Below, piece after piece: positions 1 through 32,878 of a DNA stretch of 32,878 nt. The number at the start of each line of letters is the position of its first letter. Position 1 is the stretch's first letter. The position numbers and the translations under genes are program-made. The notes beneath the pieces were generated by a model. The model made no database searches. It saw nothing but the letters and a program-made list of their open reading frames with translations, and was not told where the DNA came from. The DNA is from a virus: IMG/VR virus record IMGVR_UViG_3300049846_000684, positions 1 through 32,878 of that record; one strand, given 5' to 3'.

Positions 1-229
1 GGCTACAACGGCACGGCGACGGCGGGAGACTACGGCACGGCGACGGCGGGAGACTACGGCACGGCGACGGCGGGCAACGGCGGCACGGCGACGGCGGGCA
101 ACGGCGGCACGGCGACGGCGGGCTACAACGGCACGGCGACGGCGGGAGACTACGGCACGGCGACGGCGGGAGACTACGGCACGGCGACGGCGGGCAACGG
201 CGGCACGGCGACGGCGGGCAACGGCGGCA
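1..229 (+). repeat. 24-bp coding tandem repeat arranged in a 120-bp higher-order repeat
   Basis: The 24-bp unit (GGCACGGCGACGGCGGG plus 7 variable bases) is repeated about nine times. Positions 1-109 are identical to 121-229, so five 24-bp units have been duplicated exactly as a 120-bp block. The repeat runs into the left edge of the window, so its full length cannot be seen. Confidence 0.95.
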
Positions 230-366
230 TCATTCGGATCCGCCGCTGGGACGGCTCGCGGTACCGCGACGTCATCGGCTACGTCGGCGAGGACGGCATT
301 GAGGCCGGTGTGGCGTATGCGCTCGACGCGCAGGGCAAGTTCATCAAGAAGGGCGGTGCGAAGTGA
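1..366 (+). CDS. C-terminal part of GTATAG-repeat protein (partial)
   Basis: The gene enters from the left edge already in frame, so its N-terminus is missing. The first 76 or so visible residues are tandem 8-residue units GTATAG followed by two variable residues (DY, NG or YN). A non-repetitive tail of about 45 residues follows (IIRIRRWDGSRYRDVIGYVG...) and ends in KKGGAK. I recall the same arrangement of Gly-Thr-Ala repeats plus an IRIRxWDG...GYVGEDGI tail from uncharacterised phage proteins. The function is unknown. A regular TxT spacing every 8 residues suggests a repetitive beta structure, but this is inference. The TGA stop overlaps the GTG start of the next gene by 4 bp, so it belongs to the same operon. 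Confidence 0.75.
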   Translation, partial: GYNGTATAGDYGTATAGDYGTATAGNGGTATAGNGGTATAGYNGTATAGDYGTATAGDYGTATAGNGGTATAGNGGIIRIRRWDGSRYRDVIGYVGEDGIEAGVAYALDAQGKFIKKGGAK

Positions 367-626
367 GCGGCAAGGACGGAATCGCAGAGACGATGTACCG
401 CTACCTGGCGCGCATCCACAAGGACGCCGAGGACATGGCCGAGGTCGCCGTGCGTGTCGGCGCCGAGCATGCCGAGCTGGTCGACCTGCTGCGTAGCGAG
501 GTGCGCGCGCGGGACGAGGAGATCGCGAAGCTGAACGCCGCGCTCGAGGGCGCCGAGCGGGTGATCGCGTGGTGGCAGCAGCAGCACGCCGCGCTCGCCC
601 GTCGCACCGACGAGGCGACGCGATGA
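363..626 (+). CDS. Small coiled-coil protein, unknown function
   Basis: An 87-residue protein starting with GTG, whose start overlaps the preceding stop (GTGA). It is almost entirely charged and helical: heptad-like leucine/valine spacing runs from about residue 30 to 75 (LVDLLRSEVRARDEEIAKL), followed by a WWQQQHAAL segment. There is no catalytic motif or membrane segment. It ends in another 4-bp overlap (ATGA) with the next gene. I do not recognise the family. It is probably a helical accessory protein of the early operon. Confidence 0.7.
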   Translation: MSGKDGIAETMYRYLARIHKDAEDMAEVAVRVGAEHAELVDLLRSEVRARDEEIAKLNAALEGAERVIAWWQQQHAALARRTDEATR

Positions 627-868
627 CTGTTCCAAACCATGCAGCCGTGATCGTGGCGATCCGTGGCAAGCTCGACGACGCCAACAGCGCACTCAAGGAA
701 GCCGTCGAGAGGCAAAAGCAGGCGGCGGACGACATGCGCAACGCCGAGACGATCGCCGTCGAGGCCTTTGTGTCCTTGTGGCTAACGATGCCGCAAAGCG
801 TACGAAACCGCGTCCGCAGCGAACTCGACGCCGAGGAACGCAAGAACGAAGCGGAGGAGACGCGATGA
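623..868 (+). CDS. Small helical protein, unknown function
   Basis: An 81-residue protein. I chose the ATG at 623, which overlaps the upstream stop (ATGA), over an in-frame upstream start at 569 that would overlap the previous gene by 58 bp. The N-terminal two thirds is a predicted charged helix (KLDDANSALKEAVERQKQAA), followed by SLWLTMPQSVRNRVRSEL. No motif is recognised. Overlaps on both sides indicate coupled translation with its neighbours. Confidence 0.65.
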   Translation: MTVPNHAAVIVAIRGKLDDANSALKEAVERQKQAADDMRNAETIAVEAFVSLWLTMPQSVRNRVRSELDAEERKNEAEETR

Positions 869-1119
869 AAACGAACAAGCCAAGGAAGGGCGACGTAGTG
901 TCGTGCGTGACGCCGAACGGCACGATCAGGTACGCCGCAGAACCTGCGTTGGATGACAGATGCGTCACCCATGAGCCCTTCACGTTTCGCGTTGCCGCCA
1001 CCGACCCGATGATGCTGGGCGAGTTTTGGTTCTTCGTGTCCCTGCTCTCCTGTGATGGCTTCCCCTCTCAAAAGAGAGCCGTGGAAATGATGAACTGGCT
1101 CGTGGACGGTGCGCGATGA
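865..1119 (+). CDS. Hypothetical small phage protein
   Basis: An 84-residue protein; ATG 865 overlaps the preceding stop (ATGA). An in-frame start at 778 exists but would sit deep inside the previous gene. The basic N-terminus (MKTNKPRKGDVVSC) is followed by a mixed region with two short aromatic patches (GEFWFFVSLLS, MMNWLVDG). Codon use here is less GC-rich than in flanking genes (KRAVEMMNW is encoded with several A/T-ending codons), which may mark a more recent acquisition. Function not recognised. Confidence 0.6.
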   Translation: MKTNKPRKGDVVSCVTPNGTIRYAAEPALDDRCVTHEPFTFRVAATDPMMLGEFWFFVSLLSCDGFPSQKRAVEMMNWLVDGAR

Positions 1120-1223
1120 CGTGGATCCTGCTGGTGGTCGCAGGTGCCGCGCTCATGCTGTGGGCGTGGCGCAGCGACGACACCGCCGACAGAGTGCGGC
1201 GCTATGAAGAGGAGGAGATGTGA
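1116..1223 (+). CDS. 35-residue single-pass membrane peptide
   Basis: ATG at 1116 overlaps the preceding stop (ATGA), and TGA at 1221-1223 overlaps the next GTG. The product opens with a continuous hydrophobic stretch (residues 2-18, WILLVVAGAALMLWAW) and then a charged tail (RSDDTADRVRRYEEEE). This is a typical small type-I-like or tail-anchored membrane peptide. Its size is below common gene-finding limits, but the double 4-bp overlap and clear membrane segment support it. Function unknown; it could act at the host inner membrane during early infection. Confidence 0.55.
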   Translation: MTWILLVVAGAALMLWAWRSDDTADRVRRYEEEEM

Positions 1224-1294
1224 GCGACATCATCGAGCGGATGGAGCGGGTGATCGAGAGAATGGCGAGGCTGCGCCGAAGGGGTGAGACATGA
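1220..1294 (+). CDS. 24-residue basic amphipathic peptide (possible leader for the helicase gene)
   Basis: GTG at 1220 overlaps the preceding stop (GTGA), and the TGA at 1292-1294 overlaps the helicase ATG (ATGA). The predicted peptide MSDIIERMERVIERMARLRR plus RGET is amphipathic and helical. It may be a real micro-protein, or simply a translated bridge that delivers ribosomes to the helicase start. Evidence is positional only. Confidence 0.4.
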   Translation: MSDIIERMERVIERMARLRRRGET

Positions 1295-2679
1295 CGACGA
1301 CGACGTATGACGAATTCATCACACGCAAGGCAGACGTGCGCGTGTTCCCGGGGATCGACGATGCCGACGTTGCCGACCACCTCTTTCCGCACCAGCGCGA
1401 CCTGGTGCGATGGGCACTCCGCAAGGGCCGCGCCGCAATCTTCGCAGATACTGGCCTCGGTAAGACCGCGATGCAGATCGAGTGGGCGCGTCACGTCGCT
1501 CGGCACGGTCGCGTTCTCATCCTCGCACCGCTTGCCGTCGCACAGCAGACCGTGGCCGAGGCTGCGCGCTTCGGTGCGAAGTGCGCATACCGGCGCAAGG
1601 ACGAGGGAGACGCCATCACCGTCGCCAACTACGAGATGATGGACGCATTCGACCTGTCCGCGTTCGTCGGCGTCGTGCTCGACGAGAGCAGCATCATGAA
1701 GGCGTTCAACGGCAGCACACGCAACGCCATCATCACAGGTTTCCGCGATACGCCGTTCCGCCTGGCTGCGACTGCGACGCCGGCACCGAACGACTTCACC
1801 GAGCTGGGCAACCATTCCGAATTCCTCGGCGTCAAGACGCGCGTCGAGATGCTCGCGGAATACTTCGTCCACGACATGGACACGACGCAGGATTGGCGGT
1901 TGAAGGGCCACGCCATCAAGAGCTTCTGGCGATGGGTCGCGACGTGGGGAGCCGTGGTGCGCAAGCCGTCCGACCTCGGCTACGACGACGGGGCCTACGC
2001 GCTCCCGCCGCTGCGGTTCCATGAGCACGTCATCCCTGTCGACCACACGGCGGCACACAAGGCGGGCATGTTGTTCGCCGTCAATGCCACGACACTGTCG
2101 GACCAGCGCGCCACGCGGCGCGCCACGATGGATGGTCGCGTCAAGGTTGCTGCCGAGCTCGCCGCCAGCGGTGGCCCGTGCATCGTCTGGTGCGAGATGA
2201 ACGACGAAAGCACCGCACTGGCCGATGCGATCGATGGCGCAGTCGAGGTGACCGGAAGCGATGACCTCGACGAGAAGCAGGAGAAGTTGCGTCAGTTCTC
2301 CGGTGGCGGGTCGCGTGTGATTGTGACGAAGCCGTCAATCGCGGGGTTCGGCCTGAACTGGCAGCACTGCGCCCGCATGATCTTTGTCGGCGCGTCGCAC
2401 AGCTACGAGCAGACCTACCAGGCCATCCGCCGTTGCTGGCGATTCGGGCAGTCGAGCCCGGTCGACGTCCACATCATCCGCGCCGAGACGGAACAGCTCG
2501 TCATCGACAACTATCGGCGCAAGGAGGCCGAGGCTGCGCGTCTCGGCGCCGAGATGGCAGCGCAGGTGCTCGATAGCGTGCGCGCCGAGGTGCAGGGCGC
2601 TTCGGCTCGCGAGTGGAATGCGTACGATGCAAACAAGCCCATGACGATTCCGTCGTGGCTGACTTCGGAAGGGGTGTGA
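1291..2679 (+). CDS. SNF2-family (SF2) helicase/translocase
   Basis: A 462-residue ATP-dependent DNA translocase. Walker A is at residues 53-59 (DTGLGKT). A DES box (131-133) takes the place of DEAH. Motif III TATP is at 161-164, motif V GFGLNW at 352-357, and the SNF2-type motif VI QAIRRCWRFGQ at 377-387. An N-terminal Q-like HQRDLV is at 34-39. All core motifs are present, so it should be active. At this size it has only the two RecA-like lobes and no extra DNA-recognition domain. The ATG overlaps the preceding stop (ATGA). It is followed directly by a DNA methyltransferase and a VRR-NUC nuclease. SNF2 helicases beside VRR-NUC nucleases are a known phage pairing linked to replication or recombination. 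An exact role cannot be read from sequence. Confidence 0.93.
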   Translation: MTTTTYDEFITRKADVRVFPGIDDADVADHLFPHQRDLVRWALRKGRAAIFADTGLGKTAMQIEWARHVARHGRVLILAPLAVAQQTVAEAARFGAKCAYRRKDEGDAITVANYEMMDAFDLSAFVGVVLDESSIMKAFNGSTRNAIITGFRDTPFRLAATATPAPNDFTELGNHSEFLGVKTRVEMLAEYFVHDMDTTQDWRLKGHAIKSFWRWVATWGAVVRKPSDLGYDDGAYALPPLRFHEHVIPVDHTAAHKAGMLFAVNATTLSDQRATRRATMDGRVKVAAELAASGGPCIVWCEMNDESTALADAIDGAVEVTGSDDLDEKQEKLRQFSGGGSRVIVTKPSIAGFGLNWQHCARMIFVGASHSYEQTYQAIRRCWRFGQSSPVDVHIIRAETEQLVIDNYRRKEAEAARLGAEMAAQVLDSVRAEVQGASAREWNAYDANKPMTIPSWLTSEGV

Positions 2680-2680
2680 T

Positions 2681-3577
2681 ATGAGCGTGATCAACGAGAC
2701 GGTTCGCGACAACTTCGCCATCTACAACGCCGACTGCGTCGACGTGTTGCGCGGCATGCCCGACAACAGTGCGCACTATTCCATCTTCTCGCCGCCGTTC
2801 GCGAGCTTGTACACGTACAGCGCGAGCCCGCGCGACATGGGCAACTGCGCCAATCACGAGGAGTTCTTCGGGCAGTTCCGGTATCTCGTGCCCGAGCTCT
2901 ACCGCGTCATCAAGCCCGGCCGACTGCTGTCGTTCCACTGCATGCTCCTGCCGACGTCGAAGGCGCGTGACGGCTACATCGGTCTGACCGACTTTCGCGG
3001 CCAGCTCATCCGCGCGTTTCAGGAGGTCGGGTGGATCTTCCATAGCGAGGTTGTCATCTGGAAGGATCCCGTCACCGCCATGCAGCGGACGAAGGCCCTC
3101 GGCCTGCTGCACAAGCAGATCAAAAAAGACAGCGCCATGTCGCGCCAGGGGATCCCCGACTACCTCGTGACGATGCGCAAGCCCGGCGACAACCCTGAGC
3201 CCGTCACGCACACCGGCAAGGACGACGACATGCCCGTGCAGATGTGGCAGCAGTACGCGTCGCCGGTGTGGATGGACATCGACCAGTCCGACACGCTGCA
3301 ATACCGGAGCGCCCGCGAGAACGACGACGAGAAGCACATCTGCCCGCTTCAGCTTGGCGTCATCCGCCGCGCGGTCAAGCTGTGGACGAACCCCGGCGAC
3401 GTCGTGCTGTCTCCGTTCGCCGGCATCGGCAGCGAGGGATACGTTTCCCTTCAGATGGGACGCAAGTTCGTCGGTGCCGAGCTCAAGCGCAGCTACTACG
3501 AGCAGGCCGCGCGCAACCTCGAATCCGTGGCGCACGGCAGCGAACGGCAGCCGGACATGTTCGGGGCTGCACAGTGA
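2681..3577 (+). CDS. Beta-class site-specific DNA methyltransferase (N6-adenine or N4-cytosine)
   Basis: A 298-residue SAM-dependent DNA methyltransferase. The catalytic motif IV is SPPF (37-40), preceded by NADCVDVLRGMPD (16-28). The SAM-binding motif I (SPFAGIGS, 244-251) lies near the C-terminus, followed by EL and the NPGDVVL strand. Motif IV before motif I is the beta-class order. Ser instead of Asp/Asn in the first catalytic position occurs in N4-cytosine and some N6-adenine enzymes, so the base modified is not certain. It starts 1 bp after the helicase stop with a GGAAGGGG ribosome-binding sequence just upstream. No restriction endonuclease specific to it is evident, except possibly the VRR-NUC gene that overlaps its stop. 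Likely roles are self-protection against host restriction or marking phage DNA. Confidence 0.93.
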   Translation: MSVINETVRDNFAIYNADCVDVLRGMPDNSAHYSIFSPPFASLYTYSASPRDMGNCANHEEFFGQFRYLVPELYRVIKPGRLLSFHCMLLPTSKARDGYIGLTDFRGQLIRAFQEVGWIFHSEVVIWKDPVTAMQRTKALGLLHKQIKKDSAMSRQGIPDYLVTMRKPGDNPEPVTHTGKDDDMPVQMWQQYASPVWMDIDQSDTLQYRSARENDDEKHICPLQLGVIRRAVKLWTNPGDVVLSPFAGIGSEGYVSLQMGRKFVGAELKRSYYEQAARNLESVAHGSERQPDMFGAAQ

Positions 3578-3876
3578 GAGCGGCAAAGCGAGACGACAAC
3601 GAGCGCGCGATCGTCGACGCGCTACGGGCCGCAGGGTGCCGCGTGCAGCAGATCACCCAGGGAGACGGCGTGCCCGATCTGCTCGTGGGCGTGCCGTCGA
3701 CGATCAGCAGGCCCGCGCGGTTCTGCATGCTCGAGGTGAAGGACGGCGACAAGCCCGCCAGCGCGCAACGCCTCACGCCGCAGCAGGAGCGGTGGCATGA
3801 GTCCTACCGGCATCTGCCCGTGTTCGTGGTGCGCTCCGTCGACGAGGCGTTGGAGGTGATCCGTGATCTCCCGTAG
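3574..3876 (+). CDS. VRR-NUC domain nuclease
   Basis: A 100-residue protein; GTG at 3574 overlaps the methyltransferase stop (GTGA). It is essentially one PD-(D/E)XK nuclease domain. GDGVPDLLVG supplies Asp35, LEVKDG supplies Glu54 and Lys56, and TPQQ (68-71) is the usual downstream Gln motif. Single-domain VRR-NUC proteins are typical of phages and are structure-selective or Holliday-junction-type endonucleases. With the SNF2 helicase two genes upstream it probably forms a DNA-processing module for replication or recombination. The next gene begins inside its last codons, with the GGAGG for that gene lying in this one. Confidence 0.92.
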   Translation: MRAAKRDDNERAIVDALRAAGCRVQQITQGDGVPDLLVGVPSTISRPARFCMLEVKDGDKPASAQRLTPQQERWHESYRHLPVFVVRSVDEALEVIRDLP

Positions 3877-4126
3877 CTACAAGGGCCGCCAGCACGACGG
3901 CCCGCCCATCGCGCCCTACACGGTGCGTCTCGACGGCGGCAAGCTTCGCGCGCTGCGTGAGGCTCACGGGCTGTCGCTGCGCGCCCTCGGGGACCAGATT
4001 GGCCGAACGGCGCAGTTCATCTCGATGCTCGAGCATGAGCAGCACATCCCGTCACTGGCGACGTGCGACGCGCTGCTCGAGGTGTTCGGGGACGAGCTCG
4101 CCGAAGCCGTGGAGGTGCAGCGATGA
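3863..4126 (+). CDS. XRE/Cro-type helix-turn-helix transcriptional regulator
   Basis: An 87-residue protein beginning with GTG at 3863, 6 bp after a GGAGG. A basic N-terminal arm (SRSYKGRQ) precedes an HTH_3/XRE domain at about residues 25-83: LRALREAHGLSLRALGDQIG (28-47), then the recognition-helix region TAQFISMLEHEQHIPS. The length fits a stand-alone DNA-binding domain. It overlaps the nuclease gene by 14 bp and the next gene by 4 bp. It may control the early operon or act as an antirepressor-like switch; no matching operator is recognised nearby. Confidence 0.85.
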   Translation: MISRSYKGRQHDGPPIAPYTVRLDGGKLRALREAHGLSLRALGDQIGRTAQFISMLEHEQHIPSLATCDALLEVFGDELAEAVEVQR

Positions 4127-4428
4127 GCGCCCTTCTTTTCGCCATGGGCGTCGTCGACGACGATTCCCGCACGCCACGGGAGAAGAATCCCGTGGTGCGG
4201 TGCCTCGATGACGAGCTGTTGCCGGTGGTTGCGCTGCCCGACGTGAAGTGTCGCGCGTGCGGCGGCTACCTCACCAGCGCCCGCTACGAGCAGCGCAAGA
4301 CGACATGTGAGGCGTGCATGCGTGACGCGTCAAAGGACCGCGCCAATGCGAAGCGCCGTGAGCGGGTGTGCCCCTGTGGGCGGCGTGCCGTCGACGGCGC
4401 GACGTGTGGCCGGAGGGTGTGCCGATGA
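4123..4428 (+). CDS. Zinc-binding small protein with two CxxC pairs
   Basis: A 101-residue protein; ATG 4123 overlaps the upstream stop (ATGA) and has a GGAGG seven bases ahead. Cys43-x2-Cys46 and Cys62-x2-Cys65 probably form one zinc ribbon. Cys83-x-Cys85, Cys95 and Cys100 form a second cluster at the basic C-terminus (AKRRERVCPCGRR). The fold suggests nucleic-acid or protein binding. No family is recognised. An in-frame start at 4063 was not used because it lies well within the preceding gene. Confidence 0.7.
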   Translation: MSALLFAMGVVDDDSRTPREKNPVVRCLDDELLPVVALPDVKCRACGGYLTSARYEQRKTTCEACMRDASKDRANAKRRERVCPCGRRAVDGATCGRRVCR

Positions 4429-4910
4429 CAAGCTTTCTCTGTCAGGAGTGCGGTGGAATCACCGACAGTGTGGCGGACGACGACTACGTTGTTGTCTGCG
4501 ACCTGTGCCGCAAGAAGATGGATGACGCGTCGATGACGCGCGCTGCGACCGTGAAGCACTTGCACAGTGCCTTGGCGCTCTTGGCACACGGCATGACGGA
4601 CACAGAGCGTGAGGAGTGGGTGTCCCGCAAGGTGCTGGAGCAGCACAAGGAGACATGGCGCAAGAGGCACGCTGACCTCGCGTCAGAGGTCGACTACTTG
4701 CGCAAGGTCGCCGAGGACATCGGGGCGCTGCGCGATGAAAACAAATGGCTGCGCGCCGAGTTGTTGAAGTACATGGAGGCCGAGAAGCAGCGGCAGGCCG
4801 ACAGGGACCGCATGATTGAGCGTTGGGACGGGGTCATGCGGCGCCTCGGGGAAGGCCCCGCCAGCGCATGGTCGATCCCCGTCGACGTCATCCCAAAGGA
4901 GAAGCCATGA
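4425..4910 (+). CDS. Zinc-ribbon plus coiled-coil protein
   Basis: A 161-residue protein with an N-terminal four-cysteine zinc ribbon (Cys6-x2-Cys9, Cys25-x2-Cys28). A long charged helical region runs from about residue 40 to 135, predicted to be coiled coil (LASEVDYLRKVAEDIGAL, LRAELLKYMEAEKQRQADRD). ATG 4425 overlaps the preceding stop (ATGA). The last 20 residues (PASAWSIPVDVIPKEKP) look unstructured. This resembles a small adaptor in which the ribbon binds a partner and the helix dimerises. Specific function unknown. Confidence 0.72.
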   Translation: MTSFLCQECGGITDSVADDDYVVVCDLCRKKMDDASMTRAATVKHLHSALALLAHGMTDTEREEWVSRKVLEQHKETWRKRHADLASEVDYLRKVAEDIGALRDENKWLRAELLKYMEAEKQRQADRDRMIERWDGVMRRLGEGPASAWSIPVDVIPKEKP

Positions 4911-5155
4911 CCGCGCTACGATGGGCCATGCGCAAACTCACCGACCGCGCCCGCCGCGCCCTCGCCCGCCTTGGCCGCCTGGACGACGTAGACGCCACCG
5001 AGGCCGCGTCTGAACTGCTGGCCACCCGCAGGGCCGCGCACGAGCAGCAACGCGCGTGGGCGGCGGCTGAGTCGCTGGCACATGGGCTCCATGAGGCGGC
5101 CTTCCGGTCGAGGCCGGACAAGCCGTTGTTTCAGCAGTTCAGGGGTGAGGCATGA
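4907..5155 (+). CDS. Small basic helical protein, unknown function
   Basis: An 82-residue protein; ATG 4907 overlaps the preceding stop (ATGA), with AAAGGAG six bases upstream. The N-terminus is strongly basic (MRKLTDRARRALARLGRL, from residue 8) and the rest is Ala/Glu-rich helix. No motif is recognised. ATGA overlap with the following gene places it in the same coupled set. Confidence 0.6.
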   Translation: MTALRWAMRKLTDRARRALARLGRLDDVDATEAASELLATRRAAHEQQRAWAAAESLAHGLHEAAFRSRPDKPLFQQFRGEA

Positions 5156-5391
5156 GCAGCACGACAGCCTACGTCGCGACCGCGAACGTCGACGAGATGA
5201 CGGTGAAGGAGGCCCGCTACCACCTGAAGCGCGCGCGCGATCGCATTTGCATGCTGGTGACAACAATCGACGACCTGCGCGACTACGCCGCAGAGTGGCG
5301 CCGACGCGCCCAAGATGCCGAGGCGCAGCTTCGCAGGGCGCGTGCCGTCTTGGGTGTCAGCCCAGCAAGCGAGCAAGATCCGCAGCCGTGA
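5152..5391 (+). CDS. Small coiled-coil protein at the end of the rightward operon
   Basis: A 79-residue protein whose ATG overlaps the previous stop (ATGA). Residues 17-65 are predicted coiled coil (VKEARYHLKRARDRICMLVT, DDLRDYAAEWRRRAQDAEAQ). It is the last plus-strand gene before the convergent minus-strand operon, whose final stop codon is only 30 bp away. I see no intrinsic terminator in that 30-bp gap. Function not recognised. Confidence 0.62.
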   Translation: MSSTTAYVATANVDEMTVKEARYHLKRARDRICMLVTTIDDLRDYAAEWRRRAQDAEAQLRRARAVLGVSPASEQDPQP

Positions 5392-5421
5392 TGCGCCCCG
5401 CGATGTCCTCGTGGTGGAGGC

Positions 5422-5664
5422 TCAGCGGCGGACCCAAGCGCGAAGCCCTGGTGAGTAGCGAAGCCCCTCGGGACGCTGTGCCGCGCGTCGCCGCTTCTTC
5501 TTGCTCGTCTCCTCCTCGTCGTCGTCCTCGACGTCGTGGAGCGCGTGCTGTTCGCTGTTGAGCAACCGCACGGCGACAAGCTTCACGAGCCAATCACCAA
5601 TGGCCATGCCCATGCCGACGACGACGCATTCGACGAGCAGAACGAACAAGTCGATCAGGTCCAT
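5422..5664 (-). CDS. Small membrane protein with acidic/basic tail
   Basis: An 80-residue protein, last gene of the leftward operon. I prefer ATG at 5664, which lies eight bases after GGAGG. A GTG at 5670 overlapping the upstream stop is also in frame but too close to that site. Residues 2-31 are hydrophobic (LIDLFVLLVECVVVGMGMAI...). They are followed by an acidic run (DVEDDDEEE), a basic run (KKKRRR) and a cytoplasmic-type tail. It could be a holin-like or antiholin-like component given the nearby lysis-type genes, but this is inferred from position and topology only. Confidence 0.6.
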   Translation of the reverse strand: MDLIDLFVLLVECVVVGMGMAIGDWLVKLVAVRLLNSEQHALHDVEDDDEEETSKKKRRRAAQRPEGLRYSPGLRAWVRR

Positions 5665-5666
5665 GG

Positions 5667-6548
5667 TCACGCCCTCCCGTCGTAGACTTTGCCGTCCATG
5701 TAGAAACGCTGGCCGGTGTACACGATGACTTCAGCCGAAAAGCGTCCGGTGGCCGTCTCGATCCACGCCTCGCCGTGGCCTTGCGTCCAGCCCGTGGGAC
5801 CCTTGATGTAGCTGCACTCGTCGACGGGGGCGAGGCACGGCACACCCCAGCATCCTCGAGCGTGCTGGCTGCCGTCGGGCCCCGCCACGGGCACGGTGTA
5901 GACCTGCGCACGGTGACAGTGGCCAATCATGAGCGACGTGCCGTAACGCAAAAGGTGTTGCTTGGTGTAGTTGTCGCCGGCGAACACGCCGTGGGTGAAG
6001 CCGAGGTGTCCGATCTTGTGAACTACGCCGTAGGGGCTGTGCGTGATACCGTGATCGGCGAGACGGAGCGCCGAATGCCACGATTCTCGACCCGCCAACA
6101 CCGGCGCCTTTTTCGCGACGTAGCGGGAGTACCGATTCTCGTGGTTGCCCTCACAGTAGTGAATGGGCCGAGTCCCCATCATCCGCCGCAGCTTCGCCAG
6201 CTCGTCACACACCTGTTCCACCTCAGCCGCGAAGGCTGGCGCGGGCTGCCCGTCCTCGTGCAAGCTGACGGAGAGGAAGTCTGCAAAGTCGCCGTTGATG
6301 ATCAGCCGGTCGGGGCGGACGTCTGCGAGGCGCAGCAGGAAGGCGCGCCAAGCGAACGGGTCGTGGTAGGGTACGTGGACGTCGTTGCAGATGAGCACAT
6401 GCTCGACGCCACGACGTGCCGGTGACGGGATGACCTCGGGCACCGCGTGACGCGCGCGGACCTTTTTCGCAAGCTTGGCGCTCTTGGCCTTCAAGCCGAC
6501 ACCGCGCGCACGCTCCTGACGCGATAGACCTTCGGCCGCGTGCCCCAC
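5667..6548 (-). CDS. Calcineurin-like metallophosphoesterase
   Basis: A binuclear-metal phosphoesterase of up to 293 residues. The motif series is complete: Asp56-x-His58 (NDVHVP), Gly86-Asp87 (NGDF), Gly134-Asn135-His136-Glu137, His186 (FTHGV) and Gly209-His210-Cys211-His212. An N-terminal basic stretch (residues 19-33) precedes the domain. Two starts are possible: GTG at 6548, which overlaps the upstream peptidase gene by 58 bp, and TTG at 6494, which shares a 4-bp TTGA with the upstream stop, as neighbouring genes do. The core domain is unaffected. The substrate is unknown; phage members of the family include nucleases and protein or nucleotide phosphatases. Its location beside lysis-type genes may be coincidental. 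Confidence 0.9.
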   Translation of the reverse strand: MGHAAEGLSRQERARGVGLKAKSAKLAKKVRARHAVPEVIPSPARRGVEHVLICNDVHVPYHDPFAWRAFLLRLADVRPDRLIINGDFADFLSVSLHEDGQPAPAFAAEVEQVCDELAKLRRMMGTRPIHYCEGNHENRYSRYVAKKAPVLAGRESWHSALRLADHGITHSPYGVVHKIGHLGFTHGVFAGDNYTKQHLLRYGTSLMIGHCHRAQVYTVPVAGPDGSQHARGCWGVPCLAPVDECSYIKGPTGWTQGHGEAWIETATGRFSAEVIVYTGQRFYMDGKVYDGRA

Positions 6549-7021
6549 ACCGTGGCGCCCTTCAGGTCGACGGCGTCGAGCTCGGCATCACGCCCCGTGG
6601 CAGGGTCGGCATAGATGAGCCGCTTGTTGCCGCTGGCGTCGACGTGCTCGCTGTGGATCAACACGAAATGATCACCGAACGCGTCGCCGGTGTGGTCGAC
6701 GTGCGCCACCAGGGCCTTGCCTGCCCGCAGCGCGTCGCCGATGACACCGCGCAGCGCCGTCGCGTCTCCAACGACCTTCTCGGTCACCTTCAGTCCTGCG
6801 ACCTCGGCGGCCACCGGCTGGATGAGCATGCTGTGAAGAAAGCCCCGCTTGTCGCGGATGGCCTTGTTCAGCATCGGCGGCGTCGTGGGCAGGTCACGCA
6901 GGAGCCCCATGGCCTCGACGTAGCAACACAGGAGGCACCCAGCCTGCCCGATGGTGGCGGGACCCTCGCCGAGCATGACGCTCGACCATTTCGGGTCTCC
7001 TTGACGCGTACGTGTCGCCAT
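6491..7021 (-). CDS. Papain-like C39-family cysteine peptidase (candidate endolysin)
   Basis: A 176-residue protein. GQAGCLLCCYVEA (residues 25-37) carries the oxyanion Gln26 and nucleophile Cys29. GDHFVLI supplies His118, and IYADPATG supplies Asp139. This is the Cys-His-Asp series of C39-like peptidases. C39-like phage enzymes are often found in lysis or structural cassettes and may cleave peptidoglycan cross-links. There is no signal peptide, so release would depend on a holin, and a small membrane protein is encoded just upstream. Alternatives are a virion-processing protease or an adhesin-associated peptidase. No lysozyme or amidase gene is visible elsewhere in the window, which favours the endolysin role. 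Confidence 0.75.
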   Translation of the reverse strand: MATRTRQGDPKWSSVMLGEGPATIGQAGCLLCCYVEAMGLLRDLPTTPPMLNKAIRDKRGFLHSMLIQPVAAEVAGLKVTEKVVGDATALRGVIGDALRAGKALVAHVDHTGDAFGDHFVLIHSEHVDASGNKRLIYADPATGRDAELDAVDLKGATVWGTRPKVYRVRSVRAVSA

Positions 7022-7074
7022 GGCACTCTCCCTCTTGCGCGGTCTTGTCTCCCGTGCGCTCTCACCCCGGGTTC

Positions 7075-7094
7075 ACGCCGCCGCAAGGCGGCGT
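7075..7094. other. Perfect 8-bp hairpin between the membrane protein and peptidase genes
   Basis: ACGCCGCC (7075-7082) and GGCGGCGT (7087-7094) flank a 4-nt loop: GCAA on the plus strand, TTGC on the minus strand. There is no run of T after it on the minus strand, so it is not a classical terminator of the leftward operon. It could attenuate transcription or protect the mRNA end between two lysis-type genes. Confidence 0.5.
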
Positions 7095-7109
7095 GCGCCT
7101 TTCTGGGGC

Positions 7110-7328
7110 TCACTTCTTCAGCGGGATGGCCTTCACCTTCTCGAGCGAGTCGGCGGCGGCATCGGCCACGTCGGCGAGCCCGTCGTTCTTCGGGTCTTTG
7201 TCGCCGCGAATGCGCTTGCTGAAGGCGCGCAGCACGCCAACGACGAAGTCCTTTGCGAACAACGCGAGCATGACGACGATGATCGACTTGAGGCTGTCGG
7301 GCGAGGCGAAGGCGAGCAGGCTTTCCAT
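7110..7328 (-). CDS. Holin-like small membrane protein
   Basis: A 72-residue protein with one hydrophobic segment at residues 13-30 (LKSIIVVMLALFAKDFVV). A basic/acidic cytoplasmic tail follows (SKRIRGDKDPKNDG) and a short amphipathic C-terminus ends in KKs. Start ATG 7328 follows AGGAGCCCGC. Size, topology and position immediately upstream of the peptidase fit a holin, but no specific family is recognised. The 65 bp upstream contain an AAAAC/GTTTT inverted pair without convincing terminator features. Confidence 0.6.
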   Translation of the reverse strand: MESLLAFASPDSLKSIIVVMLALFAKDFVVGVLRAFSKRIRGDKDPKNDGLADVADAAADSLEKVKAIPLKK

Positions 7329-7393
7329 GCGGGCTCCTATTCAAAAACGGGCGGGTTTTGCACACGTCACGACGACATGTACACGACGTGCAG

Positions 7394-7636
7394 CTATTCA
7401 GGCTTGCCAGCGAGGGTGAGAAGAAGCTTCTCGAGGCGGTCGAACCGCTTGTCCATCTCGTCGATCAGTTTGTCGACGGAGGCGCGCACGGCGTCGAGGC
7501 TTTCCTTGCTGGCCTTCTCGACCTTGAGCTCGGCGCAAATCTCCTCGAGGCGCCGCACCCTTGCTTGCAGGGCAGCCCATGCAGCAGCGCCGCCGGTGGC
7601 AGCGGACAGAACACCCACGGCAATCTGCTCGATCAC
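7394..7636 (-). CDS. Membrane-anchored coiled-coil protein (XhlA- or spanin-like)
   Basis: An 80-residue protein. I chose GTG at 7636 because it overlaps the preceding stop (GTGA) and lies eight bases after a GAGG; an upstream ATG at 7690 would overlap the previous gene by 58 bp. The N-terminus has a hydrophobic Ala/Gly segment (IAVGVLSAATGGAAAWAAL). Residues 22-75 form a predicted coiled coil with regular heptads (RVRRLEEICAELKVEK, SVDKLIDEMDKRFDRLEKLL). Such proteins occur in phage lysis clusters (haemolysin XhlA-like, or inner-membrane spanin). Topology supports a lysis accessory role; identity is not certain. Confidence 0.62.
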   Translation of the reverse strand: MIEQIAVGVLSAATGGAAAWAALQARVRRLEEICAELKVEKASKESLDAVRASVDKLIDEMDKRFDRLEKLLLTLAGKPE

Positions 7637-8154
7637 GGCGTCACCTCGGGGCACTTCTTCAGGTTGTTGTTCGCTTGGAACGTCTGCCATCCCGCCAGCG
7701 TGCGCACGCGGAACGAACGCCCCGCAGCCTGCTCTGTCGTCTCGGCAGCGTTGAGCCCGTCAAGGTCGCGGTCACGCAACGCCAGCTCGGATGAGCGCCC
7801 CACCTCGACGTCGCTGCTGTTGCAGACCTTGTTGCCGACGGCGAACGTCTGCGATTCGTTCGTGGTGCATGTCGATAGGTCGGGGCCGGCGTCGGCGAGG
7901 TCATCACAGAGCACGGTGGCGACGACGCTGCCGCACGTCGCGAGGTCGGCGCTGTTGCAGGTGAGCACGCGACGGTGCTTGAAGATGTCCGGCTGGCCGG
8001 GCTCCTGCTCACGCTCGACGGCGAGGCGAGCACGGCGCACGGCGGTCTGCGCGTCCTCAGCGGAGACGCCGTCGGCCTCGAGCCGAGCGCGGATGACGGC
8101 GGGGGCGACGCCGAGCGCGAGGAGCCCCAAAGCGATGCGGACGTAGCGCCTCAT
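7633..8154 (-). CDS. Exported or membrane-anchored six-cysteine protein, unknown function
   Basis: A 173-residue protein. ATG 8154 overlaps the upstream stop (ATGA) and was chosen over an in-frame upstream start at 8187. The N-terminus (MRRYVRIALGLLALGVAPAV) is a short positive patch plus hydrophobic core, consistent with a signal peptide or anchor. Six cysteines (66, 74, 83, 96, 111, 168) suggest disulfides and thus a periplasmic or extracellular location. A helical region (30-50) precedes the Cys-rich part. It lies between a lectin-like secreted protein and the lysis-type cluster. No family is recognised. Confidence 0.6.
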   Translation of the reverse strand: MRRYVRIALGLLALGVAPAVIRARLEADGVSAEDAQTAVRRARLAVEREQEPGQPDIFKHRRVLTCNSADLATCGSVVATVLCDDLADAGPDLSTCTTNESQTFAVGNKVCNSSDVEVGRSSELALRDRDLDGLNAAETTEQAAGRSFRVRTLAGWQTFQANNNLKKCPEVTP

Positions 8155-9044
8155 TGCGGAGTCCCCCCATAGACGCACTCGAGCCACGTCTCGACGGTGG
8201 CCTGCGTCGATGCGTCGTGTGCGCCGCTGTAGATGAGCACCTGCGCGACGTCGCCCGTCATGCGAAAGACAGCCGTGCCCGCGCCATCGCCGCCAATGGT
8301 GAGCGCCGTCGTCGGATTGCCGCCGACGTAGGTGGCCGCGCTGCCCGTGCCGCGCACGGTGCCGTCGACGTAGTTTGCGAGGTCGGTGCCGCCGGTGTCT
8401 GCGCTGATCGACGTCGCGATGTGCCAGAAGTTGATGGGGAAGACGTTGAGCACCGACGACGCAGTGAACGACGTCGTTCCGTTCACCATGTAGGTGCGGA
8501 TACCCTCGTTCACAGACGAGTCGTTCATCACGAAGACCATGCCGACGTTCGTTGAGCTGATGGCCGCCGTCGACGTCATTGCGTTGAACGAGCCTGCCGC
8601 CGCCGTGTGCTTGACGAGGACGTACGTCGTCGAGCCGGCCGCCGCGTGCATGAAGGCGAAGTTGCTCGCCGTCGTCGCTCGCAGCGAATCACCGCCGTCG
8701 AAACGCACGCACGCCTTGCCGCCGATGCACGACGAGATGAACGTCGGCTTCGCGCCCGCGGTGCCTTGCGTGGGGTCGTCGTTGTTGCTCCCGAGGTCCT
8801 GCCACGTCGTGACCGGGTCGTTGTTGACGAGCGTGGCGTTGTTGCTCCCGTCGATGTTGCGTGCGTCGAGCCAGACGGACAGCGACGTCGAGGGCGGATC
8901 GCCACAGGAGCGCCCGGGCTTCGACGACGACCAGCCCTGTCCATCGCTCCACGTCACGCCGCGAGACGCGCGCCAGTTTTGCGCGTCTGCATCCGCCGCG
9001 ACGAACGCGACGAGACAAAGCACGGCGAGGAATGCAGCGCGCAT
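8151..9044 (-). CDS. Secreted concanavalin A/LamG-like lectin-fold protein
   Basis: A 297-residue protein with a clear signal peptide (MRAAFLAVLCLVAFVAADADA, cleavage likely after residue 21). A jelly-roll lectin-like domain follows. Typical markers are SLSVWLDARNI...VTTWQDLGSNNDDPTQ and a C-terminal GDVAQVLIYSGAHDASTQAT, seen in concanavalin A-like/LamG domains. Cys47, Cys106, Cys112 and Cys288 may pair. The start ATG overlaps the preceding stop (TGATG). A cleavable signal peptide is unusual for a virion gene. It may be released to the cell surface or periplasm, for example to mask receptors or bind polysaccharide, or it may be a receptor-binding protein with a signal-like N-terminus. Confidence 0.72.
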   Translation of the reverse strand: MRAAFLAVLCLVAFVAADADAQNWRASRGVTWSDGQGWSSSKPGRSCGDPPSTSLSVWLDARNIDGSNNATLVNNDPVTTWQDLGSNNDDPTQGTAGAKPTFISSCIGGKACVRFDGGDSLRATTASNFAFMHAAAGSTTYVLVKHTAAAGSFNAMTSTAAISSTNVGMVFVMNDSSVNEGIRTYMVNGTTSFTASSVLNVFPINFWHIATSISADTGGTDLANYVDGTVRGTGSAATYVGGNPTTALTIGGDGAGTAVFRMTGDVAQVLIYSGAHDASTQATVETWLECVYGGTPQ

Positions 9045-9418
9045 CAGCCGAGGAACAGGAAAGAGGAGGCGTTGACGGACGTGCTCGCCGCCGACGCAAC
9101 GACGTAGAGGTCCTTGTCCGCAGGGATCACGAAGATCTCAGCGGTGCCCGGCAGGACGACGCTGGCGCCGGTGGTGGCGTTGTAGTCCGCCGTGATCGTC
9201 GGCGCCGATGCGTCCTTGCGCACCAGCGTCCATGCGACGACGTTGGTGGCGTGGCCGTTGACCAGCTTGACCTTGATGCACGACCCCTGCTCGCGCCCTG
9301 CCGGAACGGTGGGCAGCGTGACCTTGGTCGCCGTCGTCGACAGCGCCGTGGTGCTGTAGTGCGTGGGCAGCCCGTCGAGGGGGCCGAGACCGACATGAAC
9401 GTCAACGTTGAGAGACAC
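9044..9418 (-). CDS. Probable small virion or fibre accessory protein
   Basis: A 124-residue protein; GTG 9418 with GAGGTG six bases upstream. It is beta-rich (VDVHVGLGPLDGLPTHYSTT; VTLPTVPAGREQGSCIKVKL; GTAEIFVIPADKDLYVVASA), with no catalytic motif. Composition and neighbourhood (tailspike-like head-binding protein upstream, lectin-like protein downstream) suggest a small trimeric or decorating beta-sandwich of the tail. Specific identity not recognised. It ends in a 1-bp overlap with the next gene. Confidence 0.6.
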   Translation of the reverse strand: MSLNVDVHVGLGPLDGLPTHYSTTALSTTATKVTLPTVPAGREQGSCIKVKLVNGHATNVVAWTLVRKDASAPTITADYNATTGASVVLPGTAEIFVIPADKDLYVVASAASTSVNASSFLFLG

Positions 9419-9426
9419 GATGCACC

Positions 9427-10251
9427 TCAGGAGATGGGGTCAGCGACGGCGGGATACCCGTCGACAACCAGTGAGAAGGCAAGATCGGCATTCGATCCGC
9501 CGCTGTCGAACGTGTAGACCGCGATCGTCGACGTCGACGTGAACGCCGCGCGGCCCGTCGCCATGACGTTGGTGCTGCCGTTGATGGTGACGTTGACCGT
9601 GCAGTCTGCCGTTGCCACGACGGGGACCGTCAGTGCCACCGAATAGGTGCCGGCCGCAGACCGCGAACACGACGCCGTGTCGCAGTTGAGGATATTCGTC
9701 CACGACGGCGTCGCGGTCGTCGACGTCTGGCGCATGCGGAGCATCGGGAGCGCGCGCTGCGTCGCCTTGACGAAGTCTGACGACGACGCGGGCTGTGTTG
9801 ATCGGTACACGCTCATCGTGCGGGTCTGCACATCACGCGTCGTCACCGACGTCCACGGGAGCGTGGCACTTCCGTTGGTGGCGCCGGCTGCGGCGTCGGG
9901 CACGATCGACGTGTTGACCGTGACGGTGTCGAACGTAATCGAGTCCGCGAGGAACCGTGCTCCGTAGGCGTCGGCGCTGTACAGTTCGGCGTTGTTGCGG
10001 TCGCACACACTGATCGAGAAGTCGGTGGCGCAATAGATGTTCCCTGGCGCGCCGTTGCCGTCGACGAGGAAGCCGCCCGACGTGCGGATCGGCTGCGACG
10101 CGGGGACCGTCAGCGCGGCATCCCAGTAGACGCTGGCGGGATTCGTCGCCGGATCTTGGTTTGCCGTGCCGACGTAGACGAAGCCACGATCGAGCGGCGT
10201 GCCGTCCTCGTCGACGAACAGCGGGAACGGTGTGGCGATCGAAACGGCCAT
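9427..10251 (-). CDS. P22-tailspike-type head-binding protein (short tailspike or adaptor)
   Basis: A 274-residue protein. Residues 5-70 match the head-binding N-terminal domain of P22 gp9-like tailspikes: IATPFPLFVDEDGTPLDRGF, then VYVGTANQDPATNPASVYWD and TVPASQPIRTSGG. That domain docks the spike to the tail of the particle. The remaining 190 or so residues are Ser/Thr-rich beta sequence without the long parallel beta-helix and endoglycosidase sites of P22 gp9 (667 residues). The protein is therefore either a minimal spike or an adaptor that carries another receptor-binding protein, for which the downstream lectin-like genes are candidates. Confidence 0.85.
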   Translation of the reverse strand: MAVSIATPFPLFVDEDGTPLDRGFVYVGTANQDPATNPASVYWDAALTVPASQPIRTSGGFLVDGNGAPGNIYCATDFSISVCDRNNAELYSADAYGARFLADSITFDTVTVNTSIVPDAAAGATNGSATLPWTSVTTRDVQTRTMSVYRSTQPASSSDFVKATQRALPMLRMRQTSTTATPSWTNILNCDTASCSRSAAGTYSVALTVPVVATADCTVNVTINGSTNVMATGRAAFTSTSTIAVYTFDSGGSNADLAFSLVVDGYPAVADPIS

Positions 10252-10254
10252 GGA

Positions 10255-11961
10255 TCACCCAGCCTTTTGCATGCGGTCAAATGACATGCGGCGCCACGCC
10301 TGCTTGTGGATGCCGAGGCGCTTGCGGACGGTCTCGGGGGCAACACCGTCCTGCACGAGCTTGGCGATGAACGCGACGCGAGACGGACCATCGGGCAGGC
10401 TGTCAAACATGGCGCGCCACTTGGTGGCCTGCTGCGTCGCCGCGAGCTGTGCCGCTTTGTAGCCGGCGTCGGGGGCGAGGGTGCGCAGCTGGTCGGCCTT
10501 GGAGGCGGCGTCGCGCATGGCGGCATTCTGCGGCGCAGCGACCACATCGGCGGGAGGCGGGGCGGCGACGGCTGGCGCTGCGGCCTTTGCTCGAGCGGCG
10601 GCAGCGATGTCGCGCAGTTCACCAGAGAAGCGCGGATCCTTGAACGCATCGACAAGCACGCGGGACGCCTGCGAGGTCGAAAGCCCCGCCTTGCTTGCCA
10701 CGGCTGCGGTGTCGGTGGTGCCGAGCTCTCGCGCAGCGGCAAGGACGGCGTCGCGCGCATCCTGATCCGACAGACGACGCGGACCAGCAGGTGCGGTGGG
10801 CGCGGCCTCGACGACGGCGGCCTTTGGCGCGGGAGCCTCGGGCATGGGGGCCGGCTTGGGGGCCACGGGGACGTCGTCGACGGGAGCGAGGAACTTCACC
10901 GGCGCCGGCTTTGCGCCGGGGACGGCCACCGGCTGCGGAGACGCGGCGACCGCGCGCGCAGGGACAGGGACGTCGTCGACGGGCGGCAGGAACTTGACCT
11001 GGGCCTTCGCTGGCTGCGGCGCCACAGGGGCCGACGGCGCGCGCTCCGTGCTCCATCGCGTGGGTGCAGCGGGGGCCGGCTTCTCGAACGCGGCGAGGGC
11101 CTCCTCGAACCGCTTGACGTCGTCGGCGCCGAGCGCGCCGCGCTTGTTGATGATGTCGACGTACTCCGCGACGGCCTTGCCAGCCTTGACGCCGGGGATG
11201 GCCTCAAAGATGTCGTTCGCGACCTTCCGAAGCGCGGGGTCGTCGCTCTTGAGCGCGGAGACGACAGCGGCCTTCGCGCGCTTGGCGAGCTCGGCAGACT
11301 TCGCCGCAGCTTCCTTCGCCGACGCCGCAGCCGCAGCGCGCGCACTCGCATCGCCCACGGCGGTACCCACGCCGCCGAGAACCGCGCCCATGCCGCCACC
11401 GATGGCCGCACCTGTGGCCGCGCCCTCGAGGCTTCCCTCGACGCCCTCGCCGCGCGCGAAGCCCTCAACGCCGCCCTGGATGGCTCCCTGCGCACCGAGG
11501 CGCCCCGCCGCCCGCAGGATGCCGCCCGCAGCGCCCGGTGCCGCGCTGGTAACGCCAAGGCCAGCCGTGGCAGCGGTGCCGATGGCCTCGCCGACACCAA
11601 GCAGGCCACCGGCGTACTCCTCGCCGGCCGCCAACGCCTCGCGGACCTTGTCTCGTTCCGTGCGGTAGCCCTCGGCGACCATCGACGGGTCGAGGTTCAT
11701 CACCGCACGCGGGACGGCTTCAGCAGCGCCCATGATCCCGCGCAGCTCGTCGGCGGTGCCCATCGACGCCGCATTGAGCGCGCCGGAGGCGACAACGCCG
11801 GCCTTTTCGGCGGTGGTCATACCCTCGACGATCGCGGCCTTGTCGAGCTCGGCTTGCGACGTGCGCGCAGCCTCCTGCATGTTGGCGCGGCGGACCTCGG
11901 GGTCCTGCGCCTGCTTGGCGGCTGCGCGTGCAGCGATGGCGGCGAGATCGATCTTAGCCAT
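10255..11961 (-). CDS. DNA ejection protein (gp20/gp16-type position) with HTH-like C-terminal segments
   Basis: A 568-residue protein. ATG 11961 overlaps the upstream stop by 8 bp (ATGGCTAA). The N-terminal third is helical. A Gly/Ala-rich hydrophobic zone lies at about 115-205 (GGGMGAVLGGVG), typical of ejection proteins that insert in membranes. A Pro/Ala linker holds two copies of VKFL[PA]PVDDVPV (322-333 and 355-366). Residues 397-441 resemble a winged helix-turn-helix (AAVASKAGLSTSQASRVLVD), and 538-560 contain a second HTH-like stretch. Position after gp7- and gp16-like genes matches P22 gp7-gp20-gp16. Assigning it to gp20 or gp16 specifically is not possible from sequence alone. Confidence 0.72.
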   Translation of the reverse strand: MAKIDLAAIAARAAAKQAQDPEVRRANMQEAARTSQAELDKAAIVEGMTTAEKAGVVASGALNAASMGTADELRGIMGAAEAVPRAVMNLDPSMVAEGYRTERDKVREALAAGEEYAGGLLGVGEAIGTAATAGLGVTSAAPGAAGGILRAAGRLGAQGAIQGGVEGFARGEGVEGSLEGAATGAAIGGGMGAVLGGVGTAVGDASARAAAAASAKEAAAKSAELAKRAKAAVVSALKSDDPALRKVANDIFEAIPGVKAGKAVAEYVDIINKRGALGADDVKRFEEALAAFEKPAPAAPTRWSTERAPSAPVAPQPAKAQVKFLPPVDDVPVPARAVAASPQPVAVPGAKPAPVKFLAPVDDVPVAPKPAPMPEAPAPKAAVVEAAPTAPAGPRRLSDQDARDAVLAAARELGTTDTAAVASKAGLSTSQASRVLVDAFKDPRFSGELRDIAAAARAKAAAPAVAAPPPADVVAAPQNAAMRDAASKADQLRTLAPDAGYKAAQLAATQQATKWRAMFDSLPDGPSRVAFIAKLVQDGVAPETVRKRLGIHKQAWRRMSFDRMQKAG

Positions 11962-13468
11962 CGCCGAGGCCCTCCGACGCAAGCTGCGCCTCAATCTCCT
12001 GCGGCTTCATGCCCTGCGCAGCCAGCTCCTCGGCGCGACGCTCAGCCTTTGCTGTGGCGTGCGCGGTGCCGAACGTGGCCATCGACGTGCCCGCAGGAAC
12101 GGTTGTCCCGTCGGACAGAACGATGTCCTGCGCCGACCGCTGGTTGCCTCGATTGATGACCTTGAACTCCGCCGCTGCGGATGCACGGTCCTCGGACCGA
12201 CGCAAGATGGCCGCGCGGCGTGCGATGTCCGCCGCGAGCGCCTCCGGTGTGGCGGCATCCGGATTCGCGATGAAGTCGGCGCCGAGAGCTCGACGATCCG
12301 CGTCCGACATGCTGCCTTGCCCGGAGTTTGCGGCGGCAATCGACTTGTTCTGGATCCCGACGTACTGGCGACGAAGCTCGGCAAGGTCTGACTCTGCCCC
12401 AACAAACCTTCCCGCCGCGCCGACCACGCGACCCGTCAAGCCCGTCTGCGCTTGCACCTCACCGGGGAGCGCCTTGGCCCGGAACGATGCAAGCTTGTTG
12501 GCGAGTTGCTCCATCTGCCCCGCCGTCTCACCGGCAGTCGTCGACTTGATGACGAGGTCGGTCACCTCGCGGTTGATGTTCTCGGGGAGCGGGCCGGTCT
12601 CCTTCTCGCGGATCTTGTCCTCGCGCTCGAGCGTCTTCAGCGCAAGTTCCTTCTCGTCGAGCTCGAGCCGCTTCGCATCGCGTTTGATGTTGGCGTAGAT
12701 CTGCGCGAGGCTGGCTTTTTGTTTTCGCTCCTCGAAACGCGCCTCAATGGCCTTGATCTGTGCCTCTTGCTGCGCCCTCGCCGCGTCAGCCTTCGCCTTC
12801 TCGACGTCGGCGCCGAGCGTGGCGCCCTTCAGCCTGCCCTCGAACGCCTGCGGGGCATTCTGGCCGATCCACATCGCCACCATGCCCTGCGTCGCCACAG
12901 GGTTCTGGTCGATGCGCTTGATCATGTTCGCCATGGCGTCGGCCTGACGCTTGTCGCCGGCCTCCTCGAACGCCAAACGGCGCGCGTCGAGCTCGCCTTT
13001 CGCGAGGTCCACCGCGCCGTTGTCCAGCAGGTTGTACACCGTCGTCATGGCGTCGGCGTAGTCCTGCTTCTGCGCAGCCGTCGCCATCTCAAAGGTCTTC
13101 TTCATCGGCTCGGCAAGGTCGGGGCGCAGCGCAGCGATCGCCATCGCGATGTTCGGATCGCGCGTCTCGGCGAACTTCTGCTGGAGCGCCGCGATCTGCG
13201 CATCCGCCTGTGCCTTCGCCTGTGCCGCCTGCTCTGCGGCAAGCCGAGCCTGTTCCTTCTCGGCGAGCATGCGCGCGCGGTCGGCCTGCGCCTGATCCCA
13301 AAGCACGCCGGCCCGCTGGTCCTCGACGCGAGCACGGGCGCGCTCCTCACCGAGCACCTGCGCGTTGAGCAGACCCGTGCCGATCTGCTGGCCCTGAGCG
13401 AACGCCTGCACCGGCGTCGGCTGCTGGACTTGCAGGAACGGGCTCAGGAAGTCGGTGGGCGCCGGCAT
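11954..13468 (-). CDS. DNA ejection/transfer protein (P22 gp20/gp16-like)
   Basis: A 504-residue protein. It is mostly charged alpha helix, with coiled-coil predicted at about 36-105 (QADRARMLAEKEQARLAAEQ) and 215-295 (EAQIKAIEARFEERKQKASL; ELDEKELALKTLEREDKIRE). A C-terminal domain contains GLTGRVVGAAGRFVGAESDL and GSMSDADRRALGADF. The N-terminus FLSPFLQVQQPTPVQAFAQG is typical of phage ejection proteins stored in the capsid and released with the DNA. The start overlaps the upstream stop (TGATG) of the gp7-like gene, placing it in the usual P22 order of ejection genes. Confidence 0.75.
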   Translation of the reverse strand: MPAPTDFLSPFLQVQQPTPVQAFAQGQQIGTGLLNAQVLGEERARARVEDQRAGVLWDQAQADRARMLAEKEQARLAAEQAAQAKAQADAQIAALQQKFAETRDPNIAMAIAALRPDLAEPMKKTFEMATAAQKQDYADAMTTVYNLLDNGAVDLAKGELDARRLAFEEAGDKRQADAMANMIKRIDQNPVATQGMVAMWIGQNAPQAFEGRLKGATLGADVEKAKADAARAQQEAQIKAIEARFEERKQKASLAQIYANIKRDAKRLELDEKELALKTLEREDKIREKETGPLPENINREVTDLVIKSTTAGETAGQMEQLANKLASFRAKALPGEVQAQTGLTGRVVGAAGRFVGAESDLAELRRQYVGIQNKSIAAANSGQGSMSDADRRALGADFIANPDAATPEALAADIARRAAILRRSEDRASAAAEFKVINRGNQRSAQDIVLSDGTTVPAGTSMATFGTAHATAKAERRAEELAAQGMKPQEIEAQLASEGLGDG

Positions 13469-14259
13469 CAGTAGGCCCCCTGCGGCGGCACCATGCTCAC
13501 GTCACCGTAGCCGTACGACGCGGGACCGCTCGACGCTGCGGGCTGCTGGCCCATGCCGGCGAACGCTGTGGGCGGGGCGCCCATGGCGAGCTGCGCGCCG
13601 CCACCGATCAGGCTTGCGCCGGTGTTGAGGAGTTGCTGTCGACCCTGCGTCAGCAGCGCCGACTGGCCGAGCGTGCTTCCCGCGCGGATGGCGCCGATGT
13701 TCTGCTGGATACCAGCCTGCTGCTGGCCGATGCCAAGCGCGCCCTGCCCGACCTGCGACGCCGCGCCGTAGCCCATGCTCGAGAGGCCGCCGAGACGCGC
13801 ATACTGCGCCTCGATGATCTGCGACAGAAGCGCGGGGCGAAGCTGGGCAAGCGCCGCCTGCGTGTTGCCGCCGCGCAGTCCGCCCGTCGCCGAGGCGTTG
13901 GCAAGCATGGCTTCTTCGCTCTGCTGAAGCATCGCTTGGAACTGCGGGCTTTGCTCGAGCTGCGAGATCGCCGCCTGCTGTGCCTCGGGGCCGTCGAGCC
14001 CCGCAAGCGCACGCTGCTGGGCGAGGGCGTCACCACCGGCAGCCTGGTAGCCGCCGAGAGCCCGCGCCTGCTTGGCCTGCGCAAGGATCATCTCCTTGCG
14101 CGCAGCCTCCTCGCCGCTGACCTGCTGGCCGGCAGCCTTGCCCACGGCCTCGCGCTCGTCCTTGTTGACGTTGTCCCACAGCCACTTGGCGCCGCCGGCA
14201 GCGCCCGCCGTCGTCAGCGCGCCGATGCCGATCGACAGACCGATGCCCACACCACTCAT
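13468..14259 (-). CDS. P22 gp7-like DNA transfer/ejection protein
   Basis: A 263-residue protein. A Gly-rich hydrophobic N-terminus (residues 3-28) is followed by a helical region. Residues 121-152 (NASATGGLRGGNTQAALAQL, RPALLSQIIEAQY) are the hallmark of gp7-type DNA transfer proteins. The C-terminus is Gln/Gly/Ala-rich. P22 gp7 is ejected first and helps build the periplasmic conduit. ATG 14259 overlaps the upstream stop (ATGA). It lies directly upstream of two further ejection genes. Confidence 0.85.
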   Translation of the reverse strand: MSGVGIGLSIGIGALTTAGAAGGAKWLWDNVNKDEREAVGKAAGQQVSGEEAARKEMILAQAKQARALGGYQAAGGDALAQQRALAGLDGPEAQQAAISQLEQSPQFQAMLQQSEEAMLANASATGGLRGGNTQAALAQLRPALLSQIIEAQYARLGGLSSMGYGAASQVGQGALGIGQQQAGIQQNIGAIRAGSTLGQSALLTQGRQQLLNTGASLIGGGAQLAMGAPPTAFAGMGQQPAASSGPASYGYGDVSMVPPQGAY

Positions 14260-15107
14260 TTGCCGCCTCCGAGATTGACCGCGACAGCCTGACGGTAGTC
14301 AGCGGTGATTTCCTCGCCGTACCCACCACCCAAGCAACCGGCGATGGGACGTGCGGCGACCAGAACAATAGCACCGTCCGCGCGCCGCACAAACTCCGCG
14401 TTCGGGTGCCGTGAATGGTTCGTGAACCGCCCCAGAGGGGTCCGCTGGCCCGTTGGCAGCCTTCCCAGCCCGATGACCTCGCCGGCCTCATGGGGCGCCG
14501 ACGAGAACACGCCGCGCCCCTCGATGGGGGATGGCCGCACGCTCACCTTCTGGCAGCCGTAGGGCAGCGGGGCCATATCGGTGTCGATCTCGGACAGGGC
14601 GCGCACGGCGTCGACGGAAAGGCCCATCTCCGCGCACGCCGCCACGAAGTCGACGCGGTCGAGCTCGTGCGCCGCCGTCTCCCGCCGCAGCCGTTCCGCG
14701 TGGTGGTGCTCGTAGGCGGGCGAGTCGTCGAACATCTCGGCCTCAATGGCCTCAACGTCACGCAGGTCGGTGTTGACGACGTTGAGCCACGCCACGTCCT
14801 CGCGGACGAGGGCTACCTTTCGGCCCGGTGGCGCAGTGAACATCTGCGGCGCCTCAAGGTGGACGAGGTGATCGTCGCCCATGAGCGTGAGCCGACCGCG
14901 CAGCATGATGTTGAGGTGCTCTCGACGGTGCGAGCGCCCGACGACGAGCGCAACCTTGCCCGGATCACGGGACGCGGCAAGCTGGACCTCGCGGATGTAG
15001 ATGCCCGGTGCGAAGTGGTGGAACACCGGCATGGGGTCTTGCGGCAGGTCGATGCCCACCGCCTCGACGATGTCTGCGAACGACGGGAGCGCAACGGCGT
15101 CCGTCAT
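14256..15107 (-). CDS. Cupin-SET domain fusion protein
   Basis: A 283-residue protein; ATG 15107 overlaps the upstream stop (ATGA). Residues 29-113 look like a cupin: PGIYIREVQL, GRSHRREHLNIMLRGRLTLM with His60 and His64, then FTAPPGRKVALV. Residues 187-272 have the SET-domain signature: GRGVF (197-201), RFTNHSRHPNAEF (227-239, with the NHSxxPN core) and GEEITADY (264-271). A helical linker joins them. SET proteins usually methylate lysines using SAM; the NHS and EExxxDY motifs that form the SAM/lysine site are intact. The cupin may bind metal or a small molecule. It follows methyltransferase and glycosyltransferase genes and precedes the ejection genes. Modification of a virion or host protein is an inference. 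Confidence 0.78.
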   Translation of the reverse strand: MTDAVALPSFADIVEAVGIDLPQDPMPVFHHFAPGIYIREVQLAASRDPGKVALVVGRSHRREHLNIMLRGRLTLMGDDHLVHLEAPQMFTAPPGRKVALVREDVAWLNVVNTDLRDVEAIEAEMFDDSPAYEHHHAERLRRETAAHELDRVDFVAACAEMGLSVDAVRALSEIDTDMAPLPYGCQKVSVRPSPIEGRGVFSSAPHEAGEVIGLGRLPTGQRTPLGRFTNHSRHPNAEFVRRADGAIVLVAARPIAGCLGGGYGEEITADYRQAVAVNLGGGK

Positions 15108-15712
15108 GCCTTCCGCAACACCACGACGATGTCGCTGACCATGTTCCATCGGCCCTGTGCGCGGTCGGCCTGCACCTCGGGGTGCCGCGAGCCTTCGACG
15201 GGGTCGGTGATCTTGGTGCAGCTCACGCCGATGAAGTCGCAGTCCGGCCCGTAGTGGTCCAGTCCGTTCGCCTCGCGCCATGCGCGGTTGAGGTAGTTGA
15301 ACGTCTCCTCGGGGATGAATCGCCGGTGTGTGGGGTCTTGAAACGCGCGCCGGCTCTGGCAGTAGGGCACCACGATCTCCACCTGCGCACCGGGCTTGAG
15401 CACGCGCCAGAGCTCGTCGAAGAACGCGAAGAACAGGTCTTTGCGCCCCGGTCCGCCGACGTGGTGGTGCTTGTTCTTCTTGTCGACGTAGCACATGGGG
15501 ATGTGCTCGACGAAGTGCGACGAACGCGCCTCGTCGACGCTGGCGTCCGCCCACGGCCACGGGAACGAGAGCAGGTCCACCCGCTCATCGCCGGTGTAGA
15601 GGTCGACGCCGCGAAAGCCCGCCTTTGGGTGCTGGCCCGCGCCGAGGTCGAGGCGCAAGGTGCGCGTGTCGATGACCTCCACGGTCGGCTTGGTATCGGT
15701 TCCGTCTGGCAT
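15104..15712 (-). CDS. Class I SAM-dependent methyltransferase
   Basis: A 202-residue Rossmann-fold methyltransferase. Motif I LDLGAGQHP (21-29) binds SAM, with acidic Asp37 after GVDLY. FPWPWADASVDEARSSHFVEHI (50-71) is the typical motif II/III region, and ELWRVLKPGAQVEIVVP is the post-motif strand. The start ATG overlaps the preceding stop (TGATG). Such enzymes in phage genomes often methylate sugars or proteins and commonly sit beside glycosyltransferases, as here. The acceptor is unknown. Confidence 0.88.
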   Translation of the reverse strand: MPDGTDTKPTVEVIDTRTLRLDLGAGQHPKAGFRGVDLYTGDERVDLLSFPWPWADASVDEARSSHFVEHIPMCYVDKKNKHHHVGGPGRKDLFFAFFDELWRVLKPGAQVEIVVPYCQSRRAFQDPTHRRFIPEETFNYLNRAWREANGLDHYGPDCDFIGVSCTKITDPVEGSRHPEVQADRAQGRWNMVSDIVVVLRKA

Positions 15713-16461
15713 CAGTAGAGTTCTCCGGTGTTGACGTCGAGGTGCCCCACGCGGACCGAGAAGTCCACGGCGAACCGCTTACCGGCCCGCACAGCACGCT
15801 CGCAGAAGTAGAGGTCCTGCGTGTACGCCGCCGCCGAGCCGTTGGGCATGACGTCGGCGACGGTGACAAACCAGGGGCCGGGGATGCTGCGGAACAGGTC
15901 CATGCGCCACAGCGCGCAGCCCATCGCGATGCCGCACACCGGCATCGTGCGCCCCTGCATGAGCGCCGTGCGCACTTCGTCGGGGCTGCGAGGGCGGAAC
16001 GAGAGCGCGCCCGTGCGGGCGTACTCGTCGGGGTCGCCGTAGGCCATCGGCGCGTTGATCTCGCCCTTGGTGAAGTAGATGCCCGACACCGCATCGAACC
16101 CCTTGATGGATTCGATCAGCCGGATGTGCGCGTCGGCGGGGACGATGTTGTCGTCCTCGACGGTCATCACATATTCCCACTTCGACAGATTCGGGTCGGC
16201 GAGGATGTTCTCGATCATCCGGTTGTACGCCTTGCCCACCTCGTCGCCAGCGCACATCAAGAACGCGCGCTGCGAGTTCATCGGCGCGATCATGTTCTGC
16301 CACGCCGACACCGTGCGGTGATGGATCATCCCGCGCGTGGGTGCGATGACGACGGTACGGGCAGGCTCGTATGTCTCGCCCTTGAGCAGAAGGACGCGCT
16401 CAAACCCCTTGCCGTCCTTGGCAATCTGCGCTGCGGCATCGTCAACGGGTACCATGTTCAT
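15712..16461 (-). CDS. GT-A fold glycosyltransferase-like protein
   Basis: A 249-residue protein with a GT2/GT-A-like core. RTVVIAPTRGMI (35-46) is the nucleotide-sugar-binding N-terminus. YVMTVEDDNIVP (97-108) carries the acidic metal-binding motif EDD (102-104). A later TQDLYFCERAVRAGKRFAVD acts as the catalytic-base region, followed by VGHLD. There are no membrane segments. Related proteins are common in phage structural operons and are thought to modify virion proteins or DNA. It starts just after the long fibre gene and overlaps the methyltransferase gene by 1 bp (TGATG), so the two are probably made together. Confidence 0.82.
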   Translation of the reverse strand: MNMVPVDDAAAQIAKDGKGFERVLLLKGETYEPARTVVIAPTRGMIHHRTVSAWQNMIAPMNSQRAFLMCAGDEVGKAYNRMIENILADPNLSKWEYVMTVEDDNIVPADAHIRLIESIKGFDAVSGIYFTKGEINAPMAYGDPDEYARTGALSFRPRSPDEVRTALMQGRTMPVCGIAMGCALWRMDLFRSIPGPWFVTVADVMPNGSAAAYTQDLYFCERAVRAGKRFAVDFSVRVGHLDVNTGELY

Positions 16462-16468
16462 AGGTGTC

Positions 16469-19288
16469 TTATGCCGTGGCCGATTGCAGGATCACAAGAG
16501 GCCACTGATTTTGCGACGTTCCACCGGTGCCGGTGATGACGGACGAGTGAATCGACGCGGGCGCGACCCACTCGAACTGCGTCGGCGTCGTCGACACCGT
16601 CGAGACGATGCCATTCCACGGCATGCCCTGAATCGGCCCCGACGTGTTGGAGAAGCCAAAGGCGCCGGTGAACTGGCTCACGCTGTAGCGCCACGCCGAG
16701 CCCATGCCGAACAGCGCCGCCGACGAAGACCGGAAGTTGTACGCGTGCGCGATGAAGTACTCACCTGCGCTGAGCGACGTGGCCGACGACGTGGCATTGA
16801 GGCGGATCTCGTGCAGGCCCTGAATCGTCGCCGAGACGTTGCCGTTGATGCTGCTGCTGTTCGTCGTCGACGCGGACCACGCGCCCGGCCACCACGTCAG
16901 CGTTTGCGCGGTGACGCTGTTCTGCGAGTGCGCGGCGTTCCATGCAAACGACGTCACGAGCGACAGCGTCGATGCGTTGCGTGAGTAGATGCCGATCACG
17001 TGGCGGTGCGACCCGCTGCCGGTGCCTGCCGCTGTCGCCGCCACCGACACGATCGCCTTGACGTCGTTGAATGTGACGCCCTGACCGATGACGAGCGGCG
17101 CCACGTACCACGACAACGTCGACGACGAACCGCCAGCGACGGTGGTTGATGCGCCGGTGTACATGCTCGACGACGCCCACGGCCATGGCATGTCAGGGAA
17201 CATGCTCACGGTGGCGCCGCCGCCCGCTGCATTCACCGACGCCGTCACCGTCGAGCCGTTCAGCCCGAACGACACGCCGTTGCTGTTGCTGAACACAAGA
17301 TTGGAGAGGTTCTGCGACGTCGTGCCGGCGCTGATGTTGACGTTCGTGAGCCCGCCGCCGCCAGATGGGACGCTGATTACGACGCTGCCGTTGCTCACGC
17401 CGACGGACGCGACGCCTGCGCCAGCAAACGACAGCGCCGTAGCGTTCAGCGTGCCCGAGCTGCTTTGCGTGGTGTTGCTGACGGCGTGCGCGTTCAGGGC
17501 TTGGATGCTCTGCGACGTGATGCCGTTGTGTGACGCGGTGATCGTCGAGCCATTTAGGCCGAATGACACGCCGTTGGAGTTGCTGAACGTCACATTCGTC
17601 AGGACGTTCGACGTCGTTCCCGCGCTGAACGAGACGCCACCTGCCGCCCCGATGATCGTGACCCGCGACGCAGCAGAACCACCGGACACGGTGATGTTGG
17701 CTCCACCGGCAATCCTGAGCTGCGTTCCGCTGTAGAGGGACTCGCCGGCCGTGTTGCCAGCGAGCACCATGTTTGTCGACAGCGTCGCATAAAGACGAAC
17801 GCTGTTGTTCGTCTCCATGTGCCACGAAAATCCGTTCGCATTCTCGAATGCCAGCGTTCCGCTCGTCTGCGTCGACCCCGCGCCCGCGCTGCCCTGCACC
17901 ACGACAGCGCGGATGATATTTTGCGTCTGTTCACTCTGGCTTGTGATGCCGTTGTGCGACGCAAAAATCCCCTGCGTGCCAGTGGAGAAGCTGATTCCGT
18001 TGCTGTTGGCGAACGTGGCCGTCTGGAACGTGAAAGACCCGTTCGCGGCGCTGATCGCCTGGTTGCTCTGCGACGTCAGACCATTGTGCGACGCCGTCAC
18101 GGTGGACGCATTGAGCCCAAACGTGATGCCGTTGGCATTGCCGAACGTCACTGCGCTCAGGTTGTTCGACGTCGTGCCAGCCGACAGGTTGATCGCGGTG
18201 AGAGACGTCGCCACCGACGCGAAAACGCCCTGCGTGCCCGTCGAGAATGACACACCGTTGCTGTTGGCGAGCGAAAGCGTCTGGAACGTCGACGAACCAT
18301 TCGCCGCGCTGACAGCTTGGTTGCTCTGCGACGTCAGGCCGTTGTGCGAAGCGGTGATCGTCGACGCGTTGAGGCCGAACGTGATCCCGTTGCTGTTGGC
18401 GAAGGTGACGGCGCTGAGGTTGTTGCTCGTCGTGCCTGCGGACAGGTTGATGTTGGTCAGCCCGCCGCCGCCCGACGGGACCGAGATCACCACGCTGCCG
18501 TTGCTGACGCCGACAGACGCCACGCCGGCACCAGCGAAGGACAGCGCGGTCGCGTTCAGCGTGCCAGAGCTCGACTGCGTCGTGTTGCTGACGGCATGCG
18601 CGTTGAGGGCTTGGTTGCTCTGCGACGTGATCGCGTTGTGGGACGCGAAAATGCCCTGCGTTCCCGTCGAGAAGCTGATCCCGTTGCTGTTCGCGAATGT
18701 CGCCGTCTGGAACGTGAACGAGCCATTCGCCGCCGACAGGGCTTGGTTGCTCTGCGAGGTCAAGCCGTTGTGTGACGCCGTGATCTGCGACGCCGCCGTG
18801 TCGAGTCCGAAGCTGACGCCGTTGACGTCGCGGAACGACACGCGGTTGATGGTGTCGGCCTGCGTGCCTGCCGACACGCCGAGGCCCGCCGAGATGACCA
18901 CGGACCCGTTGCTGACGCCGACGGACGCCCCGCCGCCGCCGCGCACGACGATCGACGACGCGTTGAACGTTCCCGTCGACGACTGCGTGGTGTTGCCGGT
19001 GGCAAACGCCGTGATCTGCTGGTTGCTCTGGCTCGTCAGGCCGTTGTGCGACGCCGTCACCGTCGCGGAGCCAGCCATGCCGAACGTGATCCCGTTGGCG
19101 TTGCTCAGGATGACGCTGCCGGACGTCGCCAGCTGCGTTCCCGCCGAGATTGCGACGCCACCACCGCCACCCGTGATCGACGAGACGTTGTTGACCTCGT
19201 CGATCAGCTTCTCAAGCTGCTTTGTCGCCTCCGGATCGTTCTTCGCGATCTTGGCGAGCTGGTCACGGGTCAGGCGGAGGCGCGCCAT
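16469..19288 (-). CDS. Long repeat-containing tail fibre (tail-needle position)
   Basis: A 939-residue protein; ATG 19288 overlaps the gp10-like stop (TGATG) and was chosen over an upstream in-frame start at 19405. After a short helical N-terminus (MARLRLTRDQLAKIAKNDPE, ATKQLEKLIDEVNNV) it consists of many imperfect repeats built from SAGTTSNNLSAVTFANSNG, ITFGLNASTITASHNGLTSQ and SFSTGTQGIFAS modules. A non-repetitive C-terminal domain of about 230 residues follows (from MFPDMPWPWASSSMYTG to LVILQSATA). Similar repeat fibres are frequent in uncultured tailed phages. In P22 the gene after gp10 is the tail needle gp26; this fibre sits in that slot, with the N-terminal helix a possible attachment point. 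The C-terminal domain probably binds the receptor. Confidence 0.82.
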   Translation of the reverse strand: MARLRLTRDQLAKIAKNDPEATKQLEKLIDEVNNVSSITGGGGGVAISAGTQLATSGSVILSNANGITFGMAGSATVTASHNGLTSQSNQQITAFATGNTTQSSTGTFNASSIVVRGGGGASVGVSNGSVVISAGLGVSAGTQADTINRVSFRDVNGVSFGLDTAASQITASHNGLTSQSNQALSAANGSFTFQTATFANSNGISFSTGTQGIFASHNAITSQSNQALNAHAVSNTTQSSSGTLNATALSFAGAGVASVGVSNGSVVISVPSGGGGLTNINLSAGTTSNNLSAVTFANSNGITFGLNASTITASHNGLTSQSNQAVSAANGSSTFQTLSLANSNGVSFSTGTQGVFASVATSLTAINLSAGTTSNNLSAVTFGNANGITFGLNASTVTASHNGLTSQSNQAISAANGSFTFQTATFANSNGISFSTGTQGIFASHNGITSQSEQTQNIIRAVVVQGSAGAGSTQTSGTLAFENANGFSWHMETNNSVRLYATLSTNMVLAGNTAGESLYSGTQLRIAGGANITVSGGSAASRVTIIGAAGGVSFSAGTTSNVLTNVTFSNSNGVSFGLNGSTITASHNGITSQSIQALNAHAVSNTTQSSSGTLNATALSFAGAGVASVGVSNGSVVISVPSGGGGLTNVNISAGTTSQNLSNLVFSNSNGVSFGLNGSTVTASVNAAGGGATVSMFPDMPWPWASSSMYTGASTTVAGGSSSTLSWYVAPLVIGQGVTFNDVKAIVSVAATAAGTGSGSHRHVIGIYSRNASTLSLVTSFAWNAAHSQNSVTAQTLTWWPGAWSASTTNSSSINGNVSATIQGLHEIRLNATSSATSLSAGEYFIAHAYNFRSSSAALFGMGSAWRYSVSQFTGAFGFSNTSGPIQGMPWNGIVSTVSTTPTQFEWVAPASIHSSVITGTGGTSQNQWPLVILQSATA
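17230..19180 (-). repeat. Internal repeats of the tail fibre gene
   Basis: Units of about 75-100 codons recur. The clearest pair is about 17331-17515 and 18441-18625, which encode the same string of about 50 residues (NAHAVSNTTQSSSGTLNATA... to ...VISVPSGGGGLTN) yet differ at more than twenty bases, mostly third positions. A second pair (about 17940-18070 and 18630-18740) encodes near-identical GSFTFQTATFANSNGISFST segments. Confidence 0.85.
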
Positions 19289-20697
19289 CAGAATGCCAGC
19301 GGCGTGACCGCCGCCTCCAGACGCGCGAACGAGACGTGCGACGTCGAATCGCCCTGGAAACGCTGCATCCGACGGTTGCGGAACGCGCCCTGCCGGAACC
19401 AGCACAGCCGCTTGCGCCGATCACCCGTCCCGCCGACGGAGATCGAGAAGTCGCGCGACCACGTCACGCCGTCGAGGCTGTAGCTCGTCGAGATCGTGGG
19501 CTCCGTGCCGTATCCGTGGACGCTCGAGCCCGGAAGCGCGACGAGTTCAAGCCGATCGAGCACCGCGCCGCGCCCTTCGGCGTAGAGCATCGTCGTCGCA
19601 AACTCCCATCGCACTTCATCGCCCCAGTGCTGGCCCGTGGTGGCGTCGAGGTAGCCAAAAAACGCCTCGTCGGTGGGGTCGCCGACGTTCCATCGGTCGT
19701 AGCACCACGTCATGTGCTGGATGCGGTACTGCGAGAAGCCAGACAGACCCGACGTCAGGACGAACCAGACGGCTTGTCCAAGGGCCTGCGACGCGGTGGC
19801 GTCGTAGACGAGGGTGCGATCAGGAAGGTGGACGTAGAGATGCTGGTGCGCGCGGTCATTGCGTGCTTCCAGCACGGTGTCCGCGAGCTCGGCTTCGGTG
19901 AAGTCCTCGAGGATGCGGTCGATCTCGACGGTGCTGACCTTCTGCGTGGCCCCGCCACTGCCCACATAGACGCCCGGTGCCTCGTTCACGCCACCGCCAA
20001 GGAACGCAACGGCCTCCATGAACACGCACGCTGCATGGGTGCCGACGGCGCCCTTCGGAATCTGCGCGCCTTCAATGCGGGCGAAGGGGAAGCCGGTGCC
20101 GCCGACGTTGTCGAACACCTCGATCGTGTTGCGTCCGACGGCGTACACCTCGTTCCGCAGGCGCAGCAGGCCCACGATCGGGTCGGGCGACGCCTCAGCA
20201 GCGCCGTACTTGAGCGGGTTGATGGCAAACGGGTTGGTGAGGTCGCCGACGACGAGGTATTCGCCGTCCGTCGTCATCCAGTAGCCGTCGATCCAGAGCA
20301 CGTCGAGCACGGCGCCGAGGTCGGGATCGGTCACCTCGGTCAGCGTGCTCCCGTCGTAGAGGTAGAGGCGGTCACCGGCTGCGATGTAGAGGTAGTCGAA
20401 GCCGTAGTCCATCGTCGCCGTGCCGCCCGCCGCGACGGTGCCGAGAACCAGCACGTTGCCGTCGACGTCGATGCTCACAAAGTCGGTGCCGTGGATGGCG
20501 TACAGCGTGCCGTTCCAGTTGATCTGCGCGCGCGTGGCGCCACTGCCGTTGCCCAGCGCGTAGGTGCCTTCGGCGGGACGCAGGTAGCCGTTGCTCGCTC
20601 CGTTGGGGAGCGGCACGGGGACCATGTTCACCGGGTAGCTGATGCGGAAATCAGGCCCGTTGTCGACGTAGATTCCGCTCAGGATGGGGACCTGCAA
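19288..20697 (-). CDS. P22 gp10-like packaged-DNA stabilisation / tail accessory protein
   Basis: A 469-residue protein. Markers of the gp10 family are the N-terminal DNGPDFRISYPVNMVPVPLP and SNGYLRPAEGTYAL, and the C-terminal RRKRLCWFRQGAFRNRRMQR followed by FQGDSTSHVSFARLEA. P22 gp10 is about 472 residues, so length is normal. It forms part of the tail plug under the portal with gp4 and closes the capsid after packaging. It lies downstream of the gp4-like gene as in P22, with one fibre gene in between. Confidence 0.9.
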   Translation of the reverse strand: MQVPILSGIYVDNGPDFRISYPVNMVPVPLPNGASNGYLRPAEGTYALGNGSGATRAQINWNGTLYAIHGTDFVSIDVDGNVLVLGTVAAGGTATMDYGFDYLYIAAGDRLYLYDGSTLTEVTDPDLGAVLDVLWIDGYWMTTDGEYLVVGDLTNPFAINPLKYGAAEASPDPIVGLLRLRNEVYAVGRNTIEVFDNVGGTGFPFARIEGAQIPKGAVGTHAACVFMEAVAFLGGGVNEAPGVYVGSGGATQKVSTVEIDRILEDFTEAELADTVLEARNDRAHQHLYVHLPDRTLVYDATASQALGQAVWFVLTSGLSGFSQYRIQHMTWCYDRWNVGDPTDEAFFGYLDATTGQHWGDEVRWEFATTMLYAEGRGAVLDRLELVALPGSSVHGYGTEPTISTSYSLDGVTWSRDFSISVGGTGDRRKRLCWFRQGAFRNRRMQRFQGDSTSHVSFARLEAAVTPLAF

Positions 20698-20706
20698 GGT
20701 GCCTCC

Positions 20707-21630
20707 TCAGCCGATGCGCCAGTTCGTTCCGTCGCTGTAGACCGGGACCGGATTCGCGCCGCCGCCCGCAACAATGCTGGCGAACGTGGTGGCGTTGGCG
20801 TCGCTGACGAACCGACGGGAACCGGATCCAGCAGTCGCCGCACTCCCAAGAGACGCGACCGCAACCGGCGTCATGTCGATACGCGAAAGCGTCTGGAGTC
20901 GGCCACCCTGGAAATCGGTCACCGGCGTGGACAGCGTGATCGATGTCGTCGACGTGAGGGTCATGGAGCCTGCCCCCTTGGCCTCAAGGTCAAGAGAGAT
21001 GTCCGCCGTCGAACCTTTGGCGACGATGTTTGCCGTCGTGCCGTCGCCGTTTTGGAGCCCGAGCCACGCCGTCACCGGAGCGCCGCCCGTGTTGGCGTCG
21101 ATCTCCACGCCAATGTCGTTGTTCTCGTCGCGGATGTACCGCTCGATCGCGAGGTCGACGTAACGATCCCCGCCGCTCACGCAATGCCACGTCGTGGTGG
21201 CCAGCCGGTAGCGCATGGCAAACGAACCGCCCGCCGCGATGCTGCTGGGGTCGCCGCTCAGGGTGGCGCCATTGCCAGAGATCGTCAGCGCGGTGATGCG
21301 CTGCGAGCAGCAGACGATGATGGTCTGCCCATCGGCGAGGTCGGCCACGGCCGGCAACGTGATCGTGCCGGTGGCAAAGGTGCCGGTGGGCGACAGGATC
21401 ACCAGCAGGTTATCCGACGTGTCGTCGAGCGCGAGGGTGAAGCCAGTCGACGAGGGCGCCGAAGTGACGACGGTGAAGTCAGGCGAGATGAAGTTGCCCT
21501 GAAACCACGTCAGAAGCGTGTTCAGGCTCATCTTGTACGCGCTGCCCTCCGTCGAGGAGAACACCGGCAGAAGGTCGCTCGACGACGCCGTGGTGAGGGT
21601 CGGAAGCTGGTTGATCGTGTAGCCGGCCAT
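20707..21630 (-). CDS. Tail fibre protein with RFVSDANATTFASIV C-terminal module
   Basis: A 307-residue protein. The N-terminus MAGYTINQLPTLTTASSSDL plus YKMSLNTLLTWFQ is typical of phage tail or appendage proteins. The middle is beta-rich (NGATLSGDPSSIAAGGSFAM; SITLSTPVTDFQGGRLQTLS). The C-terminus SRRFVSDANATTFASIVAGG ... VPVYSDGTNWRIG is a recurring end module in tail fibre proteins of many phages. It probably trimerises on the tail. It sits between gp4- and gp10-like genes, a position with no gene in P22, so it may be an acquired appendage gene. Confidence 0.8.
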   Translation of the reverse strand: MAGYTINQLPTLTTASSSDLLPVFSSTEGSAYKMSLNTLLTWFQGNFISPDFTVVTSAPSSTGFTLALDDTSDNLLVILSPTGTFATGTITLPAVADLADGQTIIVCCSQRITALTISGNGATLSGDPSSIAAGGSFAMRYRLATTTWHCVSGGDRYVDLAIERYIRDENNDIGVEIDANTGGAPVTAWLGLQNGDGTTANIVAKGSTADISLDLEAKGAGSMTLTSTTSITLSTPVTDFQGGRLQTLSRIDMTPVAVASLGSAATAGSGSRRFVSDANATTFASIVAGGGANPVPVYSDGTNWRIG

Positions 21631-21639
21631 CGTGTCACC

Positions 21640-22116
21640 TCACTCGAAAGTTAGTTCGCCCTCGTCGCCGACGAGAAGCTGCGTGGATTCCTCGAAGAAC
21701 GGATCGGAGTTGCCTTCCCACGGCTTGTTGCCCGCGCCGACAGGGAGCGTGTTGGGCAGGCGACGTAGCGGCGGCGACGTCGTGCGCGCAAGGCAGGTGT
21801 TGTATGCGTTCTTCGCCGTGGCCCGCGTTTCGGCCATGACGCTGCGGCCGTACGACGGGGCGAGGCGGATCGCGAGGTTGCAGATCACGGCCTCGTTAGC
21901 CCACGCAGGGACACTCGTCTGCGCGTCCAGGTCGATCGTCGTCGGCGATGTGATGGGGTAGCCGACATGGATGCCACGACCGTCCCACTCGGCCATCATG
22001 GCGTCGAGGCGGTCGCCGGCCGCAGCGATCTGGTCGGGCTGCAAGTCAAACTCCGACGACGCAAGGCCGAGCTCGGAGAACGCAGCCATGACGAACGCGC
22101 GCTTGGTGTAGCCCAT
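21640..22116 (-). CDS. P22 gp4-like tail accessory (head-completion) protein
   Basis: A 158-residue protein, close to P22 gp4 (166 residues). Matching signatures are MGYTKRAFVMAAFSELGLAS, EFDLQPDQIAAAGDRLDAMM, AEWDGRGIHVGYPI and VPAWANEAVICNLAIRLAPS. gp4 binds the portal ring after DNA packaging and recruits gp10; a muramidase activity has been described for the P22 protein. Start ATG 22116 follows AAGGGCTGACG, two bases after the preceding stop. Confidence 0.92.
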   Translation of the reverse strand: MGYTKRAFVMAAFSELGLASSEFDLQPDQIAAAGDRLDAMMAEWDGRGIHVGYPITSPTTIDLDAQTSVPAWANEAVICNLAIRLAPSYGRSVMAETRATAKNAYNTCLARTTSPPLRRLPNTLPVGAGNKPWEGNSDPFFEESTQLLVGDEGELTFE

Positions 22117-22118
22117 CG

Positions 22119-22466
22119 TCAGCCCTTCTTCGCGGCGACTTCAGCCGCGAGACGCTTGTCGGACCAGCGACCGTCGATCTTGATGCCGAGCTCGGCGGCT
22201 TCGGCCTCGAGCGCAGCACGACCGCTCAGGAGCGGGGCCGGCGCGGGAAGCGGAGCAGGAGGCGGGGTGTCATCTGCACGGGGCGCAGCAGGCGCCACAG
22301 CGCGCGGCGTGACCGCTTCGGGGAGGGTGAGGGACCATCCATCGGCCAGACCCTTGCGCAGCTCGTTGTCCGTCGCAACGCCGAGCGTCGCATACGTCGT
22401 GGCCTTGCCCTCGACGACGGGGCCAGTGAACGGGCCGGGGCTCTTGTAGAGGATGGTGGGGAGCAT
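22119..22466 (-). CDS. Small virion protein with HeH/LEM-like C-terminus
   Basis: A 115-residue protein. MLPTILYKSPGPFTGPVVEG and LRKGLADGWSLTLPEAV are features of small phage head-associated proteins I have seen near coat genes. A Pro/Ala linker (75-100) leads to LEAEAAELGIKIDGRWSDKR, which looks like a HeH/LEM or SAP-type helix-extension-helix often found on such proteins. It may bind DNA or other virion components. Start ATG 22466 has TGAGG four bases upstream and follows a GC-rich hairpin. Confidence 0.68.
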   Translation of the reverse strand: MLPTILYKSPGPFTGPVVEGKATTYATLGVATDNELRKGLADGWSLTLPEAVTPRAVAPAAPRADDTPPPAPLPAPAPLLSGRAALEAEAAELGIKIDGRWSDKRLAAEVAAKKG

Positions 22467-22480
22467 GATGCCTCAGAGAA

Positions 22481-22510
22481 GCCCCGCGCCCACCGAAGCA
22501 GGCGCGGGGC
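22481..22510 (-). terminator. GC-rich 10-bp hairpin between the putative decoration gene and the small virion gene
   Basis: GCCCCGCGCC and GGCGCGGGGC form a perfect 10-bp stem with a 10-nt loop. On the minus strand it is followed by TTCTCT, which is pyrimidine-rich but not a proper U-tract. It may be a partial terminator or RNA-stability element reducing transcription after the capsid genes. Confidence 0.5.
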
Positions 22511-22518
22511 CGGTGGAC

Positions 22519-23133
22519 TCAGACGCGGAACACCGTGAACGCACCGGCGGCGGTCTTCACGAAGCGCGCGGTCATGCCGCCCGCCGTGATCGACAGCGTG
22601 CCGAGGTAGGTGTTGCCGGTGCCGCCCGAGATCGACAGGGCGTTGGTGCCGCCGGTGTTGATGAGCACGACATCGAACGAGTCACCGACGGCCAGCGTGG
22701 TCGCGGCGTCGATCTCGGCAGCCGTCGGAGCGGTGACAACCACCGCCGCCGCCGTCGACGAGGTGATGTAGCCGCTCATGAGCTGCGCGATGGTCGCCGT
22801 CGCGGTCGCGTTGATCGCGCTGAACGCGGTGGGGTCGATCTTCTGGAGCGGCTGCGCCATGCGCTGACCGCTGCGGATGACCGGATTCGTGCCGACCGAG
22901 GCCCACACGTCCTGCTGACCGGTCGCCTGCACGCGGAACAGCGTGGAGGCGGAGACGGCGGACGTCGTGTACTGGTCCTGCGACGCGGCCTGATCTTTGA
23001 TGAGGATCCACAGGCCGGCGCTGTTCTGCTGGAAGACCTGGTACGCGCCGAGCGACCAGACGCCGAGCTTGGACGACGCCGGGACCGTGATGTCCGACGA
23101 CAGACCGAGCGGGGTGCAAAGGGTATCAGCCAT
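22519..23133 (-). CDS. Possible head decoration or spike-base protein
   Basis: A 204-residue protein with a strong ribosome-binding site (AGGAG, seven bases upstream). It directly follows the coat gene and its hairpin. Sequence is beta-rich and Ala/Thr-rich; TAAEIDAATTLAVGDSFDVV followed by NTGGTNALSISGGTG resembles capsid- or tail-decorating beta domains. There is no enzyme motif. Position after the coat gene and composition suggest a decoration or head-fibre protein; not confirmed. Confidence 0.62.
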   Translation of the reverse strand: MADTLCTPLGLSSDITVPASSKLGVWSLGAYQVFQQNSAGLWILIKDQAASQDQYTTSAVSASTLFRVQATGQQDVWASVGTNPVIRSGQRMAQPLQKIDPTAFSAINATATATIAQLMSGYITSSTAAAVVVTAPTAAEIDAATTLAVGDSFDVVLINTGGTNALSISGGTGNTYLGTLSITAGGMTARFVKTAAGAFTVFRV

Positions 23134-23176
23134 GATCTTTCTCCTGCGATGCGTTGAGAGACGAGAGGAAGGGGAG

Positions 23177-23207
23177 GACCGAGGGCGCCGACGTGGCGCC
23201 CTCGGTC
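23177..23207 (-). terminator. 13-bp perfect hairpin just downstream of the coat gene
   Basis: GACCGAGGGCGCC and GGCGCCCTCGGTC pair perfectly around a 5-nt loop, 7 bp after the coat gene stop codon. The downstream minus-strand sequence is pyrimidine-rich (CTCCCCTTCCTCTC) rather than a U-run. A hairpin here could lower read-through or stabilise the 3' end of the abundant coat mRNA. Confidence 0.65.
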
Positions 23208-23213
23208 AGTGGG

Positions 23214-24482
23214 TCAGGTCTGCGAGAACATGATGCCGCCGCAGTGCTCGGGCAGCGGGACACCCACGCCGTAGAGCGTGTCGACGCGGACCTTCTGCAT
23301 GCCGGTGTTGATGTCGTAGCCCTTCATCAGCACGAGCTCGAAGCCGGTTTCCGTCGTGGAGCGCATGATCTCGACGCCCTGACCGGACGGCGCCTCGATG
23401 CGGCCCGGGTAGATCTCGACGGCGTCCTTGACGAAGAACGGGTTGACCGGGCCGGTGACCGTGTTGAGGAACACGATCGCGGCGGTGCCCGACTGCGAGG
23501 ACACGACGACGTTGCCGTACGCCTTCTCGGCGAGGCTGGTGCCCTGCGAGTTGATGATCGGGGGGCTGATCACGAGGGTCGTCGAGCTCGGCACCGAGAT
23601 GACCTTGAAGGTCTTCAGCTGGCCGGTGCTCTGCTTGGTGACGCGGTGGCAGCTGAACACGTTCGCGATGGTGAACGAGTCACCCGCCGCGACGTTGGTC
23701 GTGCTCGAGATGGTGATCGTCTGCACGCGGTTGTCGACGTTGGCGCCGTTGCTGTCGACCGAGGCCGGCAGGTGGTAGTTGCCGCTGCCGCCAGCGGTGT
23801 AGGTCGTCGACGCGGTGAGCGAGCCACCACCAGCAGCGGCGGTCTTGTTGATCGCGTAGTCAAGCTTGAACGTCGAGAACGACGCGAGGTCGCCGACGTA
23901 CGCACGACGGAGCGCCTCGGAGCTGATCGAGTTGTCGAGGCTGCGCGCGGTGCCGACGAGGTTGGACGCGGCGCTGTTGTAGTCGCGGCTCGAGAGCACG
24001 AGGCGACGGTCGAGAGCGGGCACACCCTGCTCGTTCATGATGGCATCGCACTGCGCGGCGTCGTCGAAGCCGGACGCGGCGCCGGAGCGCTTGACGAACA
24101 GCGTGCCACGGGTCACGGCGGCATTCAGGACGTCGTAGTTGATGTCGCTGGCGAGCTTCTGCGACATCGCGCGGACGAGGCGCTCTTCCTGGAGGGCGTC
24201 ACGCAGCTCGGTGTCGCTCATCTGGAAGGGCGCGTGCTTGCGGGTGTTGATGGCAGCCGGCGACGCCATCTGCGTGTAGGCGCCGAAGTTCGACGTCGCG
24301 TCGGAGCCGTTGAAGCTGACGCCGATGTACGGGTTCGGCCTCCAGAAGACGTCGTTCGCACGGGCCATCCGCACCTGATCGGTGGTGACGATGGACGCGA
24401 GACCGCTGGCGACGAGCTGGTCATCGAAGCCCTTCAGGAGCTTCTCGAAGAAAACTTCAACAGACTTGTTGAACGAGGGCAT
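23214..24482 (-). CDS. P22 gp5-like major coat protein
   Basis: A 422-residue HK97-fold coat protein of the P22 gp5 family (430 residues in P22). Markers include SDTELRDALQEERLVRAMSQ, the inserted beta domain with GANVDNRVQTITISS (residues 246-260), and GDSFTI...TFKVISV with ISPPI. AYGNV and the C-terminal TLYGVGVPLPEHCGGIMFSQ also match. The P22-type I-domain insertion seems present (about 218-335). Start ATG 24482 has AAAGG seven bases upstream. It follows the scaffold gene by 3 bp, as in P22. Confidence 0.93.
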   Translation of the reverse strand: MPSFNKSVEVFFEKLLKGFDDQLVASGLASIVTTDQVRMARANDVFWRPNPYIGVSFNGSDATSNFGAYTQMASPAAINTRKHAPFQMSDTELRDALQEERLVRAMSQKLASDINYDVLNAAVTRGTLFVKRSGAASGFDDAAQCDAIMNEQGVPALDRRLVLSSRDYNSAASNLVGTARSLDNSISSEALRRAYVGDLASFSTFKLDYAINKTAAAGGGSLTASTTYTAGGSGNYHLPASVDSNGANVDNRVQTITISSTTNVAAGDSFTIANVFSCHRVTKQSTGQLKTFKVISVPSSTTLVISPPIINSQGTSLAEKAYGNVVVSSQSGTAAIVFLNTVTGPVNPFFVKDAVEIYPGRIEAPSGQGVEIMRSTTETGFELVLMKGYDINTGMQKVRVDTLYGVGVPLPEHCGGIMFSQT

Positions 24483-24485
24483 GGT

Positions 24486-25418
24486 TCAGCCTTTCTTTGC
24501 GCCGTCGTGCGCGCGCTTGATCCGGTGGTATTCGGTGTAGTCGCCGGTTTCGCGGGCACGCTTCAGGGCGCGTTCGAGGGATGCGGACGACGAGGATTCG
24601 GCGCCGCCGGTGATCTTCTTCTCAGCCTTCGCCTTGGGGGGTTCCTTGCTCATGACCTTGATGCTTCCTTCCAGTCGGGCGAGTGCTGCGGTGAATCGGG
24701 CAGGGCTCTTGATGGCGGCGAGCTCTTTCAGCTTCTCGGGGTTGCGGTGCAGGGCGAGGACGACGAGCGGTGCGTTGTCGAGGGCCTCCATCAAAAGGCT
24801 CTGCTGCACCTGCGAGAACTCGCGGGCCACCTCGATCTCCGCGTCCTCGTAGTCGGGGGCCTGCTGAAGTACAGCGGCCCGCTTCTGCGCGAACGTGGCC
24901 TTGGTGGCCTCCCACTCCTTCGCCTGCTGCTCCTGTGTGGCCTTCAGCTTCTGCGCGTGGTCATCGACCTTGCGCTTGGCTTCCATCCAGCGGACGAGCT
25001 CGGCTTTGAGCCGGGCCTCGTCGTAGTCGCAGCCGCTCAGGGTGGGTTCCGGAGGCAGCACGGGTGCCGTCTCCTGCGGTGCCGCCTGTGCGGCGAGCCG
25101 CTCCTCGAGCTCGCGGATTTTCCGCGCCTGCTCTCGCCGCTCTTGCCGGGCCAGCGCCCACGCTCGGGCTGCCTTGTCCGGTGGAGGGGGCGGATCCTCC
25201 TCGCCGAGCGTCACCGTCAGGGCTGCGGGCTTCTCGTCGGGCTTCGGCTCGCTCGGCTTCTCGCTGTCGTCGGGCTGGCCTGCGTCGTCTGGCTTTGCCT
25301 CTTCGGGCGCTGCCTCTTCTGCGGGCTTTTCTGTGACGTCCTCGGTCTGCTCTGCGGGCTGTTCGCCCTCGGCCTGCACGTCTGCCGGTTCGGTAGCCTC
25401 GGCTGCCTCGATTGCCAT
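24486..25418 (-). CDS. Scaffolding protein (P22 gp8-like)
   Basis: A 310-residue protein, near P22 gp8 (303 residues). The acidic, Pro/Glu-rich N-terminal third looks disordered. Long helices occupy the middle (LARQERREQARKIRELEERL; AELVRWMEAKRKVDDHAQKL; IEVAREFSQVQQSLLMEAL). The C-terminus has a short basic helical hairpin (SLERALKRARETGDYTEYHR, IKRAHDGAKKG), the type of element that binds coat protein. It sits directly upstream of the coat gene. Start ATG 25418 follows AAGGGA. It should be absent from mature particles. Confidence 0.88.
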   Translation of the reverse strand: MAIEAAEATEPADVQAEGEQPAEQTEDVTEKPAEEAAPEEAKPDDAGQPDDSEKPSEPKPDEKPAALTVTLGEEDPPPPPDKAARAWALARQERREQARKIRELEERLAAQAAPQETAPVLPPEPTLSGCDYDEARLKAELVRWMEAKRKVDDHAQKLKATQEQQAKEWEATKATFAQKRAAVLQQAPDYEDAEIEVAREFSQVQQSLLMEALDNAPLVVLALHRNPEKLKELAAIKSPARFTAALARLEGSIKVMSKEPPKAKAEKKITGGAESSSSASLERALKRARETGDYTEYHRIKRAHDGAKKG

Positions 25419-25446
25419 CTGGTTGTCCCTTGCTCGCCCAGGTATC

Positions 25447-25476
25447 GCGCGGGGCGGTTCGCGGTGCCGTCACACT
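25447..25476 (-). promoter_or_regulatory. Weak candidate promoter for scaffold/coat
   Basis: On the minus strand, within the 87-bp gap between two genes (25419-25505), a TTGCCG-like -35 and a TAGTGT-like -10 are separated by about 17 bp. Matches to consensus are only 4/6 and 3/6. It is plausible because this is one of the few gaps in the operon and precedes the highly expressed scaffold and coat genes, but the call is tentative and coordinates are approximate. Confidence 0.2.
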
Positions 25477-25505
25477 AGCACCGCGAGACACAGCCGGCAA
25501 ACAGC

Positions 25506-26180
25506 CTATATCGCGTCGTAGACGGCGCGGATGCTGGCGATGGGCACCACGCTGGCCCACACCTCGTATCGGTAGAGAACGAGCCGTGGGCGCGGCTGGT
25601 TGATGGCTTGGCGTCCGATGTCGCCGGTGATGCCAACGGCTGGCGCACCAACGGATGATGCTTGCGATCCGTCGACGTTGATGATCACGTTCGCGCCGTC
25701 GTACTGCACGATCGCGGTGACCTTGTTCCCGGGCGCGATGACCTTCGGAAGCTGCGGCGTGCCGCCGTAGGCGTAGAGCACACCGGCAGACGCCGAGTTT
25801 TCGAGCTCGCTGACGACATCCCAGTCGTATGCGGTCGTCACGACGACACCCATCCGCACAGCCATCGTGTACGACGTTCCCGCCGCGATGCCCGTCGATG
25901 GTAGTCCGCTGTAGTGCATGATGTTGAACAGCGAGCCGGCGTCGACGGTGAGCTTGGTGGCGTCGACGGACGACGAGCCTGCCGTGCCACCACCGTAGCT
26001 GTAGGTACGCGTCCATGTTCCGCCGAGGCTGCCCGTGTTCGCCAGCGTCGCGGGGTCAGACGCTGGCGTGTAGTTGCTCGGGATCATCTGGATAAGCGGC
26101 GTCGGTAGCCCGCCACGTCGGCGAGTGCTCGACCAGCCCTCGCGCCAGTCGGTGACGATCGGCGAGCGGTACGGTTTCAC
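25506..26180 (-). CDS. Lectin-like beta-sandwich protein inserted between portal and scaffold
   Basis: A 224-residue protein; GTG 26180 overlaps the portal stop (GTGA). After a basic N-terminus (MKPYRSPIVTDWREGWSSTR) it is beta-rich, with NTGSLGGTWTRTYSYGGG, SSVDATKLTVDAGS, YTMAVRMGVVVTTAYDWDVV and VIINVDGSQASSV, ending VLYRYEVWASVV. The pattern suggests a concanavalin A/LamG-like jelly roll. P22 has no gene here. It may be a head-surface decoration or an accessory lectin, but the family is inferred from general character only. Confidence 0.58.
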   Translation of the reverse strand: MKPYRSPIVTDWREGWSSTRRRGGLPTPLIQMIPSNYTPASDPATLANTGSLGGTWTRTYSYGGGTAGSSSVDATKLTVDAGSLFNIMHYSGLPSTGIAAGTSYTMAVRMGVVVTTAYDWDVVSELENSASAGVLYAYGGTPQLPKVIAPGNKVTAIVQYDGANVIINVDGSQASSVGAPAVGITGDIGRQAINQPRPRLVLYRYEVWASVVPIASIRAVYDAI

Positions 26181-28270
26181 CGCGTCGGCACCGCGACGAC
26201 AACTTGCTGCTTCGTCTCGGCGTCCACCTTGGCGATCGTGGCAAGCGTGCTGGCCTCGGTCTGCTTGATCTTGGCCTGCGTGAGTTGCGTATCTGCGAGC
26301 GTGCGCATCGTGTCGGCCTTGGCCTTCTCGGCGAGATTGGCCTCCTTCTGCGCCATGGCAAGAAGCGTCTGCGTCTGCGGGTCAGGCGGCATCGCGCCCT
26401 TGGCCTGCTGCTCCTGCATCAACTCCTGCTGCTCCTGCTCCGTCGGCTTGATCACGCCTTGGCGGACGAGCTGACGACGGAAAAAGTCCTGAATGTCGGC
26501 GAGGCCCTCGCCTTCCATATTCGCCAGCGCCGCAGCCGTGATCACCTGCCGCGTAGCAACGTCGTCTTGCGGGATGATGGCGAGCATGCCCGTCAGTGCG
26601 CGCACCGTCGCGGCACGCTTCGTCACCGTCGAGGGCCCAACGTCGACGACGACGTCGAGGTCCTCTTCGGCGATGTTGTTGCGCCCACCCTTGAGCGGCA
26701 CGCCTTCTTCGTCGAGGCCGGGAGCGCCAACGACGACAGACGCGCGAGTGCCGTCGGCGGCGACGACCTTCAACCTGCGCCCCTTCGTCACGTAGACGTC
26801 GCGCGCCATGGACTTCCAGATCTCGCCCACGCACTTCATGCCCTGCTTGAAGTTGTCGAGGTAGATCGCGGTCAGCCGGTCCATGCCCTGCTGCAACATC
26901 TCGACGGCCTTGCCGCTGATGTTGGCGACCACCTTTTCCTGGTCCTGCGCGCTGCCGAGGATGTCCTTCATGTCCTGCGACACGAACTGAAGCAAGCCGC
27001 CGAGCGCGGGCGGGATGGCGGGCGCCTTGGTGTAGCCGAGCGGCCCACCGGCAGCCATGGACCCATCGCTGTTCATGAGCGGGTTCACGCGCAGATAGGC
27101 ATGGTTGGCGATGTTGTCGTCGGCCCACTCCCGCTGAAAGCCGTCGATCTGCTCAGGCGCGAAAATGGGCTTCTCGACGGGCGACATTGCCGAGATCTCG
27201 GCGAGCTTGCTTGTCAACATGTTGGCGATGCGCTGCGCGTCCTTGGCGAGCCTGACATGTCCCTGCCATCGCTCCTTGTTGTCGATGTAGACGCGCTTAC
27301 CGTAGACAGGCGCAATCGGGATGCGCTTGCCGGCGATGATCCCGCAGTCCTCGAGGACGGCGCGTCCGCTCATGATGTACTTGTGGACGCGCTTGACGTG
27401 GTCAACGCCGCGATCCACCTCGACGGCGCCCTCGAGCTTCAATCGCTCACGCAACGTCGGGCCACGCTCGTCCTCGCTCTCGTCCTCGTCGACGTAGTCG
27501 AGCTCCTCGTCGGTCTTCTCGATCTCCTCGCCGAGCGGCGTCTTGAAGCAGGTGTAGGGCTCCTTGACCTTCTCGACGACGTAGTATTCGGCGACGTAGA
27601 CGACGGCGGGCGTGTACCAGTCCTGCGACAGGTTATCGAGGACGTCCTTGGGCCAACTCGCGGGGTCGTCGCCCCATTCGTCGAGGTACGCGTCGTGCGT
27701 CATCGGCGTGACCAAGAACGCAAACCGCGCATCGCTCTTGTCTTTGCGCTTGCTGTTGAGGTCGAAAAAGACGCTGGTGTCGGCGTCGGTGATCGGCTCA
27801 ATGCGGATGCGCAGGTCGTCGGCGTCTTCCTCGCTCTCGTCGTCCTCGTGCTCGACGCGCAGGCGGATGGCACCGAATCCGCCTGACACGGCTTCGGTGA
27901 AAGCGTTGTCGTAGGCCTCGTCGGCGTTGCTGTCCTGCTCGTCGGAGCGGAATAGCCCGTCGGCCACGTCGGCGACGTCGCTGCGCGGAGTGCCGTCGCG
28001 CGGCAAAAAGTCGACGGTGACGCGGTTGGCGCGGTGGTCGCCCTCGAGGCGAGCGATGGCGCCGGCGATCTTGTTGAGCTCAAAGCGCGGCTTGTTCGCG
28101 AACTGCGCCTCGAGCGGACCCTCCCACTGCGCGCCAGGGACGCTCACGAAGCGCCGATCCTCGCGGCTCTGGAGTCGGTCGTCCCGCGTGGCCTCCGAGA
28201 TGCGCCCGAAACGCTGAAGCGCCTCACGATGGATGCGGAGGAGTCGGTCTGCCTTGGATTCACGCGCCAT
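26177..28270 (-). CDS. P22 gp1-like portal protein
   Basis: A 697-residue portal protein; P22 gp1 is 725. Family features are RFELNKIAGAIARLEGDHRA and NRVTVDFLPRDG near residues 62-92, DEAYDNAFTEAVSGGFGAIR, RIEPITDADTSVFFDLNSKR, RLAKDAQRIANMLTSKLAEI, and the long C-terminal helix rich in Gln/Lys (KANLAEKAKADTMRTL-like), which corresponds to the P22 barrel. The portal ring is the DNA entry and exit channel and binds the terminase and the gp4 adaptor. It starts 10 bp downstream of the terminase stop. Confidence 0.93.
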   Translation of the reverse strand: MARESKADRLLRIHREALQRFGRISEATRDDRLQSREDRRFVSVPGAQWEGPLEAQFANKPRFELNKIAGAIARLEGDHRANRVTVDFLPRDGTPRSDVADVADGLFRSDEQDSNADEAYDNAFTEAVSGGFGAIRLRVEHEDDESEEDADDLRIRIEPITDADTSVFFDLNSKRKDKSDARFAFLVTPMTHDAYLDEWGDDPASWPKDVLDNLSQDWYTPAVVYVAEYYVVEKVKEPYTCFKTPLGEEIEKTDEELDYVDEDESEDERGPTLRERLKLEGAVEVDRGVDHVKRVHKYIMSGRAVLEDCGIIAGKRIPIAPVYGKRVYIDNKERWQGHVRLAKDAQRIANMLTSKLAEISAMSPVEKPIFAPEQIDGFQREWADDNIANHAYLRVNPLMNSDGSMAAGGPLGYTKAPAIPPALGGLLQFVSQDMKDILGSAQDQEKVVANISGKAVEMLQQGMDRLTAIYLDNFKQGMKCVGEIWKSMARDVYVTKGRRLKVVAADGTRASVVVGAPGLDEEGVPLKGGRNNIAEEDLDVVVDVGPSTVTKRAATVRALTGMLAIIPQDDVATRQVITAAALANMEGEGLADIQDFFRRQLVRQGVIKPTEQEQQELMQEQQAKGAMPPDPQTQTLLAMAQKEANLAEKAKADTMRTLADTQLTQAKIKQTEASTLATIAKVDAETKQQVVVAVPTR

Positions 28271-28280
28271 GGCGCACAGC

Positions 28281-29519
28281 CTAGCGCGCCTTGCTCCAGC
28301 GCGAAACCTGCGGAAGCGGCGCCGCCGGCTTCACCTTGGCCCCCGACAGACGCCGAGCGGCCTCGCAGGCGTAGCGTAGCGCGTCCAGGCAATGATCCGC
28401 CTGTCCCTTGCGCAGATGCGGCGTCGGCCGGCCGGTGCTCGGGTCTGCCGCGTACTGGTAGCCAGCGAGCTCGTCCGCCATGTGCCGGCAGCGCGGATGC
28501 ACGACGATGTCGTAGCCTTGCAGCCACTTGATGCCCTCGACGACGGACGCCGGCCCCTTCACGCTGGCGACGACCTTCGGCAGCCCGTTCTTGCGCAGGT
28601 GCGAGATGCTTTCAGGGCGTGCGCTGTCTGCCGTGATGGGCCACAGCTCGGCATCGGGCACCTGCAAGGCAAACTGCGGCAGGTCGACCGTTTCCACGCC
28701 GAGCGCCCACGCCTCGTGATCGACGTAGAGCGTGCGCCCGACGGCGTGGCACCGCACGATGGCCGCAGGGTCGACGGAGAAGCCGAAGTCGAGGCCGTAC
28801 CAATGCACGGCGTCGGCGGGCGTCTCGAAGTCCTGCACCCTCCAGTTGCGGAAGACGCGAAACTCGCTGGCCGCAGCGTAGCCGCCAAGCCAGACGTGCG
28901 CGTATTTGTCGGCGTCACGCGAGCGATCCCATTCCATTTCTCGGCGCAGCACGTCGGGAAACCATGGGTTATCGCTGTAGTTCACATGGACGACGACGGC
29001 GTCGGGCGGCTTGTCGGGCCCGCGCAGCAGTCGGTCTACGGGATCGCTCTCGTCCATCGGGTTCCACGAGAACCACAGCTCGCTCCCGTCCTTGCGAATC
29101 GTCGGACGCAGCATGTCGAGCGACTTCTGGCTGAGCGTCTGCGCCTCCTCCACCCATGCGCGATCGAAGCCCTCGAGCGACTTGATCGACGACGCCGTGT
29201 GGTCCTGCATGCCGACGAAGATGATCTTGCCGGTGCCGCCGCGCCGCAAAATCTGCGACTGCTGGATCTCGAACAAGTCGGCGACGCCGAGCTCGGCGAT
29301 CTTGCTCTCAAGCAGCCGCTTGACCGACTCGCGCAGCGTTCCCTGGACCTCGCGCACACACACGCTCGAGGTGTTCGGGTCTGCGACGTGCGCCTCGATC
29401 ATGAGCTCGGCGAACGCCCACGATTTGCCCGAGCCGCGTCCGCCGAATGCGCCCTTGTAGCGAGCCGGCTGCAACAGCGGCAGCATCCATGCCGGCGTCG
29501 GCAGCCGCAGTGTGCTCAT
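28281..29519 (-). CDS. terL: Terminase large subunit (PBSX/Sf6-like family)
   Basis: A 412-residue packaging motor. ATPase domain: Walker A GGRGSGKS (26-33), Walker B AWVEEA (121-126) and coupling motif SWNP (151-154). RNase H-like nuclease: first acidic Asp244 (YGLDFGFSVDP), then ITADSARPE, then a C-terminal GQADHCLDALRYA. All three nuclease acidic positions are present, so cleavage should be active. VNYSDNPWFPDVLRREME is typical of PBSX/Sf6 large terminases. ATG 29519 overlaps the small-subunit stop (ATGA). Sequence alone does not settle headful versus site-specific packaging, but Sf6-like enzymes are usually headful. Confidence 0.96.
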   Translation of the reverse strand: MSTLRLPTPAWMLPLLQPARYKGAFGGRGSGKSWAFAELMIEAHVADPNTSSVCVREVQGTLRESVKRLLESKIAELGVADLFEIQQSQILRRGGTGKIIFVGMQDHTASSIKSLEGFDRAWVEEAQTLSQKSLDMLRPTIRKDGSELWFSWNPMDESDPVDRLLRGPDKPPDAVVVHVNYSDNPWFPDVLRREMEWDRSRDADKYAHVWLGGYAAASEFRVFRNWRVQDFETPADAVHWYGLDFGFSVDPAAIVRCHAVGRTLYVDHEAWALGVETVDLPQFALQVPDAELWPITADSARPESISHLRKNGLPKVVASVKGPASVVEGIKWLQGYDIVVHPRCRHMADELAGYQYAADPSTGRPTPHLRKGQADHCLDALRYACEAARRLSGAKVKPAAPLPQVSRWSKAR

Positions 29520-29824
29520 TCAGCCTTCGGCGTCACGATCTCGCGGATGATCTTTTCGACGGCGAGTTGCCCCTCGACCGTCACCGTCTCTGGCGCCTTG
29601 CCGTAGATGCGGTCCACGACGAGCGCGGCCGCTTGCAGCCGCAGCTTGGGGTTGCTGTCCTCGGTGCCGAGCGCCACGCCCAAGAGGTACTTCAGCGCCT
29701 CGGGGCCGGACTCTTTGAACCAGTCAGGCAGCTTGGGGCGCCCGTTGCTCAGCGGAGCATGGCCAGCGGCAAACCTGCCGTCGGCCTTACGCTCCACCTT
29801 CGGCCCATTTTCATGGTCGCTCAC
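29516..29824 (-). CDS. Probable terminase small subunit (DUF5681-like)
   Basis: A 102-residue protein. GTG 29824 overlaps the upstream stop (GTGA) and has AGGA eight bases ahead; an upstream ATG at 29893 was rejected because it lies inside that gene. The N-terminus RKADGRFAAGHAPLSNGRPK resembles the FxPGxSGNPxGRPK start of DUF5681 proteins. The rest is helical (LKYLLGVALGTEDSNPKLRL, AALVVDRIYGKAPE). Position immediately before terL indicates the small terminase subunit that recognises phage DNA; a specific fold cannot be confirmed from sequence alone. Confidence 0.78.
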   Translation of the reverse strand: MSDHENGPKVERKADGRFAAGHAPLSNGRPKLPDWFKESGPEALKYLLGVALGTEDSNPKLRLQAAALVVDRIYGKAPETVTVEGQLAVEKIIREIVTPKAE

Positions 29825-29994
29825 GTCGTCGATCCTACCTTCCCGCCCTTGTCCGGTCCAGCTGGCCACACCCGCAAGCACGCCAGCGAGCACAGCTGCA
29901 CAGTGCCGAGCTTGCCGTCAGCCTTGCGCCGCACGCTGACATGGCGCACCTCGCCGAGAAGATTGCCGCACTGTGCGCAGACGTCACCGCTCAT
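29821..29994 (-). CDS. 57-residue zinc-finger protein
   Basis: ATG 29994 overlaps the upstream stop (ATGA) and the TGA at 29821-29823 overlaps the next GTG (GTGA). Cys6-x2-Cys9 (VCAQCGN) and Cys35-x3-Cys39 (LCSLACL) flank a basic beta region (VRHVSVRRKADGKLG). This is the layout of a small treble-clef or zinc-ribbon domain. It is below common size limits, but the overlaps and paired cysteines make it convincing. Probably DNA-binding; role unknown. It lies just before the terminase genes. Confidence 0.7.
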   Translation of the reverse strand: MSGDVCAQCGNLLGEVRHVSVRRKADGKLGTVQLCSLACLRVWPAGPDKGGKVGSTT

Positions 29995-30377
29995 CGGGAC
30001 ACCCTCACATCGGCGTCAGGGTGCTCCTCGCACGCCGCGAGGTACGCGCGCAGGAAGCCGGTGAAGCTGTCGACCGATCCCCACCCGTTCGGCGGGTTGA
30101 GATGCACATAGGCGGTGTGATTCCCTGTGATCTCGTCGACAGCTGCGCGCAACGGCTCGATCAGCTGCGCCGCCTTTGAGATTCCGTTTTCATCCGGGCG
30201 CCACACAGCATCATAGCACCCGAGGGCATCGGCGATCGCGCCGTGGTTGTGCGTCGTGTTGCGCCAGAAGACTTGTGTCGTCTCCCGCGATCCACCATGG
30301 CCGCACCATTCGCAGTTGCAGCGGTGTTCGCCATCCTCCCACACGCGCGGGACCTCAAGGTACACGTCGAGACTCAT
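29991..30377 (-). CDS. Conserved phage protein of the MSLDVYLE...HNHG family
   Basis: A 128-residue protein; ATG 30377 overlaps the upstream stop (ATGA). Conserved traits I recognise from many phage and bacterial hypothetical proteins are MSLDVYL at the start, NTTHNHGAIADALGCYDAVW with RPDE, and HLNPPNGWGSVDSFTGFLRA near the end with HPDADVRVSR. Cys20, Cys22 and Cys25 with His18/His27 could bind a metal ion; some relatives lack this insert. Biochemical function is unknown. Confidence 0.75.
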   Translation of the reverse strand: MSLDVYLEVPRVWEDGEHRCNCEWCGHGGSRETTQVFWRNTTHNHGAIADALGCYDAVWRPDENGISKAAQLIEPLRAAVDEITGNHTAYVHLNPPNGWGSVDSFTGFLRAYLAACEEHPDADVRVSR

Positions 30378-30598
30378 TCCGCCTCCCGCTCTTCATCCCG
30401 GTCATACCTCACCACGCGGTACCCCGTGCTCTCGCTGTACACCAGCCCCGTAGCCTCACGCTCCCAGCGCCGCGCACGCCACTCCCGATCCGCGCAATCC
30501 GCGCAGTAGATCCACCCGCCGATCTTGGTGCGTCCGCCGACACATTCCCCACTGCACTCATCGCAGCGCGTCACGTCGTCATGATGTTCTGTCGTCAT
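30374..30598 (-). CDS. Zinc-ribbon small protein
   Basis: A 74-residue protein. ATG 30598 overlaps the upstream stop (ATGA); an in-frame start at 30724 lies inside the upstream gene. Cys12-x2-Cys15 and Cys32-x2-Cys35 form a zinc ribbon (TRCDECSGECVGG; WIYCADCADREW). A charged C-terminal region follows (RARRWEREATGLVYSESTGY). Similar ribbons are common in phage early or regulatory regions. Function unknown. Confidence 0.68.
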   Translation of the reverse strand: MTTEHHDDVTRCDECSGECVGGRTKIGGWIYCADCADREWRARRWEREATGLVYSESTGYRVVRYDRDEEREAE

Positions 30599-30843
30599 TG
30601 CTTGCCCCCTTCCGGCAGCGAGTCGCGCAAAAGTCCCGGCCCACGCTCGTCGCCAAAAACGACATGCACAGGCGCATTGAAAAGCCTCTTGGCGACCGCA
30701 ACCCCGGTTCCCTGCGTCACCCACAGCTCGTCAGTGTCGTCAACGACATAGCCGTCGCTGGTCCTTTCCAGCTGCATTGCCACGATCCTGTCCGGTGCGT
30801 CGTCGGTTTGGATCACAACCACAAAAACAACATCTGCCGCCAT
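30595..30843 (-). CDS. Hypothetical small alpha/beta protein
   Basis: An 82-residue protein. ATG 30843 overlaps the upstream stop (TGATG). The hydrophobic N-terminal strand (ADVVFVVVIQTDDAPD) and alternating beta strands (RIVAMQLERTSDGYVVDD; GVAVAKRLFNAPVHVVFGDE) suggest a compact beta or alpha/beta fold. No family or catalytic motif is recognised. It lies between a ribbon-helix-helix regulator and a zinc-ribbon protein. Confidence 0.62.
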   Translation of the reverse strand: MAADVVFVVVIQTDDAPDRIVAMQLERTSDGYVVDDTDELWVTQGTGVAVAKRLFNAPVHVVFGDERGPGLLRDSLPEGGKQ

Positions 30844-31004
30844 CAGTCACCCTCTTTCTTGTCGCTCTGCGCCCGAGCCGCCAGTGCCTCGCGCACCAGG
30901 ATCGAGATCATGGCCGACCGGCTGCGCTCCTCGCGAATGGCGAGTGCGTCGACGGCCTCGAGCACCTTGGGATCCAGTTGCGTGTTCTGCTGCTTGCGGG
31001 GCAT
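30843..31004 (-). CDS. Ribbon-helix-helix (CopG/Arc-type) transcriptional regulator
   Basis: A 53-residue protein and the first gene of the leftward operon. The N-terminal basic strand (MPRKQQNTQLDPKVLEAVDA) followed by LAIREERSRSAMISILVREA is the classic strand-helix-turn-helix of RHH repressors, including the SRSAMI turn between helices. The C-terminus is charged (RAQSDKKEGD). RHH proteins dimerise and bind short inverted repeats. A suitable palindrome lies 39 bp upstream at 31043-31055, so it may autoregulate both divergent promoters. Below standard size cut-offs but well supported. Confidence 0.8.
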   Translation of the reverse strand: MPRKQQNTQLDPKVLEAVDALAIREERSRSAMISILVREALAARAQSDKKEGD

Positions 31005-31010
31005 GCGCCA

Positions 31011-31039
31011 ACCCTATGTCGTTGCCATCGTAGCGTCAA
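31011..31039 (-). promoter_or_regulatory. Leftward promoter
   Basis: TTGACG (minus strand, 31039-31034) and TAGGGT (31016-31011) are separated by 17 bp; the -35 matches 5/6. The predicted transcription start falls at about 31004, on the first base of the regulator's ATG, so the mRNA may be leaderless or nearly so. Confidence 0.5.
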
Positions 31040-31051
31040 GCGCGCTATGGT
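31022..31051 (+). promoter_or_regulatory. Rightward promoter
   Basis: TTGCCA (31022-31027, 5/6) and TATGGT (31046-31051, 4/6) are spaced 18 bp apart. The expected start is at about 31058, the ATG of the replication gene, and no Shine-Dalgarno sequence precedes that ATG. Overlaps the leftward promoter. Confidence 0.5.
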
Positions 31052-31055
31052 AGCG
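31031..31055. promoter_or_regulatory. Candidate operator with three TAGCG half-sites
   Basis: CGCTA (31043-31047) and TAGCG (31051-31055) form an inverted repeat with a 3-bp spacer over the rightward -10. A third half-site TAGCG lies at 31031-31035 near the leftward -35. The layout suits a ribbon-helix-helix dimer or tetramer, such as the product of the adjacent gene. No binding data. Confidence 0.4.
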
Positions 31056-31057
31056 GC

Positions 31058-32029
31058 ATGGCCGAATCTCTCTGGATCTCTGTTCCGGCGGATGACGATC
31101 CCCGCTTCGTCGAGCTCGGCGCGATCACCGGGCTCGATGGCCTGGTAGTGGCTGTCCGGCTGTGGCGTTGGGCAGCTCGGCACTACCCCGATGGCGATCT
31201 CAGCCGAGCAAAACCGGCCGTCCTAGCGATCACGGTCGGCGCGAAGGATCCGGCGGTGCTGCTGGCGGCGCTCGTTGAGTCCGGCCTGCTTGATGGCCAG
31301 ATGCGGCTGGTTGGCTGGGACAAGGTGTTCCGACTGTCGGTCAGTCGCGCTCGAGACGCCGCGCGCCAAGCCGCACGCCGCACAAAGCAGAACGACGACT
31401 CCGAATGTCACAGTGACATCACGCGGAATGCTGTCAGTGTTAGTGTCTCTGATCCGGATCCGGATCAGATCAGAGACATAGACAGCGATCCATGTGACGT
31501 CACGCGGACGTCCGTGGGATGTCACAGTGACATTCAGAACACCCGTTCCGAGAAACCTATTGCCCCGGTCCGCGACGATAGGTTGCGCGTCCCTGCCGAA
31601 TGGTGGAGCAGGGAGCCTGATGTGCTGCCGCTGGCCCGCCGCGTCGTTCGCGGCATGGATGCAGAGGAGGTGCTCGAGCTCCCCGATCCGGACAAGCCAA
31701 GCCAGACCCTTGGCCAGCGAATCCAGGCGGCGTGTGCTGGCCGATCGCCCGCGTGGGTGGCCACCGAGTGGGCGAGCCTCTGGCCGAAGGCGTCGGCGGC
31801 TCTTGTGGGCCCCATGACGCGCCCGTGGGTGGAGATCTCGCGGCGCTTCGGCTGGATGCAGGAGTCCGCAGCTCGGGCAGAGCGATCACAGCGCCCCCCA
31901 TGGCAACCCGCACCAGCCGATCCCGCCGACGACCTCGCCCATTGGCGCGAGATCAAAGCGCGTCAGGACGCGGAAGCAGCGCGGCGGGCCGAGGCTGCGG
32001 AGCCGGAGATCGGTGATCTGGACTTCTAG
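31058..32029 (+). CDS. Replication initiator-like protein (replisome organiser type)
   Basis: A 323-residue protein, first gene of the rightward operon. The N-terminal part (1-110) begins MAESLWISVPADDDPRFVEL and contains GLDGLVVAVRLWRWAARHYP, LAALVESGLL and similar helical segments, like the winged-helix N-domains of phage replisome organisers. Residues 116-175 form a low-complexity linker (SVSVSDPDPDQIRDIDSD). A C-terminal domain (180-280) has AEWWSREPDVLPLARRVVRG and MTRPWVEISRRFGWMQ. The linker DNA carries palindromes and repeats, as in phage origins inside initiator genes. No Shine-Dalgarno sequence is visible. Strict homology to a named family is not certain. Confidence 0.7.
   Translation: MAESLWISVPADDDPRFVELGAITGLDGLVVAVRLWRWAARHYPDGDLSRAKPAVLAITVGAKDPAVLLAALVESGLLDGQMRLVGWDKVFRLSVSRARDAARQAARRTKQNDDSECHSDITRNAVSVSVSDPDPDQIRDIDSDPCDVTRTSVGCHSDIQNTRSEKPIAPVRDDRLRVPAEWWSREPDVLPLARRVVRGMDAEEVLELPDPDKPSQTLGQRIQAACAGRSPAWVATEWASLWPKASAALVGPMTRPWVEISRRFGWMQESAARAERSQRPPWQPAPADPADDLAHWREIKARQDAEAARRAEAAEPEIGDLDF
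31405..31533. other. Candidate replication origin within the initiator gene
   Basis: Outer palindromes ATGTCACAGTGACAT occur twice (31405-31419 and 31519-31533). TCACGCGG occurs twice (31419-31426 and 31500-31507) and GTGACGTCAC once (31494-31503). At the centre, TGTCTCTGATC (31444-31454) and GATCAGAGACA (31468-31478) form an inverted repeat around the perfect palindrome GATCCGGATCCGGATC (31451-31466). GCTGTC (31430-31435) and GACAGC (31481-31486) extend it. The array lies in the linker coding region, the location used by lambda-type origins. Confidence 0.6.
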
Positions 32030-32057
32030 GGGTGCCGCGAAAACTAGCCGCGAATGA

Positions 32058-32078
32058 TCTCTGATCTGCACGCAGATC
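32058..32078. promoter_or_regulatory. Inverted repeat with an origin-like half-site
   Basis: TCTCTGATCTG (32058-32068) is identical, in reverse complement, to 11 bp of the origin-like array (31466-31476). GATCTGC (32063-32069) pairs with GCAGATC (32072-32078). It lies between the initiator stop and the downstream promoter, so it may be a further binding site for the initiator. It lacks the T-run of a terminator. The remaining 151-bp gap (32030-32180) also contains the promoter and leader described separately. Confidence 0.4.
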
Positions 32079-32109
32079 CAGCGACTTGCGCGGTGCAGCT
32101 ACGCGCGGC

Positions 32110-32138
32110 TTGACAGTGTTGGTGTGTGTGTGTAGAGT
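32110..32138 (+). promoter_or_regulatory. Strong sigma-70-type promoter
   Basis: TTGACA (32110-32115, full match) and TAGAGT (32133-32138, 4/6) with a 17-bp spacer made mostly of GT repeats. This is the best promoter match I found in the window. Its transcript would begin near 32145 and include a small CGCCGCA/TGCGGCG hairpin (32146-32163) before the ribosome-binding GGGAG of the next gene. Confidence 0.7.
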
Positions 32139-32180
32139 GATCTCACGCCGCAGGGGTGCGGCGCAAAGGGAGACAAGACC

Positions 32181-32402
32181 ATGACGACACATCCCGACGA
32201 AAACGCCCGCTGGCCCTCGCCCTGCATCGCGTGCGGCCGTTGCTTCACCTGCGAGCCCGGCTGCCCGTGCGCCTTCGCCATCGACTCCGAGGAGCGTGAC
32301 GAGGGGATCGCGCTGGCCTACGGGCTCGACGAGTCCGACGACGGCGGGCAGATCGAGGAGGCCGCGATCGACGTGTGGGCGGAGGAGCACGCCAGCGAGT
32401 GA
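32181..32402 (+). CDS. Cysteine-rich small protein
   Basis: A 73-residue protein; GGGAG eight bases before ATG 32181. Cys15-x2-Cys18-x2-Cys21-x2-Cys24 and Cys28-x-Cys30 form a six-cysteine cluster suited to binding zinc or an iron-sulfur centre (CIACGRCFTCEPGCPC). The remainder is strongly acidic (DSEERDEGIA; DESDDGGQIEEAAIDVWAEE). It has its own near-consensus promoter directly upstream, implying high early expression. It may act as a protein-binding inhibitor or DNA mimic-like factor, but this is speculative. Confidence 0.72.
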   Translation: MTTHPDENARWPSPCIACGRCFTCEPGCPCAFAIDSEERDEGIALAYGLDESDDGGQIEEAAIDVWAEEHASE

Positions 32403-32467
32403 GTGGCTCGACAACCTAGCGCGCGCAGCCCGGTCTAGAGCCCGGGCTTCGCCGTCGGAGGTGAGTC

Positions 32468-32728
32468 ATGCTCGTTGAAGGTCAGCGGTATCTTTTTCTG
32501 TCGTACGGTGCGCTCCACAAGTCCGGGATTTTCCGGCGCATGATCGAGATGTCGCCGGGCTGCACGGTGATCGAGATCGACGAGGTCACCGTGATCGGCG
32601 AGACGGGCGACATCGGCAGGGCTCAGCGTGAGATGGTGTACGAGCAGGGGCAGAGCGGCCCGCTCGACGGAGTGAGCTGGGTGCCGTGGCACGATGTGCA
32701 GCACATTATTCCGCAGGGTGCCCGATGA
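32468..32728 (+). CDS. Hypothetical small protein
   Basis: An 86-residue protein with GGAGG seven bases before ATG 32468. It is an alpha/beta-like sequence (EGQRYLFLSYGALHKSGIFR; CTVIEIDEVTVIGETGDIGR; GVSWVPWHDVQHIIPQGAR). No catalytic motif is evident. A 7-bp hairpin (AGCCCGG/CCGGGCT, 32427-32448) lies in the short gap upstream. The stop overlaps the start of a possible mini-gene. Function unknown. Confidence 0.65.
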   Translation: MLVEGQRYLFLSYGALHKSGIFRRMIEMSPGCTVIEIDEVTVIGETGDIGRAQREMVYEQGQSGPLDGVSWVPWHDVQHIIPQGAR

Positions 32729-32790
32729 CGCCGGCGACGCGGCGATCGGCGAGGGCGAGGGCGAGGGCGAGCATTGGAGGTGGATCGTGA
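32725..32790 (+). CDS. Possible 21-residue coupled peptide
   Basis: ATG 32725 overlaps the preceding stop (ATGA) and the TGA at 32788-32790 overlaps the next GTG (GTGA). The predicted peptide is Arg/Ala-rich (MTPATRRSARARARASIGGG plus S). The coding stretch contains a GCGAGG tandem repeat, so it might be a non-functional translational bridge. Only its position supports it. Confidence 0.3.
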   Translation: MTPATRRSARARARASIGGGS

Positions 32791-32878
32791 GCGAGCGGCG
32801 CAAATACCTGCACAGCGACGGCGGACGCCTCCCAGGGGCGACCACGATCCTCGGCGTGCTCGACAAGCCCGCGCTGAT
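32787..32878 (+). CDS. N-terminus of PD-(D/E)XK exonuclease-like protein (partial)
   Basis: GTG 32787 with GGAGG six bases upstream, cut by the right edge after 30 full codons. The visible sequence MSERRKYLHSDGGRLPGATT followed by ILGVLDKPAL is the usual N-terminus of Cas4/RecB-like PD-(D/E)XK nucleases in phages (TxxLxxLxKPAL). The catalytic region lies outside the window. In phages such genes act in recombination or DNA degradation beside replication genes, which fits here. Confidence 0.7.
   Translation, partial: MSERRKYLHSDGGRLPGATTILGVLDKPAL

Follow-up and report, generated by a model that had tools for sequence, protein, structure and literature searches.

A cupin barrel joined to a reduced SET methyltransferase-like domain, encoded next to an ejection-protein gene in P22-like podoviruses

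In the phages P22 and T7, gene 14 and gene 13, respectively, lie immediately upstream of P22 gene 7 and T7 gene 14, whose products, according to the available sections of three reports, are ejected and help to build a conduit across the cell envelope (PMC8954989, PMC11784390, PMC10883804). The available portion of a cryo-EM study of the T7-like phage Peru-2 does not name a gene for this slot. The protein described here occupies the same slot in a P22-like podovirus and joins a cupin barrel to a SET methyltransferase-like domain; P22 gene 14 (DUF2824, PF11039) and T7 gene 13 (PF11090) belong to Pfam families other than those of the fusion. A full-length cupin-SET protein like ours is encoded by gene 30 of Rhodoferax phage P26218 (AKA60333.1), which is 41.8% identical, falls in PHROG 34170 and sits in the same place, between gp10-like and gp7-like genes. 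It is annotated as hypothetical, and PHROG 34170 lists no function. A homologous cupin without the SET half is found in other phage proteins (phrog_24280 and phrog_12032; VvAW1 gp04 and SnaP-R1 gp38), and VvAW1 gp04 and SnaP-R1 gp38 are, like the fusion, encoded directly upstream of the first ejection or internal virion protein. On the SET side, MLL1/KMT2A and vSET of PBCV-1 share with the phage domain both the fold and the signature GxG, RxxNHxxxPN and ExTxDY.

The window, meaning the whole stretch of DNA analysed, is a viral record 32,878 bases long and has a P22-like operon on the minus strand. The order of the operon is terminase large subunit (TerL), portal, scaffold, coat, Ad3, Hc3, a 978-aa protein, a glycosyltransferase-like protein, a methyltransferase-like protein, the fusion and a gp7-like protein, with unmatched ORFs interspersed. 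The neighbours of the fusion that matched a family are:

28281..29519, minus strand: terminase large subunit (phrog_3717, E 9.3e-60)
26177..28270, minus strand: portal protein (phrog_156, E 1.4e-132)
24486..25418, minus strand: head scaffolding protein (phrog_648, E 1.3e-34)
23214..24482, minus strand: major head protein (phrog_283, E 7.1e-66)
21640..22116, minus strand: head-tail adaptor Ad3, P22 gp4-like (phrog_637, E 1.5e-31)
19288..20697, minus strand: head closure Hc3, P22 gp10-like (phrog_578, E 1.4e-93)
15712..16461, minus strand: glycosyltransferase-like gene (phrog_12406, E 5.1e-6; no Pfam match)
15104..15712, minus strand: class-I methyltransferase-like gene (phrog_6636 methyltransferase, E 2.3e-10; no Pfam match)
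13468..14259, minus strand: gp7-like DNA-ejection protein (phrog_598, E 2.6e-20)

With TerL, portal, scaffold, coat, Ad3 and Hc3 upstream and the gp7-like gene downstream, all on one strand, the virion operon of a short-tailed phage named in the preliminary description is confirmed. The fusion overlaps both of its neighbours by ATGA, the methyltransferase-like gene on the upstream side and the gp7-like gene on the downstream side. Several other features of the window may be recorded. The methyltransferase-like and glycosyltransferase-like genes (15104-16461, minus strand) sit inside the virion operon just upstream of the fusion, and in one relative (locus L011) a similar methyltransferase gene also lies upstream of the fusion. 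The 978-aa ORF (16469-19405, minus strand), between Hc3 and the glycosyltransferase-like gene, matched nothing in PHROG or Pfam and is by its position a candidate tail fibre or needle. On the opposite strand, positions 1291-3577 (plus) hold a helicase followed by an N6/N4 DNA methylase, and a virion structural protein at 8151-9044 (minus) has a weak, below-cutoff match to concanavalin A-like lectins.

The fusion itself is organized as follows:

14256..15107, minus strand: cupin-SET fusion protein P0001 (283 aa, ATG start, TGA stop)
14724..15044, minus strand: cupin domain, residues 22-128 (Foldseek to solved cupins; homology with the cupin-only proteins P0005-P0007)
14565..14723, minus strand: helical linker, residues 129-181 (DSSP on the model; least conserved part)
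14274..14564, minus strand: SET domain without the SET-I insert, residues 182-278 (profile and structure comparison)
14505..14519, minus strand: SET GxGxF motif, residues 197-201 (GRGVF)
14400..14420, minus strand: SET NHSxxPN motif, residues 230-236 (NHSRHPN)
14295..14312, minus strand: SET ExTxDY motif, residues 266-271 (its Tyr equivalent to Set1 Y1054)

The reading frame first proposed for this protein is correct, and the three motifs ascribed to it are present, the last as GEEITADY at residues 264-271. Mean pairwise identity among relatives is 0.359 in the linker, compared with 0.58 in the cupin and 0.589 in the SET domain. In profile searches, Pfam SET matched residues 225-271 (E = 5e-6; 27.3 bits against a curated cutoff of 22.4) and PHROG 34170 matched residues 23-277 (E = 1e-61), that is, nearly the full length, which at the level of sequence excludes chance as the origin of the SET and family matches. 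The match to Pfam Cupin_2 was below cutoff (residues 59-97, E = 9e-4, 19.3 bits against 27.2). The cupin half alone matched phrog_24280, named "tail fiber adhesin", and phrog_12032, named "short tail fiber protein". Unlike the window protein, the P26218 protein taken alone falls below the Pfam SET cutoff (16.2 bits). NCBIfam returned no family for any of 8 proteins searched, and phmmer with P0001 against PDB sequences gave a best E of 0.73, with SET matches at 0.81-0.89; unlike this single-sequence search, profile searches did match solved SET domains. The metal-binding motif of cupins is HxH(x)3-4E, followed by a second His motif. Among 75 relatives, His is found at position 64 in 74 and at position 58 in 69, the window protein having Arg at 58, and the His of the second motif is absent from the columns scored as conserved in the alignment of these 75 relatives.

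An AlphaFold2 model, built from 35 sequences (the window protein and 34 IMG/VR relatives), had a mean pLDDT of 93.4 and a pTM of 0.89. Foldseek matched this single chain both to the SET domain of MLL1 (E 3e-5) and to the cupins 3d82 and 2ozj (E 5e-5), and the model is thus predicted to contain the double-stranded beta-helix typical of cupins, as judged from 3d82, 2ozj and others. Among viral models, it matched a protein from an uncultured phage labelled "SET domain containing protein" and, over the cupin part, several other phage proteins. VIA-align superposed the SET half on MLL1 (6u9n) with Z 7.2 and rmsd 2.1 over 81 residues at 38% identity, and on vSET with Z 6.7 and rmsd 2.1 over 81/105 residues; because a Z near 7 is middling by the tool's own note, the SET assignment leans also on the sequence signature. 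A profile of the phage family matched the SET domains of MLL1/KMT2A and PBCV-1 vSET at E 4.9e-10 and 7.2e-7. By sequence and predicted structure, the protein is a cupin barrel joined to a cut-down SET methyltransferase-like domain. The cupin-SET fusion initially claimed has therefore held up, both SET profile similarity above cutoff and a SET fold having been found alongside the match to solved cupins.

The preliminary description considered the fusion unusual. This view is not supported by the survey of such fusions, which shows the family to be common in environmental podoviruses: at least 577 relatives were confirmed among at least 599 candidate stretches of IMG/VR (the best 80 of which were kept), and the family already exists as PHROG 34170. 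An IMG/VR scan with the single sequence P0001 gave no matches. By tblastn, 36 of 50,697 phage records matched, 8 of them with one place covering at least 80% of the protein and the other 28 partially, over the cupin half; the full-length relatives fetched were P26218, zth2-2, ctfPj964, ct1fd225 and PH1. Among 84,980 bacterial and archaeal genomes, 10 of 16 stretches encode a relative, mostly on phage-sized contigs, with two on long Paraburkholderia contigs. Since relatives in these genomes are few and mostly on contigs of phage size, this is a phage family seldom present in prophages. The sequences, PHROG 34170 and the "SET domain containing protein" label on a relative in a viral model library are already known. 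Nevertheless, a paper on a cupin-SET phage protein was not found in searches of an open-access library, judged by titles and abstract openings, and the terms "cupin" and "SET domain" are absent from the P26218 and PBR31 papers. One "SET domain" match, in PMC10172136, was to "C2-set" and is unrelated. The family is apparently undescribed in the literature while widespread in phages.

What the phage SET half retains was read from an alignment of 141 distinct SET domains out of 145, with readable letters in 140. G197 and G199 were present in 140/140, N230 in 140/140, H231 in 139/140, R227 in 139/140, and E266 and Y271 in 140/140, where conservation around RTxxGRxxN, including part of NHSxxPN, is partly by construction as this was among the scan patterns; ExTxDY entered one scan only, where it was an alternative to a second pattern, and GxG is free of such bias. 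Pfam SET matched 35 of 35 SET-only pieces at E ≤ 0.01.

What it has lost is equally consistent. The family profile aligned with MLL1 in two pieces (profile positions 182-208 and 219-268), which are separated by 45 residues in MLL1 and by 10 in the phage profile (43 and 8 in a second comparison). The spacing from GxG to NH is 32 in 72 of 75 relatives, and the spans aligned by VIA are 93 residues in the phage protein against 124 in MLL1, and 87 against 103 in vSET. The missing segment is the SET-I insert, which forms one wall of the substrate groove, and the sequence comparison indicates that it is lost from the phage domain. Unlike MLL1 and vSET, the phage domain also lacks the aromatic residues of the lysine channel, and it carries an extra Gly/Cys-rich loop of 6 residues before the Tyr motif. 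In yeast Set1 these channel aromatics are Y967, Y993 and F1056, as given in the part of the report available (PMC3585878). Set1 sites were mapped onto the phage protein by spacing (G951 to G199, Y967 to 215, R1013 to R227, N1016 to N230, H1017 to H231, Y1052 to 269, Y1054 to Y271 and F1056 to 273). We take G951 to be the second G of GxG, and Y993 would presumably fall within SET-I. The equivalents of G951, R1013, N1016, H1017 and Y1054 are kept in the phage domain. Position 215 is Ala, Gly, Val, Ser or Ile, position 269 is Val, Ile, Ala or Leu, and position 273 is mostly Gln; Tyr, Phe or Trp occurs at none of the three in 141 SET rows. A shift of two columns changes little, since positions 213-217 together hold one aromatic letter, at 216. 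The conserved aromatics that remain are F201, Tyr/Phe228 and Y271.

With GxG, NH and Tyr kept and SET-I and the channel aromatics lost, the cofactor side appears functional, but the lysine side does not appear classical. SAM binding by the SET half is therefore plausible, judging from its residues. Found in a new setting, the protein belongs to the SET fold family but lacks two features expected of a SET lysine methyltransferase, the SET-I insert and the aromatic channel. The "hallmarks of SET lysine methyltransferases" credited to it earlier stand for the motifs and thus for the SAM and knot half, and fall for SET-I, which is absent, and for the channel aromatics, whose positions are non-aromatic in all 140 readable members.

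One explanation is that the protein is nonetheless a usual SET-type protein-lysine methyltransferase acting on a virion protein, with the cupin, the linker or the Gly/Cys loop at 257-264 supplying the rest of its channel. The SET profile and fold and the retained GxG, N, H and Tyr speak for this, as does the activity in yeast of Set1 Y1052V, which matches the phage Val/Ile at 269. However, in the same partly available report the single changes Y967A and F1056A each give a null phenotype and Y993A a partly null one (PMC3585878), and the equivalents of Y967 and F1056 are never aromatic in the 140 readable domains. In addition, SET-I is missing and the coupled ejection protein has no conserved lysine: no column reached 35% Lys in 72 such proteins next to fusions or in 53 next to cupin-only genes, in loose alignments (mean column identity 11% and 9%) that give this search little power. 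Because no column reaches 35% Lys, a fixed lysine in the coupled protein is disfavoured, and we regard this explanation as unlikely. Classical lysine methylation by the fusion is not established; lysine methylation of a virion or host protein, raised in the preliminary description, may still occur.

The SET half is not a constant part of the protein. A scan aimed at the cupin alone still found SET in 6 of 80 loci (3 by pattern and 3 by reading the output), and a scan aimed at SET found it fused in 73 of 76, with two loci having separate SET and cupin genes (L299 and L301) and one cut by the contig end. In L299 and L301, it is the cupin and not the SET gene that stays adjacent to the ejection gene. 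By eye, cupin and SET are two overlapping genes beside a DnaB-like gene in L262, and in L259 a SET gene is followed by a 95-aa ORF resembling a cupin remnant and then by an ejection-like gene. The separate SET and cupin genes of L262 (7929-9082) and L299 (3941-5115) lie near replication-type genes, including an SSB-like ORF in L299 (by eye). On a tree of the cupin domain (92 rows, 103 columns, a quick method with many open forks), the SET label changes at least 4 times, 3 of these forced by well-supported branches, each change being a gain or a loss. PH1, which has SET, is sister to VvAW1, which does not, with support 99. Because cupin-only relatives keep an ejection-type downstream neighbour, the cupin is the constant half and SET an optional module.

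This patchy presence, together with the loss of SET-I and the lysine-channel aromatics, would also fit a catalytically dead SET domain whose fold is kept for binding SAM or SAH, or for structure only. Dead folds usually do not keep the catalytic Tyr, whereas Tyr271 is invariant in 140/140 readable domains, and a dead domain thus seems improbable to us.

The cupin is coupled to the downstream gene, that of the first DNA-ejection protein. In 77 of 82 fusion loci the downstream ORF belonged to a single blastp cluster, whereas the 60 upstream ORFs identified were spread over 15 clusters, of which the largest had 19 members; neighbours came from a mechanical ORF finder, and some singletons are probably wrong frames. 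The "DNA ejection" family phrog_598 was matched by 61 of 72 non-redundant proteins encoded downstream of fusions (71 of 76 fusion neighbours plus that of the window, the short fragments L127, L065, L012, L082 and L279 having been dropped). Downstream of cupin-only genes, 24 of 53 proteins matched it (54 neighbours minus that of L262, where SET itself lies downstream). Among the same 53, other families of ejection or internal virion proteins were phrog_21132 (6), 805 (6), 4295 (4) and 418 (3), counts that may overlap, and some neighbours match tail-fibre or baseplate families instead. A 4-base overlap with the downstream gene was found in 77 of 159 fusion loci and in 44 of 74 cupin-only loci; among the other fusion junctions, a gap value of 2 occurred in 33 and of -12 in 25. 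Named phages with the same slot are P26218, ctfPj964, VvAW1, Vibrio phage 234P9 and SnaP-R1, the last of T7 type (Autographiviridae), in which the cupin gene is flanked by tail tubular B and the virion genes that follow. In zth2-2 (L003, 8858-9975), the fusion directly follows TerL in a different operon type, with short proteins sharing an STMLTG stretch downstream.

The names of phrog_24280 and phrog_12032, and a note in the P26218 record ("similar to putative tail fiber protein"), suggest another possibility, in which the cupin would belong to the virion as a short tail fibre or an adhesin, with SET as its surface domain. However, we found no basis for those PHROG names, and the predicted structure is compact, comprising a cupin and a SET domain; the neighbour that stays constant is an internal ejection protein, and near-invariant SET cofactor residues would be unneeded on a fibre, which makes this quite improbable. 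Phage proteins with the fold of an enzyme frequently target the host, but this gene sits in a virion operon and is closely linked to the ejection gene, which leaves a methyltransferase that alters a bacterial protein during infection very unlikely.

A second enzyme family appears near the cupin in a few loci. In three of Acinetobacter type, a GNAT gene directly precedes the cupin, which is followed by the ejection gene:

L101, 2775-3227: GNAT acetyltransferase gene (by Pfam)
L102, 3436-3894: GNAT acetyltransferase gene (by likeness)
L370, 4400-4855: GNAT acetyltransferase gene (by Pfam)

Such neighbours are few. The GNAT gene of zth2-2 lies further downstream of the fusion, and a GNAT-matching gene of SnaP-R1 is several genes away from the cupin. 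P22 gp14 was also considered as a GNAT, but this found no support: a sequence search gave just a weak glyoxalase match (E 0.008), and no match emerged when P22 gp14 was compared by profile with T7 gp13, or T7 gp13 with phage GNATs. The model of P22 gp14 had a mean pLDDT of 50.8.

We favor the interpretation that the fusion is an accessory factor for ejection proteins in P22-like podoviruses, carrying an optional SAM-binding and possibly methylating module, and consider the chances that it is right to be about even. Start and stop codons overlap at the junction with the first ejection protein, so that the cupin half would be produced together with that protein, and its most likely role is to bind, fold or load it. 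For the SET half, the intact GxG/NH/Tyr half-site makes binding of S-adenosylmethionine probable, and this half may methylate an ejection protein or another part of the virion through an acceptor site unlike the classical lysine channel. Against an accessory factor, gene order is not proof of interaction, and the "tail fiber adhesin" and "short tail fiber protein" names would make the cupin part of the virion. The position after TerL in zth2-2, the DnaB-like neighbour in L262, the lack of a conserved Lys column and the middling VIA Z also count against it.

A broader version of the accessory-factor interpretation is more doubtful, namely that this podovirus slot holds a cupin chaperone often accompanied by enzyme modules, either the reduced SET or an adjacent GNAT, and that SET modifies ejection proteins before they are packed. 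If it were true, the reduced SET would form a SET class of its own, its SAM half-site preserved and its acceptor site rebuilt, and the slot would encode a post-translational modification system of the phage ejectosome. Ejection proteins form the channel through which phage DNA crosses the envelope of the cell, and their loading into the head is poorly understood. In this regard, the cupin gene is a concrete gene in which to test loading or modification of ejection proteins, across very different podoviruses. In addition, the many viruses in which SET has been pared down to its cofactor half offer a natural test of which parts of the active site are required for which function.

Follow-up and report, generated by a model that had tools for sequence, protein, structure and literature searches.

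The window, by which we mean the whole stretch of DNA analysed here, is a 32,878 bp IMG/VR virus contig without end repeats that encodes a P22-like portal and terminase. The features that concern us lie toward its right end, around a gene that we annotated as a replication initiator:

31058-32029, plus strand: replication initiator gene P0001 (323 aa), assigned through phrog_9474 and an HMM of relatives
P0001 residues: winged-HTH-like N-domain (about 10-115), disordered linker (about 120-210) and weakly predicted helical C-terminal part (about 218-313)
31022-31051, plus strand: promoter-like site TTGCCA-18-TATGGT, 5′ of the initiator gene (consensus match only)
30843-31004, minus strand: gene for a small ribbon-helix-helix (CopG/Arc-like) protein (PF01402, E 1.9e-6), diverging from the initiator gene

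The ribbon-helix-helix product probably regulates the divergent promoters. Elsewhere on the contig, a 24-bp unit is repeated 9.5 times in tandem (score 318) at positions 1-229, the left contig end, and a 258-bp unit is present twice (78% matching, 17957-18451) inside a 978-aa minus-strand ORF (16469-19405). At the right contig end (32788-32878) a gene is cut off, and the first residues of its product have a weak match to an exonuclease PHROG (phrog_298, E 0.07).

That P0001 is an initiator had been proposed from the sequence, and the profile searches agree. The protein matched phrog_9474 (replication initiation protein) at E 2.9e-9 over residues 33-140; this was its sole family match, none of the O-like PHROGs (e.g. 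phrog_345, phrog_18020) being found at E≤1, nor any Pfam family at the same threshold, RepA_N (PF06970) included. An HMM built from relatives and the window places P0001 in the initiator family, and phmmer with P0001 alone retrieved the relative L056 at E 1e-12. The motif W-x-W-A-x4-P-D-G-D-L is present at residues 36-48 and is invariant across our alignment A4, the majority of whose members were fetched using that same motif. P0001 forms a long branch, with a best identity of 36% over the N-domain. By profile it is a divergent member of phrog_9474, and by sequence it is neither a lambda O-like protein nor a member of RepA_N.

AlphaFold2 (27 relatives) gave a pLDDT of about 95 over residues 10-115 and below 55 across most of the linker; the model has a long helix at 87-123, disorder up to about residue 210 and then the helical C-terminal part. 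When the N-domain was compared using VIA-align, the first structure was 4pta, 'Structure of MDR initiator' (Z 5.2, 80 residues, rmsd 3.2), then came winged-helix proteins (LexA, Rex and MarR-type). Foldseek searches of PDB and BFVD had no hit at E≤0.001. These middling scores fit a winged-HTH reading of the predicted N-domain and nothing beyond it.

Within the gene, the codons for residues 116-159 carry a dense array of repeats:

31405-31419: box 1, ATGTCACAGTGACAT, odd palindrome, GTCAC-A-GTGAC
31419-31426, plus strand: first copy of TCACGCGG, part of GTGACATCACGCGGA
31430-31435: GCTGTC, left arm of the inner inverted repeat, read from the sequence and paired in the single-strand fold
31444-31478: inverted repeat TGTCTCTGATC / GATCAGAGACA, arms 31444-31454 and 31468-31478, hairpin z -4.2
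31448-31469: central perfect palindrome TCTGATCCGGATCCGGATCAGA, 22 bp, inside the inverted repeat, with a tandem GATCCG core
31481-31486: GACAGC, right arm of the inner inverted repeat, read from the sequence and paired in the single-strand fold
31494-31503: box 2, GTGACGTCAC, within element 31494-31508 and overlapping the second TCACGCGG copy (31500-31507)
31519-31533: box 3, ATGTCACAGTGACAT, same as box 1 and 114 bp from it
31425-31484: least stable 60-bp duplex of the record, -1.35 kcal/mol per step (record mean -1.62), a candidate unwinding element

The initial annotation had described nested palindromes at 31405-31533. All the elements that it listed are present at those positions, as is the range of residues that it gave for them, and its claim was slightly understated: the pair of 15-bp palindromes stands as described (7-bp arms with the central A free), the central palindrome measures 22 bp instead of 16, and GTGACGTCAC had been overlooked as a further box. 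A longer word, GTGACRTCACGCGGA, is found twice, at 31413-31427 and at 31494-31508, each time including one of the TCACGCGG copies. The GTCAC/GTGAC half-box is found six times in the 129 bp of the array, whereas the whole record holds 91 copies of GTNAC against 121 expected, so that 6 of the 91 fall within the array. Allowing up to 2 mismatches, neither the promoter region (31007-31057) nor any other part of the record has a further copy of the boxes. The central palindrome is the longest of the record; in dinucleotide-shuffled versions, palindromes with arms of at least 11 occur about 0.08 times per record. When we counted 7-mers whose reverse complement occurs in the same stretch, the array reached 56, compared to a record mean of 5.2 and 30 in the next-best stretch, which makes its inverted-repeat density the highest in the 32.9 kb.

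Such repeats could in principle be a by-product of low-complexity coding, slippage and an SDPDPD dipeptide repeat having produced them without selection at the DNA level. The core of the central palindrome is indeed a tandem of GATCCG, which encodes SDPDPD, and since this 6-bp unit is self-complementary, part of the symmetry comes cheap. However, the tandem leaves both 15-mers, the GTGACRTCACGCGGA pair and the outer arms unexplained, and the inverted 7-mer count of the array was never attained in 20,000 synonymous recodings (same peptide, genome codon usage) nor when the synonymous codons already present in the region were permuted 20,000 times.

Relatives of P0001 were obtained only via a motif scan and via a Microcystis phage protein. 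Neither tblastn with P0001 against phages and plasmids nor scanning contigs, viral or genomic, for peptide patterns yielded any. The scan of viral contigs at the DNA level for W-x-W-A-x4-P-D-G-D-[LF] gave 36 loci, each with an HMM-confirmed member, and with a second motif we retrieved 46 viral loci and 24 from genomes; most of the genome loci come from Firmicutes, others from Chloroflexota, Planctomycetota and Proteobacteria. In isolated Firmicutes phages that carry relatives, the initiator gene adjoins genes for SSB, ERF and DnaC-type loader proteins. Two other comparisons were set aside: the TerL relatives (Xanthomonas phage PBR31 and Manatee Spring contigs) encode different replication proteins and thus offer no linker to compare, and the box plus CGG, when searched for in viral contigs, turned up once, in an unrelated ORF, which we read as chance.

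For each member, we tested the repeats in the DNA directly past the N-domain against synonymous recodings (p<0.05), the window being counted both in the first set of 33 members and in the non-redundant set of 67. Among the first 33, direct repeats were in excess in 29 linkers and inverted repeats in 14, compared to 2 and 6 N-domain segments, respectively. The initial annotation had named linkers devoid of palindromes in related phages as an outcome that would speak against it. For repeats in general the 67 linkers do not show this outcome, direct repeats being in excess in 59/67 (88%); palindromes as such are significant in only 24/67. N-domain segments of the extended set showed direct and inverted excess in 5/68 and 7/68. 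Linker repeats are thus a trait of the initiator family, and given the lower share of inverted repeats, what is conserved is iterated DNA words, palindromic or otherwise. Conservation of P0001's own boxes was not found in close relatives.

The excess is rare in other low-complexity segments of the same contigs: the lowest-complexity windows of other long ORFs, some of which are perhaps not real genes, gave direct excess in 23/180 and inverted excess in 11/180. As these control windows are even lower in complexity than the linkers, slippage in simple coding sequence is insufficient to explain the repeats, and we regard a by-product of coding as the least credible origin of the array.

We also observed an HNH endonuclease domain inserted in-frame in the linker of several initiators, where it separates the N-domain from the repeat array (L049 and L054, PF01844; also L080, L092 and L101). 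In L049 and L054 the insert lies early in the linker, and the repeats and folding potential are placed 3′ of it. The domain is present in L049 and absent in its near relative L042.

As single-stranded DNA, positions 31400-31540 fold into one nested hairpin at -39.5 kcal/mol, against -21.5 ± 2.5 expected (z -7.3). This raises the question of whether the array acts as RNA, a 130-nt nested hairpin in the initiator mRNA governing translation or RNA decay; the strength of the fold (z about -6 to -7) and linker folds with z below -2 in 18/33 relatives would suit such a role. However, the linkers of L044 (z 0.05), L048 (-0.8) and L057 (-0.1) have direct repeats at p 0.001 yet no strong hairpin, an Rfam scan was empty, and inverted DNA words suffice to give the folding, so that we find a function in RNA very unlikely. 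A tRNA scan was empty as well. The 22-bp palindrome with its arms, being a stable hairpin, might alternatively be extruded as a cruciform and recognised or nicked, as in rolling-circle plasmids of the pT181 type, whose double-strand origin sits inside rep (PMC5703833). Against this, P0001 lacks a relaxase-type domain in Pfam, NCBIfam and PHROGs, and a nested hairpin as strong as that of the window is not typical of the relatives; an origin of the cruciform type would be more surprising still than an RNA element.

The array had been placed in a low-complexity linker; AlphaFold2 predicts this linker to be disordered, and the array holds the record's least stable duplex. By nearest-neighbour energies this soft tract (31425-31484) sits between box 1 and box 2, and set against every 150-position stretch of the record, its softness has a p of 0.005. 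As a group, linkers have a lower stability than the DNA around them (KS p 4e-5 over 27 records, the window and 26 relatives), although taken singly only 6/27 reach p<0.05. The soft tract of the relatives lies on average about 90-150 bp past the N-domain and usually 3′ of the boxes, whereas in the window it is flanked by them; boxes around a soft tract within a large nested palindrome were not seen in the relatives that we read. In relatives such as L042, L032, L056 and L060, a short-period A/C- or A/G-rich tract (units ACAGT, CTAAC, GGACA, AGGAG) often follows 3′ of the boxes, about where the low-stability stretch falls. It is possible that this tract is a second conserved origin element.

Palindromic sites look like operators, and a promoter-like site lies 5′ of the boxes. 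The initiator could therefore bind them chiefly for autoregulation or copy control, as an internal operator on its own transcription, with the origin elsewhere. However, the boxes lie about 350 bp inside the gene, none has a copy in the promoter region, and the soft duplex between them and its recurrence in relatives suit an origin better. We thus consider an operator role improbable.

We propose that the array within the initiator gene is the putative replication origin of this phage, to which the initiator would bind through the boxes while the soft tract melts, and we put the probability of this reading at roughly 80%. Via their N-terminal domain, copies of the initiator would occupy the three GTCAC-type boxes (31405-31419, 31494-31503 and 31519-31533) and build up a nucleoprotein complex that puts the low-stability stretch under strain; the single-stranded DNA opened at 31425-31484 would then take the replicative helicase, and replication would start at the array. 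The peptide encoded by the array would serve as a disordered tether whose sequence is nearly irrelevant, and being hardly constrained as protein, the linker DNA would be free to carry the sites. GC skew, suggested initially as a check on the origin, proved uninformative: it shifts near 31 kb in the window, where the genes diverge, and there is no mark at the initiator gene in six complete relatives. As the contig is incomplete, another origin could lie elsewhere.

Box words differ among members of the family. GTCAC boxes occur in the window, L028, L046, L056, L058, L064 and others, GTAAC boxes in L032, L037, L038, L042 and L060, CACGTG boxes in L033 and L034, and GGAYRTCC boxes in L047 and L062; the box of the Microcystis phage is AACCGTTCAC and that of phage Harrison GTCACG. 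Arrays of GTNAC, the half-box of the window, are found in 13 of the approximately 35 linkers of the first set. In 35 linkers GTNAC occurs 104 times against a synonymous null of 57 ± 4, and in equal lengths of N-domain DNA 13 times against 14. The GTCAC and GTAAC labels do not cluster on the N-domain tree. Conceivably, the family has an evolvable recognition code in which the basic helix that follows the winged HTH (87-123 in P0001) reads the boxes, its tip and the boxes changing together; we think this rather doubtful. The pairs of tip and box are DRERQ with GTCAC, NRxR with GTAAC, MRxxR with ACGTG and SRxRR with GACGAC, and the association between helix-tip residue and box class has a p of 0.0002 over 18 core-non-redundant members, the classes having been chosen after inspection. 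L042 and L049 have most of the N-domain and the later gene part in common and differ in helix tip and boxes. However, a generic Mantel test of the helix-box link had no decisive outcome, and partial Mantel values were alike for the helix (0.21) and the C-terminus (0.19), so that linkage could account for the association. A bZIP-like recognition is possible because the boxes include TGACGTCA, GTTACGTAAC and CACGTG; bZIP_1 (PF00170) had no match in the P0001 peptide at E≤10, and L042 alone matched it (E 0.006, under Pfam's cut-off).

To our knowledge, the origins of most environmental phages are unknown. Our results would give a rule for a widespread initiator family, namely to seek the origin in the linker-coding DNA directly past the N-terminal domain, and the family could serve as a natural library of initiator-box pairs for how initiator DNA recognition changes. 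We found no report of such a linker-array rule for the phrog_9474 family in the literature that we searched; subscription reviews on phage replication modules, notably that of Weigel and Seitz from 2006, may anticipate it.

The relatives within phrog_9474 (for example those of Paenibacillus phage Harrison, Roseburia phage Shimadzu and Microcystis phage Mwe-Yong1318-1) are N-domain homologues with linker repeat arrays; they have box words of their own, and the window member is a long branch among them. Outside the family, the iterons of lambda O are imperfect inverted repeats in the middle of gene O, beside an AT-rich, easily melted tract (PMC7466680). In lambda and its Stx-phage variants, as in P0001, the sites lie in mid-initiator gene, form inverted repeats and adjoin a melting tract. 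However, P0001 matches no O-like PHROG, the boxes of the window are of the GTCAC type, and three of them bracket the soft tract where in lambda a row of iterons flanks the AT-rich one. The oriL of SPP1, located within gene 38, consists of repeats and a soft element and is bound by gp38 (PMC6316719). It resembles the P0001 gene in placing both inside a phage initiator gene, but has direct repeats and an AT-rich DUE in place of nested palindromes. The rep gene of pSK41 encodes an initiator of about 320 aa whose N-terminal winged HTH of about 120 aa binds boxes in linker-coding DNA, and whose central, ori-encoding linker (121-199) is dispensable as protein (PMC5703833). P0001 is similar in size, in its N-terminal winged-HTH-like domain and in its boxes in the linker, and 4pta is the best structural match to its N-domain. 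In contrast, it has no RepA_N match, the Z for 4pta is only 5.2, the boxes differ, and one system is a phage and the other a plasmid. By analogy, the linker repeats have the same placement as the proven-origin sites of lambda O, SPP1 gene 38 and pSK41 rep, and both linker sites and a melting tract, as in this class of gene-internal origins, are present here. We therefore call the arrangement in the window a variant form of the lambda/SPP1/pSK41-like logic, in which the boxes bracket the soft tract within a nested palindrome.
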